From Methylomarinum vadi (GTDB lineage Bacteria > Pseudomonadota > Gammaproteobacteria > Methylococcales > Methylomonadaceae), in assembly GCF_000733935.1 (NCBI RefSeq), contig NZ_JPON01000001.1:2774501-2838500 (forward strand): a stretch of DNA of 64,000 nt, written 5' to 3'. Under the pieces are notes generated by a model. The model searched no databases and was not told the origin of the DNA. It saw only the letters and a program-made list of their open reading frames with translations. How positions within the stretch are numbered: position 1 is the first letter of the stretch; each line of letters begins with the position of its first letter. The position numbers and the translations under genes are program-made. This document shows positions 1 to 64,000 of this stretch, one piece after another.

Positions 1-110
1 TTGTGTTTAGTGGGTGCATAAAAACTTCAGAATTGCAAAAATTTGTTTTTATGTTAACAGGACGGTTAGCTTTTGATAACAGCAAACAAAAATAACAAAA
101 GGCTAGAGTT
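1..110. other. Upstream flank of the polysaccharide operon
   Basis: AT-rich leader before the first gene, with no open frame that can be supported. It presumably holds the 3' end of the upstream intergenic region. No hairpin or promoter could be assigned with confidence. Confidence 0.3.
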
Positions 111-2000
111 ATGTGTGGACTGATCGGCGCTTACTGGTCAAAATCTGCAAGGAAAGAGAGTGAGCTGATACAGGCTGGCTTAAAGACGTTACGCCGCCGT
201 GGTCCCAATGACCAAGGTGTCGAATCATACCCTGTTGACGGCGGAACTGTGAGTCTTGGTCACACTCGTCTATCCATTATTGATCTTTCGCTTGGTGGAC
301 ATCAGCCGATGCACTCGCACGATCAACGCTATAGCATTGTCTTTAATGGTGAAATTTATAATTACCGTGAATTGCGTAATGATTTGAAAAGGCAGGGCTG
401 TGTTTTTCATACCGATTCGGACACGGAAGTATTGCTTGCCGCTTGGCAATTCTGGGGGAGCGATTGCTTAACAAAACTCGTTGGTATGTTTGCTTTTGCG
501 GTGTTTGATAAGCAAAAAAGCACGATTACGTGCGTGCGTGACCCCTTTGGAATCAAACCTTTTTATTACACCATAGAAAACGGGAACTTTCTTTTTGCCT
601 CAGAAATAGCCGCTATCAGAGCACTTAAATCAGAGAAGATAGAGCTGGATTGGCAGCGTGCTTATGATTACTTGGTGCATGGCGACTACGACAGCATAGA
701 GCACAGTTTTTTGGCGGGGGTTAAGCATTTGCTGCCTGCGCACTTGATTGAAGTGAATATTGCCAACGGGACGATTTCCGAACCAATACAATGGTGGCAA
801 CCTCAGATTGCCGAAAATAAATCACTGTCATTTGCTGACGCTGCGGCGGAGTTGCGCGAGCGGTTTTTGAATAATATCCGCCTGCATTTGCGCAGTGATG
901 TGGAATTAGGAGCCGCGCTTTCGGGGGGGGTGGATTCTTCCGCTGTGGTCTGTGCTATGCGGCATGTCGAACCCGATTTGCCCATCAACACTTTCAGTTA
1001 TATTGCCCAGGGCAGCCTGGTTTCTGAAGAAAAATGGGTGGATGTGGTCAATCAACATGTAGGCGCAGTAGAGTATAAAGTCATGGTAAGCCCTTCTGAA
1101 TTAGCGGCAGACCTTGATGACATGATTATTGCGCAAGGCGAGCCTTTTGGAAGTACTAGCATTTACGCGCAATATCGCGTGTTTAAACTGGCTAAGTCAC
1201 ATGGCGTGACGGTAACGCTGGATGGGCAAGGGGCGGATGAGCTGTTGGCCGGATATAACGGTTATCCGGGCAAGCGAATCAAAAGCCTACTGGACAGGCA
1301 TCAGTTTTATGATGCGTTTGTATTTCTGAAAAATTGGTCTGATTGGCCCGGCAGGAACGTTACTGGCGGAATCAAGCGCGTTGTGGGCGAATATGTAGAA
1401 GGAAGTCTGTATGATTTTATGCGGCAATTAAACGGTAGCCGCTTGAGCCCCGACTGGATTGATGCCAATATACTTCGAGAAAAAGGCGTGGCACTTAGTT
1501 ATCCTAAGTTGCATAACCCATCAGATGAAGCTGGGCGCAGAGTATCCGCAGAATTGGCATTTGCTTTGACGCAAAAAGGCCTACCAATGTTGCTTAGGCA
1601 TGGTGATCGAAACTCCATGCGTTTTTCAGTGGAGAGCCGAGTTCCGTTTTTAACACCAGATTTAGCAAATTTTTTATTGTCCCTTCCTGAACATTATTTA
1701 ATATCGCAAGAAGGTGAAACCAAATGCGTATTTCGCGCAGCGATGCGAGGTATCGTTCCCGATGAAATTTTAGACCGTCGCGATAAAATCGGCTTTGAAA
1801 CACCTGAAAAAAGCTGGCTAATCAGTATGTCCAATGAGGTGCGAGGATGGTTAAGTGTCGATATCGAATTGCCTTTTCTCAACCAGCAAAAACTAATTGA
1901 AGAGTTTAATTTTATCGTGACTGGTAAAAAGTCCTTTAGCTGGCAGGTTTGGCGTTGGATTAACTTTATTCGCTGGTACCAACTCTTCTTCCTTAAGTGA
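111..2000 (+). CDS. asnB: Asparagine synthase-type glutamine amidotransferase (AsnB/WbpS family)
   Basis: The protein is 629 residues, the usual length for AsnB. Cys2 right after the initiator Met is the N-terminal nucleophile of a class II glutamine amidotransferase domain (about residues 2-210). The PP-loop SGGVDSS at about residue 269 begins the ATP-pyrophosphatase synthetase domain. The family transfers glutamine-derived ammonia to an adenylated carboxylate. In surface-polysaccharide clusters such homologues (for example WbpS of P. aeruginosa O5) are thought to amidate sugar acids rather than make free asparagine. It sits 10 bp before a glycosyltransferase, so amidation of a uronic acid residue is the likely role here, by inference. 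The exact substrate cannot be read from sequence. Confidence 0.85.
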   Translation: MCGLIGAYWSKSARKESELIQAGLKTLRRRGPNDQGVESYPVDGGTVSLGHTRLSIIDLSLGGHQPMHSHDQRYSIVFNGEIYNYRELRNDLKRQGCVFHTDSDTEVLLAAWQFWGSDCLTKLVGMFAFAVFDKQKSTITCVRDPFGIKPFYYTIENGNFLFASEIAAIRALKSEKIELDWQRAYDYLVHGDYDSIEHSFLAGVKHLLPAHLIEVNIANGTISEPIQWWQPQIAENKSLSFADAAAELRERFLNNIRLHLRSDVELGAALSGGVDSSAVVCAMRHVEPDLPINTFSYIAQGSLVSEEKWVDVVNQHVGAVEYKVMVSPSELAADLDDMIIAQGEPFGSTSIYAQYRVFKLAKSHGVTVTLDGQGADELLAGYNGYPGKRIKSLLDRHQFYDAFVFLKNWSDWPGRNVTGGIKRVVGEYVEGSLYDFMRQLNGSRLSPDWIDANILREKGVALSYPKLHNPSDEAGRRVSAELAFALTQKGLPMLLRHGDRNSMRFSVESRVPFLTPDLANFLLSLPEHYLISQEGETKCVFRAAMRGIVPDEILDRRDKIGFETPEKSWLISMSNEVRGWLSVDIELPFLNQQKLIEEFNFIVTGKKSFSWQVWRWINFIRWYQLFFLK

Positions 2001-2010
2001 TCAGTTGTAG

Positions 2011-3147
2011 ATGAAAAAAATCCTTATTGTTTCATTTTCGCATATTCGCAGTGATCCGCGCGTGATGCGCCAAATCAGGCTGCTTGAACCCTTGTTTGAT
2101 ATAAGTGTAGTTGGTTTTGGGGAAAAACCGGATGCAAATATCCGTTTTATGCAATTGGAAAATTACCAATCTGGAAAATTCAATAAACTATTTCAGGGTT
2201 TGCTGCTCTTATTGGGCTTGTTTGAAGCAAGATACTGGCATTTGCCATATGTTCAACAGGCAGCGAGTTTGTTGGATGTGAATGGATACGACTTATTTAT
2301 AGCTAATGATGTTTCCGCATTACCGCTATTGTATAAAATCAAACACAACATACCTGTTATTATCGATGCACACGAATACTCGCCGCGTGAATTCGAGGAG
2401 AGCTTGTTGTGGCGTGTGACGCTCGGTCGTTACAATCACTTCCTTTGTAAAAAGTATCTCAAACGTGCCACTTTCATGACGACGGTATGTCAAGGAATTG
2501 CAGATGAGTACCAACGGCAATATGGGATATCTTCTAAGGTAGTTTATAGTGCTCCATCGTTCAAAAACCTTGCTCCGTCCCGGGTGGATAAACGCAAAAT
2601 CCGACTTATTCATCACGGAGCATGCATACGTGCCAGACATTTGGAAACCATGATCGACATGATGAAGCATCTTGATAATCGGTTTACTTTAGATTTCATG
2701 TTGACTAACTCTGATCCAGCTTATCTCGCGCAATTAAGATCTCTAGCATCTTCTGATAAACGTATCAATTTCTTGGATCCAGTGCCTATGGAGGAGATTT
2801 GTAGAATAATTAATAGATATGATGTTGGAATATATATCTTGCCCCCAGCAAACTTCAATCATAAACATGCTTTGCCCAATAAGTTTTTTGAGTTCATGCA
2901 GGCATCACTAATGATTGCAATTGGTCCATCACCTGAAATGGCTGAATTGGTGAATCGACACACTTTAGGTGTAGTGGCCGATGGATTTGAACCACAGCGT
3001 TTAGCCAGTGCCTTGAATAAGTTAACAACAGAAAATCTCACCAAGTTCAAACAAGCGTCGTTTCAATCCGCAAAAGAAATCAATGCCGAAAATCAAGGAA
3101 AGGTGATGATTAATGCGGTGCAGAGTATTTTGAGTCAGCAAATTTAA
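2011..3147 (+). CDS. Glycosyltransferase, GT4-like
   Basis: A 378-residue cytoplasmic GT-B type protein. The N-terminal half has an alternating beta-alpha pattern. A C-terminal segment (about residues 255-335), with an LPNKFFEFM motif followed by Glu, resembles the nucleotide-sugar donor site of family 4 transferases. No signal peptide or clear membrane anchor. It lies 10 bp after the amidotransferase and 29 bp before the epimerase, so it is co-transcribed with them and probably adds one sugar of the repeat unit on the lipid carrier. Donor and linkage are unknown. Base composition is AT-rich like its neighbours, usual for O-antigen genes. Confidence 0.75.
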   Translation: MKKILIVSFSHIRSDPRVMRQIRLLEPLFDISVVGFGEKPDANIRFMQLENYQSGKFNKLFQGLLLLLGLFEARYWHLPYVQQAASLLDVNGYDLFIANDVSALPLLYKIKHNIPVIIDAHEYSPREFEESLLWRVTLGRYNHFLCKKYLKRATFMTTVCQGIADEYQRQYGISSKVVYSAPSFKNLAPSRVDKRKIRLIHHGACIRARHLETMIDMMKHLDNRFTLDFMLTNSDPAYLAQLRSLASSDKRINFLDPVPMEEICRIINRYDVGIYILPPANFNHKHALPNKFFEFMQASLMIAIGPSPEMAELVNRHTLGVVADGFEPQRLASALNKLTTENLTKFKQASFQSAKEINAENQGKVMINAVQSILSQQI

Positions 3148-3176
3148 CTAATCACCTAATTGAATCAATCATAAAG

Positions 3177-4271
3177 ATGAAAATATGTACCGTCATAGGC
3201 GCCCGACCACAGTTTATAAAGGCGGCTGTTGTTTCTCGGGCATTCAGGGAGCATGCAACACCCGTTCAAGAGGTGATTGTTCACACGGGGCAGCACTTTG
3301 ACGCCAATATGTCGCAAGTTTTTTTTGAGGAGCTTGGTATTCCACATCCAAACTACAATCTGGGGATTGGTGGTGGCACACACGGCCAAAATACGGGGCG
3401 TATGATCGAGGGAATAGAGCAGGTGTTGCTCCAGGAAAAACCGGATTGGCTACTAGTATATGGCGATACTGACTCTACATTGGCTGGTGCGTTGGCCGCT
3501 GTAAAATTGCATATTTCGGTAGCGCATGTAGAGGCGGGGCTACGCAGCTTTAACCGTAAAATGCCGGAAGAAATCAACCGCATCCTCACCGATCATGCCG
3601 CAGACAGGTTGTTTACCCCTACGAAAACCGCAGTCAATAATCTCTCGAACGAGGGAATTAGTGTAAGCAAAGTGCAGAACATCGGTGATGTTATGTACGA
3701 TGCCGCTCTTTATTATGGCAGAATGGCGGAGCAATGCAGCCAGATTCTGGCAATGCTTGATTTGACTAAAAAGAAATATGTTTTGGCAACTTTGCACAGA
3801 CAGGAAAATGTCGATGATCCAGAACGGTTAGACAACATTATGCAAGGTTTGGCGGCAAGTCACTTGCCTATCGTGATGCCGCTACATCCGCGCACCCGAA
3901 ATCGTCTGCAAGAGTTTGCCATTACTGTTCCCGCGTCCGTCAAAATACTCGATCCGGTGGGTTATCTGGATATGGTGATGTTGGAAAAAAATGCAGTTTT
4001 AATTGCCACAGACAGTGGCGGCGTGCAAAAAGAAGCGTATTTTCACAAAACGCCTTGCATTACGCTTCGAGATGAGACGGAATGGCTGGAACTAGTGGAG
4101 ATCGGATGGAATACACTAGTGGGTGCGGATGTGCAACGTATTCAGAAAGCAATTAATTTCGATAATGCTATCGGTAATCAACCAGACTGGGTTGAAAATG
4201 TATATGGTGATGGCAAGGCTGGTGAAAAGATAACCAGTAGTCTGATTGAGGAAGGGAAGCAAGCAATATGA
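3177..4271 (+). CDS. Non-hydrolysing UDP-HexNAc 2-epimerase (WecB/WbpI-like)
   Basis: A 364-residue protein with the WecB-family pattern: N-terminal GARPQFIKAA, HTGQHFD, YGDTDSTLAG, HVEAGLRS, MPEEINR, and late TDSGGVQKEA with ETEW. The family interconverts UDP-GlcNAc-type and UDP-ManNAc-type sugars at C2 through a 2-acetamidoglucal intermediate. The GDTDSTLAG and FNRKMPEEINR versions resemble WbpI, which acts on a 2,3-diacetamido-uronate, as much as WecB. With an amidotransferase two genes upstream, a di-N-acetyl mannosaminuronic acid residue is possible. That would need the wbpA, wbpB, wbpD and wbpE partners, which could lie upstream outside the window. The substrate is therefore unresolved. 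Confidence 0.85.
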   Translation: MKICTVIGARPQFIKAAVVSRAFREHATPVQEVIVHTGQHFDANMSQVFFEELGIPHPNYNLGIGGGTHGQNTGRMIEGIEQVLLQEKPDWLLVYGDTDSTLAGALAAVKLHISVAHVEAGLRSFNRKMPEEINRILTDHAADRLFTPTKTAVNNLSNEGISVSKVQNIGDVMYDAALYYGRMAEQCSQILAMLDLTKKKYVLATLHRQENVDDPERLDNIMQGLAASHLPIVMPLHPRTRNRLQEFAITVPASVKILDPVGYLDMVMLEKNAVLIATDSGGVQKEAYFHKTPCITLRDETEWLELVEIGWNTLVGADVQRIQKAINFDNAIGNQPDWVENVYGDGKAGEKITSSLIEEGKQAI

Positions 4272-4308
4272 GAAATAAAAAAAATATATCTTGCAGCTTA
4301 AGTAATTA

Positions 4309-5520
4309 ATGCGAGTTTTATATATACATCCAGCTGGCGCATTTGGCGGAGCATCAAAAAGCTTGATCGAATTGTATCTTGCCGCAAAAAAACAGTGTGT
4401 TCTAGAAGCTTGCGTAATCACGCCTGCAGGCAGTGCAGCTGAAGCTTTCCGGGATGCCGGGATGCATGTTATTGAAGCTGCTGGATTGGCCCAGTTTGAT
4501 CATACGAGATTCGGCTATTACCGTAATGTTAGGTGGTTGATTTTATTGCGAGAATTGTTTTTTCTCCCACTGGTTTTATTTGCGCTTTTACATACAAAAA
4601 AATCACAAAGCCGATTTGACTTGATTCATGTCAATGAAATTACTCTGTTACCCACTGCCATTTTGGCGAGATGGGTATTCAGACTACCGATGATCTTCCA
4701 TGTCAGATCTCTTCAATACTCGGGGTTTGGTAGCCTTCGGTCCAAATTGGTATTTCGGGCATTGAGAAAATATGCAACGGCGATGATCTGCATTGATGAG
4801 ACTGTCAGAGCATCTATCCCGCAATGGTTGCCATCTGTTGTGATTCATAACGGCATCGATGTTGGACAGATTGTTGCAACGCAAGACAAGGCGGAATCAT
4901 CTAAAGTGATGGTAGGCATGGCGGGAGTTTTACACCGTTCCAAAGGCATATATGAATTTCTGGCCGCAGCCAGAATTCTTTTGAATGATAGAAACCGCAA
5001 TATTCAATTTATTCTGGCTGGAGAAAATGCCAGACAAACAACAGGTCTAAAAAAATGGGTGTATAAAGAACTGGGTTTTTCAGAAGATGTGCTTACGGAG
5101 GCTAAGCGATATGTCAAAAAAAACGGAATGGAACAGCAAGTTATATTTACAGGGTTTATCAAGGATATCAGACAATTTTACCCACAATTGGATGTGCTAT
5201 GTTTTCCATCTCACCTGAATGCTTGCGGACGGCCGGTGTTCGAGGCAGCATTATTTGGTATACCTAGTGTGGTGGCAATCAAAAACCCCGTCGAGGATGC
5301 ATTGATACATAAAGTTACCGGTTTAGCGATTCAAAAGCCGGATCCTTATTTGCTGGCCGATGCAATTGATCGCTTGCTGTTAGACGCTGCATTTAGACAG
5401 ACATTAGGGATGCAAGCTAAGACTTGGGCTGAAAGATTATTTTCAATAGATGCGAGCGCATCTTTACTTTTGCAAACGTATAGAAAAGCCGTTATTTACA
5501 GTAGCGGGAAGGTGTCTTGA
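4309..5520 (+). CDS. Glycosyltransferase family 4
   Basis: A 403-residue GT-B glycosyltransferase. The N-terminus carries a glycine-rich acceptor-side motif (GAFGGASKS). The C-terminal donor domain includes CGRPVFEAALFGIPSVV, the EX7E-type element of GT4 enzymes, near residue 310. A hydrophobic segment near residues 75-95 may act as a monotopic membrane contact. It is part of the plus-strand polysaccharide operon with short gaps on both sides, so it likely assembles the repeat unit on undecaprenyl diphosphate. Donor sugar not predictable. Confidence 0.8.
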   Translation: MRVLYIHPAGAFGGASKSLIELYLAAKKQCVLEACVITPAGSAAEAFRDAGMHVIEAAGLAQFDHTRFGYYRNVRWLILLRELFFLPLVLFALLHTKKSQSRFDLIHVNEITLLPTAILARWVFRLPMIFHVRSLQYSGFGSLRSKLVFRALRKYATAMICIDETVRASIPQWLPSVVIHNGIDVGQIVATQDKAESSKVMVGMAGVLHRSKGIYEFLAAARILLNDRNRNIQFILAGENARQTTGLKKWVYKELGFSEDVLTEAKRYVKKNGMEQQVIFTGFIKDIRQFYPQLDVLCFPSHLNACGRPVFEAALFGIPSVVAIKNPVEDALIHKVTGLAIQKPDPYLLADAIDRLLLDAAFRQTLGMQAKTWAERLFSIDASASLLLQTYRKAVIYSSGKVS

Positions 5521-5566
5521 AGCCAAACCACACCAATGTACTAGATAATTCATTGTTTTTGTCGAT

Positions 5567-6820
5567 ATGTCTATCTTCCGAAGTTTCCGTATTTTAATAT
5601 TCACCCAATACTTCTGGCCAGAAAGTTTTCGTATCAATGCTTTGGCTCGCACTTTAAAAGCTCAGGGACACGAGGTCAGCGTGCTGACCGGAAAACCCAA
5701 TTATCCGGAAGGTCTTTTTTTTTCCGGCTACAAGGGTTTGGGTATCCAGAAAGAAACGTGGCAAGGGATTCCGATTTTCCGCATTCCAATATTGGCGCGA
5801 GGACGGCAGAATGCATTGAGATTGGCACTTAACTATCTCTCTTTTGTTGTATCCGGATTGTTATTTGCGCCTTTTGTATTGCGCAAGCAAAAAATCGATG
5901 TGATTTTTGTCTATGCGCCTTCTCCAGTTTTTCAAGTTATTCCTGCTTCGTTTCTGGGCTGGCTAAAGCGTGTCCCTGTGGTGCTGTGGGTGCAGGATTT
6001 GTGGCCCCAGAGCGCAAAAGCGACGGGCCATGTCGAATCTGCTTTGTTGCTAAAGTTGCTTGAGAAGCTAGTGCTATTTTCTTACGCTCATACCGATTTA
6101 TTGCTGGTGCAGTCGCAGGCATTTGTCGCTCCGGTGGCCAAGTTGTCGCCTGTACATGTGCCCGTGCTGTATTATCCCAATTCTGTTGAAGATACATTTT
6201 ATGCTCCGCAGGCGATAGATGCGTTGTCTATAGAGACCTTGCAAAACGGTTTTTCGGTATTGTTCGCCGGGAATATCGGCACGGCACAAGGGGTGAGCAC
6301 GATTGTTAATGCGGCAAAATTGCTAAAAATATATTCGCAAATCAATATCGTTATGATGGGCAGTGGCAGTATGTCTGACTGGGTCGCCCAGCAAAAGCAA
6401 AAACATGACTTGAATAATTTGCATTTAGTTGGACGATTCCCGGCAGAAATGATGCCCTCAATGATGAAGCAGGCTTCCGTATTGCTGGTCACGTTGAAAC
6501 AAGATCCGATATTTGCGTTGACCATTCCTAGCAAAGTGCAGGATTATCTGGCTACCGGTAAGCCGATTGTTGCCGCCCTGGATGGCGAGGGAGCCAGAGT
6601 CATTGAGGAGTCTGGCGCCGGCTTGACCTGTGCGGCGGAAGATGCCAAAGGGTTGGCGGACGCCATTTTAGCGCTTTACCATATGCCTGAGAAGGACCGA
6701 GTAGCCATGGGCAACAATGGACACGCCTATTTTCTCAAACATTTTGAAATGGGCAGACAGGCAAAAAAATTGATTGAGATATTAAAGCAAAGAATTACTG
6801 AAAAAGAGAGAGAAAACTGA
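5567..6820 (+). CDS. WbuB-like glycosyltransferase
   Basis: A 417-residue GT4 enzyme that starts with the pattern typical of WbuB-type transferases: FTQYFWPESFRINALA, then LTGKPNYPEG and a GYKG segment. A C-terminal donor site contains PSKVQDYLATGKPIVA. WbuB is found in E. coli O26 next to the UDP-L-FucNAc genes and transfers the L-6-deoxy-HexNAc residue. Here the next three genes make such a nucleotide sugar, and the 3' end overlaps the next start by 1 bp. That supports transfer of the L-QuiNAc or L-FucNAc residue by this enzyme. The assignment rests on family resemblance and position. Confidence 0.8.
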   Translation: MSIFRSFRILIFTQYFWPESFRINALARTLKAQGHEVSVLTGKPNYPEGLFFSGYKGLGIQKETWQGIPIFRIPILARGRQNALRLALNYLSFVVSGLLFAPFVLRKQKIDVIFVYAPSPVFQVIPASFLGWLKRVPVVLWVQDLWPQSAKATGHVESALLLKLLEKLVLFSYAHTDLLLVQSQAFVAPVAKLSPVHVPVLYYPNSVEDTFYAPQAIDALSIETLQNGFSVLFAGNIGTAQGVSTIVNAAKLLKIYSQINIVMMGSGSMSDWVAQQKQKHDLNNLHLVGRFPAEMMPSMMKQASVLLVTLKQDPIFALTIPSKVQDYLATGKPIVAALDGEGARVIEESGAGLTCAAEDAKGLADAILALYHMPEKDRVAMGNNGHAYFLKHFEMGRQAKKLIEILKQRITEKEREN

Positions 6821-7677
6821 TGCGAGTTTTGATTCTTGGTGCATCGGGGATGCTGGGTAATGCTGTACTGAAATTGTTTGTCAAGGAAGGCATCCATGAG
6901 ACCTGGGGGACGGTCCGTAGCGCAGCCGCAAAGCGCTTATTTTCCAATCAAATAGAGTCACGGTTAATTACTGGCATTGATGCGCTGAATCAGGATGCAT
7001 TGTTAGACGTTTTTGCACAAATCAGGCCGGATGTGGTAATTAACTGTGTCGGTCTGATTAAACAGCTGGAAAACGCTAATGATCCTTTAGCCGTGTTACC
7101 GATTAATTCCTTGTTGCCGCATCACCTGGCAAAGTTATGTTTGTTGGTTGGCGCCAGATTGATTCATGTGAGTACTGATTGCGTATTCTCAGGAGAAAAG
7201 GGGCGGTATACCGAAGCGGATGAATCAGATGCAAAGGATCTTTACGGCAAATCCAAGTATATGGGGGAATTGCATGATTACGCTCATGTGATTACCTTGC
7301 GCACGTCCATTATTGGTCACGAATTGAATTCGAATCATGGGTTAGTGGACTGGTTTTTGTCCCAGAAAAAAGAAGTGAAGGGATATACTAAGGCCATATT
7401 TTCCGGCTTGCCTACGGTAGAACTGGCAAAAGTGATACATGATTGGGTTTTACCGAAGCCATCTCTAAGTGGTTTGTTTCATGTTTCAGCGCGGCCGATT
7501 GCAAAATACGATTTGCTAAAATTAGTAGCAGAAATTTATGACCAGGATATTATCATTCAACCTGAGGATCGAGTTGTCATTGATCGCTCTTTGGATTCAA
7601 GTCGGTTTCAACAAGCTACAGGTTACCGAGCTCCCGACTGGCCGGAGTTGATTGAAAACATGCGCTTGGTACGCTGA
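6820..7677 (+). CDS. RmlD-like SDR reductase, probable UDP-L-6-deoxy-HexNAc 4-ketoreductase (WbvR-like)
   Basis: A 285-residue extended SDR with the N-terminal NAD(P) motif GASGMLG, the STDCVFSG segment of RmlD-type reductases (about residues 115-122) and a YGKSK catalytic YxxxK near residue 142. In the UDP-L-FucNAc pathway this position is held by CapF/FnlB/WbjC, which has an added C-terminal cupin domain and is near 370 residues. This protein lacks the cupin and matches the size and type of WbvR, the C4 reductase of the UDP-L-QuiNAc route via UDP-L-RhaNAc. It lies between a WbuB-like transferase and the 4,6-dehydratase. UDP-L-QuiNAc is therefore the better guess for the product. Confidence 0.75.
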   Translation: MRVLILGASGMLGNAVLKLFVKEGIHETWGTVRSAAAKRLFSNQIESRLITGIDALNQDALLDVFAQIRPDVVINCVGLIKQLENANDPLAVLPINSLLPHHLAKLCLLVGARLIHVSTDCVFSGEKGRYTEADESDAKDLYGKSKYMGELHDYAHVITLRTSIIGHELNSNHGLVDWFLSQKKEVKGYTKAIFSGLPTVELAKVIHDWVLPKPSLSGLFHVSARPIAKYDLLKLVAEIYDQDIIIQPEDRVVIDRSLDSSRFQQATGYRAPDWPELIENMRLVR

Positions 7678-7692
7678 GGAATAGTAAGGGAT

Positions 7693-8703
7693 ATGTTTGA
7701 CGATAAAGTTTTGATGATTACCGGAGGAACCGGATCTTTCGGTCATACGGTGTTGAAACGGTTTCTCGATACGAATGTAAGGGAAATACGCATTTTTAGC
7801 CGCGACGAGAAAAAACAGGAAGATATGCGCATCGAGCTCGCCAACGACAAGGTGAAGTTCTATATCGGAGATGTGCGTGATTATGACAGCATTTCTCAGG
7901 CGATGGTCGGTGTGGATTATATTTTTCATGCGGCAGCTCTAAAGCAGGTGCCTTCATGTGAGTTTTATCCGATGGAAGCGGTGAAAACCAATGTGCTGGG
8001 TACGGAAAATGTGCTTAACGCAGCGATCACAAACGGAGTGAAGCGGGTGGTCGTGCTGAGTACCGACAAGGCGGTTTATCCCATCAATGCCATGGGTATT
8101 TCCAAGGCCATGGCGGAAAAAGTTGTTGTAGCCAAGTCACGATCAATACCCGAAGGTGGTCCGGTTGTTTGCTGCACCCGCTACGGCAATGTGATGGCTT
8201 CCCGTGGTTCAGTTATCCCTTTGTTTGTTGATCAGATTCTGGCGAAAGAACCTTTAACCATCACTGATCCTCACATGACCCGATTTTTGATGTCGCTGGA
8301 GGATTCCGTGGATCTGGTTTTGCATGCATTTGAGCATGCAAATCAGGGAGATATTTTTGTCCAAAAGGCGCCAGCCTCGACGATTGCCGATCTGGCTCAG
8401 GCATTGTGCGAATTGTTTAATAGTGATAGTAAAATCAGGGTCATTGGTACCCGGCATGGTGAGAAACTGTATGAGTCACTGATCTCGCGTGAAGAAATGG
8501 CCAAAGCAGAGGATATGGGGCGCTATTACTGTATTCCTGCCGATAACCGCGACTTGAATTACAAGAAATATTTTGTCGAGGGTGAAACACATATTTCTGA
8601 GGTCGATGACTACACCTCGCATAATACCGAGCGTTTAACGGTTGCCGAGGTGAAAGCCTTGCTGATGAAGCTGGGCTATATCCAGGAGGTGCTTAATGAT
8701 TAA
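7693..8703 (+). CDS. fnlA: UDP-GlcNAc 4,6-dehydratase/5-epimerase (FnlA/WbjB/CapE)
   Basis: A 336-residue SDR of the short CapD/FnlA class. It has TGGTGSFG as nucleotide-binding motif and AALKQVPSCEFYP, the conserved substrate loop. In STDKAVYPINAMGISK the usual catalytic Tyr of YxxxK is replaced by Met, as is normal for this family. It converts UDP-GlcNAc to a UDP-2-acetamido-2,6-dideoxy-L-arabino-hexos-4-ulose. There is no N-terminal membrane region, unlike the WbpM-type dehydratase further downstream. The reading frame overlaps the next gene by 8 bp, so the two are translationally coupled. Confidence 0.9.
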   Translation: MFDDKVLMITGGTGSFGHTVLKRFLDTNVREIRIFSRDEKKQEDMRIELANDKVKFYIGDVRDYDSISQAMVGVDYIFHAAALKQVPSCEFYPMEAVKTNVLGTENVLNAAITNGVKRVVVLSTDKAVYPINAMGISKAMAEKVVVAKSRSIPEGGPVVCCTRYGNVMASRGSVIPLFVDQILAKEPLTITDPHMTRFLMSLEDSVDLVLHAFEHANQGDIFVQKAPASTIADLAQALCELFNSDSKIRVIGTRHGEKLYESLISREEMAKAEDMGRYYCIPADNRDLNYKKYFVEGETHISEVDDYTSHNTERLTVAEVKALLMKLGYIQEVLND

Positions 8704-9826
8704 GGTGATGACGCTGGTCGGCACCCGGCCTGAGCTGATTAAAATGAGCCGTGTCATTGCCGAGTTGGATCGACAAGTTGAACATGTATTAGTGCACTCT
8801 GGGCAAAACTATGACTATGAGTTGAACCAAGTTTTCTTTGATGATTTGGAGATACGCAAACCCGATCATTTTCTTGATGTTTCTGGAGATACTGCCGCCA
8901 AGAGCATCGCGGATGTTATTGCCAAGGTCGATGACATCCTGGCGATCGCACGGCCTGATGCGTTGTTACTTTATGGCGATACCAATACCTGTATGGCGGT
9001 GATAGCGGCCAAAAGACGGAAGATACCGGTATTCCATATGGAAGCGGGTAATCGCTGTTTTGATCAGCGTGTGCCAGAAGAGTTGAACAGAAAGGTTGTT
9101 GATCACTTAAGTGATATTAATATGGTTTTGACGGAACATGCACGGAGCTATTTATTAGCAGAAGGAATTCGTCCCGAAACGATAATTAAAACGGGTTCGC
9201 ACATGCATGAAGTTTTAGAGTATTACATGCCTAAAATTTTAGACTCCGATATTTTAATTAAAGAAAATCTCGAACAAGATAAGTTTTTTATAGTTAGCGC
9301 ACATCGTGAGGAAAACGTTGATACTATGCAAAACTTGAAAGACCTAGTTTCGACTCTTCATGGAATTGCGGAAAAGTATAAATATCCAGTTATAGTTTCT
9401 ACACATCCTCGAACGCGAAAACGTTTAATTGAACTTAAAGAAAATATTGAACACCCTTTGATTCGTTTTGTTAAACCATTTGGTTTGTTGGATTACATAA
9501 AACTGCAAATGTCTGCGTTTTGCGTTCTTTCGGATAGCGGGACGATTACTGAAGAAGCATCGCTGTTAAATCTGCCAGCCATCACGATACGTAATACTCA
9601 TGAACGACCTGAGGGTATGGATGAAGGTGTCCTTATTATGAGCGGGCTCAAAACAGAAAGAGTTTTTGATGCGATTAAAGTAATTACTAATCAACACCAC
9701 CGTGATAAAAGAGTGAAGCAAACAGTTAAGGATTATCAAGGGCATGCGGTATCCAAGCAGGTGGTGAGAATAGTACTTAGTTACACCGATTATGTTAATC
9801 GAACTGTTTGGCGGGTTACGCAGTGA
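8696..9826 (+). CDS. fnlC: UDP-L-HexNAc 2-epimerase (FnlC/WbjD/CapG)
   Basis: A 376-residue member of the non-hydrolysing 2-epimerase family with GTRPELIKMS, HSGQNYDYELNQVFF, YGDTNTCMA, MEAGNRCFD and the late SDSGTITEEA and RPEGMDEG motifs of the WbjD/FnlC branch. It performs the last step of UDP-L-FucNAc or UDP-L-QuiNAc synthesis, inverting C2. The order with the previous two genes is that of the known three-gene pathway. The first 400 bp have the composition of the upstream genes. The rest is distinctly more AT-rich, which suggests a recombination junction within the gene. Confidence 0.9.
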   Translation: MIKVMTLVGTRPELIKMSRVIAELDRQVEHVLVHSGQNYDYELNQVFFDDLEIRKPDHFLDVSGDTAAKSIADVIAKVDDILAIARPDALLLYGDTNTCMAVIAAKRRKIPVFHMEAGNRCFDQRVPEELNRKVVDHLSDINMVLTEHARSYLLAEGIRPETIIKTGSHMHEVLEYYMPKILDSDILIKENLEQDKFFIVSAHREENVDTMQNLKDLVSTLHGIAEKYKYPVIVSTHPRTRKRLIELKENIEHPLIRFVKPFGLLDYIKLQMSAFCVLSDSGTITEEASLLNLPAITIRNTHERPEGMDEGVLIMSGLKTERVFDAIKVITNQHHRDKRVKQTVKDYQGHAVSKQVVRIVLSYTDYVNRTVWRVTQ

Positions 9827-10794
9827 AAAAGTGTTTGGTGACTGGCGCTTCAGGCTTCATTGGTCAAGTTTTATGTAAGCGGTTGTCAGAAGAAAAGTAT
9901 TTTGTTGCAGCGGGTTTACATCGACAGTTTAATTTAGAAAGCAACGATTTGTGGCAGGAAGCAATCCATTTGGATTTAACCTCAAATTCTTGGGGCAGGA
10001 ATCCGTGTTTAAATATCGATACGGTTTTTCATTTGGCTGGAAAAGCGCATGCGCTGACTGAAACTGCTCAGTGTAAAGACGAATATTTTCAGATCAATAC
10101 GGAAGGTACAAGGAGATTGTTGGAGGCTTCTCAACGCGCTGGTGTTGAAAGATTTATTTTTATAAGCAGTGTGAAGGCTGTAGGCGATATTGAAAAACAG
10201 CCGATGGATGAAGATGTGATTGAATTGGCGGACACTCCTTATGGACAATCAAAAAACGCGGCTGAACAATTGGTATTACAAGGAGGATACGTTCCCCATC
10301 CAGTCGTCATTCGACCCTGCATGGTATATGGCAATTCCGAAAAAGGCAATCTGCCGCGCATGATCAAGGCGGTCAAGAAGGGTATTTTTCCGCCGTTGCC
10401 GGAAAATCATAACAAACGCTCGATGGTCCATGTCGATGATGTTGTGCGGGCGGCGATTTTGGCGGCAGAGAATCCAAAGGCGGCGGGGCAAATTTATATT
10501 GTTTCCGACGGTCAACCCTATTCGACTCGGCAAATTTACGACTGGATCAGGCAGGCGTTGGACAAGCCGGCAAGCAATCATTCTGTTCCCATGTTTGTGT
10601 TGCAGGCGGCCGCCGGGATTGGCGACCTGTTTGGGCGAGTTACCGGTAGCAGGTTTCCCATTGATAGCGATGCGTTGCAAAAATTGACGGCTTCGGCTTG
10701 GTATTCTTCTGATAAAATTACCCAAGAATTGGGGTTTGTCCCCCAGCATACGTTAAAAGAATCCCTTCCCGAAATTATTCGCTATCTGGGTTGA
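9823..10794 (+). CDS. NAD-dependent epimerase/dehydratase (WbpV/WbpK-like)
   Basis: An extended SDR of about 323 residues with VTGASGFIG at the N-terminus, the sequence FISSVKAVG, and a YGQSKNAAE catalytic motif near residue 145. The GTG at 9823 is the best start because it overlaps the previous stop by 4 bp (GTGA). The frame stays open to a TTG 15 bp earlier. The gene is followed directly by a WecA/WbpL-like transferase and a WbpM-like dehydratase, the P. aeruginosa arrangement. There, WbpV or WbpK reduces the WbpM product to UDP-D-QuiNAc or UDP-D-FucNAc. That function fits here; the C4 stereochemistry of the product cannot be read from sequence. Confidence 0.8.
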   Translation: MKKCLVTGASGFIGQVLCKRLSEEKYFVAAGLHRQFNLESNDLWQEAIHLDLTSNSWGRNPCLNIDTVFHLAGKAHALTETAQCKDEYFQINTEGTRRLLEASQRAGVERFIFISSVKAVGDIEKQPMDEDVIELADTPYGQSKNAAEQLVLQGGYVPHPVVIRPCMVYGNSEKGNLPRMIKAVKKGIFPPLPENHNKRSMVHVDDVVRAAILAAENPKAAGQIYIVSDGQPYSTRQIYDWIRQALDKPASNHSVPMFVLQAAAGIGDLFGRVTGSRFPIDSDALQKLTASAWYSSDKITQELGFVPQHTLKESLPEIIRYLG

Positions 10795-11801
10795 TTGTGT
10801 TCGTTTATTTTTTTGCAGTGTTGTCGGCTTCGATATTGTTGACGGCGCTGATTCGTCAGTATGCGTTACGGCGCAATGTGTTGGACATCCCCAATCAGCG
10901 CAGCTCGCATGTTACGCCGACTCCCAGGGGTGGCGGTTTGGCGATTGTCATTGCTTTTTATTTAGCTGTGGCTGCAATGTTCCTCGGTTCGCAAATCGAT
11001 GTTGTTACGTTGGTTATTTTGTTGGCCGCCATGCCAGTGGCTGTCATCGGTTTTTTAGACGACCATACGCCGATCAGGGCCAGATGGCGTTTTTTGGTGC
11101 ATTTTCTGGCCGCGTTATCGGCGTTGTTATTGTTACAAGGCTTTCCTACGCTAATTGTGGGAGCGTTTCAGTTTGATTTGGGGACGATGGGTTATCTTAT
11201 CGGCACCCTGTTTTTGGTCTGGTGGCTCAATTTGTTCAATTTCATGGACGGCACCGATGGAATTGCGGCATCGGAGGCCGTTTTCGTATCCGGATCATTA
11301 GCTTTTTTTTTCTATCAAAGCGATGCGCAATTGGCGCAAATTAGTGTGTGTTTGCTTGCCGCCAGCGCAGGTTTCATGGTTTGGAACTGGCCGCCGGCCA
11401 AAATATTCATGGGTGACGTCGGCAGCGGATTTTTGGGCTTGTTGTTGGGGGTGTTGGTGTTGATGGCCGCATGGCATCAACCCGGAATGCTCTATGTAGG
11501 CATGGTGTTATTCGGCGCGTTTTTTGTCGACTCGACTTATACTTTATTATATAGGATAAGTACCGGCCAGCGCTGGTATCAAGCGCATTGTTCCCATGCT
11601 TACCAGAATGCCGCAAAACGATATGGACATTTAACGGTGTTGGTAGCGGTGTGGCTGATCAATCTGTTTTGGTTGCTGCCGATCGCTATCCTGATCTTTT
11701 ATTATCCCGTTTACAGCCTGCTAGGATTGTCGATTGCCTATTGTCCTTTAATTGTTTTGGCTTATCGCTTTAAAGCCGGTTCTATGATGTTGACTCAGTG
11801 A
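10791..11801 (+). CDS. Undecaprenyl-phosphate sugar-1-phosphate transferase (WbpL/WecA family)
   Basis: A 336-residue polytopic membrane protein with about ten or eleven hydrophobic helices. It carries the family signatures: RSSHVTPTPRGGG near residue 36, LDDH (Asp pair), NFMDGTDGIA near residue 150, and FMGDVGSGFLG near residue 205. These enzymes link a HexNAc-1-phosphate to undecaprenyl phosphate at the inner membrane and so start O-unit synthesis. The start codon is TTG at 10791, overlapping the previous stop, or GTG at 10797. In P. aeruginosa WbpL uses UDP-FucNAc or UDP-QuiNAc. The flanking WbpV- and WbpM-like genes suggest the same donor here. Confidence 0.88.
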   Translation: MIVFVYFFAVLSASILLTALIRQYALRRNVLDIPNQRSSHVTPTPRGGGLAIVIAFYLAVAAMFLGSQIDVVTLVILLAAMPVAVIGFLDDHTPIRARWRFLVHFLAALSALLLLQGFPTLIVGAFQFDLGTMGYLIGTLFLVWWLNLFNFMDGTDGIAASEAVFVSGSLAFFFYQSDAQLAQISVCLLAASAGFMVWNWPPAKIFMGDVGSGFLGLLLGVLVLMAAWHQPGMLYVGMVLFGAFFVDSTYTLLYRISTGQRWYQAHCSHAYQNAAKRYGHLTVLVAVWLINLFWLLPIAILIFYYPVYSLLGLSIAYCPLIVLAYRFKAGSMMLTQ

Positions 11802-13627
11802 AAATAAATTTCCGCTCTCGTACCACGATATTCATTCATGACATAAGCATGATCCCATTAGCCTGGTTTGGGGCTTATTGGTTGCGATTTAACTTGGAAT
11901 CGATCCCGGATGAATATTGGTATCATGCCCTGTTGTTTTTACCTTTAATTATCGGCATACAAACGTGTACTTTCTGGTTGTTCGGACTTTATCGAGGAAT
12001 GTGGCGTTTTTCGTCGATGCCCGATCTGATTAGGATTGCCAAGGCGGTTTGCTTCGGAGCTGTTTTGATCGCGCCGACTTTGTTTTTGTGTAATCGCTTG
12101 GAGGGAGTGCCGCGATCGGTTATACCCTTGTTCGTTTTTCTTCTTTTATTATTTCTTTGTATACCCCGATTTATCTATCGCTATTGGAAAGAGCGCGCTT
12201 TAGTTGGCCGCACCGGTAAGCGGGCGTTGATTGTGGGCGCAGGCGCCGCCGGAGAAATGCTGGTCAGGGACTTGTTGAGCAACCGGCATGCCGATTATGT
12301 TCCTGTCGTTTTTGCCGACGATGCCAAAGACAAGTTTCGGCGGGAAATTCGCGGGATTCGCGTGGCGGGACGAGTGGAGCAAATACCTGAATTAGTGAAA
12401 CAATGGGATATTGAAGCGATCTTGATCGCCATCCCTTCGGCTAATGACACACAGATGCGCACAATCGTCGAAATTTGTGAGAGGTGTTCGGTTCCTTTTC
12501 AGACCTTGCCGTCAGTCAGGGAATTGTTGAGCGGTAGAGTGACGATAGAAAGCTTGCGGAACGTCTCGATCGAAGATATTTTGGGGCGTGATCCGGTCAA
12601 GCTCGATTGGCAACCTATCAGGCAGAATCTGCAAGGCAAGGTGATTATGGTGACCGGCGGCGGAGGTTCGATCGGTTCAGAGCTTTGCAAGCAATTAGCT
12701 CGGATTCGCCCTGCTAAGCTGGTGATTTTCGATCATTGCGAATTTAAACTGTACAAAATCGACGCGGTATTAAACAGGATGTTTCCCGAGTTAGATTTCG
12801 AACCGGTTTTGGGAAATGTTAGCATTCAACCGCTGGTGCAAAACGTAATCGAAAAACATCGGCCGGACGTGATTTTTCATGCTGCCGCCTATAAACATGT
12901 TCCTTTGCTGGAAAATCAGGCCAGGGAAGCGGTTTACAACAACTTGCTCGGTACCAAGGTGGTGGCTGAAACTGCGATTAAGGCGGGTGTTCAGCGTTTC
13001 GTATTAATTTCCACCGATAAGGCGGTCAATCCGACTAATGTGATGGGGACGACCAAAAGAGCGGCGGAGATTCTGTGTCAGAATCTTGATCAGGAGAATT
13101 CGACAAGATTTACCACGGTGCGCTTCGGAAATGTTTTGGATTCCGCGGGCAGCGTCGTTCCCTTGTTTCGCGAGCAAATCAAGGCAGGCGGCCCGATTAC
13201 CGTGACTCATCCCGATATTACCCGTTATTTCATGACCATTCCGGAAGCCTGTCAGTTGATCATGCAGGCGGAAAGTGTGGGCCAAGGCGGGGAGATCTTC
13301 GTGCTGGATATGGGCAAGCCGATTAAGATCGCTTATTTGGCGGAACAGATGATAAGGCTGAGCGGTAAAAGACCGGGTGTGGATATTGAAATTAAGTATG
13401 TCGGTTTGCGCCCGGGCGAAAAATTATACGAAGAACTTTTTCATGATCAGGAACAGCTGCTTGATACCGCTTTCGAAAAAATTCATCTAGCCAAGGCCAG
13501 ACGATACGATAAAACGCTTTGGTGCTCACAAATCGAAAAGTTATCGGAGGCATGCATGCAAAACGACAATCAACAAGTCCTGGCCATTCTAAAAAAACTG
13601 GTGCCGGAATTTCAGCAAGAGCATTGA
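11798..13627 (+). CDS. wbpM: Membrane-bound nucleotide-sugar 4,6-dehydratase (WbpM/PglF family)
   Basis: A 609-residue protein with four N-terminal membrane helices (about residues 10-130), a first nucleotide-fold domain with IVGAGAAGE (about 145-260), and a C-terminal SDR catalytic domain. The latter has TGGGGSIGSE near residue 285 and STDKAVNPTNVMGTTKR, where Met replaces the catalytic Tyr as in all WbpM homologues. It makes UDP-4-keto-6-deoxy-GlcNAc, the precursor of D-QuiNAc, D-FucNAc or bacillosamine. GTG start at 11798 overlaps the previous stop. It is the last gene of the operon, followed by 850 bp without a conventional gene. Confidence 0.9.
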   Translation: MKINFRSRTTIFIHDISMIPLAWFGAYWLRFNLESIPDEYWYHALLFLPLIIGIQTCTFWLFGLYRGMWRFSSMPDLIRIAKAVCFGAVLIAPTLFLCNRLEGVPRSVIPLFVFLLLLFLCIPRFIYRYWKERALVGRTGKRALIVGAGAAGEMLVRDLLSNRHADYVPVVFADDAKDKFRREIRGIRVAGRVEQIPELVKQWDIEAILIAIPSANDTQMRTIVEICERCSVPFQTLPSVRELLSGRVTIESLRNVSIEDILGRDPVKLDWQPIRQNLQGKVIMVTGGGGSIGSELCKQLARIRPAKLVIFDHCEFKLYKIDAVLNRMFPELDFEPVLGNVSIQPLVQNVIEKHRPDVIFHAAAYKHVPLLENQAREAVYNNLLGTKVVAETAIKAGVQRFVLISTDKAVNPTNVMGTTKRAAEILCQNLDQENSTRFTTVRFGNVLDSAGSVVPLFREQIKAGGPITVTHPDITRYFMTIPEACQLIMQAESVGQGGEIFVLDMGKPIKIAYLAEQMIRLSGKRPGVDIEIKYVGLRPGEKLYEELFHDQEQLLDTAFEKIHLAKARRYDKTLWCSQIEKLSEACMQNDNQQVLAILKKLVPEFQQEH

Positions 13628-13810
13628 TGCAGGAAGAATATCCCGGTGCGATTCGGATACCTGGCGCATTCCATCGGCCCGAGGACGGGCCTCCTGCGAG
13701 TGAATTCGTAACTTAACATATAATCTTGCGATTAACGGGCAGAAAATCGTTGCTGCAGATAAATCATCGACTCTCCCTTTAGAGAGAAAACTTCTGCATC
13801 TTCGGTGACT

Positions 13811-13860
13811 GCTCCTGCATTTTCAACATTCCCACCATCCCCTGGTGGTCAGAGCAAAAA
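13811..13860. repeat. Hairpin-bearing direct repeat, copy A
   Basis: This copy begins GCTCCTGCATTTTC and ends CAGAGCAAAAA. It contains a small hairpin with arms CCACCA (13832-13837) and TGGTGG (13843-13848). It matches a second copy at 13943-13991 at nearly every position. Arm differences between the copies are compensatory, which argues for a selected structure. Confidence 0.75.
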
Positions 13861-13942
13861 TCTGTCATCCCTGTAGGCAAAGCTTCCGCGTCCTGCTTAA
13901 TTACAGGGATGTGAAGTATGCCGGTTTTGCAGGTAGAAAATT

Positions 13943-13991
13943 GCTCCTGCATTTTCGACATTCCCGCCATCCTTGGCGGTCAGAGCAAAAA
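13943..13991. repeat. Hairpin-bearing direct repeat, copy B
   Basis: Second copy of the element at 13811-13860. The hairpin arms are CCGCCA and TGGCGG, so one A-T pair of copy A is a G-C pair here. It is followed at once by a further perfect 9-bp hairpin at 14005-14027. Confidence 0.75.
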
Positions 13992-14004
13992 CCGGTCACG
14001 CTCC

Positions 14005-14027
14005 TTGCCTACATTCCCTGTAGGCAA
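14005..14027. repeat. Perfect 9-bp inverted repeat
   Basis: Arms TTGCCTACA and TGTAGGCAA around a TTCCC loop. A fragment of the right arm (CCTGTAGGCAAA) also follows copy A, so this belongs to the same repeat family. It directly precedes the stronger hairpin at 14034-14060. Confidence 0.7.
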
Positions 14028-14033
14028 AAAAAA

Positions 14034-14060
14034 GCCTCCCATGCGTTGCGCATGGGAGGC
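14034..14060 (-). terminator. Strong hairpin, intrinsic terminator for minus-strand transcription
   Basis: Perfect 12-bp stem (GCCTCCCATGCG with CGCATGGGAGGC) and a TTG loop. Eight A residues on the plus strand at 14026-14033 become a U-tract when read from the minus strand. It lies 78 bp beyond the stop of the minus-strand small ORF at 14138-14290. Its right arm also contains the GGGAGG that would serve as ribosome-binding site for the plus-strand mini-ORF at 14065. Confidence 0.75.
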
Positions 14061-14064
14061 AGAG

Positions 14065-14148
14065 ATGCAAGCGGAGTGTTATGAGGAGGTTCCACTTGTT
14101 AATTTCAACACCAAGGAGGTAGTTACAATCGTTGAAACTAGCTGTTAA
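14065..14148 (+). CDS. Possible 27-residue peptide, function unknown
   Basis: A 27-codon frame starting ATG at 14065, five bases after a GGGAGG, which is a good ribosome-binding site. The peptide is acidic, rich in Val, Glu and Thr, has two Cys (one the C-terminal residue) and has no hydrophobic segment. The ribosome-binding site is buried in the 3' arm of the 14034-14060 hairpin, so translation could depend on that structure opening. The last 11 bp overlap the end of the minus-strand small ORF. It may be a leader peptide or short precursor, or an accidental frame. I do not recognise it. Confidence 0.3.
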   Translation: MQAECYEEVPLVNFNTKEVVTIVETSC

Positions 14149-14290
14149 TTCGGGTTCTTGCGGCCATATTGCTGAAAATAGCGGCGCTCCCGAATGAAAT
14201 GGTCGAAAAAATAAACAGGCCGGAAATAAAGCTCCAGATACCTGAGATAAACATTAAACCGAGAACAATATCTTTGTTTATGTCTTTCAT
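14138..14290 (-). CDS. Possible 50-residue small membrane protein
   Basis: An open frame read on the minus strand from ATG at 14290 to TAG at 14138. It has a charged N-terminus (MKDINKD), one long hydrophobic stretch (about residues 8-40, rich in Ile, Phe, Gly and Ser) and a short basic tail. This is the layout of a single-span small membrane protein. The Shine-Dalgarno match is weak. Support comes from the intrinsic terminator at 14034-14060 placed correctly downstream on the same strand. Function unknown. It may be a real small gene of the strain or a chance frame. Confidence 0.45.
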   Translation of the reverse strand: MKDINKDIVLGLMFISGIWSFISGLFIFSTISFGSAAIFSNMAARTRINS

Positions 14291-14474
14291 TTATTTACTG
14301 CGATCAACCTTTTGTCTGTGAAAAAGAAGCAACAGTTTGTTGCGAAGTTGCTGCATATAATACAGCCTAAATAAAAGTTTACAATAGGGTTGTCGATAAA
14401 TTGATTGTATTTATTTGAGAAACAATTAAAATGTCAATAGTTTTTGTGTTAGGCAGCTTAATGAGGACAGATCG

Positions 14475-15377
14475 GTGGATAAATTAACCAGTATGAATGT
14501 ATTTGTACGAGTCGCGAAAGCCGGAAGTTTTGCCGGCGCGGCGCGGGACCTGGGAATTTCTCGAGCGATGGCGACCAAGCACATCATGCAATTGGAAAGC
14601 GAACTGAATACCCGCTTGTTTAACCGCACGACACGCAATATTAGTCTTACCGAAGTCGGGCAATCCTACTTGGAACGTTGCCAGCAAGTTTTATTGGATG
14701 TCGAGGAAATGGAGGCCGCCGTCACTCATCTGCAACGCGAACCCCGGGGAGTATTGAAGATCAGCGCGCCGCCGGTGATCGGCGCGACCCAAATCGCACC
14801 GGCGCTGACCGAATATTTGAAAGGTTACCCGGAGTTGTCGGTTGAAATGATGTTGAAAGGCGGTCAAGTCGATTTGATCGACGAAGGCGTGGATATCGCC
14901 ATCTATTTGGGACCGATCAGCGACACCAGTCTGGTGGCAAGAAAATTGGCCAGTTCGTCATTAGTGGTCTGCGCATCGCCGGATTACCTTAAAGAGCACG
15001 GAACGCCGCAAGATCCGGAAGACCTGGAGGATCACAGCTGCCTGATTAACTGGGCGATACCACCGCGCAACAAATGGCGTTTCAAAGGCATTCTGGGAGA
15101 AAGAGAGATTACCGTGACCGGGAGGATGCAAGCCAACATGGGCGACCCTATTCGTATGGCGGCCGTCAACGGGTTGGGCTTGGTCATGCTGCCCAAATAT
15201 ATCGTTGGCAGGGATATCGAAAAGGGAAAATTGGTACCGATCATGGAAGATTACGCCATCGCTCCGTTGGATATCCATGCCGTCTATCCGCATCGTAAAT
15301 ACTTATCCGCTAAGGTTCGCTCTTTCGTCGATTTCATTCAGGAATGGTTGCCCCGGCAAACCGGCATGACGCCATGA
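14475..15377 (+). CDS. LysR-family transcriptional regulator
   Basis: A 300-residue LTTR. The N-terminal winged helix-turn-helix (residues 1-60) reads with GSFAGAARDLGISRAMATKHI and ends in LFNRTTRNISLTEVG. It is followed by a linker helix and a periplasmic-binding-like effector domain from about residue 90. The GTG start at 14475 follows GAGGACAGATC. It belongs to the CrgA/YhjC-type branch by look. It overlaps the next gene by 4 bp, so it is co-expressed with a methyltransferase. Target genes are not evident. An AT-rich segment just upstream (14290-14470) could hold its promoter. Confidence 0.88.
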   Translation: MDKLTSMNVFVRVAKAGSFAGAARDLGISRAMATKHIMQLESELNTRLFNRTTRNISLTEVGQSYLERCQQVLLDVEEMEAAVTHLQREPRGVLKISAPPVIGATQIAPALTEYLKGYPELSVEMMLKGGQVDLIDEGVDIAIYLGPISDTSLVARKLASSSLVVCASPDYLKEHGTPQDPEDLEDHSCLINWAIPPRNKWRFKGILGEREITVTGRMQANMGDPIRMAAVNGLGLVMLPKYIVGRDIEKGKLVPIMEDYAIAPLDIHAVYPHRKYLSAKVRSFVDFIQEWLPRQTGMTP

Positions 15378-15955
15378 GTGTAGACCGAGAAAAATGGGAC
15401 AGTCATTATCGCCACAGCGATATCCAACCGCCGGCCGCGGCAGTGCTGAGCGAACACAGTTTTCTGCTGCCCAAGCAGGGAATCGCCTTGGATTTGGCTT
15501 GCGGTTTGGGCGCCAATGCCCTGCTGTTGGCGGAGCAAGGGCTGCGGGTTCAGGCGTGGGATATCTCTCCGGTTGCTGTGCAACAATTGCAGCGGGAAAG
15601 CGAACGGAAAGGCTTGTCTATCGCCACGAAGGCCTTCGATATAGGGCCCCATACATTGCCGGAAAACGTCTTCGATGTGATTGTCGTCTCGCGCTTTCTT
15701 GACCGGACGCTGTGTGATGCGATAATAGCCAGTTTGAAAATCGGCGGATTGTTGTTTTACCAGACTTTCACCGTCGACAAGCTAACCCCTCAAGGCCCTA
15801 GTAATCCCCGGTTCCTCCTGCAAAGAAACGAATTGCTGAAGTTATTCGCACCTTTGGCAGTGGTTTATTACCGTGAATATGCGCGTGTAGGCGATTTGGC
15901 GAGCGGTGCAAGAAATGAAGCGGGATATGTAGGGCAAAAACAAATTAGGAATTAG
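15374..15955 (+). CDS. Class I SAM-dependent methyltransferase
   Basis: About 193 residues. Motif I reads LDLACGLGANALLLAEQG, followed by an acidic VQAWDIS motif II and a VIVVSRFLDR motif near residue 105. The ATG at 15374 is preferred because it overlaps the regulator stop (ATGA). An earlier in-frame ATG at 15344 lies inside the regulator. It resembles the TehB/small-molecule methyltransferase group. The methyl acceptor is unknown. Coupling to a LysR gene hints at an inducible detoxification or modification role. Confidence 0.75.
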   Translation: MSVDREKWDSHYRHSDIQPPAAAVLSEHSFLLPKQGIALDLACGLGANALLLAEQGLRVQAWDISPVAVQQLQRESERKGLSIATKAFDIGPHTLPENVFDVIVVSRFLDRTLCDAIIASLKIGGLLFYQTFTVDKLTPQGPSNPRFLLQRNELLKLFAPLAVVYYREYARVGDLASGARNEAGYVGQKQIRN

Positions 15956-15975
15956 TATTAAATAGCTTCCGCATC

Positions 15976-16080
15976 TCTGGTCCCCATGCTCCTGGGTGGG
16001 GACCCATCTGCGTCGCTCCGCGGCGTGGGGCGCGAAGCGTCCCTGGATGCGTTTTCACGCTAGAGCATGGAAACGATGAC
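15976..16080. repeat. Dispersed intergenic repeat with inverted ends
   Basis: The ends are inverted: CCCCATGCTC near 15982 and GAGCATGG near 16063. Internal GC-rich short palindromes (CGCTCCGCGGCG) lie between. This layout matches the palindromic, non-coding repeats common between genes in gammaproteobacterial methylotrophs. No protein-coding capacity. The identification as a repeat family comes from its form only, since no second full copy lies in the window. Confidence 0.5.
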
Positions 16081-16099
16081 GATAGAAGAAATCGGGAAG

Positions 16100-16138
16100 T
16101 TAACCCAGCTTTGTCATTCAGTGACAAGGCTGGGTTAA
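16100..16138. terminator. 17-bp palindrome, probable terminator (copy 1 of a dispersed element)
   Basis: Arms TTAACCCAGCTTTGTCA and TGACAAGGCTGGGTTAA around a TTCAG loop, with one G-T pair. It lies between the methyltransferase and rhodanese genes. A second copy with compensatory changes lies at 29366-29404. Confidence 0.65.
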
Positions 16139-16165
16139 TAGTTACCAACTCCTAAGAGGCTAATT

Positions 16166-16558
16166 ATGATAGAAAACCTGAATCCAAAACAATGCTGGCA
16201 GTTAATGCAGGATAACTCTTCCGCCGTCATGGTGGATGTCAGAACCGCGATCGAGCATTCCTTCGTCGGACATCCGCCCGGCGCGGTGCATATACCCTGG
16301 AAGGAGTTTCCCGGGATGCATTTGAACGAGTCCTTCATCGAGCAAGTCGAGCAAAGCGTGCCGGATAAGGCGACGCCGGTTTTGTTGCTCTGCCGGAGCG
16401 GACAGCGTTCGGTCGATGCCGCCAAAGCCCTGGAAGCGGAAGGTTACCGGCATTTGGTGAACATCGTCGAGGGATTCGAAGGGCCGTTGGACGAGAACAA
16501 ACATCGCGGCAATCTGGGCGGCTGGCGTTTCCATGGCTTGCCGTGGGAACAGAGTTGA
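16166..16558 (+). CDS. Rhodanese-like domain protein
   Basis: A 130-residue single rhodanese domain. The early VDVRTAIEH segment and HIPWKEF substrate-fold motif are followed by the active-site loop CRSGQRS near residue 84, with the catalytic Cys intact. Such proteins carry a persulfide sulfur or act as small sulfurtransferases or phosphatase-like proteins. It has no signal peptide. The gene stands alone, 50 bp before typA, preceded by a terminator-like palindrome. The specific sulfur acceptor is unknown. Confidence 0.85.
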   Translation: MIENLNPKQCWQLMQDNSSAVMVDVRTAIEHSFVGHPPGAVHIPWKEFPGMHLNESFIEQVEQSVPDKATPVLLLCRSGQRSVDAAKALEAEGYRHLVNIVEGFEGPLDENKHRGNLGGWRFHGLPWEQS

Positions 16559-16607
16559 TTGTCCGAGCGGCTAAATTCAGCACATTTAACTTTTATTTTG
16601 AAATCAA

Positions 16608-18425
16608 GTGATAGAAAAACTCAGAAACATTGCAATCATTGCGCACGTTGACCATGGCAAGACCACGCTGGTCGATCAATTATTGAAACAATCGGGAACC
16701 TTCGATTCGCACGAAAAGGTGGATGAGAGGGTGATGGACTCCAATGACCTGGAAAAAGAAAGGGGAATCACGATCCTGGCGAAAAATACCGCGATCGATT
16801 GGAATGGCTATCACATCAATATCGTCGATACGCCGGGCCACGCCGATTTCGGCGGCGAAGTGGAACGAGTGCTTTCGATGGTCGATTCGGTGCTGCTTTT
16901 GGTCGATGCCGTCGATGGCCCGATGCCGCAAACACGCTTCGTAACGCAGAAGGCGTTCGCCCTGGGCTTGAAACCGATCGTCGTGATCAACAAAATCGAC
17001 CGGCCCGGAGCACGGCCTGACTGGGTCATCGATCAGACTTTCGATTTGTTCGACCGTCTCGGCGCCACCGACGAACAGTTGGATTTCCCGATTGTTTACG
17101 CCTCGGCCCTGAACGGTTATGCCAGTTTGTCCGACGACGCCACCGGCGGCGACATGGTGCCGTTGTTCGAGACCATCGTCGAAAAAGTCAGTCCTCCCGA
17201 TGTCGACCTGGACGGGCCGTTCCAGATGCAGGTCATCAGCCTGGATTACAACTCCTATGTCGGCGTAATCGGCATCGGCAGGATCAAGCGCGGCGTGGTT
17301 AAAACCAATATGCCGTTGACGATCGTCGATCGCGAGGGGGAGAAACGTAACGGCCGCATGCTGCAGATTTTCGGTTTCCATGGCCTGGAGCGGGTCGAAG
17401 TGCCCGAAGCCCGTGCCGGCGACATCATCGCCTTTACCGGCATCGACAAATTGCAGATTTCCGATACGCTGTGTCATCCCGAGGCGGTGGAGGCGCTGCC
17501 GCCCCTGTCGGTGGACGAGCCTACCGTGAGCATGACTTTTCAGGTCAATACGTCGCCGTTCGCCGGCCGGGAAGGCAAGTTCGTCACTTCCCGTCAGATC
17601 CGCGATCGTCTGCATAAGGAATTGCAGCATAACGTCGCCTTGCGGGTCGAAGACACCGATGATCCCGATAAATTCAAGGTGTCCGGTCGCGGCGAGCTGC
17701 ATTTGTCGATTCTGATCGAAAACATGCGCCGCAAGGGTTTCGAACTTGGCGTTTCCCGGCCGGAAGTGATCATCAGGGAAATCGACGGCGAAAAATGCGA
17801 GCCGTTCGAATTGGTCACGATCGAGGTCGAAGAGCAGCACCAGGGTGCGATCATGGAAAAGATCGGCGAACGTAAAGGCGATTTATTGAATATGGTGCCT
17901 GATGGCAAGGGGCGGCTGCGTTTGGAATACATGATGCCGTCGCGCGGTTTGATCGGTTTTCAAACCGAATTCATGACCGCGACATCCGGCTCCGGCCTGC
18001 TCTACCATGTGTTCGACCATTATGGGCCGATGAAAGCCGGCATGGTCGGATCACGGCAACGGGGTGTGTTGGTATCGATGGTCAACGGCAAGGCCCTGGC
18101 CTATGCGCTGTTCAATCTGCAGGAGCGTGGCGAATTGTTTATCGAGCACGCCGATGAGGTGTATGAGGGCATGTTGATCGGAATACATTCCCGTTCCAAC
18201 GATCTGGTGGTCAATCCGACCAAAGCCAAGCAACTGACGAACATTCGCGCGGCCGGTTCCGACGAAAACCTGATTTTGACCAGGATCCAGAAAATGACAT
18301 TGGAGCAGGCGCTGGAATTCATCGACGATGACGAATTGGTCGAGGTGACGCCGGAATCGATCCGCTTGCGAAAAAAACTGCTGACCGAAAACGAGCGCAA
18401 AAGGGCTTCCAGGGCGGCTGTCTAA
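16608..18425 (+). CDS. typA: Translational GTPase TypA/BipA
   Basis: A 605-residue ribosome-associated GTPase of the EF-G type. It shows G1 AHVDHGKTT, the effector region ERGITI, G3 [14 protein letters not shown], and G4 [11 protein letters not shown] beta-barrel and two alpha/beta domains follow, and the BipA C-terminal domain carries [10 protein letters not shown]. The length is standard. The start is GTG at 16608. BipA assists 50S assembly and growth at low temperature or under stress. It ends just before a strong hairpin at 18449-18475 that separates it from convergent genes. Confidence 0.96.
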
Positions 18426-18448
18426 TCAACCTATTCAAACATAAAAAA

Positions 18449-18475
18449 GCCCCTGGAATTTCCCATTCCAGGGGC
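18449..18475. terminator. Bidirectional intrinsic terminator between typA and the EVE gene
   Basis: Perfect 10-bp stem GCCCCTGGAA with TTCCAGGGGC. A six-A run at 18443-18448 gives a U-tract for minus-strand transcripts. It sits between the convergent genes typA and the EVE-domain gene. Confidence 0.85.
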
Positions 18476-18721
18476 CTTGAATATCGCCTTGTTCGCTTGG
18501 TCGGCATGATTTTTCCATCCTTGGCAACTTCCTGTTGATAAATCCTAAAAATCCTTCTCCCGTATCGGCGATGGTGTAATTGTGGCAAATTCCGGCGAAA
18601 ATGTAAGCCGGATTTCGCTGAAAATTATGTCAGCAATAAAGGGCATTAAGCCAGCACTTAAACCGTATAGAACGAGATAACCGGAGGAAAAGTCATAAAT
18701 TTCGGGATCGAAGTCGAGCGG
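18476..18721. other. Gap between the typA terminator and the EVE gene
   Basis: About 245 bp with no supportable gene. It is the long 3' side of the minus-strand EVE-domain gene. No further hairpin of note was seen. Confidence 0.4.
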
Positions 18722-19180
18722 TCACTCCTGACTCAGGATGAATTCCCATTGTTGCTGGGTTACCGGCATGATCGACAACCGATTGCCGCGCCTAACCAGG
18801 GCCAATTCGGCCAATTCCTCTTTTTCCTTCAGTTCTTGCAGGGAGATCGTGCGCGAGAGCTTTCTGACGAATTTGACATCCACCATGAACCAACGGGGAT
18901 TGTCCGGATGGCTTTTCGGGTCGAAGTGCTTGTCATCCTCGTCGAAGGCGGTGAAATCGGGATACCCTTCCCTGACCACTTCCATAATGCCGACGATGCC
19001 GGGAACCTCGCAATTGGAGTGGTAAAAGAAAACCTGGTCGCCGATTTTCATATCGTCTCGCATCATGTTGCGGGCTTGATAGTTACGCACGCCATCCCAA
19101 GGTTCGGTTTGTCCGGGGCGTTCGAACAAGTCGTCGATGCTGAATTCGCTTGGCTCGGATTTCATTAGCCAGTAGTTCAT
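18722..19180 (-). CDS. EVE-domain protein (Thy28-like)
   Basis: A 152-residue single-domain protein that starts MNYWLMKSEPSEFSIDDL, the family hallmark, followed by WDGVRNYQARN and FYHSNCEVPGIVG. EVE domains are PUA-like folds that recognise modified bases in DNA or RNA. The bacterial stand-alone members are widely conserved and mostly uncharacterised. The gene is transcribed away from pilSR with a 50-bp gap. It may be read through from that operon and ends at the hairpin near 18449. Confidence 0.9.
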   Translation of the reverse strand: MNYWLMKSEPSEFSIDDLFERPGQTEPWDGVRNYQARNMMRDDMKIGDQVFFYHSNCEVPGIVGIMEVVREGYPDFTAFDEDDKHFDPKSHPDNPRWFMVDVKFVRKLSRTISLQELKEKEELAELALVRRGNRLSIMPVTQQQWEFILSQE

Positions 19181-19230
19181 TATTTCTCCTCTGCGGTATT
19201 ATTCGGTAAAACTGCGGCCCATGACGATAA

Positions 19231-20571
19231 TCATTCCAGGCCCAGTTTTTTCAGGCGATAGCGCAACGAACGGAAGGTCATGCCCAGCTGTTTGGCGGCC
19301 GCGGTCTTATTCCAGCGGTTTTCTTCCAGGGCGGTAGTGAGGGCTTGCTTTTCGATGTCTTCCAGGTATTCTTCCAGCGATTGTTTGTCGGGGTTGAATT
19401 CTTCCGCCGAGAGCAGCTCGCCGCCGCTGGGCAGGTTCAGGTCTTCCAGTTCGATGATATTGCCGTCGTACAGGGCCAGCGCTCGTTCCAGAATGTTTTC
19501 CAGTTCGCGTACATTACCGGGAAAGGCATAGTGTTTCAAGGCATTCAGGGCTTCCGCAGAAAGATGTGGGAGTTCCAGATTGTTGGCGTTGGCCAGCTTG
19601 GCCAGCAGGAATTCGGTGATTTGCGGAATGTCCTCCGCACGGGTCCTCAACGGCGGTAGATTGAGTTCGATGACGTTGAGGCGGTAATACAAATCCTGGC
19701 GGAAACTGCCTTCCTGGACCATCTGGGCCAGATCCTTATGGGTGGCGCTGAGGATTCTGACGTTGACCGATATTTCGTTCTGCTCGCCGACGGGGCGGAT
19801 TTTCTTTTCTTGAATGGCGCGCAGCAGCTTGACTTGCAACGACAAAGGCAGGTCGGCGACTTCGTCGAGAAATAGCGTACCGCCGTCGGCCGCCTGGAAC
19901 AAACCTTTTTTATCGGTTACCGCGCCGGTAAAACTGCCTTTCTTATGACCGAAGAACTCGCTTTCCATCAGTTCATGCGGGATGGCGCCGCAGTTGACGG
20001 CAATGAAGGGGTGCTCGCTTTTCGGGCTTTGCCGGTGGATAAGGCGGGCGACCAATTCCTTGCCGGAACCCGACTCGCCGCTGATATAAACCGGCGCCTG
20101 ACTACGCGCGACCTTCTCGATTTTCGAGCGAATCCGACGCATCGGTTCCGATTCGCCCAGCAATATATGGCGGGTTCTGCGGTCCTTTTTTTGCCGGTTG
20201 GAGTGAGAGATTTGCAGGGCGTTATTGACCAGTTGCCGCAGCGTGGCCAGATCGACCGGCTTGGATAAAAAATCGAAGGCGCCTTTTTTCATCGCCTTGA
20301 CGGCGGTATCCATGCTGCCGTGCGCGGTGATTACGGCACACGGAAGGCGCATGCCGGACGACTGGATGAACTCGACCAAATCAAGGCCGTCGCCGTCGGG
20401 TAAGCGCATATCGGTCAAGCACAGGTCGAACTGGTGTTTCTTCAACAATGCCTTGGCGCTGCCGATATCCTTCGCGCAGATGGCCTTGATGTCCATTCTG
20501 CTAAGCGTGATTTCCAATAATTCTCTGATATCGGGTTCGTCATCGACGACCAGTGCGACAGGGGTATTCAT
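19231..20571 (-). CDS. pilR: Sigma-54-dependent response regulator PilR
   Basis: A 446-residue NtrC-type activator. The receiver domain (residues 1-120) has the phospho-acceptor Asp in LTDMRLPDG. The AAA+ domain has Walker A GESGSGKE, the sigma-54 contact loop GSFTGA, and Walker B GGTLFLDEVA. A Fis-type helix-turn-helix ends the protein (NKTAAAKQLGMTFRSLRYRL). It overlaps the sensor gene pilS by 4 bp. The pair controls type IV pilin transcription in related bacteria. The target pilA is not in the window. Confidence 0.93.
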   Translation of the reverse strand: MNTPVALVVDDEPDIRELLEITLSRMDIKAICAKDIGSAKALLKKHQFDLCLTDMRLPDGDGLDLVEFIQSSGMRLPCAVITAHGSMDTAVKAMKKGAFDFLSKPVDLATLRQLVNNALQISHSNRQKKDRRTRHILLGESEPMRRIRSKIEKVARSQAPVYISGESGSGKELVARLIHRQSPKSEHPFIAVNCGAIPHELMESEFFGHKKGSFTGAVTDKKGLFQAADGGTLFLDEVADLPLSLQVKLLRAIQEKKIRPVGEQNEISVNVRILSATHKDLAQMVQEGSFRQDLYYRLNVIELNLPPLRTRAEDIPQITEFLLAKLANANNLELPHLSAEALNALKHYAFPGNVRELENILERALALYDGNIIELEDLNLPSGGELLSAEEFNPDKQSLEEYLEDIEKQALTTALEENRWNKTAAAKQLGMTFRSLRYRLKKLGLE

Positions 20572-22193
20572 ATCTCAATAACTGCGTGATCTGCATTAGG
20601 TAAGCAAAGCGTGAATCGACTTTTGTTATCTATATAAGCATAGCTCAGTTTGGCCTGGTTGAGTTCGGCCAGTTCGCGGGAAATATACAGCCCGAGACCG
20701 GTGCCGTTGCTGGAGGTGGTGAAAAAAGGCTCGAACAGATGTTGGCGGATATCGGGTGCGATGCCGGGGCCGTGGTCGACGACGTCGAGGCAAGGTTTGT
20801 CCTTGTCCAATTTCACTTCGATGGTAATGGTTTCGTCTTCCCGGCAACCGTATTTCACCGCATTGGAACACAGATTATAAAGAATTTGTTTCAAATGGCC
20901 GCTATCCATCAGGGCATGTAACGAGCGGTTGATAAACACCACGTTGAAACGGTCGGGGCGATAACCTTGTTCCGCTATCAGATTGTCGATGAAATCGGGC
21001 AGCCACCGGTCCAATGCAATTTTTTCTTTTTTCGAGGCATTGCGCCGGGATAATTTAAGAATGTCTTCGATGATGCTATTGACGCGGCGGCTGTGGTTTT
21101 GAATGATTTGGGTCAGGCGTTTGTCTTCCTCGGTCAATTGCGGGGCTTCCGATAATAATTGGCCGGCATGGCTGATGGCGCCGAGCGGATTGCGGATCTC
21201 GTGGGCGATGCTGGCGGTGAGCCGGCCCAGCGAGGCCAGTTTGTTTTGTTGCAGGCGTTGATTGTACAGGTCGATATCCTCGAACAGGATCATATTGAGT
21301 TTTTCCTCGTGCAGGTTCAGCGAGGAAAAGCGGGTTTGGATTTCATTGCCGTTATCGAGTTGGATGATGGCAAAATCCTGAGTCGGGTCGGCCTGCCACA
21401 AGCTTAAGGCCTGGGATAATTGGTCGGATATCTCATCTAAACGGAGGGGGGCGTCAGGCAGGCCGAGCAGCCTGCGTACCGCTTCGTTGGAAAGTTGGAT
21501 TCGTTGCTGTTGGTCGCTGATGATGATGCCGCTCTGCAGGTGTTGGATGATATAACGGTTCAGTTCTTCCAGCCTGGATATAGTCAACTGGCGTTCGCTG
21601 GCCAGGCGTTCGGATTGTTCCGTGCGCTTCGCCATCACGTGGGACAGAAAGGCGATGGTAAAAAACGAGGCGCCGAGCATGCCGGAATAGGTAAAGGCGC
21701 CGCTGCGCAGGGTATGGGTCTGCATGACATATATTTGTTCGGCCAATACCGCCAGGCTGGCCAGTGCGGCAAACAGCATGGCGCAACGGCCGCCGATCAG
21801 CAAGCCGCCGGCCGCGATCGAGATGGCAAGTAAAATGCCGAAACCGCTGTCGACTCCGCCGCAGGCATGCATCAGCAGAGTAATGAAGATGATGTCGGTG
21901 AAGATGAAAATCTGGGCTTGGCTGATATAACTGCTCAAACGCCAGAAAATGAACGGTGCCGACACCAGGGTGATTAACAAATAAAATAGCGCGGAGATGA
22001 CATAGAGTTGCTGGTCTTGGGTGCCGAGCACGGAGGGACCGAACGGACTGAAATAAAGAATGACGAATAAATTGGAGACGATAAAGCGGTAAACGAAAAA
22101 TATTTTCAATAGTAGCCAGGCTTGTTGAGCTGGTATACCGTAATTTTTCGAAAACGGACAAGGGTAAATGGTGTTGGGTTGGTCCGGCGCCAT
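20568..22193 (-). CDS. pilS: Membrane sensor histidine kinase PilS
   Basis: A 541-residue kinase with six predicted N-terminal membrane helices (about residues 25-190), a PAS domain around 210-310, the dimerisation/phosphorylation motif SIAHEIRNPLGAI near residue 331, and a C-terminal ATPase domain with NLCSNAVKYG, DHGPGIAP and GTGLGLYISRE. The membrane layout is that of PilS, which senses pilin subunits in the inner membrane. Cognate to PilR. The promoter is presumably in the 196-bp divergent gap shared with sucC. Confidence 0.92.
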   Translation of the reverse strand: MAPDQPNTIYPCPFSKNYGIPAQQAWLLLKIFFVYRFIVSNLFVILYFSPFGPSVLGTQDQQLYVISALFYLLITLVSAPFIFWRLSSYISQAQIFIFTDIIFITLLMHACGGVDSGFGILLAISIAAGGLLIGGRCAMLFAALASLAVLAEQIYVMQTHTLRSGAFTYSGMLGASFFTIAFLSHVMAKRTEQSERLASERQLTISRLEELNRYIIQHLQSGIIISDQQQRIQLSNEAVRRLLGLPDAPLRLDEISDQLSQALSLWQADPTQDFAIIQLDNGNEIQTRFSSLNLHEEKLNMILFEDIDLYNQRLQQNKLASLGRLTASIAHEIRNPLGAISHAGQLLSEAPQLTEEDKRLTQIIQNHSRRVNSIIEDILKLSRRNASKKEKIALDRWLPDFIDNLIAEQGYRPDRFNVVFINRSLHALMDSGHLKQILYNLCSNAVKYGCREDETITIEVKLDKDKPCLDVVDHGPGIAPDIRQHLFEPFFTTSSNGTGLGLYISRELAELNQAKLSYAYIDNKSRFTLCLPNADHAVIEI

Positions 22194-22389
22194 AAAGAAT
22201 CTTGTGTTATCAACGCTTAACTAGAATAATAGCTGGCAATCATAGCACTTTTACCATCGCTTCAATATTGGTGAGATTTAGGCATGCCAGGCGGGACAAG
22301 AACCTGTTCGTGAATTCGAGGGTATTGGGGCTGAATGGTTTAATCGGTGTTTGCTTGAGTGCGGAAAACGTATCGAACTGGAGTAGTTA

Positions 22390-23555
<1,166 letters not shown>

Positions 23556-23559
<4 letters not shown>

Positions 23560-24422
23560 GCATATTAGTCAACAAACAAACCAAATTGATCTGCCAAGGG
23601 TTTACAGGTAAGCAAGGCACATTCCATTCCCAACAAACGTTGGATTACGGCACGCAATTGGTCGGCGGCGTAACGCCCGGTCGCGGCGGACAAACTCACC
23701 TCGGCGTGCCGGTGTTCGACACCGTGCAGGAAGCGGTCAAGGCAACCGGCGCCAATGCCACGGTCATCTATGTGCCGCCGTTTTTCGCCGCGGATGCCAT
23801 CCTGGAAGCGGTGGATGCCGGCATTGAGTTGATCGTCTGTATCACCGAGGGCATTCCGGTATTGCACATGCTGCGGGTGAAAGCGGCGATGTCCGGGACC
23901 GGTTCGCTGTTGGTCGGGCCGAACTGCCCCGGCGTGATCACGCCGGGCGAATGCAAGATCGGCATCATGCCGGGGCATATTCATATGCCGGGCAAGATCG
24001 GCATCGTTTCCCGTTCCGGCACCCTGACTTATGAAGCGGTGCATCAAACCACCACGCAAGGTCTGGGACAAAGCACCTGCGTCGGTATCGGCGGCGATCC
24101 GATTCACGGCATGAATTTTATCGACGTGCTGAGCCGCTTTCAGGAAGACGAGCAAACGCACGGCATCATCATGGTCGGCGAGATCGGCGGCAGCGAGGAA
24201 GAGGAAGCGGCCGACTTCATCAAGGCCAATGTCACCAAACCGGTGGTATCCTATATTACCGGCCGCACCGCGCCGCCCGGCAAGCGCATGGGCCATGCCG
24301 GCGCCATCGTCACCGGCGGCAAGGGCACCGCGGAAGGCAAGGTGGCGGCATTGCAAGCCGCCGGTGTCGAGGTGGTCGATTCGCCGGCCGATCTGGGCCA
24401 GGCGATGATGGATTATTTATAA
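23556..24422 (+). CDS. sucD: Succinyl-CoA synthetase alpha subunit
   Basis: A 288-residue CoA-binding Rossmann protein with the early [12 protein letters not shown] motif, CoA-site segment [22 protein letters not shown], and the phosphorylated His in [17 protein letters not shown] near residue 247. All catalytic residues are present. ATG at 23556 overlaps the sucC stop. It forms the alpha-beta pair with SucC. Confidence 0.94.
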
Positions 24423-24464
24423 ATTTGTAGGCGAAAATACGCTTTCTTGAACATTGAAAAATCG

Positions 24465-26087
24465 ATGACATTGAAAATAGCCCTGGCGCAGATCAATACC
24501 ACGGTTGGCGATATTCAAGCCAACAAACGGCAAATCATAGAGACGGCCCAGCATGCCCGGGATGAACTGAAAGCCGATATCATCGTTTTCCCGGAATTGA
24601 GCGTGACCGGCTATCCGCCGGAAGACCTATTGTTTAGAAAGGATTTTATCCGCCATGCGCGGCAGGCGGTGGACGCCATCGCCGAAGCGGCAACGGGTAT
24701 CGATATCGTGCTGGGGTTGCCGGTACAGGAAGGCGACCGTTTATACAATAGCGCGATGGTTCTGCGTAAGGGCGGGATACTGCGAACCTACCATAAGAAG
24801 GCCTTGCCTAATTATGGTGTTTTCGACGAACACCGTTATTTCTCCTCCGGGGAGCAGGTTTGCCTGTTTGCCGCCAAAGGCCGTATTTTGGGACTGACCA
24901 TCTGCGAGGATGTTTGGCGCCATGACACCATCGCCGTCAACAGGCAATCCGGCGCGGAAATCATCCTGACCCTGAATGCCTCGCCTTTTCATGCCGGCAA
25001 GATTAATGAACGGGAAACGGTGGTATGTCGGCAGGCCAAGGCATCGGCTGTGCCGCTGGTGTATGTCAACCAGATCGGCGGCCAGGACGAACTGGTTTTC
25101 GATGGCGCGTCGTTTGTCGTGAATGCCCAGGGGGAAGTTGTGTTTCGCGCCCCGGAATTCAAGGAACAGGTCAGCGTGGTCGAATTTGACGGCACCGTGC
25201 CGGCGAAAGGCGAATGCGCTCCGCTTTACGCGGAAACCTCCAGCGAATACAAGGCGTTGGTGCTGGGCGTCAAGGATTACGTCAGGAAAAACGGTTTCGA
25301 CGGGGCCTTGCTGGGTTTATCGGGAGGCATAGACTCGGCGCTGGTATTGGCGATCGCGGTCGATGCCCTGGGTGCGGACAAGGTCGAGGCGGTGTTGATG
25401 CCGTCGCGTTATACCCAGGACATGAGCAACGAAGATGCGGTGCAGGAAACCAAAGCGTTGGGCGTCAAGCACCATATTATCCCGATCGAACCGGCGGTCG
25501 AGGCCTTTGGCGGCATGTTGGCCACTATTTTTGCCGGCGCCGAACGCGATACCACGGAAGAAAACATCCAGGCCCGCTCCCGCGGTATCGTCTTGATGGC
25601 GTTATCGAATAAACAGGGCAAGCTGCTGCTGACGACCGGTAACAAAAGCGAAATGAGCGTCGGTTACGCCACGTTATATGGCGACATGGCCGGTGGTTTC
25701 GCGCCTATCAAGGATGTTCCGAAACTGTTGGTGTACAAACTGGCTAGATACCGCAACAGCTTGTCGCCGGTGATTCCGGAACGGGTCATCACCCGGCCAC
25801 CTTCGGCCGAATTGGCGCCGGACCAGATCGACGAGGATTCCTTACCGCCCTATTCCGTGTTGGACCCGATTCTGGAGATGTACGTGGAGCAGGATAAGTC
25901 GTCGCAGGAGATTATCGACGCCGGCTTCAAACCGGAAGACGTGCATCGCGCCCTTTCTTTAGTCGACCGCAATGAATACAAGCGCCGGCAGGCACCGCCG
26001 GGCATCCGCATCACGCCCAGGGCGTTCGGCCGCGACCGGCGTTATCCGATTTCTTCGGGCTATCGCGGCGCGCATGAATTTAAGTAA
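24465..26087 (+). CDS. nadE: Glutamine-dependent NAD+ synthetase
   Basis: About 540 residues. The N-terminal nitrilase-type glutaminase domain (1-260) shows VFPELSVTGYPPEDL with the catalytic Glu, the Lys in YHKKALPNYGVFDE, and Cys in LTICEDVW. The C-terminal NAD synthetase domain has the PP-loop LSGGIDSALV near residue 290 and the GNKSEMSVGYATLYGDMAG motif. It makes NAD+ from nicotinate adenine dinucleotide using ammonia channelled from glutamine. The ATG at 24465 is preferred over a TTG 18 bp upstream. It stands 42 bp after sucD, possibly in the same transcript. Confidence 0.94.
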   Translation: MTLKIALAQINTTVGDIQANKRQIIETAQHARDELKADIIVFPELSVTGYPPEDLLFRKDFIRHARQAVDAIAEAATGIDIVLGLPVQEGDRLYNSAMVLRKGGILRTYHKKALPNYGVFDEHRYFSSGEQVCLFAAKGRILGLTICEDVWRHDTIAVNRQSGAEIILTLNASPFHAGKINERETVVCRQAKASAVPLVYVNQIGGQDELVFDGASFVVNAQGEVVFRAPEFKEQVSVVEFDGTVPAKGECAPLYAETSSEYKALVLGVKDYVRKNGFDGALLGLSGGIDSALVLAIAVDALGADKVEAVLMPSRYTQDMSNEDAVQETKALGVKHHIIPIEPAVEAFGGMLATIFAGAERDTTEENIQARSRGIVLMALSNKQGKLLLTTGNKSEMSVGYATLYGDMAGGFAPIKDVPKLLVYKLARYRNSLSPVIPERVITRPPSAELAPDQIDEDSLPPYSVLDPILEMYVEQDKSSQEIIDAGFKPEDVHRALSLVDRNEYKRRQAPPGIRITPRAFGRDRRYPISSGYRGAHEFK

Positions 26088-26116
26088 ATAGTCACTGTTT
26101 TTTACAACACGAAAGT

Positions 26117-26389
26117 ATGAATATATCGCCTGAATTGATCGGCTATGTCGCCGCGGCCTTGACCACCTTGTCGTTTTTGCCGCAGGCGATTCTGACCCTC
26201 AAGACCCGGGACACCGAATCGTTATCGCTCAGCATGTACAGCGCCTTTACGCTGGGCGTTCTGTTGTGGTTGGTTTATGGATTGGTGATTGCCGATAAAG
26301 CCATTATTTTCGCCAACGCGATTACCCTGCTGTTGGCCTCCTTCATCCTTGCATTAAAGGTGCGTAACACGCTGTTCCGCAAACGCTAG
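26117..26389 (+). CDS. SemiSWEET-type sugar transporter
   Basis: A 90-residue protein with three transmembrane helices (about 7-27, 38-58, 65-85) and a PQ-loop motif (SFLPQAILTLKTRDTESLS). This is the half-size form of SWEET transporters, which work as homodimers. A basic C-terminal tail follows. These carriers pass sugars by facilitated diffusion; the substrate here is not known. It follows nadE by 29 bp and ends before the PHO-box array. Confidence 0.85.
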   Translation: MNISPELIGYVAAALTTLSFLPQAILTLKTRDTESLSLSMYSAFTLGVLLWLVYGLVIADKAIIFANAITLLLASFILALKVRNTLFRKR

Positions 26390-26458
26390 AATTGACATGC
26401 TTCCCATACTAGCCGTTTATTGTCCTTAGCAATAGGCATTGCAGAAGCGCTTCCCCGG

Positions 26459-26520
26459 CTGTCATCATGCCGTCACAAGAATGTCATTCGAATTTCATTA
26501 AACCGTTACCTTGATGTCAT
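26459..26520 (+). promoter_or_regulatory. PhoB-binding array, six half-sites
   Basis: Half-sites CTGTCAT, CCGTCAC, ATGTCAT, ATTTCAT, CCGTTAC and ATGTCAT start at 26459, 26470, 26481, 26492, 26503 and 26514, an exact 11-bp period with 4-bp spacers. This is the known PHO-box geometry (7-bp repeats spaced by 4). The downstream segment around 26525-26536 (TTGTTATTTTT) could serve as the -10 region. It lies 48 bp before the metallophosphoesterase start. Confidence 0.88.
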
Positions 26521-26567
26521 AAAGAGTTGTTATTTTTCTCACCATGAAAAATTGTGGAGAAAAAACG

Positions 26568-27374
26568 ATGACTCTTCAGTACCGGTCCGTCTGGATTTCC
26601 GATACCCACCTCGGCACCAAGGGTTGCAAAGCCGAATATCTGCGTGATTTTCTCGATCATGTGGAATGCGAAACCCTTTATTTGGTCGGCGACATCATCG
26701 ATTTGTGGAGCTGGAACGTCAAATCCGGCTTTTACTGGCCGACCCTGCATAGCGACATCGTGCAGCGGGTCATCGACAAGGCCAGGCAAGGGACGCGGGT
26801 CATTTACATTCCCGGCAATCATGACGAGCCGTTTAGAGAGCATGCCGGCATGCTGTTCAACGGCATCGAAGTCCATCTCAATGCAATTCACGCAACCGCG
26901 GATGGGCGCCGTTTTCTGGTCATGCACGGCGACGAATACGACAGCATCGTTTGCCATAATCGTAGCTTGGCTTATATCGGTGGCGAGGCCTATGAATTGC
27001 TGCTGGTCGTCAACCGCTGGTTCAACAGCCTGCGCAGGTTACTGGGGTTTAAATATTGGTCGCTGTCTGCCTATTTGAAACATAAAGTCAAAAATGCCGT
27101 CCAATTCATGAATAATTATCAGCATGTGCTGAGTTTGGAAGCGCATAAGCAAAAAGTGGACGGCGTGATCTGCGGCCATATTCACCATGCCGATATTTCG
27201 CAAATGGAATTCGGCAAAATCTACTGCAATACCGGCGATTGGGTGGAAAGTTGCACGGCCTTGGTCGAGGACGATGCAGGGCAATTGACGGTGATTCATT
27301 GGCTGGAAGACAGTTATCGCTTGTTGGATGCCGCAAACCAGGAACAAGCCGCAAAAATGCCTAGCGCGGCTTGA
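26568..27374 (+). CDS. Calcineurin-like metallophosphoesterase, PlcP/LpxH-like
   Basis: About 268 residues. Dimetal motifs: WISDTHLG (DxH), VGDIIDLW (GDxxD), PGNHDE (GNHD), VMHGDEYD and CGHIHHAD (GHxH). The start at 26568 follows GGAG with 8-bp spacing; an ATG 24 bp upstream lacks a site. The family includes LpxH (UDP-2,3-diacylglucosamine hydrolase) and the PhoB-controlled phospholipase C PlcP of Sinorhizobium, which removes phospholipid head groups under phosphate starvation. The six-unit PHO array before it, and PAP2 and glycosyltransferase genes after it, favour the PlcP role. The choice between the two activities is inference. It is probably a peripheral membrane enzyme. Confidence 0.82.
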   Translation: MTLQYRSVWISDTHLGTKGCKAEYLRDFLDHVECETLYLVGDIIDLWSWNVKSGFYWPTLHSDIVQRVIDKARQGTRVIYIPGNHDEPFREHAGMLFNGIEVHLNAIHATADGRRFLVMHGDEYDSIVCHNRSLAYIGGEAYELLLVVNRWFNSLRRLLGFKYWSLSAYLKHKVKNAVQFMNNYQHVLSLEAHKQKVDGVICGHIHHADISQMEFGKIYCNTGDWVESCTALVEDDAGQLTVIHWLEDSYRLLDAANQEQAAKMPSAA

Positions 27375-27376
27375 CC

Positions 27377-27622
27377 ATGCTGAAAAAGTCGCTGTTGATG
27401 ACGCTAGGCGCCATAATTTTCGTAATCGGCATGATCCTGTTTCCTCTGCCGGTACCCTTCGGTTTGCCGACCATGATCGTCGGCATGGCGATCATGTTCA
27501 AGGCTTCCGATAAAGTGAAACGGAAAGTTATCCGTTGGTCGGATAAAAACCATCATACTCGCAATGCCTGGCAAAAGGTCAGGGATTATCGCCGACGCAA
27601 AAGAGCCTCCTTGCCGGAGTAA
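27377..27622 (+). CDS. Small two-helix membrane protein (PGPGW-like)
   Basis: An 81-residue protein with two hydrophobic segments (about residues 5-23 and 26-43) split by a Pro-rich turn (PLPVPFGLP), and a very basic C-terminal tail of about 35 residues. It resembles the small PGPGW-type transmembrane family, whose function is unknown. It begins 3 bp after the phosphoesterase stop, so it is co-transcribed and probably PhoB-controlled. The ATG at 27377 is chosen; a TTG at 27371 overlaps the stop of the previous gene. Confidence 0.65.
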   Translation: MLKKSLLMTLGAIIFVIGMILFPLPVPFGLPTMIVGMAIMFKASDKVKRKVIRWSDKNHHTRNAWQKVRDYRRRKRASLPE

Positions 27623-27626
27623 CGGT

Positions 27627-27666
27627 TTGTCATAAAAATTTCAAAAAAACTTCATCTTGTTGTCAC
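27627..27666 (+). promoter_or_regulatory. PhoB-binding array, four half-sites
   Basis: Half-sites TTGTCAT, ATTTCAA, ACTTCAT and TTGTCAC start at 27627, 27638, 27649 and 27660, again exactly 11 bp apart. It stands 89 bp upstream of the PAP2 gene, giving that gene its own Pho promoter although the previous gene is on the same strand. Confidence 0.82.
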
Positions 27667-27754
27667 AGTGCGGACCTATCCTTGGCACTGAATTTAAAGA
27701 AGAAAAATAGGCAACTGAGCGGGGAGGAAAGCCGATCCTCATGAGGATAACGAA

Positions 27755-28279
27755 ATGAAGCTGATTAATGCCGTCCATAAATACGACGTTTTCATGTTTA
27801 ACCGCCTGATCAACGCCGGCGTTTACCGTCAGTTGGCAAGGTTCGCCCGTTATGTCTCGCATAGCGGAGACGGGCATTTATATGTTTTGCTGGGAGCATT
27901 CATCTGGGTAGCGGAAGGATGGCGCAGTCTCTTTTTGCAGGCCGCATTGTTTGCGTTCCTGGTGGAAAGGCCGCTTTATTTCCTGCTGAAAAACGGTTTC
28001 AAGCGCAACCGGCCGCCGGCGGCTTTGAAAGGTTATAACAGCCTGGTGACGCCATCCGATCAATTCAGTTTTCCTTCCGGCCATACTTCGGCAGCCTTCA
28101 TGATGTCGACGCTGGTCGGATTTTTCATGCCCGCGTTGTTGTCGCCGCTCATGCTTTGGGCGACCCTGGTTGGTTTTTCCCGAGTCGTCCTGGGCGTTCA
28201 TTTCCCTACCGATACCCTGGTTGGCATGGCGTTGGGCGTCGGTGTCGCAATTTTTAGTCTCAATCTGATTGTTCTATGA
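27755..28279 (+). CDS. PAP2-family membrane phosphatase
   Basis: A 174-residue integral membrane protein with about five helices. The three PAP2 motifs are intact: KNGFKRNRP (KxxxxxxRP) near residue 75, PSGHTSAAF near residue 108, and SRVVLGVHFPTD (SRxxxxxHxxxD) near residue 149. PAP2 enzymes dephosphorylate phosphatidic acid, undecaprenyl diphosphate or similar lipids. Directly behind a PHO array and overlapping the next glycosyltransferase by 4 bp, it is likely to release phosphate from membrane lipids or supply diacylglycerol for glycolipid synthesis under phosphate limitation. Confidence 0.88.
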   Translation: MKLINAVHKYDVFMFNRLINAGVYRQLARFARYVSHSGDGHLYVLLGAFIWVAEGWRSLFLQAALFAFLVERPLYFLLKNGFKRNRPPAALKGYNSLVTPSDQFSFPSGHTSAAFMMSTLVGFFMPALLSPLMLWATLVGFSRVVLGVHFPTDTLVGMALGVGVAIFSLNLIVL

Positions 28280-29319
28280 AAATATTTTACGGAGTGCAGG
28301 GGACCGGTAACGGTCATATCACGCGCGCGCGCGTGATGGCAAAGGAACTGTATGACGCCGGCTGCGAGGTCACTTTTCAATTTACCGGCCGGCCCCAGGA
28401 CAAGTTTTTCGATATGGAGGTGTTCAATGGCTATCAACATCGCGATGGATTGACCTTCAATACCGACAAAGGTCAGGTCTCCTATCTGAAAACCGTGCTG
28501 CAATCGAAACCGATCCGTTTTATCCAGGATGTCAAATCGTTGGATTTATCGGCTTACGATCTGGTCATCAGTGATTTCGAACCGGTCACGGCCTGGGCCG
28601 GAAAAGCACAGAAAAAAACCGTGCTGGGAATCGGTCATCAATATGCTTTCGCGCATGCGATACCGCGCACCGGTTCCGACCCCTTGGCGGACTTGGTGAT
28701 GAAGTATTTCGCGCCGGTCAGCCACGGCGTGGGTTTGCATTGGCATCACTTCGGCCAGCCGGTGCTACCGCCGATTATCGAAACTCCCGATTTACCGAAG
28801 GGAATTCAGCATAATAAGGTTGTCGTTTATCTGCCGTTCGAAGACCAGAACGAGGTGATCAAGCAGTTATGCCCCTTCGAGAATTTTGAATTTTACCTTT
28901 ATTCGCCGGTGCCGGTAGCCAGCAAATATCGGCACATCGTTTGCAAGCCGTTGTCCCGCGACGGTTTTCAAAGAGATTTGTACGATTGCATGGGGATTAT
29001 CAGTAACGCCGGTTTCGAACTGGCCAGCGAATCGCTGCAATTAGGCAAAAAAATTCTGGCCAAGCCTTTACATGCACAGATGGAGCAGATTTCCAATGCC
29101 GCGGCCTTGCAGCAATTGGGTTATGGCCAGACCATGAACGAGATGGACAGTAAAATCATCGAAGACTGGCTGCATGACCCCCATGCCGTGCGCATTACCT
29201 ATCCCAATGTAGCCCGGGTGATCGTCCGGTGGATCGAGGACGGCATGCCCAAGATCGATGCCGATTTTACCGAACAGGTCTGGGAAAATGTCGATGTGTT
29301 GAAGATCAAGCATGAGTGA
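28276..29319 (+). CDS. MJ1255/VC2487-type glycosyltransferase
   Basis: A 347-residue GT-B protein starting MKIFYGVQGTGNGHITRA, the hallmark of the MJ1255/VC2487 family, related to MurG/GT28 enzymes. VISDFEP and a C-terminal donor motif (ISNAGFELASESLQLGKKIL) are present. GT28-like enzymes also include diacylglycerol glycosyltransferases. Overlapping the PAP2 gene (ATGA) within a Pho-controlled cluster, it is a plausible glycolipid synthase that replaces phospholipids when phosphate is short. This role is inferred from context, not shown. Confidence 0.78.
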   Translation: MKIFYGVQGTGNGHITRARVMAKELYDAGCEVTFQFTGRPQDKFFDMEVFNGYQHRDGLTFNTDKGQVSYLKTVLQSKPIRFIQDVKSLDLSAYDLVISDFEPVTAWAGKAQKKTVLGIGHQYAFAHAIPRTGSDPLADLVMKYFAPVSHGVGLHWHHFGQPVLPPIIETPDLPKGIQHNKVVVYLPFEDQNEVIKQLCPFENFEFYLYSPVPVASKYRHIVCKPLSRDGFQRDLYDCMGIISNAGFELASESLQLGKKILAKPLHAQMEQISNAAALQQLGYGQTMNEMDSKIIEDWLHDPHAVRITYPNVARVIVRWIEDGMPKIDADFTEQVWENVDVLKIKHE

Positions 29320-29365
29320 TGTTGATAAATTAAAAAATGCGCTCATGAGATTGTTGGCAGGTCTT

Positions 29366-29404
29366 TTAACCCCGCCTTGTCACGCACTGACAAGGCGGGG
29401 TTAA
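29366..29404. terminator. 17-bp perfect palindrome, probable terminator (copy 2)
   Basis: Arms TTAACCCCGCCTTGTCA and TGACAAGGCGGGGTTAA around a CGCAC loop, perfectly paired. It stands 46 bp after the glycosyltransferase. It shares the frame of the copy at 16100-16138 with compensatory base-pair changes. Confidence 0.75.
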
Positions 29405-29552
29405 AATATCGATAGTTTTTTGCGGATTAGCTTGTTTGTTAGTTAAGTTTGTCTATTATTGCATTGAATTTGAGGCTATTTTTTAACAAACCGCATCTGA
29501 ATTATTCGTTGCAGGTTTTTGAGGACTTTTCTGAATAGGATGGAATGCAACA

Positions 29553-30494
29553 ATGATCAACTTGACCAAGTTAATGACTATCGGCGTGATTGGCATGACC
29601 AGTATTAGGGCCGACGCAATCACGCTTCAACTAGATTATAGTTATGATAATAATCATTTTTTTGACACGCCGTTGAAACGGGGCGTTTTGAATAGCGCCG
29701 CCTCTTATTTCGAAAGCCGTATTAGCGATCGTTTGGGCGCCATCGCATCAACCAATAGCAATCGTTTTACCGCGACATTTGTGAACCCAAGTACGGGACG
29801 TACTACCGAGCTACAAGATTTCGATGTGGCGGCGGATACCCTGGTCGTTTTTGCCGGCGGCCGCGATTTAGGCGGTTCTTCATTAGGCGTGGGCGGCCCG
29901 GGAGGATATAGTATCAGCGGTACCCAACAGTATTTCGATGCCAGCATATCGCGGGGACAAGGGGATGGAACGATAATCTCCGTGTCAGGTGATACGGCCT
30001 ATGATTTTGCTCCCTGGGGAGGGTCTATCACTTTCGATACGGATAGCGCCTGGTATTTCGATTCCGATATTGGAACTGTCGAAAACATCGGGCCACAAAA
30101 TGATTTTTTCTCGGTTGCGTTGCATGAATTGTCTCATTTGCTGGGATTCGGGGTTTCCGATTCCTGGTATAACCAAGTGACGGAAGGCGTTTTTACCGGG
30201 GACAATACGAACTCGGTTTATGGCAGCGATGTTCCTTTATCGGTTGGAGGAGCGCATTGGCAGGACGGGACGATAAGCCTGGTCGATGGTATAGATCAAA
30301 AGGCCGCGATGACCCCTTCGATCATTAGAGGATCCAGGAAGTATTTTACCGACCTCGATCTGGCTGGTTTACAGGATGTCGGTTGGCAGATCAGCGCGGT
30401 TCCGGTTCCGGCGAGCGCCTTCTCATTTTTAACCGCGGTTTTCTGTTTGGCGGGATTTCGGGGCAATAAGGCTGGTGAAAGAAATGTTGATTAA
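29553..30494 (+). CDS. Secreted PEP-CTERM protein with metalloprotease motif
   Basis: A 313-residue exported protein. An N-terminal hydrophobic stretch ends near ADA (about residue 22). The zinc motif HELSHLLGFG is at about residue 191. A Met in AAMTPS follows, then YFTDLDLAGLQDVGW, the pattern seen in matrixin-like PEP-CTERM peptidases. The C-terminus has VPVPAS, a hydrophobic helix and basic residues, a PEP-CTERM-type sorting signal processed by an exosortase. The normal third His or Asp ligand three residues after the motif Gly is absent. The His in GGAHWQDG may serve instead. No exosortase or PHO box is near. Confidence 0.75.
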   Translation: MINLTKLMTIGVIGMTSIRADAITLQLDYSYDNNHFFDTPLKRGVLNSAASYFESRISDRLGAIASTNSNRFTATFVNPSTGRTTELQDFDVAADTLVVFAGGRDLGGSSLGVGGPGGYSISGTQQYFDASISRGQGDGTIISVSGDTAYDFAPWGGSITFDTDSAWYFDSDIGTVENIGPQNDFFSVALHELSHLLGFGVSDSWYNQVTEGVFTGDNTNSVYGSDVPLSVGGAHWQDGTISLVDGIDQKAAMTPSIIRGSRKYFTDLDLAGLQDVGWQISAVPVPASAFSFLTAVFCLAGFRGNKAGERNVD

Positions 30495-30781
30495 ATCGGC
30501 ATTTTTGTGAGTGCCTGGGGGCACGAGCAAAATCAATCGCGACATGCGATAGATTTCAAGGCAAAGGAATGCCGCATGTTCCTTGATCGGGCGCTGAGAA
30601 CTCTGAGAAGGGGTGATTGAGCGCCGAAACACTTAATGATTGCGTGAATCCGCATGCAGGATTCTGTGTAATTCTACTTTCCTATCGCCGCAGTAAAAAA
30701 CAATGCGGATTGACGATGCAACGTCTCAAAAATCCATAAAAGCTGTAGATAGGAAGTCCGCGAGAAGCTATGGCCTCAGGC
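30495..30781. other. Gap between convergent genes
   Basis: Nearly 290 bp without a supportable gene, between the PEP-CTERM gene and the PhoX-like gene, which converge. No repeat or hairpin stands out before the terminator that follows. Confidence 0.4.
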
Positions 30782-30787
30782 AAAAAA

Positions 30788-30807
30788 ACCGCGGCCAAGG
30801 CCGCGGT
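30788..30807 (-). terminator. Intrinsic terminator of the PhoX-like gene
   Basis: A nine-pair stem ACCGCGGCC with GGCCGCGGT. A seven-A run at 30782-30788 forms the U-tract on the minus strand. It lies 43 bp beyond the stop of the minus-strand gene. Confidence 0.85.
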
Positions 30808-30849
30808 AGAGCTTGCTTATCTTACAGGAGAGCGTTGAAGACGCAAGCT

Positions 30850-32139
30850 TCAATCTTCATCGTGATGACCGTTGTGGCCGTTGCGATCCTTGCTGATGGC
30901 GATGGTCATGTCATTGCCGTCATTGGCATGTTGAACATTAACAAACATGGTTTTTGGCATGGTACGTGGAAAATAAATGCCTGTGCCTTCAGCGCCTGGA
31001 GTAGTTAGTGTACCGAATAAAACGACCTGGTCGGCGACGCCGTCTTGGTTTTTATCGGTAGTCGGCGCAGCCCAAATATCGCTTTTGCCGCTGTTGTCTT
31101 CGACGATATAGAGATTGCCGTTGATGTCGGAAGCAAGATTGTCCGGGCTTCTCAAACCGTAGGAAGATACAACGCTTTCATCATTGATGTTACCAATATT
31201 GACGCCGACGAATTCGGTGACTTCAGGCGTGTTGGTATTCATTGGAATACGAAGAACGCGTTTGTCCGTTGTCGTTGCGAAATACAGGTTGGGCCCAACT
31301 ATTTCGGCATCTTCAGGGCGAAGATAATCGGTGGCACCGGCTTCATCGGCCGCTGCACGGGCGTTAACAGCGGGATCGGTGCTTACGTTGTTTTGGCCGG
31401 GGATCAATGCGAGCCATTCGCCTGTGCCGGTGCCATCGATTACACCCGGTAGGACGATATTCAGGGCATATAAGGTACCTGAAGACAAATCGCCATAATG
31501 ATCCGGTACGAATTTGTAGATGGAACCACCGTTAAGTTCGTCGCCGACGTAAATGTTGCCGTCTTTAGCGGCTGCGATGCCTTCGTGGGACATACGGCCG
31601 ACTGCCGGGCGGTCGAAGCAGTGCAGGTCTAAGCCGTCGACTTGGCATTCGAAAAGGCGGCCTCCTGCGCCATTTTCTTCGGCGGCAAGAATGGTACCCC
31701 ATGGCGTCCATTCAATTCCGTCCATGCGGCTGAAACCAGGGTCAATGCCGAAATCGTCAGCAAAATAGGTCATAGCTTCGCCTGTCTCCAGGTCGATGGC
31801 GGTGATGGCGCCCATCCCGTTGCCTGTTTCTTGAGTGCGGTACAAATAACGACCGACATGGGCTCCAGTTTCATTCACTGTGTTCATGTCGTTCCAGTCA
31901 TTTCCGCCGGGAACAGCGTCATGCTCAACCAGTGGAGTACAAGCGCCGGTTTCATCGCTGATCACGGTTTGAGAAAAACCTTCAGGCAGTGCAAATGGCG
32001 CACAAGCTGGTTCGCTGCCGGTTATAGCAGATGCGGATTGCGGGTCAAAGGAGAAGGGGCCTTTGATTACATTTTTGTCAGCGAAAGCTGGTGAAGAAAT
32101 GGCTGCGGTAATGGCAACCGTAAGTATTGTTTTTTTCAT
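30850..32139 (-). CDS. phoX: PhoX-like secreted alkaline phosphatase (DUF839)
   Basis: A 429-residue exported protein. The signal peptide ends in SSPAFA (residue 20). Beta-propeller blades of the PhoX/DUF839 type follow: AEENGAGG, MSHEGIAA, IYVGDELNGGSIYKF, the YLRPEDAEI loop and LYIVEDNSG. These acidic loops supply the calcium and iron ligands in characterised PhoX enzymes, which release phosphate from monoesters outside the cell. The C-terminal tail is His/Asp-rich. A four-unit PHO array precedes it. The identification as PhoX rests on domain type; some DUF839 proteins have no known activity. Confidence 0.78.
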   Translation of the reverse strand: MKKTILTVAITAAISSPAFADKNVIKGPFSFDPQSASAITGSEPACAPFALPEGFSQTVISDETGACTPLVEHDAVPGGNDWNDMNTVNETGAHVGRYLYRTQETGNGMGAITAIDLETGEAMTYFADDFGIDPGFSRMDGIEWTPWGTILAAEENGAGGRLFECQVDGLDLHCFDRPAVGRMSHEGIAAAKDGNIYVGDELNGGSIYKFVPDHYGDLSSGTLYALNIVLPGVIDGTGTGEWLALIPGQNNVSTDPAVNARAAADEAGATDYLRPEDAEIVGPNLYFATTTDKRVLRIPMNTNTPEVTEFVGVNIGNINDESVVSSYGLRSPDNLASDINGNLYIVEDNSGKSDIWAAPTTDKNQDGVADQVVLFGTLTTPGAEGTGIYFPRTMPKTMFVNVQHANDGNDMTIAISKDRNGHNGHHDED

Positions 32140-32199
32140 GATGTCACCTCAGTTAGTGAAGTAGTGTTGTATAGCGAAATCAAATTATGCTTGAAAAAT

Positions 32200-32239
32200 A
32201 TGACGTTACTTTGACTGTTCAGTAACAATTAGGTGACAT
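32200..32239 (-). promoter_or_regulatory. PhoB-binding array of the PhoX-like gene
   Basis: Read on the minus strand: ATGTCAC, TTGTTAC, CAGTCAA and ACGTCAT, which occupy 32233-32239, 32222-32228, 32211-32217 and 32200-32206. Exact 11-bp period. It lies about 60 bp upstream of the PhoX-like start. Confidence 0.82.
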
Positions 32240-32361
32240 TGCCGCTGTGCTCAACGCATGAAAGCCTGGAATAAAAACAATAAAGTTGCGGTTTGGAAAG
32301 AGGGGGTGAAAAATGGGTGGCGGATAATACTTACTTCCATGTAAGCAAATCTGAGGTGCGA

Positions 32362-32898
32362 TCAGTTCGCGTGCTTGCGGTTGAATTCCGCGATCAAGGC
32401 GCTTGGTTTTTGTTCCTTGTTATGCTCGTTCAGCACATAAATTACCGTTTCGCCGTTAGGGCCGGCGCCGATCTGAGTGTAACGCAAAGGGGCTTCGCCG
32501 ACGGCTAAAAAAGCCTTTTGATCGTTCCAGTCGCCGAACACATAAATACGTCCGTCTTTGACGACTTCGCCATAAAAGCCTTCGGCGATGCCCGCCGTTT
32601 TGCCATCGTATAAATCGACCGAACCCAGACCCGTACGCATGGTTTTATCCTGTTCGGAAAGGCCGAAGACTAATGTTTCGCCGCTCGGACCTGCACCGAT
32701 GCGAGTCAGGCGGAAGGGGGTTTCGCCGTTTTTAATGAAGCCGGCATAGGTTTTAAAATCATCGAATACATAGATACGGCCTTCCTGGTGAACCTGGTAA
32801 TAGTCGTTGACATTGTAGTGTGGCGCATCCGCAAATGAGTAATGACAGGATAGCGCGATGCTTAGGGCGGACAGGCCCAAAGAAAATTTTTTGGTCAT
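32362..32898 (-). CDS. Secreted protein with tandem 46-residue duplication, function unknown
   Basis: A 178-residue protein read from ATG at 32898, preceded by GGAG with suitable spacing; the frame extends 17 codons further without a good site. A signal peptide ends near SFA (residue 23). Two copies of a 46-residue unit occupy about residues 40-85 and 116-161. Both share GRIYVF, a GE(T/A)P loop followed by a basic residue, then IGAGP and GETV/GETL. I do not recognise the unit. It is divergent from pstS and shares its intergenic PHO array, so a phosphate-starvation role is possible. Confidence 0.7.
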   Translation of the reverse strand: MTKKFSLGLSALSIALSCHYSFADAPHYNVNDYYQVHQEGRIYVFDDFKTYAGFIKNGETPFRLTRIGAGPSGETLVFGLSEQDKTMRTGLGSVDLYDGKTAGIAEGFYGEVVKDGRIYVFGDWNDQKAFLAVGEAPLRYTQIGAGPNGETVIYVLNEHNKEQKPSALIAEFNRKHAN

Positions 32899-33040
32899 GG
32901 AATGTTTCTCCGACTGAATAAAAAGCCTATAGCGGGCACAATTAAACAAAGTATTATACGAGGTTAAATATTACAGAATTGTGACCGAAGGGCTTACAAT
33001 ATTGCGTCAAATCGTGGGTTGGAAGACAAAAAAAGCCAGT

Positions 33041-33080
33041 CTGTCATAAAGTTGTCATATTGACTTCATATTATTGTCAA
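33041..33080. promoter_or_regulatory. PhoB-binding array upstream of pstS
   Basis: Half-sites CTGTCAT, TTGTCAT, ACTTCAT and TTGTCAA start at 33041, 33052, 33063 and 33074, 11 bp apart. It lies 50 bp before pstS and 143 bp from the divergent secreted-protein gene. Confidence 0.88.
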
Positions 33081-33129
33081 TCTTTATCGGCACAATAGCT
33101 GTACCTTAAAACCTAAATTTGAGAAAAAA

Positions 33130-34116
33130 ATGAAACTATCTTTCCAATTAAAGTCATTAGCTACGGGGTTGGGTTTTGTCTCTGCCTCATTGTTGAGTGG
33201 TTCCGTGGCGGCCGTACAAACCGTGGATGCGGATGTCCCCGCCTATGAGAAAGCCAGCGGTATTTCCGGTAACTTGTCCAGTGTCGGTTCCGATACTCTG
33301 GCCAACTTGATGACTTTATGGGCCGAAGAATTCAAAAGAACCTACCCTAACGTCAACATTCAAATTCAAGCAGCCGGATCTTCCACCGCGCCACCGGCCT
33401 TGACCGAAGGGACTTCTAATCTGGGCCCTATGAGCCGCAAGATGAAAGACAAAGAACGCGATGCGTTCGAAAAGAAATACGGTTATAAGCCAACCGCTAT
33501 TCCGGTCGCGATCGACGCGCTGGCGGTTTACGTCAACAAGGAAAATCCCATCAAAGGCTTGTCAATCCCTCAAGTCGACGCGATTTTCTCTTCCACCCGC
33601 AAATGCGGAAACGACACCGATATCACTACCTGGGGTCAAGTTGGCCTGGAAGGCGCCTGGGCGGAAAAATCCATCCAGTTATACGGCCGAAATTCGGTTT
33701 CGGGTACTTACGGTTATTTCAAGAAAAAAGCACTGTGTAAAGGTGATTACAAGAATAACGTGAACGAACAACCCGGTTCCGCTTCTGTCGTTCAATCCGT
33801 GACGTCTTCCCTGAACGGCATCGGTTATTCCGGTATCGGTTATAAAACGTCGGGCGTTAAGGCCGTTCCTCTGGCAGGCAAGCATGGCGGTGAATTCGTC
33901 GAAGCGACGCCTGAGAATGCAGTGTCAGGAAAATATCCGTTGTCACGTTTCCTTTATATTTACGTCAACAAACAACCCAATCAGCCATTGGCGCCATTGG
34001 AACAGGAATTCGTCAAAATGGTATTGTCGCAAAGCGGTCAACAAGTGGTCATAAAAGACGGCTATATTCCATTGCCGGCGAAAGTAGTCAGCAAAGCCCT
34101 GACTTTAATAAAATAA
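33130..34116 (+). CDS. pstS: Phosphate ABC transporter substrate-binding protein PstS
   Basis: A 328-residue periplasmic binding protein. The signal peptide ends near VAA (about residue 28). Phosphate-site segments are [27 protein letters not shown] and [11 protein letters not shown]. The Ser, Asp and Arg ligands expected from the PstS fold are present. It captures inorganic phosphate for PstCAB. It is the first gene of the pst locus, with a strong PHO array in front, and a 220-bp gap before pstC containing a small hairpin. Confidence 0.93.
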
Positions 34117-34339
34117 AACTTAATATTCCGATTATAGGATGACTATGAAGGAATTCAGGCAGGGATGCCTGCCAAGGGATGGGGTGCATTGACACACTTT
34201 TACTTCCCCCTCAATAGTGAAGGTTGGTCAGGCAAGACAGTGGGCCGAGGGTTGCAAAGGCAATTCTCGGCTTATTCTTTTCTGTCAAATGGCATTATGC
34301 TGACATAATGTTGCATTCTTAAGTGTTTCGATATTTCTT
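34117..34339. other. pstS-pstC intergenic region with hairpin
   Basis: A 223-bp gap holding a short perfect hairpin (GGCAGG, loop GATG, CCTGCC, near 34159-34174). In binding-protein operons such a hairpin often stabilises the upstream mRNA or lowers read-through. A partial TGTCA-type motif near 34288 does not form a convincing PHO array. Confidence 0.45.
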
Positions 34340-36610
34340 ATGACCGAAGGTAATTCGACAAATAGCACCGCAATACAGAGCGTGAGTAATTACTATCAAA
34401 AATGGCGCTTGCTCAAAGACAAACTGGCCGAATATGGTGTCGTGGCCGGCGGCTTGGGCGTGATCGTGGCCATCGTTCTGATTTTCTTTTATTTGCTATA
34501 CGTGGTGTTTCCGTTATTTGTTTCGGCGCAAGCCGAAGGGGTTGGCGATTATGCCGTGCCGGAATTGCCTTCAGGCAAAACGCTGTTCCTGGCAATGGAG
34601 GAGCAGAACGAAATCGCCGTGCGTTTTACCGATAACGGGACAGCAATATTTTTTCGAGTCGATAGCGGCGAACCGATTAAAACGGAAAAATTGCCCATCC
34701 CCGAGGGCGCTAAAATCACCAGCTTTGCCCATGGCACTTATGATCAAGGCGTTGTTATTTATGGGTTGTCCGACGGAAGTGCCGTAGTGGCGAAACAACG
34801 TTACAAGGTGACGTATCCCGACAACAAGCGTTTGATTACTCCGAGCTTGGAATATCCGTTGGGGCGGGAGGCGATTGTCCTGGCGGAAAACGGCAGTCCG
34901 GTAATGCTTGTGGCCGGACGCTTCGGCGAAGACGAAAGCACCATCGTGGCGAAAACGGGTGATGATCGACTATTGTTGACCAGTTTCAGCCGCGAGGAAT
35001 CGTTGTTCGAGGATGAGGCAACCCTGGAACGTAGCGATGCCGAAATTCAGATCGCTGCCGACCCGATTGATTTTCTGTTGCTCGATAAGGAACAACGCAA
35101 TTTATATTTGGCCGGCAAAAATGGCGATATCACCTATGTCGATATCAGCAACAAGCAAAATCCGCAAATCAAACATAAGTTGGATGTGCTGGAACCCGGC
35201 AAGCACATTACGGCCTTGGCATTTCTGAATGGTGAAATTTCTTTGTTAATCGGCGATTCCGGCGGCGTATTGTCGCAATGGAGTTTGGTGCGTGACGAGG
35301 AAAACCGAATCAGTCTGCAAAAATTCAGGTCATTCAAGGTATCCGACCGGGCGATAGCAACCATCAGCCCGGAACAACGCCGCAAGGGGTTACTGGTAAC
35401 CGATACTAACGGCTTGGCCGCTATTTACCATACCACGGCGGAAAGACGTCTGATTCAGAAACAAATCAGTCGGGCCCGACCTGTCGCAGTGGCGTTGTCG
35501 CCCAGAGCCAATGCCTTTTTGTTGCAGTCGGCCGATGGCAGAATTCATCATTGGACGGTGGAGAACGAACACCCCGAAGTGTCGTGGGCGTCGATCTGGC
35601 AGGAAGTGTGGTATGAAAGTTATCCTAAGCCCGAATATGTCTGGCAGTCGTCGTCGGCCAGCAACGACTTCGAGCCGAAAATGAGTCTGACGCCGTTGGT
35701 GTTCGGTACGTTGAAAGCGGCCTTCTACGCCATGTTGGTCGCGATTCCGTTGTCGTTGATGGGGGCGATTTATGCGGCTTATTTCATGGCGCCGCGCATG
35801 CGCCAATTGGTCAAACCCAGCATCGAAATCATGGAGGCGTTGCCGACCGTGATTCTAGGTTTCCTGGCCGGCCTTTGGTTGGCGCCGTTCGTCGAGGAAC
35901 ATTTGGTCGGCATTTTTTCCATGTTGATGATCCTGCCGCTCGGCGTCATGGTTTTCGCTTTTTTCTGGCAGCATGCTCCGAAACAGGTACGGCATGCCAT
36001 TCCGGAAGGTTGGGAAGCGGCTTTGCTGATTCCGGTTATCATGATCAGCGCCTGGCTGGCATTTATCGTCAGCCCCGGTTTCGAGTCGTTGTTTTTCGGC
36101 GGCGACATGCGGGTATGGATGAAGAACGAATTCGGCATCGGCTACGACCAACGCAACTCGTTGGTGGTCGGTTTGGCAATGGGCTTCGCGGTGATCCCGA
36201 CTATATTCTCGATCGCCGAGGACGCCATCTTCAGCGTGCCGAAACATTTGACCACCGGATCGCTGGCGCTAGGCGCGACGCCCTGGCAAACCATGACCAA
36301 GGTGGTATTGCTGACCGCCAGTCCGGGGATTTTTTCCGCCGTGATGATCGGATTGGGCCGCGCCGTGGGCGAAACGATGATCGTGCTGATGGCGACTGGC
36401 AACACGCCGGTCATGGATTTGAGCATATTTCAGGGCATGCGCACATTGTCGGCCAACATCGCCGTCGAGATGCCGGAGTCGGAAGTCAATAGTACTCATT
36501 ACCGGGTGTTGTTCCTGGCGGCCCTGGTGTTGTTTATGTTTACTTTTGTTGTTAACACGTTGGCTGAGATTATTCGCCAGAATCTGCGTCGGAAATACAG
36601 TTCGTTATGA
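34340..36610 (+). CDS. pstC: Phosphate ABC transporter permease PstC, large form
   Basis: A 756-residue protein, against about 320 for E. coli PstC. A transmembrane helix (about 33-58) is followed by a long periplasmic beta-rich region (about 65-430) with WD-like repeats (LLVTDTNG, ADGRIHHW). The conserved permease domain then begins near residue 455 (LVFGTLKAAFYAM) and holds the ABC-contact loop LALGATPWQT. Large PstC forms with this insert are known in other proteobacteria. It overlaps pstA by 4 bp. The inserted domain may contact PstS or the envelope; its function is unknown. Confidence 0.92.
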   Translation: MTEGNSTNSTAIQSVSNYYQKWRLLKDKLAEYGVVAGGLGVIVAIVLIFFYLLYVVFPLFVSAQAEGVGDYAVPELPSGKTLFLAMEEQNEIAVRFTDNGTAIFFRVDSGEPIKTEKLPIPEGAKITSFAHGTYDQGVVIYGLSDGSAVVAKQRYKVTYPDNKRLITPSLEYPLGREAIVLAENGSPVMLVAGRFGEDESTIVAKTGDDRLLLTSFSREESLFEDEATLERSDAEIQIAADPIDFLLLDKEQRNLYLAGKNGDITYVDISNKQNPQIKHKLDVLEPGKHITALAFLNGEISLLIGDSGGVLSQWSLVRDEENRISLQKFRSFKVSDRAIATISPEQRRKGLLVTDTNGLAAIYHTTAERRLIQKQISRARPVAVALSPRANAFLLQSADGRIHHWTVENEHPEVSWASIWQEVWYESYPKPEYVWQSSSASNDFEPKMSLTPLVFGTLKAAFYAMLVAIPLSLMGAIYAAYFMAPRMRQLVKPSIEIMEALPTVILGFLAGLWLAPFVEEHLVGIFSMLMILPLGVMVFAFFWQHAPKQVRHAIPEGWEAALLIPVIMISAWLAFIVSPGFESLFFGGDMRVWMKNEFGIGYDQRNSLVVGLAMGFAVIPTIFSIAEDAIFSVPKHLTTGSLALGATPWQTMTKVVLLTASPGIFSAVMIGLGRAVGETMIVLMATGNTPVMDLSIFQGMRTLSANIAVEMPESEVNSTHYRVLFLAALVLFMFTFVVNTLAEIIRQNLRRKYSSL

Positions 36611-38259
36611 TTAAAACATGGTTTAAAAGCGGTTCGCCATGGGTATGGCTCAATGCTGCCGCGGTCAGCACCAGCCTGATTCTGGTCGTAGGCTTATTAC
36701 TGTTGATCGCTTCTCGGGGACTGGGCCATTTCTGGCCGGCCGATATCGTCGAATACCATTACCAGGATCAAAGCGGGAAGAGTGTCATCGTCGGCGAAGT
36801 GGTCGATAGCGCGATCATGACGGCGAGCCAGGCCAAGGCGGCGGGACATCGGATTTTGAATAACGCCGATTATCTGGAACAACGCCTGATCAAGACCGGA
36901 AACCGGGACTTGACCGGCATGGATTTTCGCTGGATTCAAAGTCAATATATCCAGCAGCAAGCGTATCCCGAGGAGATGATCGTCATCGAAAGACGGGAAT
37001 GGGGTAATTTCTACGGCCGCCTGCAGGCATTGAAGGAAAACGGCCGCATTATCGCCGAGGGCGAAAGAGCCTATGCGGTCGTTCAGGCAAGGATCGACAG
37101 GGCGTTGGCTCTGTACGATGAAATCGAGCATTTGCAGAAAAATGAAATCGGCTCGATCAACTACGGTCTGGAGCGCTTGCGCTTGAAACAACGCAGCCTG
37201 GAATTGAAGGGCGAGTGGAACGATACGTCCGAACAGGAATTCGCCGAGCAAAGGGCCGAATTCGACCGGCAATACAAAGAACTGCAAGGCAAGATCGGCG
37301 AACTGAACCGGCAAATCAGGCGCGATAGCCTGGTAGTGGTCGCCGCCAACGATCGCCGTCTGGAAATACCGTTGGAAAAAGTCGTGCGCCTGATTCGCCC
37401 CAATGCGATGAGTTTGGGCGAAAAAATCATCGAATATCTGGTTAAATTCGGCGAATTCGTTAGCGACGACCCGCGCGAGGCCAATACCGAAGGCGGAATA
37501 TTTCCGGCCATCTTCGGCACCATCATGATGGTGCTGTTGATGTCGGTGTTCGTGACGCCGTTCGGGGTCATTGCCGCGGTGTATCTGCGCGAGTACGCCA
37601 AGCAAGGTTTCGTGACCCGGATCATACGTATTGCCGTCAATAACTTGGCCGGGGTGCCGTCGATCGTATACGGCGTGTTCGGCTTGGGGTTTTTCGTTTA
37701 CATCTTGGGCGGCAATATCGACCAATTGTTTTATCCCGAAGCCGCTCCGGCACCGGTATTCGGCACCCCGGGCTTGATGTGGGCGTCGCTGACGCTGGCC
37801 CTGCTGACCCTGCCGGTCGTAATCGTCTCCACCGAAGAAGGCTTGTCGCGCATTCCGAAATCGATACGCGAGGGCAGTCTGGCGCTGGGCGCGACCAAGG
37901 CGGAAACTCTGTGGCGCACGGTGTTGCCGATGGCCAGCCCGGCCATGATGACCGGCTTGATCCTGGCGGTGGCGCGCGCGGCCGGCGAAGTGGCGCCTTT
38001 GATGTTGGTCGGGGTCGTCAAGCTGGCGCCGACCTTACCGCTGGACGGCAACTTCCCATTTTTGCATCTTGACCGAAAATTCATGCATCTGGGCTTTCAT
38101 ATCTACGATGTGGGCTTTCAAAGTCCCAACGTCGAGGCGGCCAGGCCCCTGGTTTATGCGACTTCGTTACTACTGGTCCTGGTGATTATCGGCCTGAACA
38201 TGTTTGCCATCGCCATCCGGAACCATTTGCGGGAGAAATACCGTGCCCTGGAGGGGTAA
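36607..38259 (+). CDS. pstA: Phosphate ABC transporter permease PstA, large form
   Basis: A 550-residue protein, nearly twice the E. coli size. The N-terminal helix (about 15-37) is followed by a periplasmic region of about 260 residues rich in charged helices that probably form a coiled coil (about 130-250). The permease domain then follows from about 300 with the contact loop LALGATKAETL. It forms the membrane channel with PstC. The enlarged forms of the two permeases occur together, as expected for partner subunits. Confidence 0.92.
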   Translation: MIKTWFKSGSPWVWLNAAAVSTSLILVVGLLLLIASRGLGHFWPADIVEYHYQDQSGKSVIVGEVVDSAIMTASQAKAAGHRILNNADYLEQRLIKTGNRDLTGMDFRWIQSQYIQQQAYPEEMIVIERREWGNFYGRLQALKENGRIIAEGERAYAVVQARIDRALALYDEIEHLQKNEIGSINYGLERLRLKQRSLELKGEWNDTSEQEFAEQRAEFDRQYKELQGKIGELNRQIRRDSLVVVAANDRRLEIPLEKVVRLIRPNAMSLGEKIIEYLVKFGEFVSDDPREANTEGGIFPAIFGTIMMVLLMSVFVTPFGVIAAVYLREYAKQGFVTRIIRIAVNNLAGVPSIVYGVFGLGFFVYILGGNIDQLFYPEAAPAPVFGTPGLMWASLTLALLTLPVVIVSTEEGLSRIPKSIREGSLALGATKAETLWRTVLPMASPAMMTGLILAVARAAGEVAPLMLVGVVKLAPTLPLDGNFPFLHLDRKFMHLGFHIYDVGFQSPNVEAARPLVYATSLLLVLVIIGLNMFAIAIRNHLREKYRALEG

Positions 38260-38289
38260 TCCTTCACCGAATTTTAGAAGTTTGAGACT

Positions 38290-39129
38290 ATGAATATGAC
38301 GACAGAACAAACTCGTACCCACGTACTCGATATCAGTTCACTGACCCGTGGCGGTAAGAGGCAAGCTGGACCGGTGGAAACTTGTTTGCAAGTGCAGAAC
38401 CTGAATTTATTTTACGGTGAGAAACAAGCGCTGCATGGCATCAATATGGATATTCCCCGCGGCAAGGTGACCGCCTATATCGGCCCAAGCGGTTGCGGTA
38501 AATCGACGCTATTGCGCAGCATCAATCGGATGAACGACCTGGTCGATGGTGTCAGGATCGACGGAAAAATTCTGCTCGACGGCGAGGATATCTACGATAA
38601 ATCGGTCAACGTGGCCGATTTGCGCCGGCGCGTGGGCATGGTGTTCCAGAAACCGAATCCCTTTCCTAAATCGGTATACGAAAACGTCGCTTATGGTCTC
38701 AGGATCCAAGGCATCAATGACCGCCGTACGCTGGATGAAACGGTGGAACGCTCGCTACGCGGCGCCGCGTTGTGGGACGAAGTCAAGGACCGTTTGAACG
38801 ATAATGCCTTGGGCATGTCGGGCGGCCAGCAGCAACGCTTGGTCATCGCGCGAGCCATCGCCATCGAGCCGGAAGTGATTCTGCTCGATGAGCCGGCTTC
38901 GGCCTTGGACCCGATCTCGACACTGAAGATCGAGGAATTGATCAATGAGTTGAAACAGCAATACACTATCGTCATCGTTACGCATAATATGCAGCAGGCG
39001 GCGCGAGTGTCCGATTACACGGCATTCATGTACATGGGAGAATTGATCGAATTCGGCGAAACCAGCGAATTGTTCACTAACCCGAAGAAAAGACAAACAG
39101 AAGATTACATTACCGGCAGATACGGCTAA
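38290..39129 (+). CDS. pstB: Phosphate ABC transporter ATPase PstB
   Basis: A 279-residue ABC ATPase with Walker [10 protein letters not shown], the PstB-specific [13 protein letters not shown], signature SGGQQQR, and Walker [13 protein letters not shown] followed by the switch His in VTHN. An N-terminal extension of about 35 residues precedes the conserved domain. It powers phosphate uptake and, with PhoU and PhoR, signals phosphate status. Confidence 0.96.
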
Positions 39130-39141
39130 GGGGGCGCGACT

Positions 39142-39855
39142 ATGGATACCAAAAAAATAGGGCATCATATTTCCCGAAAGTTCAACGAGGAAATGGAAGA
39201 CATCCGCAATAAGGTCCTGACCATGGGCGGGCTGGTGGAACAGCAAATCGATCTGGCGGCCAAGTCCTTCATGAACTGCGACTTGGAATTGGCCGAGAAG
39301 GTGATACAACAGGACGAGATGGTCAATAACCTGGAAATGGATATCGACCAGGAATGCACCGAAATTCTGGCGAAACGGCAGCCTGCCGCGTTCGACCTGC
39401 GCATGTTGATCGCCACGATCAAATCGATTTCCGACCTGGAACGCATCGGCGACGAGGCAGCTCGGATCGCCAAGATGACGATTCGCCTGGAAAATACCGA
39501 ATATTATCATGAGCAATATCATGAAATTCAGCACTTGCTGGAAATGGTCAAGGACATGTTGAACGGCGCGTTGGACTCCTTCGCCCGGTTGAGCGTCGAC
39601 GACATCGCCAGCATTACCAGCCAGGACCAGAAAGTCGACCGCGAATATGCCAGCATCGTGCGCCAGTTGATCACGCGCATGATGGAAGATCCCCGCCATA
39701 TCACCCGCACCTTGGATATTCTGTGGACCGCGCGAGCGCTGGAACGGATTGGCGATCATGCCTGTAATATTTGCGAGCACGTCATTTACATGGTCAAGGG
39801 CGAAGACGTGCGCCACATCAGCCAGGATGAGCTGGAAAAAGTGATGAGCCGTTAG
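39142..39855 (+). CDS. phoU: Phosphate-signalling regulator PhoU
   Basis: A 237-residue all-helical protein with two PhoU repeats. ERIGDEAARIAK (about residue 98) and ERIGDHACNICEHV (about 203) are the paired metal-binding signatures. It starts 12 bp after pstB. It links PstB to the PhoR kinase and prevents PhoB activation when phosphate is plentiful. phoB and phoR are not in this window. Confidence 0.95.
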   Translation: MDTKKIGHHISRKFNEEMEDIRNKVLTMGGLVEQQIDLAAKSFMNCDLELAEKVIQQDEMVNNLEMDIDQECTEILAKRQPAAFDLRMLIATIKSISDLERIGDEAARIAKMTIRLENTEYYHEQYHEIQHLLEMVKDMLNGALDSFARLSVDDIASITSQDQKVDREYASIVRQLITRMMEDPRHITRTLDILWTARALERIGDHACNICEHVIYMVKGEDVRHISQDELEKVMSR

Positions 39856-40180
39856 GGTATTAGTACAAAATAATGTCCCGGAAAGCTCCATGTAATCTTA
39901 TCCATGCCCCCGTGCTGAAGCATGGAGCCAAAAAGGGAAATTATTAACAATCGAGTCATTAGCTGTTCTCTTCGTATAAAATATGGAAGCTCCTGAGTAT
40001 TGGGACTTCCGTTGTCATGACAGCGATTTTCATGTCGTACAAGGCGGGCGTGTGCGACATGGTCGAGACATGCCGAGCGATCGCGTCGGCCTGATCGCTC
40101 CAATTTCTTTCCGGCGGTGTTCTTTTGCCTTATTGTGGCGCATAATTTTATCTGTTATTTCACTACAGCGGAGATACGAC

Positions 40181-41026
40181 ATGGGAAGATATGATGAAGC
40201 GGAACCTAAACTTTCCCCGGCCATCCTGGCCGCCGGTATAGTTGTCATAATCGTCGCGGTCGTTGCTTGGATTTATGTCGGCAATGGGCAGGACGAACAG
40301 GTCGTCAGTGAATTGACATTGCCGTCGTCCGAGCCGGCGGAGTTAAGTGATCAGCAAATCTTAACCGATGACGAAACGTCGGAGGAAGAACCATTGGCGG
40401 AGTCCGAACCTGCGCAAGAAATATCGACCGAACCGCTGCCGCCGTTGGAACAGAGCGACGAATTGGTGCGTCGGGAAGTATTGGCGTTGTCGCCGGATTT
40501 CGTCGGACAAGTGCAAACAACGGAACTGATCCCAAAATACCTGCAAGTCATCAATGACTTTTCCCAGGGACAGCGTTTATATAAACACATAAGCTTTCTG
40601 CAACCGCCCAAGCCGTTCATCGCCGAACAAGACGGCCAAGGCTGGTATATGACGGAAAAAAGCTACCGTCGCTACGACCGCCTGGCGAAAGCCTTTGCCG
40701 AGCTAAATGTGGATAAAACCATCGAGGCTTACCGAAAATTGCGGCCGTTATTGCAGCAAGCTTATGAAGAATTCGGCTATCCCCAACAATATCAGCTGGA
40801 AGATCTGTTCAAAAAAGCGGCCGCGGAAATGATCGCCGCGCCGGTCGTCGAAGGCCGCGTGGCACTGATTAAACCGACCTTGCGTTACCATTTCGCCGAT
40901 AAAAAACTGGAATCGCTCAGCCCGGTGCAAAAACAGATGTTGAGGATGGGGCCGGAGAACACTCGTATCATCCAGAAAAAACTGCGCGAACTGGTGCAGG
41001 AGTTGGTGCGCTTGCAGGCTGAATGA
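40181..41026 (+). CDS. DUF3014 domain membrane-anchored protein
   Basis: About 281 residues from ATG at 40181, preceded by GGAG; the open frame extends 66 codons further upstream without a plausible start. A single N-terminal membrane helix (about residues 14-34) is followed by an acidic low-complexity linker (about 40-90, rich in Glu, Ser and Pro), then a helical DUF3014 domain (about 100-275). The topology is cytoplasm-in, periplasm-out. Function unknown. It is 325 bp from phoU, so co-regulation with pst is uncertain. Confidence 0.7.
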   Translation: MGRYDEAEPKLSPAILAAGIVVIIVAVVAWIYVGNGQDEQVVSELTLPSSEPAELSDQQILTDDETSEEEPLAESEPAQEISTEPLPPLEQSDELVRREVLALSPDFVGQVQTTELIPKYLQVINDFSQGQRLYKHISFLQPPKPFIAEQDGQGWYMTEKSYRRYDRLAKAFAELNVDKTIEAYRKLRPLLQQAYEEFGYPQQYQLEDLFKKAAAEMIAAPVVEGRVALIKPTLRYHFADKKLESLSPVQKQMLRMGPENTRIIQKKLRELVQELVRLQAE

Positions 41027-41262
41027 GGCATTTTCTTTGTCACGATCATGAAGAAGATTTTATTACACCAATAATGAAAGTGGCAGTTGAAGGTACGGTC
41101 ATTCGCTTGGCAGGACGCCGATACCTGTTTGTCGAACAATCGCATCCCCTGATCATCGAGAACTTTCATAATCGCACATAACAATGAGGCGTTTTTGGTC
41201 TATTATTCGATGGAAAAATAGTGCCCGGTCTGAGAACAAGGAAAAAACGCGGAGCGGAATTC

Positions 41263-41736
41263 ATGTTCAAGCAACTAATTCGTAGGCTGCGACCCGGCCA
41301 AGCCCCAACCATTCGTTTGCCTACCGAAGAAGATAAACTTCGCTTGGTGGAAATCTTCAACGCGGCGCGCCAGTCGGCCGGGTGTTTTAAATGGGTGCCG
41401 ATCGGGTTGGCCGAGTTCAACCGCCAGACCCATGGCGAAGCCATCCATATCGCCGAAGTTGGCGGACACATTGCCGGTTTCGTATCGGTTTGGGAAAAGG
41501 AAGGATTTGTCCACCATCTCTATATTTGTCCCCGCTTTCAGGGCCGGGGTTAGGGCTCCGCTTTACTTAGAATGTGCGAATTGCAATACGGACGGCCGTT
41601 GTCGCTCAAGTGCATCTGCGCCAATGAACGGGCGCTCGGATTCTATCGCCGTCATGGCTGGGTTTCCAAACAGTGCGGCACAGGACCCGATGGGCCGTGG
41701 GAGCGGTTATGGCTGAAGAGTGGACGGCGAAATTAG
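41263..41736 (+). pseudogene. GNAT acetyltransferase interrupted by an amber codon
   Basis: A 157-codon GNAT frame with a good ribosome-binding site (GGAG) has one in-frame TAG at 41551. The frame before and after reads as one protein: RFQGRG, stop, GSALL. This is the acetyl-CoA phosphate-loop motif (normally QGRGxGxxLL) with one residue replaced by a stop. The C-terminal half keeps ANERALGFYRRHGW, the family signature. Without read-through only the first 96 residues are made and the CoA site is destroyed. The clean single change suggests recent loss, a base error, or suppression. Confidence 0.8.
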
Positions 41737-41871
41737 CTGGATTGTCCCGTAATTAGTCGCAAGAGACTGAATTGGCCGATTTGACTGCGGCTCGTTGCAA
41801 CACCGATTGCTTGACTGACGATTTAGCGTTTAAGATTAAAGCAGCGGTTAAGCAAAATGTGGGGTAATGGC

Positions 41872-42939
41872 ATGGGCGATGCGATTCGAGTTGTGGTGCT
41901 TGGGACCGGGCAGATGGGGGCCGGCATCGCCCGCTTGCTTCTAACAAAGCCGGCTCTACAACTGGTCGGCGTATATGCCAGAAGAACCGAGCGCCAGGGC
42001 CTCGATTTAGGCATGGCGATTGGCTTGGATCGGGAGCTTGGCATCGCAATTACCACCGATCTAACCGAATTACTCGCGCAAACACGGCCGCAAATCGCGT
42101 TCCAGGCAACCTGTTCGACACTGCAAGATGCTTGGCAGGAGCTGGCCATGCTGATTGAACACGGCGTTGACGTTATTTCGATCGCCGAGGAAATGGCCTA
42201 TCCTGCGGCGACTTCTCCGGTCAGGGCAGTGCAATTACAGCGGCTTGCCATCGAACACGGCGTTTCGCTGCTAGGCACCGGCGTCAATCCCGGTTTCGTG
42301 CTGGACTTATTGATCATCACGCTGACCGGCGTCTGCGCCGAGGTCGAGAAGATCACGGCCACGCGCGTCAACGATTTGTCTCCGTACGGCCCTACCGTAT
42401 TGCGGGAACAAGGCGTCGGCCTGACGCCGCAGGATTTCGAACGAGGAGTCAATGAGGGCAACGTGGTTGGTCATGTCGGTTTCGAACAATCGCTGCAAAT
42501 GATCGCGGCCGCGCTGGGCTGGCAGCTGGAGCGGATCGAACAAACGCGCGAGCCCATAATCTCGACAGTGATCAGGCAAACGCCTTTCGTTACGGTCGAG
42601 CCCGGCCAGGTGGCCGGTTGCCTGCATACAGCCACAGCCTATCGAAATGGCAAAGCCGTCATTCAGTTGATTCATCCGCAACAAATCCTTCCCCAACTGG
42701 AAGGCGTCGCAACCGGCGATCGTATCGAGATCAGAGGTTCTCCGAACATCAACCTGGCGGGAAGTCCCGAAATACCCGGGGGGCTGGCCACCCAGGCCTT
42801 GGCGGTCAACATGATTCCTCAAGTTGTGCAGGCCGCTCCCGGCCTCTATTGCATGGCCGACCTGCCGGTGCCGGCGGCGATGCCGGGCGGCGCCGGTTTC
42901 CGGAGTTTCAGGCACGCTACATCGGGAGAACAGGCATGA
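41872..42939 (+). CDS. ord: 2,4-diaminopentanoate dehydrogenase
   Basis: About 355 residues. The N-terminal Rossmann motif is VLGTGQMGAGIARLL, followed by GTGVNPGF and a C-terminal HPQQI region as in the Ord family (DapB-like fold). It oxidises (2R,4S)-2,4-diaminopentanoate to 2-amino-4-oxopentanoate with NAD(P)+ and releases ammonia. ATG at 41872 follows GGGG with 7-bp spacing and is preferred to the ATG at 41857. It is the first gene of a seven-gene coupled operon and overlaps ortA by 4 bp. The assignment is strengthened by all pathway partners being adjacent. Confidence 0.88.
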   Translation: MGDAIRVVVLGTGQMGAGIARLLLTKPALQLVGVYARRTERQGLDLGMAIGLDRELGIAITTDLTELLAQTRPQIAFQATCSTLQDAWQELAMLIEHGVDVISIAEEMAYPAATSPVRAVQLQRLAIEHGVSLLGTGVNPGFVLDLLIITLTGVCAEVEKITATRVNDLSPYGPTVLREQGVGLTPQDFERGVNEGNVVGHVGFEQSLQMIAAALGWQLERIEQTREPIISTVIRQTPFVTVEPGQVAGCLHTATAYRNGKAVIQLIHPQQILPQLEGVATGDRIEIRGSPNINLAGSPEIPGGLATQALAVNMIPQVVQAAPGLYCMADLPVPAAMPGGAGFRSFRHATSGEQA

Positions 42940-43253
42940 GCGAGCGAATCGAAGCGGGCGTCTGGGTCGAGATTCACGACATCGTTTTGGAAGCGGGAGA
43001 ACGGGCGCCGCAGGTGCCGGAAGATACCGCGCGCATCCCGTTGGAGATGAGGGTCAAGGGTTTTTTGAGCGAACCCGCCGAATTGGGCGGGGAAGCCGAG
43101 ATCGTCACCGCGGCCGGCCGTCGTCTGCGCGGCAAGTTGGTTGACGTCAATCCGGCCTATCGGCACGGCTTCGGCCCGCCGATTCCGGAACTGTCGACGA
43201 TAGGGCGGGAGTTGCGCACCTTGCTGGGGCAACGGGAGATAAGCGATGACTAG
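42936..43253 (+). CDS. ortA: 2-amino-4-ketopentanoate thiolase alpha subunit
   Basis: A 105-residue protein from ATG at 42936, overlapping the ord stop. It shows the OrtA pattern WVEIHDIVLEAGERAPQVPEDT, then MRVKGFL and a C-terminal HGFGPPIPEL. It is a non-catalytic small subunit of the thiolase that cleaves 2-amino-4-ketopentanoate with CoA into acetyl-CoA and D-alanine. It overlaps ortB by 8 bp. It is too short to be recognised alone with certainty, but its place between ord and ortB is diagnostic. Confidence 0.86.
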   Translation: MSERIEAGVWVEIHDIVLEAGERAPQVPEDTARIPLEMRVKGFLSEPAELGGEAEIVTAAGRRLRGKLVDVNPAYRHGFGPPIPELSTIGRELRTLLGQREISDD

Positions 43254-44661
43254 TTATCAGGCCGTCATGGCGCAGCGTAACGAGATCATGCGTCAGTCGG
43301 TCGGCATCGATTATCGAAAATACGCGACCGGCGTGTTGGCCTTCGATTATGAAGCGCTTATGGCCGATACCGGTTACGATCTGGAGCGCGTCCGCCAAGT
43401 GCAGCAAAGAACCGCGGTCGGCGACACGCCGTTGGTGGAATTAAAAAATTTGACCCGGCTTTTGCGGCTGTTTTCCAAACCGGGATATGGTGCGCGGTTG
43501 TTCGTCAAGGACGAGGCGGCCAACCCTTCCGGCTCGTTCAAGGACAGGCGGGCCTCGCTGTCGGTGTTCGAGGCCAAGCGGCGCGGTTACCCTGGCGTGA
43601 TCGCGGCGACCAGCGGCAACTACGGTGCGGCGATCGCGTCGCAGGCGGCCAAGGCCGGCTTGCGCTGCATCATCGTGCAGGAGGCCTTCGACAGCCGGGG
43701 CATCGCCCAGCCGGAAATCGCGGAGAAGACCCGTGCCTGCGAAGCCTACGGCGCCGAGGTCATGCGTCTGTCGGTCGGACCGGAGCTGTTCTACCAGTTT
43801 CTGAAGTTATTGAAAGAGACCGGTTATTTCAACGCCTCGTTGTACACGCCCTATTCGATCCAGGGCATTGAGACACTGGGTTACGAGCTGGCGCGGCAAG
43901 TGCGCGAACAAGAGCATGTTTATCCCGACGCGGTGGTCGTGACCCATGCCGGCGGCGGCAATCTGACCGGCACCGCGCGCGGCTTGCTCAAGGTCGGCGC
44001 GAACGAAACCGAGGTCATCGCCGCCAGCGTCGATCTGTCCGGCCTGCACATGGCCTCCGACCACGACTTCAACCGCAAGTCGTTCACGACCGGTCACACT
44101 GGTTTTTCGCTGCCGTTCACGACCTGGCCGGATAGGGCCGATGTGCCGCGCAATGCGGCCAGGGCCTTGCGTTACATGAACCGCTTCGTGACCGTGACCC
44201 AGGGCGAGGTGTTCTACATTACCCAGGCGTTGGCCGAGCTGGAAGGCCTGGAGCGTGGACCGGCAGGCAACACCTCGCTGGCCGCGGCCTTCGTTATTGC
44301 CCAGCAATTGCGGCAAGACCGGATCGTCGTCGTGCAGGAGACCGAATACACCGGCGCCGGCAAGCATCCGTTGGCCCAGTTGAATCTGGCCAAGCGCATG
44401 GGCATAGCCATCAGTCGCGGCGATCCCAAAACGTCGAAGCCCGGACAAAGCATCGTCATACCCGAAACTCCCGCGCAACTGGATGTCGTCGACGTCGACC
44501 TGCAGCGGGTGCGGCGCTCCTATCTGCAGCACGCCCTACAATCTGAGGATAAAGAAGCTAAACTGACGGAAGCCGATTACACCTTTCTGGCCGAGGAGAC
44601 CCGGTTGGATATCACCAACGTAAAGGAGATCTGCGATGAGTTCATTGGACAGGCCCGATGA
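43246..44661 (+). CDS. ortB: 2-amino-4-ketopentanoate thiolase beta subunit
   Basis: A 471-residue PLP enzyme of the threonine-synthase-like fold II type. The Schiff-base Lys is in NPSGSFKDRRA (about residue 100), followed by the phosphate-binding loop ATSGNYGAA and VVTHAGGGNLTG. OrtB with OrtA performs a PLP-dependent thiolysis, unlike normal Cys thiolases. The last 26 bp overlap oraS. It is adjacent to all other genes of the oxidative ornithine route. Confidence 0.9.
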   Translation: MTSYQAVMAQRNEIMRQSVGIDYRKYATGVLAFDYEALMADTGYDLERVRQVQQRTAVGDTPLVELKNLTRLLRLFSKPGYGARLFVKDEAANPSGSFKDRRASLSVFEAKRRGYPGVIAATSGNYGAAIASQAAKAGLRCIIVQEAFDSRGIAQPEIAEKTRACEAYGAEVMRLSVGPELFYQFLKLLKETGYFNASLYTPYSIQGIETLGYELARQVREQEHVYPDAVVVTHAGGGNLTGTARGLLKVGANETEVIAASVDLSGLHMASDHDFNRKSFTTGHTGFSLPFTTWPDRADVPRNAARALRYMNRFVTVTQGEVFYITQALAELEGLERGPAGNTSLAAAFVIAQQLRQDRIVVVQETEYTGAGKHPLAQLNLAKRMGIAISRGDPKTSKPGQSIVIPETPAQLDVVDVDLQRVRRSYLQHALQSEDKEAKLTEADYTFLAEETRLDITNVKEICDEFIGQAR

Positions 44662-44989
44662 CTTCGAGACCCGCCGCGAGCATTTGCGCGAGCTGTCGGA
44701 CGAGGCGCTGCATGCCCGCTTTTGGCACTTGGTTCAGGGCATCGTCGAGCCGCTGGTCGAGGAAGCGCGCACTCACACCAGCCCCGGCATCGAGCGCTCG
44801 GTGCTATTGCGCATGGGTTTCACCAGCGCCGAGGCCAAGCAGCTGATCGACGGCATGCAGGAACAAGGTTTACTCGGCCACGGCGCGGGACATTTGCTGC
44901 TGCAGTTGGCCAAGCGCAACAACTTGACGGTGCGGGAAGCCGGCGAAGCCCTGTTGCAAGGCGACTATTGGGGGGAGTTGCAACCATGA
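44636..44989 (+). CDS. oraS: D-ornithine 4,5-aminomutase small subunit
   Basis: A 117-residue helical protein with the OraS pattern DDFETRREHLRELSD at the N-terminus and LLLQLAKRNNLTVREAG near the end. AAGGAG precedes ATG at 44636. With OraE it forms the adenosylcobalamin- and PLP-dependent mutase that moves the terminal amino group of D-ornithine to C4. The stop overlaps the oraE start (ATGA), which would couple subunit stoichiometry. Confidence 0.92.
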   Translation: MSSLDRPDDFETRREHLRELSDEALHARFWHLVQGIVEPLVEEARTHTSPGIERSVLLRMGFTSAEAKQLIDGMQEQGLLGHGAGHLLLQLAKRNNLTVREAGEALLQGDYWGELQP

Positions 44990-47178
44990 AACTCGACCCG
45001 GACAACAAACTCGATATCCTCGAAGTGCTGCAAGACCTCGAACACTACCGGCCGCGGCGCAAGGGCTGGGTCTGGCGCAAGCACGTCCCCGAGCAACGCA
45101 TCGGCCCGTTCGTCTACCAGGACAGTTCCGAAAATCTGAAAAACTCGGTGCCGCTGCCGGCCGCGGAATATTTTTCCGATATCGATCCCCAGTGCGACCT
45201 GATCATCACCACCGAAATCGCCTCCGGCCGCTTCGAGGACGATTTGCGCCGCATGCGCATGGCGGCCTGGCACGGCGCCGACCACATCATGGTGATCCGC
45301 ACCACCGGCCAGTCCCATATCGACGGTCTGATCGAGGGCACGCCGGAAGGCGTCGGCGGCATTCCGATTTCGCGCAAGCAGATCCGGGCGTCGCGCAAGG
45401 CGCTCGACGCCATCGAGGACGAGGTCGGCCGGCCGATCAATTTCCATTCCTACGTCAGCGGCGTCGCCGGCCCCGAGATCGCCGTGCTGTTCGCCGAGGA
45501 GGGCGTCAACGGCGCGCACCAGGATCCGCAGTACAACGTGTTGTACCGCGACATCAACATGCACCGCTCCTTCGTCGACGCGGCCGAATCGAAAAAGATC
45601 ATGGCCGATGCCGGCATTTTACAGCTCGACGGCGCGCACAACGCCAACGCCACCGCCAAGGAGGCGTGGAAGGTGACGCCGGAGCTGTTCGTGCAGCATG
45701 CCGTCAACACCGCCTATTCTATAGAAGCCGGCATGGACGCCGGACAGATCGCGCTGTCGACGGTGCCGCCGACAGCGCCGCCGGCGCCCAAGCTACGCCT
45801 GGACCTGCCCTATGCCGTCGCGCTACGGGAATTGTTCGAAGGTTACAAGTTCCGCGCCCAGCAGAACACCCGCTACATGGAGGCGGACACCCAAGAAACC
45901 ACGGTGTCGCATGTGCTCGACACGCTGATCTCCCGGCTGACCGAGACCGATATTCAGAGCACGATTACGCCAGACGAGGGCCGCAACATCCCCTGGCATT
46001 ACAATAACATTGCCGGCGTCAATACGGCCCGGCAGACGCTGATGGGCCTGGACGGCCTCGACCAACTGCTTGAAGTCAAGCAGGACGGACCATTTCGGGA
46101 GCAGGTGCGCGAGCTGAAGGAAAGAGCGTTATTGTTTCTTGAGGAAATCTTGGATGCCGGCGGCTATTACACGGCGGTCGAGGCCGGGCAATTCGTCGAT
46201 TCCGGTTATTATCCCGAGCGCAAGGGCGACGGCATCGTGCGCGAGCCCGACGGCGGCGATTGCGCGAATACCGTCATTGCCCGCGAAGACGACTACGGCG
46301 CGCCGGTGTGCAGTCATTTCGGCCGTAACAGCTATGCCGACAAGGCTGGCAAACCCTGCGCCGATTACGGCGGCTGTACGCTGTGCGATCCCGCCAAGAT
46401 TCGCTATATCGACGAGGTCGACGACGAAGACAACGTGCTGCAGCGGCTCAAACAGCCTCTGGCCGAACGGGAGCAGGGCTTGCTGCGTCCCGAGGTCGAG
46501 AAGCACGGCGACGGCGTCGTCTGCCTGACCTTGTTCATCCCGGACGAACCGCATACCGCCAAGCAGGCGGCGCTGGAGCTCGCCCTGCACATGGGACTGA
46601 ACAATCCGGAAGTGATCAACCAGCGCATCATGCATCCGGCCGAAGGCAGCCTGTTCGAAATCAAGGGCACGGTCGACCTCTATATCGAAAAGCAGGCGCT
46701 GCCGGCGTACAGCCAGATCCGGCCATTAACGGATAACGAGATCGAAGCATGGGTGCGGCCGCGCGACATCCACATCGTCGCGGCGACGGTGGGCGAGGAC
46801 GAGCACACCGTCGGCCTGCACGAGATCCTCGATATCAAGCACGGCGGCATCGAAAAATATGGTTTTCATTGCCATAACCTGGGCTCGTCGGTCTCCATCG
46901 AACAGGTGCTGGATAAAGCCGAAGAGACTGATGTTGGCGCGGTGTTGATCTCGGTCGTGATCACCCATGCCGATGTCCATAAGCAGCACATGCGCAATCT
47001 GGCCCGTCAGGCCAGCGAGCGCGGTTTAGCCGGCAAGGTGTTGTTGATTGCCGGCGGCCCCCGCATCGACGATAAGCTGGCGCGCGAATGCGGACTGGAT
47101 GCCGGCTTCGGCCACGGCGCCACCGGCCGCGAGGTCGCCAGTTTCATGGTGCGCCGCTGGCGCGAACAAGCCGCCTAA
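44986..47178 (+). CDS. oraE: D-ornithine 4,5-aminomutase large, B12/PLP-binding subunit
   Basis: A 730-residue protein from ATG at 44986; the frame stays open further upstream inside oraS. The N-terminal TIM-barrel region carries the OraE sequence RIGPFVYQDSSENLKNSVPLP and HADHI-like loops (GADHIMVIRTTGQSH). The C-terminal Rossmann domain has the cobalamin motif DEHTVG with the lower-ligand His (about residue 605), and a following HNLGSSV. Length and motifs match the clostridial enzyme. It requires adenosylcobalamin made or imported elsewhere. GC content is high and codon use matches neighbours, so any transfer is not recent. Confidence 0.95.
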   Translation: MKLDPDNKLDILEVLQDLEHYRPRRKGWVWRKHVPEQRIGPFVYQDSSENLKNSVPLPAAEYFSDIDPQCDLIITTEIASGRFEDDLRRMRMAAWHGADHIMVIRTTGQSHIDGLIEGTPEGVGGIPISRKQIRASRKALDAIEDEVGRPINFHSYVSGVAGPEIAVLFAEEGVNGAHQDPQYNVLYRDINMHRSFVDAAESKKIMADAGILQLDGAHNANATAKEAWKVTPELFVQHAVNTAYSIEAGMDAGQIALSTVPPTAPPAPKLRLDLPYAVALRELFEGYKFRAQQNTRYMEADTQETTVSHVLDTLISRLTETDIQSTITPDEGRNIPWHYNNIAGVNTARQTLMGLDGLDQLLEVKQDGPFREQVRELKERALLFLEEILDAGGYYTAVEAGQFVDSGYYPERKGDGIVREPDGGDCANTVIAREDDYGAPVCSHFGRNSYADKAGKPCADYGGCTLCDPAKIRYIDEVDDEDNVLQRLKQPLAEREQGLLRPEVEKHGDGVVCLTLFIPDEPHTAKQAALELALHMGLNNPEVINQRIMHPAEGSLFEIKGTVDLYIEKQALPAYSQIRPLTDNEIEAWVRPRDIHIVAATVGEDEHTVGLHEILDIKHGGIEKYGFHCHNLGSSVSIEQVLDKAEETDVGAVLISVVITHADVHKQHMRNLARQASERGLAGKVLLIAGGPRIDDKLARECGLDAGFGHGATGREVASFMVRRWREQAA

Positions 47179-47181
47179 ACG

Positions 47182-48282
47182 ATGGCTTATCCGTTGCTCG
47201 ACATCGACCTGGACAAGATCGAACATAACGCCAGGGTCATCGTCGAGCTGTGTTCGGCGCACGGAATCCGGGTCAGCGGCGTGACCAAGGTCGTCTGCGG
47301 TCATCCGGCGGTAGCGGCGGCGATGCTGCGCGGCGGCGTCGCCGGCCTGGCCGATTCCAGGATCGAGAATATCCGCCGCATGCGCGCGGCCGGCATAGAC
47401 ACGACTTTCATGCTGCTGCGGCTGCCGGCGTTGTCGAGGGTCGACGAGGTCAGCGACTGCGTCGATATCAGTCTGAATTCCGAGCTCGAGACGTTGCAAG
47501 CCTTGTCGGCCTCGGCGTTGCGCCGCGGCAAGGTTCACGACATGATCCTGATGATCGATCTGGGCGATTTGCGAGAAGGCGTCTGGCCCGATCACGCCGT
47601 CGAGCGTGCCAAGGCCTTGGTGCCATTGCCCGGCATTCGCTTGCAAGGCATCGGCACCAACCTGGCCTGTTTCGGCGGCCTGATGCCGACTCATGCCAAT
47701 ATGCTGTCGTTGGTCGAGCTGGCCGGTGAAATCGAGCGGGCCTGCGAAATCGATCTCACATGGATCTCGGGCATCAATTCCAGCGGTCTGAATTTGCTGG
47801 TTGAGGAAGGAATGCCGGAGCGCGTCAACCACGCCCGCATCGGCGAGGCGATCTTGCTGGGGCGGGAAACGACCGAGCGAAGCCCCTGGCCGAATACCTA
47901 TCAGGACGCCTTCATATTGCAAGCCGAAGTGATCGAGTTGAAGCGAAAGCCGTCGGCATTCGCCGGCGAGCATTGCGAGGACGCCTTCGGCGGCCATCCC
48001 CATTTTGTCGATCATGGCAACATCCTGCACGCCCTGGTCAACGTCGGCCGGCAGGATGTCGCCGTCGAAGGCATCACGCCGCAGGAAGCGTTGACTGTCA
48101 TCGGCGCGTCCAGCGATTATCTGGGCCTCGACGTATCGGCGCTGGCCGGCCGCATCGAGATCGGCGATATCCTTTCTTTCAATCTCAATTACGCCGCGCT
48201 GTTGGCGGCGATGACGTCGGCCTATGTCGAAAAGCGTTGTGTCCGGGGCCGATTGTTCGACGACAGGGTCCTATATGCCTAG
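47182..48282 (+). CDS. orr: Ornithine racemase
   Basis: A 366-residue fold III PLP protein related to alanine racemase but with its own N-terminus (DLDKIEHNARVIVELC) and PLP-lysine region VTKVVCGHP. The segment INSSGLNLL and the loop RIGEAILLGRE are typical of the Orr branch. It converts L-ornithine to D-ornithine, the substrate of OraSE. It starts 3 bp after oraE and overlaps alr by 8 bp. The context removes doubt that could arise from its similarity to other racemases. Confidence 0.9.
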   Translation: MAYPLLDIDLDKIEHNARVIVELCSAHGIRVSGVTKVVCGHPAVAAAMLRGGVAGLADSRIENIRRMRAAGIDTTFMLLRLPALSRVDEVSDCVDISLNSELETLQALSASALRRGKVHDMILMIDLGDLREGVWPDHAVERAKALVPLPGIRLQGIGTNLACFGGLMPTHANMLSLVELAGEIERACEIDLTWISGINSSGLNLLVEEGMPERVNHARIGEAILLGRETTERSPWPNTYQDAFILQAEVIELKRKPSAFAGEHCEDAFGGHPHFVDHGNILHALVNVGRQDVAVEGITPQEALTVIGASSDYLGLDVSALAGRIEIGDILSFNLNYAALLAAMTSAYVEKRCVRGRLFDDRVLYA

Positions 48283-49405
48283 AACTGATGATCCTAGCCG
48301 CCTGACCAAGGTCTATCTGCATCTGGACCGTTTGGCCGACAACATGCGACTGCTTCAGCAACAGGCCGGCGGGCGGGAATTGTGGCCCTGTATCAAGGCC
48401 AATGCATACGGCCACGGCGCCGATATTATCGCCCGTCATCTTTACCGGCTCGGTTACACGACGTTTTGCGTCGCCGATGTCGGCGAGGCGATGGCGTTGC
48501 TCGATGCCGGTGTGGACGCGACCTTCATCGTGCTGTCGGCGATGCTGACGGAACATATTCCGGCCCTGGTTAAGTACGGCTGCGAACCGGTGCTGTGCAC
48601 GCACGAATTGGTCGACGCGTTGGCCGAAGAGGCCGAACGCCGCGGCAAACGCATCGCCGTGCATATCAAGGTCGATTCCGGCATGGGACGGATCGGCATC
48701 AGGCCCGAACAATTGCCCGAATTCGTGTCCCATTGCCGCGCTCGGCCGTCGTTGCGGTTGCGCGGCATCATGAGCCATTTCGCCTGCGCCGACGAGGAGG
48801 ACAAGGCTTTCTCTTATCGCCAAATCGAGAATTTCAATAACGCCCTCGCTCAAACGCAATGCGATAGTCTGGTGATCAGGCACATGGCCAATAGCGCGGC
48901 GATCTTCGATCTGCCCAAGGCCGGTTTCGACGCGTGCCGGCCGGGCATATCGATCTATGGCTTGCGCCCTTCCCACGACATCCTCAATCCCGCCGTGAAT
49001 CATCTGAAGCCGGTGTTGGAATGGAAAACCCGGATCGTGTATCTGAAGGAGGTTGCCTCTGACTTCGGCCTCAGTTACGGCCGCACATTTATCACGGACA
49101 AGCCGTCGTTGATCGCGACGGTTCCGCTCGGCTACGGCGACGGTTTTAGCCGTCGCCTGTCCAATAACGTCGACTTGCTGATCGGAGGCCAGCGATGCCC
49201 GCAGGTCGGCCGCATCACGATGGACATGAGCCTGGTCGACGTGACCGAACTACGCGGAACCGTCAACATCGGCGACGAAGCGGTCATCATCGGCGAGCAG
49301 AACGGCCTGGAAATCGGCGCCGACGAGTTGGCGGCAAAACTCGGCACGATCAATTACGAAATCGTCACCGCCATCTCCCAGCGCTCGCCGCGAATCGTCG
49401 TGTAG
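48275..49405 (+). CDS. alr: Alanine racemase
   Basis: A 376-residue fold III racemase. The PLP Lys is in CIKANAYGHG (about residue 34). Also seen are SGMGRIG, RPGISIYG, the second catalytic Tyr region VPLGYGDGF, and MDMSLVDVT. ATG at 48275 overlaps the orr stop by 8 bp. In the ornithine pathway OrtAB yields D-alanine, so an alanine racemase in the operon would return it to L-alanine for transamination or protein synthesis. It may be additional to a cell-wall alr elsewhere. Confidence 0.9.
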   Translation: MPRTDDPSRLTKVYLHLDRLADNMRLLQQQAGGRELWPCIKANAYGHGADIIARHLYRLGYTTFCVADVGEAMALLDAGVDATFIVLSAMLTEHIPALVKYGCEPVLCTHELVDALAEEAERRGKRIAVHIKVDSGMGRIGIRPEQLPEFVSHCRARPSLRLRGIMSHFACADEEDKAFSYRQIENFNNALAQTQCDSLVIRHMANSAAIFDLPKAGFDACRPGISIYGLRPSHDILNPAVNHLKPVLEWKTRIVYLKEVASDFGLSYGRTFITDKPSLIATVPLGYGDGFSRRLSNNVDLLIGGQRCPQVGRITMDMSLVDVTELRGTVNIGDEAVIIGEQNGLEIGADELAAKLGTINYEIVTAISQRSPRIVV

Positions 49406-49508
49406 GAGCGCCGCCCCGGCGCGAACAGCAATGTTATTAATGATTTTGATCACTATGAAGATCATGAAGGCCATGAAGCGACTTTCAACCGGATCGATGA
49501 ATCATGTA

Positions 49509-49537
49509 GGGTGCTGCTGAACGCAGTGAAGCGCACC
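49509..49537. repeat. Isolated REP-like inverted repeat
   Basis: An imperfect inverted repeat GGTGCTGC...GCGCACC around a GAACGCAGTGAA centre, in the 214-bp gap between alr and arcB. It resembles intergenic palindromes that occur in many copies in related genomes. The rest of the gap contains no further recognisable element. Confidence 0.45.
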
Positions 49538-49619
49538 AAGCCTCTAGGCAATCCAAACGTTTGCTGTTAGATTCAACTTATCACGGATAGTGTGATTAGA
49601 ATCCAAACGGGAGGCGGCC

Positions 49620-50618
49620 ATGCCATTCAACTTACGTAAACGCAATTTTCTGAAACTGCTCGACTTCAGCGCCGAGGAAATTACCTATCTGATCGATCTT
49701 GCCGCGCGGTTGAAGGCGGACAAGGCGGCAGGCAACGAACAACAAAGGCTCAAGGGCAAGAACATCGTGTTGATCTTCGAGAAGGATTCGACCCGCACCC
49801 GCAGCGCCTTCGAGGTCGCGGCCCACGACCAGGGCGCCCTTGTGACTTATATCGGCCCGACCGGTTCGCAGATCGGCGTCAAGGAGTCGATGCGCGATAC
49901 CGCGCGGGTATTGGCGCGCATGTTTGACGGCATCGAATACCGCGGCTTCGATCAAGCGACCGTCGAAGAATTGGGAAAACACGGCGTGCCGGTCTGGAAC
50001 GGTCTGACCGACCAGTATCATCCGACCCAGGTGTTGGCCGATTTGCTGACAATGAAGGAACATTGCGAAAAGGAGCTGGCCGAGATCGGCTTCTGCTTCA
50101 TCGGCGACGGCCGCGGCAACATGGCGACATCGCTGATGGTGGGCGCGGCGATTTTAGGCATGGACTTCCGTCTGGCGGCGCCGGCCGAATTGCAGCCGAA
50201 CTCGGATTTGCTGGCCAAATGCCGGGAATTGGCCGAACGCCGCGGCGCGCATTTGTCGATCGGCGACGACAAGGAAGCCGCGGTTAAAGGCGTCGATTAC
50301 ATCTATACCGATGTCTGGGTGTCGATGGGGGAACCGGAGGCGGTCTGGGCGGAACGGATACGCTTGCTGGGGTCTTATCAGGTTGATCGGCGGCTGATGC
50401 AAGCCACGGGCAATGCCGACGTCAAATTCATGCATTGCCTGCCGGCTTTCCACAACCGGGAGACCAAGGTCGGCGAGGAAATCTTTCAGAAGTTCGGCCT
50501 GGACGGTATCGAAGTCAGCGAAGAGGTGTTCGAATCGCCGGCCTCGATCGTGTTCGACCAGGCGGCCAACCGCATGCATACGATCAAGGCGGTGTTGGTC
50601 GCGACGCTGGGCGATTGA
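49620..50618 (+). CDS. arcB: Ornithine carbamoyltransferase, catabolic type
   Basis: A 332-residue enzyme with carbamoyl-phosphate motif [16 protein letters not shown], and the ornithine-site motif HCLPAFH. Overall wording ([13 protein letters not shown] at the start, [18 protein letters not shown]-like end [11 protein letters not shown]) follows ArcB of P. aeruginosa rather than the shorter anabolic ArgF. It catalyses citrulline phosphorolysis to ornithine and carbamoyl phosphate in the catabolic direction. The next gene is carbamate kinase, 1 bp away, and the previous operon uses ornithine. No arginine deiminase is present in the window. Confidence 0.9.
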
Positions 50619-50619
50619 G

Positions 50620-51558
50620 ATGCGAATCGTCGTCGCCTTGGGCGGCAATGCGCTGCTGCGCCGCGGCGAGGCATTGAGCGCCGCCAATCAACGCCATAAT
50701 GTACGCATCGCGGCGCAGGCCATCGAGCCGTTGGCGCGTGAACACGACCTGATCATCACTCACGGCAACGGCCCGCAGGTCGGCTTGCTGGCCTTGCAGG
50801 GCGCTGCTTATAAAGAAGACGAAGCCTATCCGTTGGATATACTCGATGCCGAAACCGAGGGCATGGTCGGCTATTTGATCGAGCAGGAGCTGAGCGCTTT
50901 GTTGCCGCCGCAACGTCAGTGCGCGACCTTGCTGACCCAGATCGAAGTGGATGCCGAGGATGCCGGTTTCGAGCATCCGACCAAGCCGATCGGACCGTTT
51001 TATCCGCTGGAACAGGCCGACAAGTTGGTGCGTGAGCGGGGCTGGAGCATCGTCCGCGACGGACCGCATTGCCGCCGCGTCGTCCCGTCCCCGAAACCGC
51101 AACGCATCCTGGAATTGGGCGTCATAGAATTGCTGCTGCAGCAGCATGTCGTCACGATCTGCGCCGGTGGCGGAGGCATTCCGGTCGTGCGGCGGCAAGA
51201 TGGAAGCCTGGAAGGCGTCGAGGCGGTCATCGACAAGGACCTGGCCAGCTCGCTGCTGGCGCGGGAACTGCGAGCCGATGCGCTGTTGCTGTTGACCGAT
51301 GTCGATGCCGTTTATACGGATTGGCCTTGCGAACAAGGCAAAGCCATCAAACGCATCTCGCCCGAAGCCTTGCGCCGCTTTTCCTTCGCCCCCGGTTCGA
51401 TGGGGCCGAAAGTCGAGGCCGCCTGCCGCTTCGTCGAGCAGACCGGCGCCATCGCCGGCATCGGCAGGTTACAGGATGCGGGCAAAATTCTGATTGGCGA
51501 AGCAGGGACAATGATAGGCAGGGATGCGGAGGAAATTGAGTATTGGGAAAGCCGTTGA
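50620..51558 (+). CDS. arcC: Carbamate kinase
   Basis: A 312-residue amino-acid-kinase fold protein with ALGGNAL at the N-terminus, ITHGNGPQVG, the specific PKPQRILE segment, CAGGGGIPVV, DKDLASSLLA and FAPGSMGPKVEA. It transfers phosphate from carbamoyl phosphate to ADP, giving ATP, ammonia and CO2. ATG at 50620 begins one base after the arcB stop. It provides substrate-level ATP from citrulline. Confidence 0.94.
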   Translation: MRIVVALGGNALLRRGEALSAANQRHNVRIAAQAIEPLAREHDLIITHGNGPQVGLLALQGAAYKEDEAYPLDILDAETEGMVGYLIEQELSALLPPQRQCATLLTQIEVDAEDAGFEHPTKPIGPFYPLEQADKLVRERGWSIVRDGPHCRRVVPSPKPQRILELGVIELLLQQHVVTICAGGGGIPVVRRQDGSLEGVEAVIDKDLASSLLARELRADALLLLTDVDAVYTDWPCEQGKAIKRISPEALRRFSFAPGSMGPKVEAACRFVEQTGAIAGIGRLQDAGKILIGEAGTMIGRDAEEIEYWESR

Positions 51559-51574
51559 TAGTGAGCTGCTTTTG

Positions 51575-51697
51575 CCAAATGATTGGGACAATTTCGCAAA
51601 TTCCGAAACCGTCATCCGATTGAAGCATCGAATTTGTCGGGCATAAAAAGCATGCCCGACCTACGAGGATCGATAACATGATGGAATCGCGCTTAAT
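51575..51697. repeat. REP-type repeat, copy 1
   Basis: About 120 bp nearly identical to 52468-52588. It ends with the hairpin GTCGGGCAT / ATGCCCGAC at 51636-51660 followed by CTAC. The 5' hairpin (GTCGGGCAAC / GTTGCCCGAC) present in other copies is missing here. It lies just before the IS200-like element. Confidence 0.75.
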
Positions 51698-51699
51698 TA

Positions 51700-52290
51700 T
51701 CCATCATAAGGTTTAAACCACCGGCTTTAGCCGGTCAGCTTTAGCTGCGATAATTTGCCCAAGGAGGTGGCGATGGACTATAGATACGGCAGCCATACGG
51801 TTTACCAAATTGAGTATCATTTTGTTTGGGTTACGAAGTATCGTTATAAAGTGCTGAAGGATGAAATAGCCGAACGAGTGAGAGACTTGGTGCGGCAGAC
51901 ATGCGAAGCCTTTGAGATACGGATTATCAAAGGTGTCGTGAGCAAAGATCATGTGCACATTTTGGTGAGTGCGCCGCCGACTATGGCCCCAAGCGAAATC
52001 ATGAGGCGAATCAAGGGACGAACTTCGAGCTATCTGTTCGAAGAGTTCCCGCACTTGAAAAAGCGATATTGGGGTCGACATTTTTGAGCCCGCGGTTATT
52101 TTTGCGCCACAGTGGGGCAAATGACTGATGAGATGATAAAGCAATATTTGGAGCATCACTTTGAACCTAATCCAAACGATAATTTCAAGATGGAGCCCGA
52201 CTAAGACGCGTCGTTTAGTCGACGCGTATCCGGACTTTCAGTCCGTTATTGGAACCCACCCGCTTGAGCGGGTGGTTGTTTAGTCAAGCA
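51700..52290 (+). mobile_element. IS200/IS605-type insertion element
   Basis: A single-gene element with subterminal hairpins and no terminal inverted repeats, as for IS200. Left-end hairpin ACCGGCT / AGCCGGT at 51720-51735. Right-end hairpins lie at 52206-52227 (ACGCGTCG / CGACGCGT), 52231-52245 and 52256-52275 (CCACCCGC / GCGGGTGG). It lies between two copies of the REP-type repeat. Exact ends are estimated. Confidence 0.75.
51773..52204 (+). pseudogene. tnpA: IS200/IS605 transposase TnpA with opal codon
   Basis: A Y1-transposase frame of 144 codons with a strong AAGGAGG ribosome-binding site. The metal-binding HxH is in DHVHIL (about residue 63). An in-frame TGA at 52085-52087 replaces the Trp normally found in the RHFWARGYF motif. 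The sequence after the stop is intact and contains the putative catalytic Tyr in IKQYLEHH. The truncated product (104 residues) therefore lacks the nucleophile and should be inactive unless the stop is read through. A single base change explains it. Confidence 0.85.
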
Positions 52291-52349
52291 ATCCTCAGCA
52301 CCATAAATCCAGGTATCTTGCCGTTTTTCAATTCCACTAAAATCTGTAG

Positions 52350-52376
52350 GTTGGGCTGAATGAAATGAAGCCCAAC
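52350..52376. repeat. REP-like hairpin
   Basis: Arms GTTGGGCT and AGCCCAAC around an AATGAAATGA-type centre. It lies between the IS200-like element and REP copy 2, so two different REP classes are next to each other. Confidence 0.55.
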
Positions 52377-52425
52377 GAGGACACCGTCGAGAAATGTTGG
52401 ACTTCGCTATCGCTCAACCTCCCCA

Positions 52426-52588
52426 GTAGGTCGGGCAACCGCTTTTCGTTGCCCGACATATTGGCGCCAATGATTCGGACAATTTCGCAAATTCCGAAAC
52501 TGTCGTCCGATTAAAGCATCGAATTTGTCGGGCATAAAAAGCATGCCCGACCTACAAGGATCGGTAATGTTATGGAATCGCGCTTAAC
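52426..52588. repeat. REP-type repeat, copy 2 (complete pair)
   Basis: Left hairpin GTCGGGCAAC / GTTGCCCGAC at 52430-52457 and right hairpin GTCGGGCAT / ATGCCCGAC at 52527-52551. Both are bordered by the shared TAGG and CCTAC. It is the best preserved copy of the paired form, and lies just downstream of the GTPase gene end. Confidence 0.8.
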
Positions 52589-52610
52589 CTAGCCATTACG
52601 CCCTCCAGCG

Positions 52611-53954
52611 TTATCGCAAGTTTCTTTCCGTTAGGAACGACTCGATCAGGCTGCTCAAGGCAGGTTCCCCAACTTCGGCGAAGCGGTAATCGACACGCAG
52701 CACCGGTTTGTCGATCTCTATCAAGGATGCCAAATCGCAGGGGGTCGCGACGATGACGGCATCGGCATCGGCCCGGTTGATCGTTTCCTGCAAGGCGTGT
52801 AATTGCTCGGCATGATAGCCCATTGCGGGCAACACCTTACCGATATGCGGGTAGGTGCGGTAAACCTCGGCGATCTTATCGGCCGCGTGCCGGCGAGGGT
52901 CGACGATCTCGCCCGCCTGGGCCTGAATGGCCGCGACATAGCCGGCGCCATAAGGCATCCCTCCGTGGGTGATGGTGGGGCCGTCCTCGACCACCAGCAC
53001 CCGTTTTCCCCTCACGGATTCGCCATTATGCAATTGCACCAGCGACGCGCCGCGCACGATCGTCGCTGTGGGATTGATGCGGCGGGCGGCCTCGGTGGCG
53101 CTTTGAATGTTGGCTTCCGACGCGGAATTGACCTTGTTGACCAAGACGATATCGGCCATGCGCAATACCGCTTCGCCGGGGTGATGGGTGTCTTCGTCGT
53201 CGGGGCGCAGCGGGTCGACCAGCACGATATGCAGGTCGGGGCGGATGAAGGAGAAATCGTTATTGCCGCCGTCCCATAAAATCACGTCGGCCTCGTTTTC
53301 CGCCAGGGCGACGATCTTGGCGTAATCGATACCGGCATAGACGATGTTGCCCAGTTGCAGATGCGGTTCGTATTCCTCCCGTTCCTCGATAGTGCAGTCT
53401 GCGTCGGCCAGGTCCTCGCGGGTCGCGAAGCGCTGCACGGCTTGCCGTTCCAGATCGCCGTAAGGCATCGGGTGGCGGATCACCGCGACACGCAGGCCGT
53501 GTCGTTTCAATAGATGGGAAAGCCATTGCGTCGTCGGCGATTTGCCGCAACCGGTGCGTACCGCGCAGCAGGCGATCACCGGCACTTTCGCCGTCAGCAT
53601 GGTCCGATTCGGACCCAGCAGGACGAAGTCGGCGCCGGAGGCCAAAACGATCGATCCTTTATGCATGACTTCGACATGGAGGATGTCGCTATAGGCGAAC
53701 ACGACTTGATCGATCCGCCTTGCCCGGCACAGGTCGGGTAATTCGCTTTCCTCGACGATCGGAATGCCGTCCGGATAAAGCGGACCGGCCAAAGCCGGCG
53801 GATAACGGCGGCCGGCGATATCCGGGATCTGCGCGGCGGTGAAGGCGACCACCTCGTAGTCGTCATCGTCGCGATAGACGATGTTGAAGTTGTGAAAATC
53901 GCGACCGGCCGCGCCCATGATGGCGATACGTTTTCTAAATTCTTTCTTTGCCAT
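52611..53954 (-). CDS. Cyclic-2,3-diphosphoglycerate synthetase-like GTPase
   Basis: A 447-residue P-loop protein. The N-terminal Rossmann-like half begins IAIMGAAGRDFHNFN. A P-loop TGCGKSP lies near residue 134, followed by a DGGNNDFSF segment, an LVNKVN nucleotide-specificity motif and an HGGMPYGAG loop. It resembles archaeal cyclic 2,3-diphosphoglycerate synthetase, but the bacterial members have no proven role, so I do not assign that activity. It is convergent to arcBC and lies between the ornithine operon and the N-ATPase operon, which suggests a link to energy or carbamoyl phosphate metabolism. This link is speculation. Confidence 0.75.
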   Translation of the reverse strand: MAKKEFRKRIAIMGAAGRDFHNFNIVYRDDDDYEVVAFTAAQIPDIAGRRYPPALAGPLYPDGIPIVEESELPDLCRARRIDQVVFAYSDILHVEVMHKGSIVLASGADFVLLGPNRTMLTAKVPVIACCAVRTGCGKSPTTQWLSHLLKRHGLRVAVIRHPMPYGDLERQAVQRFATREDLADADCTIEEREEYEPHLQLGNIVYAGIDYAKIVALAENEADVILWDGGNNDFSFIRPDLHIVLVDPLRPDDEDTHHPGEAVLRMADIVLVNKVNSASEANIQSATEAARRINPTATIVRGASLVQLHNGESVRGKRVLVVEDGPTITHGGMPYGAGYVAAIQAQAGEIVDPRRHAADKIAEVYRTYPHIGKVLPAMGYHAEQLHALQETINRADADAVIVATPCDLASLIEIDKPVLRVDYRFAEVGEPALSSLIESFLTERNLR

Positions 53955-54013
53955 GTGCCAAGTCGTTTTGTTGCTGCGGATGACGCCGGGTTGGCCTTGT
54001 TAGTGTTAGGCCA

Positions 54014-54412
54014 TCATAAAGTCGGTTGTTCTCCGTGAGCGAAGGTGCGGTCATGGATGTCCTGACAGGCGACACAACGGCGGGCGGTGGGATACGCTTG
54101 CAGGCGCTTGATGACAATGGGTTCATGACAGTCGCAGCATTCGCCGTAGCTGCCTTCGGCGATGCGCATCAGGGCCGCGTCGATGTCGCGGATTTCTTGA
54201 ATATGGCGGTCGATCGAAGCCAGTTCGGTATCCACCAGCAGGTCGGCCAGCGCCGCGTCGCCCGTGTCGTACACTTTGCCGGCCAAGTCGCCGAATTGTG
54301 CTTGATCGGCGTTGAGCAATTCCTCGCTGATTTCTCGCCGCAAGGCCATGAAGCGATCGTTTAGTTTGGTCTTGAAGATGTTGATCTGCTGGGTGTTCAA
54401 TTCAACGGTCAT
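54014..54412 (-). CDS. DksA/TraR-type zinc-finger protein
   Basis: About 132 residues from ATG at 54412, preceded by GAGGAGGAAG; the frame extends upstream without need. The N-terminal coiled-coil helices carry acidic residues near the tip (DTGDAALAD). The C-terminal zinc ribbon reads CCDCHEPI and RRCVACQ. DksA relatives bind the RNA polymerase secondary channel and modulate stringent control; short C4 forms such as this are common as paralogues. It lies 59 bp after the GTPase start (on the minus strand) and may share its operon. Confidence 0.82.
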   Translation of the reverse strand: MTVELNTQQINIFKTKLNDRFMALRREISEELLNADQAQFGDLAGKVYDTGDAALADLLVDTELASIDRHIQEIRDIDAALMRIAEGSYGECCDCHEPIVIKRLQAYPTARRCVACQDIHDRTFAHGEQPTL

Positions 54413-54484
54413 TGCTTCTTCCTCCTCGCGTAATTGTTTTATCCGATGATGCGCCGAGGAACGGAATGCTGTCAAGAGAGTCAA

Positions 54485-54617
54485 GCAGGTCGGGCAACCG
54501 CTTTTCGTTGCCCGACGAATTGGCGCCGACAATCGGGACAATAGCGGAAATACCGAGCGTTTCGCCCGATTGAAGCATCGGTATTGTCGGGCATAAAAAG
54601 CATGCCCGACCTACGCT
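54485..54617. repeat. REP-type repeat, copy 3, flanking the RAYT gene
   Basis: Left hairpin GTCGGGCAAC / GTTGCCCGAC at 54489-54516, right hairpin GTCGGGCAT / ATGCCCGAC at 54586-54610, joined by about 70 bp with further short palindromic blocks. It lies at the 3' side of the RAYT gene. Confidence 0.82.
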
Positions 54618-55155
54618 ATTCTCCAAACGACTCGTCGCCTCCGGTTTCAGTGATTACGGTCCAATTCGAGGGATATACTCCGAGTCGTACGAAACGATGA
54701 AAGCTCGAATGCGGCCATGCGCCGGGATGTGGCGCCAGGCCATGTTTGACCGGATTCCAGTGAATGTAATCGCAATGTTTTTCGAAATCCCGGTCGTCGC
54801 GAATTTGATGTTCCCAGTAGCGTGGTTGCCAAACGGTTTGCGCCCTTTTGCGTCGTTGGGCCGGGGAGACGGGTGATTTATAGTCATCCGGACAGCGGCG
54901 GGTAAAATAATTTTTTATTGCGTTCCAGCGCATCGGGTAATTGTTGTCCCCCGGCGGTAGCGTCCAAATACAATGTAGATGATCGGGCAGCAGCACAAAA
55001 GCATCGATCTTGAAAGGGTGGGCCGATTTCACGGTTCGAAAGGCCGCACGTAATAAATCGACATTGTCCGGCGTACAAAGAATTTTCCGTCGTCGAAACG
55101 TCACCACGGTGAAAAAGTACGTGCCACCGGGAGTTTGTGCGCGACGGTAGTGCAT
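54616..55155 (-). CDS. REP-associated tyrosine transposase (RAYT)
   Basis: A 179-residue Y1-type protein from ATG at 55155; the frame continues upstream into the REP copy. It starts MHYRRAQTPGGTYFFTVVTF, the RAYT hallmark. HxH metal motif in DHLHCIW (about residue 60) and catalytic Tyr in DYIHWNPVKHG (about residue 137) are intact. RAYTs act as single-copy housekeepers that bind and mobilise REP palindromes. The gene is bracketed by two REP copies (54485-54617 and 55173-55305), the classic arrangement. Related to IS200 transposases but domesticated. Confidence 0.9.
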   Translation of the reverse strand: MHYRRAQTPGGTYFFTVVTFRRRKILCTPDNVDLLRAAFRTVKSAHPFKIDAFVLLPDHLHCIWTLPPGDNNYPMRWNAIKNYFTRRCPDDYKSPVSPAQRRKRAQTVWQPRYWEHQIRDDRDFEKHCDYIHWNPVKHGLAPHPGAWPHSSFHRFVRLGVYPSNWTVITETGGDESFGE

Positions 55156-55172
55156 AGCAAGCGTTCTCTTAA

Positions 55173-55305
55173 GTAGGTCGGGCAACCGCTTTTCGTTGCC
55201 CGACGAATTGGCGCCAACAATCGGGAAAGTAGCGAAAATACCGAGCGGTTCGCCCGATTGAAACATCGGCATTGTCGGGAATAAAAAGCATGCTCGACCT
55301 ACAAG
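55173..55305. repeat. REP-type repeat, copy 4, flanking the RAYT gene
   Basis: Left hairpin perfect at 55177-55204. The right hairpin at 55274-55298 is degenerate (GTCGGGAAT / ATGCTCGAC). It lies immediately upstream of the RAYT start, on the opposite side from copy 3. Confidence 0.8.
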
Positions 55306-55313
55306 GTCTATTA

Positions 55314-55853
55314 TTATTTGTGCTCCTGGTCCGAGATATTGAAGGCGAGTGCCGAAGATGTTTGACAGCCGACAATGGCTGGCGCTTCGTGAATAAGCTC
55401 TTCATTTACCAGCGCCTCCACCTGGTTGTCGATATCCACGAAGCGGAGACGTTTGGCCACCCTGCCCGCGATGGCGAGAAGGGTGGTAAAGGTTTTGGAG
55501 TAGGTGTCCTTACCATCCATTGTGATGTGCCAACCACAGGAAAAAACGAGCCGCGCACCGGGCTTGGCGTAATTGAGGACGGCTTGCGCCGTTCCGGAAG
55601 CATAATCATCGATGCCCCATGGAACGAGGACGGTCAATACGCCGTCACAACCTTCGACCGCTCGTTTAATGACCTCCCGGTCATTCGTGGCGCCCGGAAC
55701 GATGGAAATCTTGTCTTTGAATCGGTCGAGCTTTTCCACGCTTCGTTCCCGGCAGACGCCGACGACGTCATAACGCCGATCGAGCGCATGTTGAACCATG
55801 TACTGACCGAGTTTTCCGGATGCTCCGACAATACAGACTTTTTTGATAGCCAT
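55314..55853 (-). CDS. NAD(P)-binding SDR-like protein, probably shortened
   Basis: A 179-residue protein with the NmrA/atypical SDR nucleotide motif VGASGKLGQ at the N-terminus, then VCRERSVEKL and a GCDGVLTVL strand. Proteins of this type usually run beyond 220 residues. Here the segment around residues 148-160 (DIDNQVEALVNEELI) appears to join an early catalytic region directly to the C-terminal helix, consistent with an internal deletion. The gene lies between REP copies 4 and 5. Function unknown and perhaps lost. Confidence 0.55.
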   Translation of the reverse strand: MAIKKVCIVGASGKLGQYMVQHALDRRYDVVGVCRERSVEKLDRFKDKISIVPGATNDREVIKRAVEGCDGVLTVLVPWGIDDYASGTAQAVLNYAKPGARLVFSCGWHITMDGKDTYSKTFTTLLAIAGRVAKRLRFVDIDNQVEALVNEELIHEAPAIVGCQTSSALAFNISDQEHK

Positions 55854-55885
55854 AAGCTCGCGTAGTTAAGTTAAGAAAGTGAGAA

Positions 55886-56012
55886 AAAGGTCGGGAAAAC
55901 GCTTGTCGTTGCCCGACGTGTCAGCGCCAATAATCGGGACGGTAGCGGAAATACCGAACACTTCTCCAAATTGACGCATCGATATTGTCGGGGATAAATA
56001 GCATGCCAGGTA
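55886..56012. repeat. REP-type repeat, copy 5 (degenerate)
   Basis: Left arm pair GTCGGGAAAAC / GTTGCCCGAC at 55890-55917. The right hairpin near 55987-56008 is mutated on both arms. The shared core (GGTAGCGGAAATACCGA) is still readable. It is the most diverged copy in the window. Confidence 0.7.
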
Positions 56013-56039
56013 ACGAGGCGACGGACATCGATATGGGTG

Positions 56040-56542
56040 TTATCCCGGATACAGTTGAAGAATCCCGAAACCGCTTTGCGGCCCGCACAACATCCAAATT
56101 TCATCAAAGGGATGGCCGTTCGGCACGACAATTTCCTCAAAATGATCTTCGAAGTCTTCCCGCTCCCAAATAGGAGTCGCACTTCGTAACAATAACCACA
56201 CTGGAGAGGAGAGCCTTCATACTCTTTCTCTGCCTTCTGCCGAAGTAAACGATTGAGCGGTCCGATAATTCGGTGGTTCAATGGGATCATACGAGAAGCC
56301 AATATGTCTCCTTCGGTCGGTGCCGACCGTCCTTTGCGTCCAAGAAGCTGTTTTGCATCTGATTCAGTGCCGTAGACATGGCTTACCTCCAGATAAATTT
56401 GTTTATTGTCCAAAAGGCATATACCGTCGGGCATCGGTGGTTCGAGCAAATTCATGAAATGAAGGTTGCGCTTGAATTCATGTGAATAAGCTTTGGCAAA
56501 CTTCTCGATCGCGCCTCGTTCTAGTGATTGTTTCTCGTTCAT
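56040..56542 (-). pseudogene. Hypothetical protein, frameshifted
   Basis: The frame read from ATG at 56542 codes for a soluble protein for about 120 residues (PPMPDGICLLDNKQIYLEVSH-type core). At about 56170-56182 the reading shifts. In the adjacent frame a convincing C-terminus follows: PIWEREDFEDHFEEIVVP then PFDEIWMLCGPQSGFGILQLYPG in two parts, ending TAA at 56040. The uncorrected frame instead runs basic and Cys-rich into REP copy 5. A one-base deletion explains the break. I do not recognise the family. Confidence 0.65.
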
Positions 56543-56593
56543 ACACTAAGGGCATAACTAATATTTGAGGAAATTCACCCTCATAACGTGATA

Positions 56594-56613
56594 TAGACAG
56601 ACAAGTCTGTCGA
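56594..56613. promoter_or_regulatory. Palindromic operator, TetR-type
   Basis: Halves TAGACAGAC and GTCTGTCGA separated by AA, symmetrical except for one base. TAGAC-based palindromes of this size are typical TetR/AcrR-family operators. It lies 52 bp upstream of the broken minus-strand gene and downstream of the alcohol dehydrogenase. No TetR gene is in the window. Confidence 0.5.
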
Positions 56614-56716
56614 ATTTATTGGTATATTTTCCTGCAGAGTCTATTTGTTAGTTTTATTCCCTGTCAATGAAAGAAAACGTCTAATTAGTCGATAACATCA
56701 AGGCCTTAAGTCGACT

Positions 56717-57742
56717 TTAACCCATCTTCAACACCTTCGCCCCACGTATCTTCCCGCTTTTCAATTCCATCAATGCCTGGTTGGCCTGCTCCAGTTCGAA
56801 CAACTGAACTTCGGGATGCAATTTCATGGCCACGGCCAGATCGAGAAATTCGATCACATCGCGGCGAGTGATGTTGGCGACGCTTTTGATTTCCTTTTCC
56901 AGCCAGACATGTTCGGGATAGTCGAGTTTCAGTAAGGCCTCCTGGTCGGCTTCCTTGCGGATCGCGTTGATCACCAGGCGGCCGCCGGCGTCGAGATTGG
57001 CCAGCGCCCCGACCACGGGCGCCCAGACCGGCGTCGTGTCGATGATTGCGTCCAATTTGTCCGGAGCGAAGTCTTTGCTGTCGCCGGCCCAAACAGCGCC
57101 CAGTTGTAGGGCGAATTCCCGTTCGTCGGGGTTTCTGGCGAATACATAGATGTCGCTGTGGGGATAGCGTTGTTTCGCCATTTTCAGCACCAGATGTCCG
57201 GATGCGCCGAAACCGGTCAGGCCGAGGCGTTGGCCGTCCTTCAGATTGGTTAGGCGCAGCGAGCGGTAGCCGATCGCGCCGGCGCACAACAACGGAGCGG
57301 CTTCATAGTCGTTGAAAAAGTCGGGAATAGGATAGGTGAACTGTTCGCCGACGGTCATATATTCGGCGTAGCCGCCGTTGGCGTCGCGGCCGGTCGCGGC
57401 GAAATGTTCACACAGGTTCTCGTTGCCGGCCAAGCAGAACTTGCATGCGCCGCAGGCGGAAAAGATCCAGGCGACGCCGACTCGCTCGCCGGGTTTTAAG
57501 GTATCGACCTTATCGCCGACGGCCTCGATACGGCCGACGACCTGATGCCCCAGAATGACCGGCAGCTCTGGCGGGGGCGTGCGGCCCTCGATTTCGTCCA
57601 GTTCGGTATGACAGACGCCGCAGGCCGAGACCTTGATCAAGACCTCGTGTTCGTCGGGTACAGGCATGGGAACCTCGACCAATTCCAGCGGCGTCGGATT
57701 CTCGTTGAGGTTGCAGAGGTTTTTCAATTGCATCGCTTTCAT
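56717..57742 (-). CDS. Zinc-dependent alcohol dehydrogenase
   Basis: A 341-residue medium-chain dehydrogenase. The catalytic zinc ligands are in CGVCHTE and GHQVVGRIE. The structural zinc lobe holds four Cys in CGACKFCLAGNENLC. The cofactor motif is GLTGFGASGHLVLKMA (GxGxxG variant), and the adjacent FARNPDE is consistent with NAD(P)(H) binding. It resembles AdhA-type bacterial enzymes that act on primary alcohols and aldehydes. It stands alone on the minus strand; the promoter presumably lies in the 57743-57963 gap. Substrate not defined. Confidence 0.88.
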   Translation of the reverse strand: MKAMQLKNLCNLNENPTPLELVEVPMPVPDEHEVLIKVSACGVCHTELDEIEGRTPPPELPVILGHQVVGRIEAVGDKVDTLKPGERVGVAWIFSACGACKFCLAGNENLCEHFAATGRDANGGYAEYMTVGEQFTYPIPDFFNDYEAAPLLCAGAIGYRSLRLTNLKDGQRLGLTGFGASGHLVLKMAKQRYPHSDIYVFARNPDEREFALQLGAVWAGDSKDFAPDKLDAIIDTTPVWAPVVGALANLDAGGRLVINAIRKEADQEALLKLDYPEHVWLEKEIKSVANITRRDVIEFLDLAVAMKLHPEVQLFELEQANQALMELKSGKIRGAKVLKMG

Positions 57743-57810
57743 CGTATCCCGCTCCTATGTCTAATTTGGCGGATGGGTCATTAAAAATGATACGCCAAAA
57801 ACAACCAATA

Positions 57811-57886
57811 GGTAGGATGGGTTAGGCGCGTCAGCAAAAAACATAAATGAGTAACGTGTTTTGCGACCGCCGTAACCCATCGACAT
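57811..57886. repeat. Inverted repeat in the adh-pcm gap
   Basis: GATGGGTTA near 57816 pairs with TAACCCATC near 57873, enclosing about 45 bp. It is a further palindromic intergenic repeat type. It lies between divergently transcribed genes and could overlap their promoters. Confidence 0.55.
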
Positions 57887-57963
57887 TAACCGATTGAAAA
57901 ACGCCAGCCATTGTGCTGGAATTGAATATGGATCGTTTGTAAACGCAGCGGCGGAGGTAGGCC

Positions 57964-61711
<3,748 letters not shown>

Positions 61712-61712
<1 letters not shown>

Positions 61713-62014
61713 TGACGAAATCGAAGCAAAAACCGGCGGAAACGGAGCTGACCGAGTCGGTGGACAAACAAGCCAAACGCAAGCTCAAGGCCCGCCGGGA
61801 CGGCAAGCACAACGTCTGGTTCGGGTTGGGCATGTTCGGCTTGGTCGGCTGGTCGGTGGCGATTCCGACGTTGGCCGGCATCGCCCTGGGCGTGTGGATA
61901 GACAAGCGTTGGCCGAGCCAGATTTCCTGGACATTGACGTTGATGTTCGTCGGCGTCGTGCTGGGGTGTTTGAATGCCTGGCGCTGGATAGGCGAGGAGA
62001 GCCGCGATGACTGA
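61712..62014 (+). CDS. atpQ: N-ATPase accessory subunit AtpQ (AtpI-like)
   Basis: A 100-residue protein with a basic N-terminal third and two membrane helices (about residues 35-60 and 70-90) separated by a GVWIDKRWPS turn. This is the AtpI-related AtpQ found only in N-ATPase operons. The start overlaps the atpC stop (TGATG), and the gene overlaps atpR by 8 bp. It is probably involved in c-ring assembly or cation handling. Confidence 0.85.
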
Positions 62015-62300
62015 AAACCTGATGCTTTATGGTGTGGCGCTGATGTGGGGCCTGTTGTTGGGCGGGTTTTATTTCGGCGGGCTGTGGCTAACGGTAAGGC
62101 GACTGCCGACCGTCAAGCATCAGGCATTGTTGATGATTGCCAGTTTTCTGCTGCGCAATGTGTTGGTGGCGATAGCTTTATACCCGATCGTATTGCAGGG
62201 CTGGCAGCCTACCTTGATATGCCTGGCTGGCTTCATTATCGTCCGCGTGCTGCTGAGCCGGCGGATCAAAGGTCATATCAGGGCGGAAAACGGAGGCTGA
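62007..62300 (+). CDS. atpR: N-ATPase-specific membrane protein AtpR
   Basis: A 97-residue protein with three membrane helices (about 5-27, 38-58, 64-80). It shows the conserved Arg-containing segments GGLWLTVRRLP and ASFLLRNVLVA typical of AtpR. AtpR occurs only in N-type operons and is proposed to interact with the c subunit carboxylate during assembly. It is placed just before atpB, as expected. Confidence 0.88.
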   Translation: MTENLMLYGVALMWGLLLGGFYFGGLWLTVRRLPTVKHQALLMIASFLLRNVLVAIALYPIVLQGWQPTLICLAGFIIVRVLLSRRIKGHIRAENGG

Positions 62301-62305
62301 AGTTT

Positions 62306-63016
62306 ATGTTGACGAATCCAGACCAACTCATCCTGTGGCAATACGGCATCATCAAGATCAATGCGACGCTTGCCTTTACTTGGGGCGTCATGGCGTTGTT
62401 GGCGCTAGTCAGCTATATCGTAACCCGGCGTCTGGCTGTCGACCCGCCGTTGACGAAGATGCAGAATCTGTTGGAAGTAATCGTTTTTCACGTCAATCTG
62501 CAGATCCGGGAAATCAGCCGGCAACGGCCGCTGCGTTATTTGCCCTTGATCGGGACGCTGTTTTTGTTCATCCTGCTGTCCAATCTGTTGGCCATCGTGC
62601 CCGGCTATATACCGCCGACCAGCTCCCTTTCGACCACAACCGCGCTGGCGCTGTGCGTGTTCGTCGCGGTGCCGGCCTACGGTATCAGCCAGATCGGTTT
62701 GTGGAATTATTTGAAACAATACTGCCGCCCCACTTTTTTCATGTTGCCGTTCAACATAATCGGCGAATTCACCCGTACATTGGCCTTGGCGGTCCGCTTG
62801 TACGGCAACATCATGAGCGGCGTCGTGATCGGCGCGATATTCTTGAGTTTCGTGCCGTTCTTCTTTCCGGTACTGATGCAGATCCTCGGCTTGCTGACCG
62901 GCACGATCCAGGCCTATATTTTTTCCGTACTGACGATGGTCTATATCGCCTCGGCCATCCCGCCCCATGACGATAAGGAATCCAAGAATAAAACTCCAGG
63001 AGACAAACATGAATGA
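62306..63016 (+). CDS. atpB: N-ATPase subunit a
   Basis: A 236-residue protein with five or six membrane helices. It starts at ATG 62306 behind GGAGG; the frame continues upstream inside atpR. It has PTSSLSTTTALALCVF and the key Arg region FTRTLALAVRLYGNIMSG, with the essential Arg near residue 164. It forms the ion half-channels with the c ring. It overlaps atpE by 8 bp. Confidence 0.92.
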   Translation: MLTNPDQLILWQYGIIKINATLAFTWGVMALLALVSYIVTRRLAVDPPLTKMQNLLEVIVFHVNLQIREISRQRPLRYLPLIGTLFLFILLSNLLAIVPGYIPPTSSLSTTTALALCVFVAVPAYGISQIGLWNYLKQYCRPTFFMLPFNIIGEFTRTLALAVRLYGNIMSGVVIGAIFLSFVPFFFPVLMQILGLLTGTIQAYIFSVLTMVYIASAIPPHDDKESKNKTPGDKHE

Positions 63017-63287
63017 ACTCAGCCTGATCGGCATGATGTCGATCTTTACCGCCGGCATTACTATCGCGATCGGCTCCATCGGCCCCGCTTTTGGTGAGGC
63101 ACGGGCGCTTGCGCAAGCCCTGGCGGCGATAGCGCAGCAGCCGGACGAAGCCAACACGATCACACGCACCTTGTTCGTCGGCCTGGCCATGGTCGAATCG
63201 ACCGCGATCTACTGTTTGGTCATCTCGATGATCCTGATTTTCGCCAATCCATTCTGGGAATACGCGGTCGCCCATGCCGGAGGCTGA
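63009..63287 (+). CDS. atpE: N-ATPase subunit c
   Basis: A 92-residue two-helix proteolipid. Helix 1 contains GPAFGEARALAQAL, with Glu at the position of the Na+-ligand Gln32 of Ilyobacter. Helix 2 contains VESTAIY, keeping the Na+-type Glu, Ser, Thr and Tyr ligand set. The loop is AQQPDE, close to the usual RQP. The two carboxylates match known two-carboxylate Na+-coupled c rings and N-ATPase c subunits. Na+ coupling is predicted, not proven; some N-ATPases were reported as H+-coupled. Confidence 0.92.
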   Translation: MNELSLIGMMSIFTAGITIAIGSIGPAFGEARALAQALAAIAQQPDEANTITRTLFVGLAMVESTAIYCLVISMILIFANPFWEYAVAHAGG

Positions 63288-63289
63288 GC

Positions 63290-64000
63290 ATGGCTATAGA
63301 CTGGTTTACCGTCGCCGCCCAGATCGTCAATTTCCTGATTCTGGTCTGGTTGCTGAAAAAACTGCTGTTCCGCCCGATCATGAACGCGATGGAGCGGCGC
63401 GAGCTGGGCATCAGCGGTCGTCTGCGTCAGGCGCATGAACAAATGGGCGAGGCCGAGGCCCTGCAACAGCAATACCAGCGGCAGTTGCAACAGCTGCAAG
63501 CCGAAAAAGAGGCTGCATTGGATCAGGCCAAACAGGAGGCGGAAGACGAGAAAACCGTCTTGCTGCAGCAACTGAATGAAGAGCTTCAGCGCAAGAAGGC
63601 GCAGTTCGACAGCGACATTCGCCAGCAACAACAGGAGCTCGACGAGCAAATCGCCTCGGCGTTGACCGACAAAGCCTTGGCGCTCAGCGATCACATCTTG
63701 ACCCAGTTGGCTGATCAAACGGTGGAACAACGCATCATCGAACAATTTCTCGGTCATCTCGCCGCGTTGCCGCAAACCGAGCAAAGCGAGATAAAGCAAA
63801 CACTGCATCAGCACGGTGCCACATTGATCACCCGTTTTCAGCCGGATGATGCGACCAAGCGCAAACTGCTGCAATGGTTTCTCGATTTTGTTCCCGACTG
63901 CAGTTTGATATTCATCCAACGCGACACGCTGATTTGCGGGATCGCGCTGGAGGCAGGCGGACGCAGTTGGGAATGGACCATAGAGCGTTATCTGGGCGAA
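63290..64000 (+). CDS. atpF: N-ATPase subunit b (partial, runs off the window)
   Basis: An open frame of 237 codons from ATG at 63290 with no stop before the window end. One N-terminal membrane helix (about residues 6-27) is followed by FRPIMNAMERRE, then a long charged coiled coil (about 45-120). A C-terminal globular segment (FLDFVPDCSLIFIQRDTLICGIAL) resembles delta. Long b subunits with a delta-like end are the norm in N-ATPases, which lack a separate atpH. The remaining atpA and atpG are expected beyond 64000. Confidence 0.88.
   Translation, partial: MAIDWFTVAAQIVNFLILVWLLKKLLFRPIMNAMERRELGISGRLRQAHEQMGEAEALQQQYQRQLQQLQAEKEAALDQAKQEAEDEKTVLLQQLNEELQRKKAQFDSDIRQQQQELDEQIASALTDKALALSDHILTQLADQTVEQRIIEQFLGHLAALPQTEQSEIKQTLHQHGATLITRFQPDDATKRKLLQWFLDFVPDCSLIFIQRDTLICGIALEAGGRSWEWTIERYLGE

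Follow-up and report, generated by a model that had tools for sequence, protein, structure and literature searches.

Introduction

The closest described counterparts of the locus analysed here are the clostridial gene clusters for oxidative L-ornithine degradation, known from C. sticklandii/Acetoanaerobium and, as the oraSE operon, from C. difficile, and six pathway proteins, with Orr counted by homology and position, are common to both. A conserved ornithine gene cluster was reportedly also the subject of a 2009 paper in the Journal of Bacteriology. The ornithine mutase has sequence kin in D-lysine 5,6-aminomutase (KamDE), which uses the same B12/PLP chemistry. In Acetoanaerobium noterae L168, the genes follow the order ord-ortA-ortB-oraS-oraE-(...)-orr, with a MutL-family gene (11181–12605) lying between oraE and orr. 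Adenosylcobalamin (AdoCbl) radical enzymes run a risk of inactivation according to the introduction of PMC4256349, which also has a section on aerobic spectra. For the clostridial ornithine mutase, the catalytic measurements in PMC4413051 were made under anaerobic conditions. For C. difficile, two further articles describe the absence of arginine deiminase with the later steps present (PMC3091704) and a competitive disadvantage of oraSE and argF mutants (PMC8803604).

While the hosts of the clostridial clusters are fermenters, the genome studied here carries pmoA and its host is therefore considered a methanotroph, presumably an aerobic one; the assignment to the gammaproteobacteria in the preliminary description is in keeping with this. 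A literature search covering titles and the beginnings of abstracts, with few subscription papers among them, yielded, among the hits listed, no report of the ornithine pathway in a methanotroph or another proteobacterium; we make no claim of priority in this respect.

Organisation of the locus

The window, i.e. the whole stretch of 64,000 nucleotides that was analysed, contains seven adjacent and intact genes in the order ord-ortA-ortB-oraS-oraE-orr-alr on the (+) strand between 41872 and 49405, as given in the preliminary description, and further genes downstream:

41872–42939, + strand: ord, 2,4-diaminopentanoate dehydrogenase (NCBIfam NF040740, 466 bits, cut-off 400; Pfam DAP_DH_C)
42936–43253, + strand: ortA, 2-amino-4-ketopentanoate thiolase small subunit (NF040739, 123.8 bits, cut-off 70; Pfam OrtA)
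43246–44661, + strand: ortB, 2-amino-4-ketopentanoate thiolase PLP subunit (NF040741, 795.7 bits, cut-off 550)
44636–44989, + strand: oraS, D-ornithine 4,5-aminomutase small subunit, 117 aa (Pfam OAM_alpha, 154 bits, cut-off 29.7)
44986–47178, + strand: oraE, D-ornithine 4,5-aminomutase large subunit, AdoCbl and PLP (NF040743, 1193 bits, cut-off 800)
47182–48282, + strand: orr, ornithine racemase by homology and position (NF040742, 391.8 bits, below the cut-off of 480)
48275–49405, + strand: alr, alanine racemase (TIGR00492, 320.9 bits, cut-off 168)
49620–50618, + strand: second ornithine carbamoyltransferase, OTC (NF003286, 540 bits, cut-off 515)
50620–51558, + strand: arcC, carbamate kinase (TIGR00746, 372.5 bits, cut-off 358.25)
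52611–53954, − strand: cDPGS-like P-loop protein, related to cyclic 2,3-diphosphoglycerate synthetase (tblastn, profile and fold matches)

From the coordinates, the first four junctions (ord-ortA, ortA-ortB, ortB-oraS and oraS-oraE) overlap by 4, 8, 26 and 4 bp and orr-alr by 8 bp, so that the overlap of 4 to 26 bp ascribed to almost all genes is true of five of the six junctions, the exception being the 3-bp gap between oraE and orr. An alternative ATG start of ord is located at 41857. Promoter-like sites between 41000 and 54600 numbered 9, compared with 5.8 ± 2.4 in shuffled sequences, and terminator-like sites 14, compared with 14.0 ± 4.1; neither Rfam matches at gathering thresholds nor tRNA genes were found within the window. 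Relative to Acetoanaerobium L168, the gene order is the same, the MutL-family gene is lacking, and alr, OTC and arcC are added, none of which was matched in the 20-kb Acetoanaerobium stretch. Sequence identity between the two amounts to 58% for OraE and 38% for Orr.

Enzyme assignment and conserved residues

Ord, OrtA, OrtB and OraE all exceeded the NCBIfam equivalog cut-offs for oxidative L-ornithine degradation, while the profile search gave no NCBIfam match for OraS, which was recognised by Pfam OAM_alpha only. For Orr, the best NCBIfam model is racem_Orr, and because its score stays under the curated cut-off, the name rests on homology and position; its Lys36 is a lysine in all 52 aligned rows.

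The DEHTVG cobalamin motif reported earlier for OraE is present at residues 605–610, and alignment to the solved structure of the C. sticklandii enzyme (3kow, E 1.5e-287) places H607, K618 and E331 opposite its identical residues His618, which we take to be the cobalt-ligand histidine, Lys629 and Glu338. In an 87-row OraE alignment these positions hold H in 86, K in 86 and E in 87 rows, where the missing H607 and K618 cells are gaps and one row is cut short (K618); none of the key PLP and B12 residues has thus been lost from the OraE of the window. For Lys629 and Glu338, the numbering follows PMC4256349 and PMC4413051. Likewise, the PLP lysine of OrtB, Lys99, is conserved in 72 of 75 rows, and the remaining three are truncated at this position. 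A cysteine-rich site in OraE was dismissed as a gammaproteobacterial novelty, with C442, C458, C464 and C467 occurring in 86, 86, 87 and 81 of the 87 rows; it is rather the crystallised C. sticklandii OraE, retaining only the third, that is the odd one. A few positions, e.g. L214, T231, I335 and D425, are fixed in the clade described below and rare elsewhere in this alignment.

Phylogeny and co-inheritance

In the OraE tree, the sequence falls into an 18-member, mostly proteobacterial clade with a support of 100/100. This fully supported clade, together with the 58% identity to a clostridial OraE, indicates that OraE is no recent clostridial import, and the term "clostridial-type" used in the preliminary description is wrong in detail, given this separate clade and a locus without the MutL-family gene. 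The pathway is indeed described from amino-acid-fermenting anaerobes, but it is not confined to clostridia: at least 557 relatives were confirmed by scan, and the 80 of these that were kept carry labels of many phyla. The nearest OraE outgroups are L043 (Desulfobacterales bin), L044 (Olavius-associated proteobacterium), L047 (Spirochaetales bin) and L048 (proteobacterial bin).

In the ord, orr, oraS, OTC and arcC trees (support 89–99) and, weakly, in the alr tree (support 79), a single branch separates the clade rows from all others, whereas in the ortB tree they group together with one extra proteobacterial row, L048. The block 41872–51558 is co-inherited and comprises, besides the operon, OTC and arcC, which the preliminary description does not mention. 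A relative of alr occurs in 14 of the 17 fetched clade loci (L028 has a fragment, L041 is cut and L035 lacks it) as well as in 14 of 69 other OraE loci, and in outgroup L048 orr is followed by alr as in the window; alr was therefore dropped as an unusual addition. Of the earlier interpretation, the enzyme set, the tight coupling, the rarity and the B12 demand are supported, while the clostridial type and the peculiarity of alr are not. OTC was detected in 8 and arcC in 10 of the 17 fetched clade loci, several of which are cut by contig ends.

Between the two congeneric copies, dN/dS ranges from 0.09 to 0.22 in all nine genes, which are thus under purifying selection in the two congeners, and the surroundings of the operon differ between them in the stretches compared. 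Spread by plasmids was discarded as an explanation, as the one OraE record of the plasmid collection is a 2.6-Mb Acetoanaerobium replicon labelled plasmid.

Proposed pathway, host and substrate entry

We consider it probable that the block 41872–51558 is a co-inherited and probably horizontally spread citrulline/ornithine oxidation module in a methanotroph, most likely a working one that would give acetyl-CoA, alanine, ammonia, NADH and ATP. OTC would convert citrulline and phosphate to L-ornithine and carbamoyl phosphate, from which, with ADP, ArcC would form ATP, CO2 and NH3. Orr would then epimerise L-Orn to D-Orn, OraSE would rearrange the latter to 2,4-diaminopentanoate by AdoCbl- and PLP-dependent radical chemistry, and Ord would yield 2-amino-4-ketopentanoate with release of NADH and NH3. 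Finally, OrtAB would generate acetyl-CoA and D-alanine, and Alr would convert D-Ala to L-Ala. Reaction directions, entry via citrulline or ornithine and horizontal transfer are inferred, as are expression of the operon and its activity when oxygen is present.

The view that the pathway is unusual in a presumed aerobe is borne out by the pmoA-bearing host and by the rarity of OraE among its relatives. In a survey of 201 genomes sampled from the host's family, 43 gave hits at E <= 0.001, most of them partial and located in the C-terminal B12-binding region, and two passed the cut-off; for the class, OraE was found in 6 of 369 sampled genomes. With cobA and cobB present, the genome can plausibly meet the predicted demand for adenosylcobalamin. 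To our knowledge, methanotrophs are generally taken not to grow on amino acids, which counts against a catabolic reading. If the module operates as proposed, citrulline or ornithine could possibly serve a methanotroph as a source of ATP, reductant, acetyl-CoA and ammonia, and this would be of most consequence under a shortage of oxygen or methane; the operon also makes it testable how an oxygen-using cell runs a pathway of fermenters.

Within the genus, the operon-side OTC occurs in both genomes that have the operon and is absent from the four others; it is present in 5/5 operon-bearing genomes compared and is presumably catabolic; another OTC, presumed to be biosynthetic, is found in all six genus genomes. 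Regarding the arginine deiminase pathway (arcABC), OTC stands beside carbamate kinase, both over cut-off, while ArcA is missing. Neither arginine deiminase (TIGR01078 or PF02274) nor arginase was found in this genome (G000) or in clade genome G066. Since the block contains OTC and arcC and neither of these two enzymes was found, citrulline or ornithine is probably the entry substrate, as the case of C. difficile also suggests. This argument does not extend to the whole clade, as PF00491 (arginase/agmatinase family) exceeded its cut-off in clade genomes G284, G293, G414 and G485, although not in G408, and PF02274 did so weakly in G293 and G570. In an unsystematic inspection of the flanks, no ornithine or citrulline transporter was recognised beside the operon, and together with the missing arginine deiminase and arginase this makes any source of the substrate hypothetical.

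Alternative explanations

That the block is a recently acquired and unused passenger appears unlikely. Such an origin would fit its higher G+C content (61% versus 53% for the window), the IS200-type and REP-type transposase genes nearby and the lack of the operon in four of six genus members; however, nine intact frames under purifying selection and a divergence of 0.6–1.1 synonymous changes per site between the two congener copies speak against it, and the third-position G+C of 0.66–0.81 overlaps with that of several other window genes.

Operating in reverse, the operon could provide an alternative synthesis of ornithine and citrulline from L-Ala, in which Alr would supply D-Ala, OrtAB would condense it with acetyl-CoA to 2-amino-4-ketopentanoate, and reductive amination by Ord would be followed by the formation of D-Orn (OraSE), L-Orn (Orr) and citrulline (OTC, with carbamoyl phosphate from ArcC). 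The required gene set is present, with the Alr, OTC and ArcC genes next to one another, and neither arginine deiminase nor arginase was found to supply the forward route. We nevertheless regard reversal as quite unlikely, because the presumed biosynthetic OTC shared by all six genus genomes makes the operon-side copy dispensable for arginine synthesis, and because the forward direction is the one known from systems with these enzymes (PMC8803604 and PMC3091704).

A main substrate other than ornithine, i.e. another diamino acid, or a shift in the substrate of Orr or OraSE, would agree with the low score of Orr and with the clade-fixed OraE positions, but it is very unlikely in view of the ornithine-specific equivalog matches of OraE, Ord, OrtA and OrtB. 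OraE also matches the KamD and KamE models, yet with 154 and 153 bits it remains far under the lysine 5,6-aminomutase cut-offs of 600 and 280, structures of KamDE were matched at low score, and the window encodes one large E subunit and the 117-aa S subunit. Contamination of the assembly by another organism is nearly excluded: several relatives were obtained from metagenome bins, of which some are unexpectedly labelled (Nitrosomonas, Gemmatimonadales), but the genome containing the window consists of one contig and is rated 100% complete, and in a second congener this block is found on a contig of 4.4 Mb.

Absence of the MutL-family gene

Alongside the preferred reading of an oxidation module, the comparison of loci revealed that a MutL-family profile (PF13941) matched none of the 18 clade loci, 17 of which have sequence after oraE and are hence informative (L031 ends inside oraE). 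Among the non-clade loci that extend for 1450 bp or more beyond oraE, 47 of 57 matched, with the gene directly following oraE in 33 of the 57 under a strict rule and missing from 10 of them as well. Three of the outgroup loci (L044, L047 and L048) contain the MutL gene, unlike the clade, while L043 ends 118 bp after oraE; the gene is present in all four outgroup genomes. Genome-wide, matches over threshold were obtained in 0/7 and 2/11 clade genomes, compared with 6/6 comparison genomes, leaving 16 of 18 clade genomes, including the one studied here (G000), without such a match, and two carrying a MutL-family gene elsewhere. Judged from these sequences, what is new is a pathway lineage, found mostly in proteobacteria, that lacks the MutL-family gene present in the clostridial reference as well as in its nearest outgroups.

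This distinct mutase lineage, spread mostly among proteobacteria and present in a methanotroph, may function in the presence of oxygen and with no MutL-family ATPase at all, although we lean towards doubt. Either the mutase itself would be robust, with the fixed residues L214, T231, I335 and D425 as candidates, or another nucleotide-binding protein would maintain it, conceivably the cDPGS-like P-loop neighbour. The occurrence of a MutL-free version in a methane oxidiser makes the role of the MutL-family ATPase for aminomutases testable.

The option of upkeep by the neighbour is weakened by the presence of the cDPGS-like gene in MutL-keeping loci, e.g. L059 and L065, and the protein was rejected as a replacement for MutL on these grounds and because the 19-kb stretch of G066 yielded no such gene. 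The gene is a recurrent neighbour, with tblastn relatives in six of the 17 clade loci and 11 of the 69 others, and PADLOC returned no match for the protein. Its profile matches 9sxb (E 3.3e-10), and the best fold match is 8oru, with weak fold matches including MeaB, a B12-chaperone G protein.

Gene content and conserved residues of the ornithine operon

The complete ornithine operon claimed in the preliminary description proved to be real and conserved, with seven intact genes in order (encoding Ord, OrtA, OrtB, OraS, OraE, Orr and Alr), and genes for ornithine carbamoyltransferase (OTC) and carbamate kinase (arcC) start 214 bp downstream of alr. The region comprises the following features:

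41263-41553 (+), GNAT acetyltransferase-like frame just 5' of ord that stops early, apparently a gene remnant
41872-49405 (+), ord-ortA-ortB-oraS-oraE-orr-alr
49620-50618, OTC gene
50620-51558, arcC
51755-52087 (+), transposase gene of the IS200/IS605 type, flanked by arcC and the cDPGS-like gene
52611-53954 (-), gene on the opposite strand for a P-loop NTPase resembling cyclic 2,3-diphosphoglycerate synthetase (cDPGS-like), by profile and fold matches
54616-55272 (-), REP-associated tyrosine transposase gene close to the island edge

The near-universal overlaps of 4-26 bp were found at five of six junctions, the exception being a 3-bp gap between oraE and orr. Ord, OrtA, OrtB, OraE and Alr all scored above curated NCBIfam cut-offs and OraS matched Pfam OAM_alpha, while the nearest NCBIfam model for Orr, ornithine racemase, was matched below its cut-off (391.8 versus 480). 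Of the 730 residues of the window OraE, 3-728 aligned with its structurally solved C. sticklandii counterpart (E 1.5e-287). In the proposed check of its B12 and PLP residues, Lys618, Glu331 and His607 (the last taken as the counterpart of clostridial His618) proved intact by alignment and invariant wherever the 87 alignment rows carry a letter. Lys618 and Glu331 correspond to Lys629 and Glu338 of clostridial OraE, as given in excerpts of PMC4256349 and PMC4413051. OraE also carries a conserved four-cysteine set (C442, C458, C464 and C467 in 86, 86, 87 and 81 of 87 rows) that looks like a metal site; C464 is the only one of the four retained in row L106 and, by alignment of the window OraE to it, in the crystallized C. 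sticklandii protein.

Rarity and descent of OraE

With the host's own genome included in each count, OraE exceeded the family cut-off in 2 of the 201 host-family genomes sampled, both of the same genus (41 more gave weaker partial matches), in 2 of 6 genomes of the host genus, and in 6 of 369 genomes of the class sample. A scan of named genomes yielded at least 557 confirmed relatives, of which the best 80 were used, so that the set is biased toward the window sequence; together with the window and six loci from other genomes they formed an 87-row tree. There, the window OraE fell into an 18-member clade (SH-aLRT 100), which was recovered with 100/100 support in a careful tree of 41 rows drawn from this set and Acetoanaerobium. 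The clade holds seven rows of the host's class (window included), eight labeled Pseudomonadota (gamma, Nitrosomonas, one alpha and one unspecified), two Myxococcota and one Gemmatimonadota; the closest rows outside it are one bin each of Desulfobacterales and Spirochaetales, an Olavius-associated proteobacterium and a further proteobacterial bin. Identity of the window OraE was 90% to the operon-bearing congener, 73-77% to four other class sequences (two partial), at most 65% to Bacillota among the best 80 of at least 557 relatives, and 58% to Acetoanaerobium. The mixed classes in the clade, the patchiness within the genus and the different surroundings in the two congeners point to transfer among proteobacteria rather than to recent acquisition from clostridia, with the proviso that bins may hold stray contigs.

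Absence of a MutL-family gene

In the Acetoanaerobium noterae reference cluster the order is ord, ortA, ortB, oraS, oraE, a MutL-family gene and orr, whereas the window has no MutL-family gene between oraE and orr. MutL would act as a reactivating chaperone. A profile built from 44 ornithine-locus MutL genes, with Acetoanaerobium left out, matched 47 of 57 non-clade loci having at least 1450 bp after oraE (55 of 69 if the 12 loci ending too soon are counted); a strict rule placed the gene immediately behind oraE in 33 of the 47, and in the rest it lay elsewhere in the locus or in an earlier-opening frame. The same profile gave no match in the 18 clade loci, 17 of which have sequence after oraE, since one (L031) ends inside this gene. 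Based on script-chosen start codons, oraE-orr spacing was -4 to 146 bp in 15 measurable clade loci and 1334-1495 bp in 25 of 36 loci outside the clade.

Genome-wide, the MutL family (PF13941) exceeded its cut-off in none of seven clade genomes (G293 matched below it) and in two of eleven further ones, G571 (locus L037) and G574 (L040), with G578 again below. It was hence absent over cut-off from 16 of 18 clade genomes and present in 6 of 6 comparison genomes. The ornithine-locus profile scored 177 bits (at a contig end) and 323 bits on the two exceptions, and 689 on Acetoanaerobium. Single absences are soft because several clade genomes are incomplete bins; the two congeners carrying the operon are both rated 100% complete. 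At the locus level the absence is not unique to the clade, as 10 of the 57 non-clade loci (Acetothermia, two Riflebacteria, one further bacterium, two spirochaetes and four Actinomycetota) also gave no match. The enzymes and the widespread pathway are already known, and the present data show no new chemistry; the novelty lies in a gene arrangement that is mostly proteobacterial, has no MutL, includes alr, OTC and arcC, and occurs here in a putative methanotroph. The MutL loss poses a sharper, testable question than the one first raised. The Acetoanaerobium replicon (NZ_CP154629.1, 2.6 Mb) is labeled a plasmid in PLSDB, with a size more like a chromosome.

Co-inheritance of the module

In quick, unrooted per-gene trees, from which script limits removed rows with short or weak matches, a single branch set the clade rows apart from all others for ord (14 rows, support 95), orr (16, 98), oraS (16, 91), OTC (8, 99), arcC (11, 89) and, with weak support, alr (13, 79). 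In the ortB tree, the 15 clade rows grouped with one more proteobacterial row, outgroup bin L048 (support 89). The extra OTC gene lies beside the operon in both operon-bearing genus members and is absent from the four operon-free ones, while another, presumably biosynthetic OTC occurs in 6 of 6 genus genomes. Between the two congeners dN/dS was 0.09-0.22 for all nine genes at dS 0.6-1.1. The module thus travels as a unit. G+C content is 61% in the operon and 53% in the window, but composition alone is weak evidence because third-position G+C overlaps that of other window genes.

The cDPGS-like gene turns up repeatedly in the ornithine loci of several phyla, in many cases next to OTC or arcC. 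Its product gave a confident structure model (mean pLDDT 89), with cDPGS of Methanothermus fervidus as top fold match (TM 0.48) and weak matches to MeaB-like G proteins (E from about 2e-3 to 4e-3). A local match to another cDPGS entry, 9sxb (E 3.3e-10), came from a profile built on 14 homologues. An open frame antisense to 51755-52087 is repeated in two further stretches of the genome (L033, 4668-5114; L167, 3294-3740). In bin locus L046 (5906-7676), ord is fragmentary and ortB is broken across two frames, so this copy may be decaying or misassembled.

Proposed function and host

Genes, order, residues, selection and co-inheritance are direct observations, on which the following route is proposed. 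Citrulline or ornithine would enter, OTC and ArcC would provide ATP, Orr, OraSE, Ord and OrtAB would yield acetyl-CoA, D-alanine, ammonia and NADH, and Alr would deliver L-alanine. Arginine is an unlikely direct feed in the host and the operon-bearing congener, because no ArcA (TIGR01078), ADI-family protein (PF02274) or arginase (PF00491) was found in either genome. The picture is not the same among other clade genomes, where PF00491 matched in G284, G293, G414 and G485 and not in G408, and PF02274 was weakly over cut-off in G293 and G570. With no arginine deiminase match, the host resembles C. difficile, described in an excerpt of PMC3091704 as having all later steps without arginine deiminase; oraSE and argF mutants of C. 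difficile had a competitive disadvantage (PMC8803604, in excerpt).

The host genome is a single contig of 4,335,162 bases, rated 100% complete. A pmoA match was found in 6 of 6 genus genomes (5 over cut-off), and in none of five operon-bearing genomes from other genera in the same search. As the host protein scored highest against particulate methane monooxygenase A (488 bits, versus 268 at best for ammonia monooxygenase), we infer an aerobic methanotroph. Adenosylcobalamin is plausibly available, since the genome carries cobA and an overlapping cobB. Alternate F1F0-type ATPase genes lie at 59923-61326 and 62967-63287 (+), with subunits beta and c over cut-offs.
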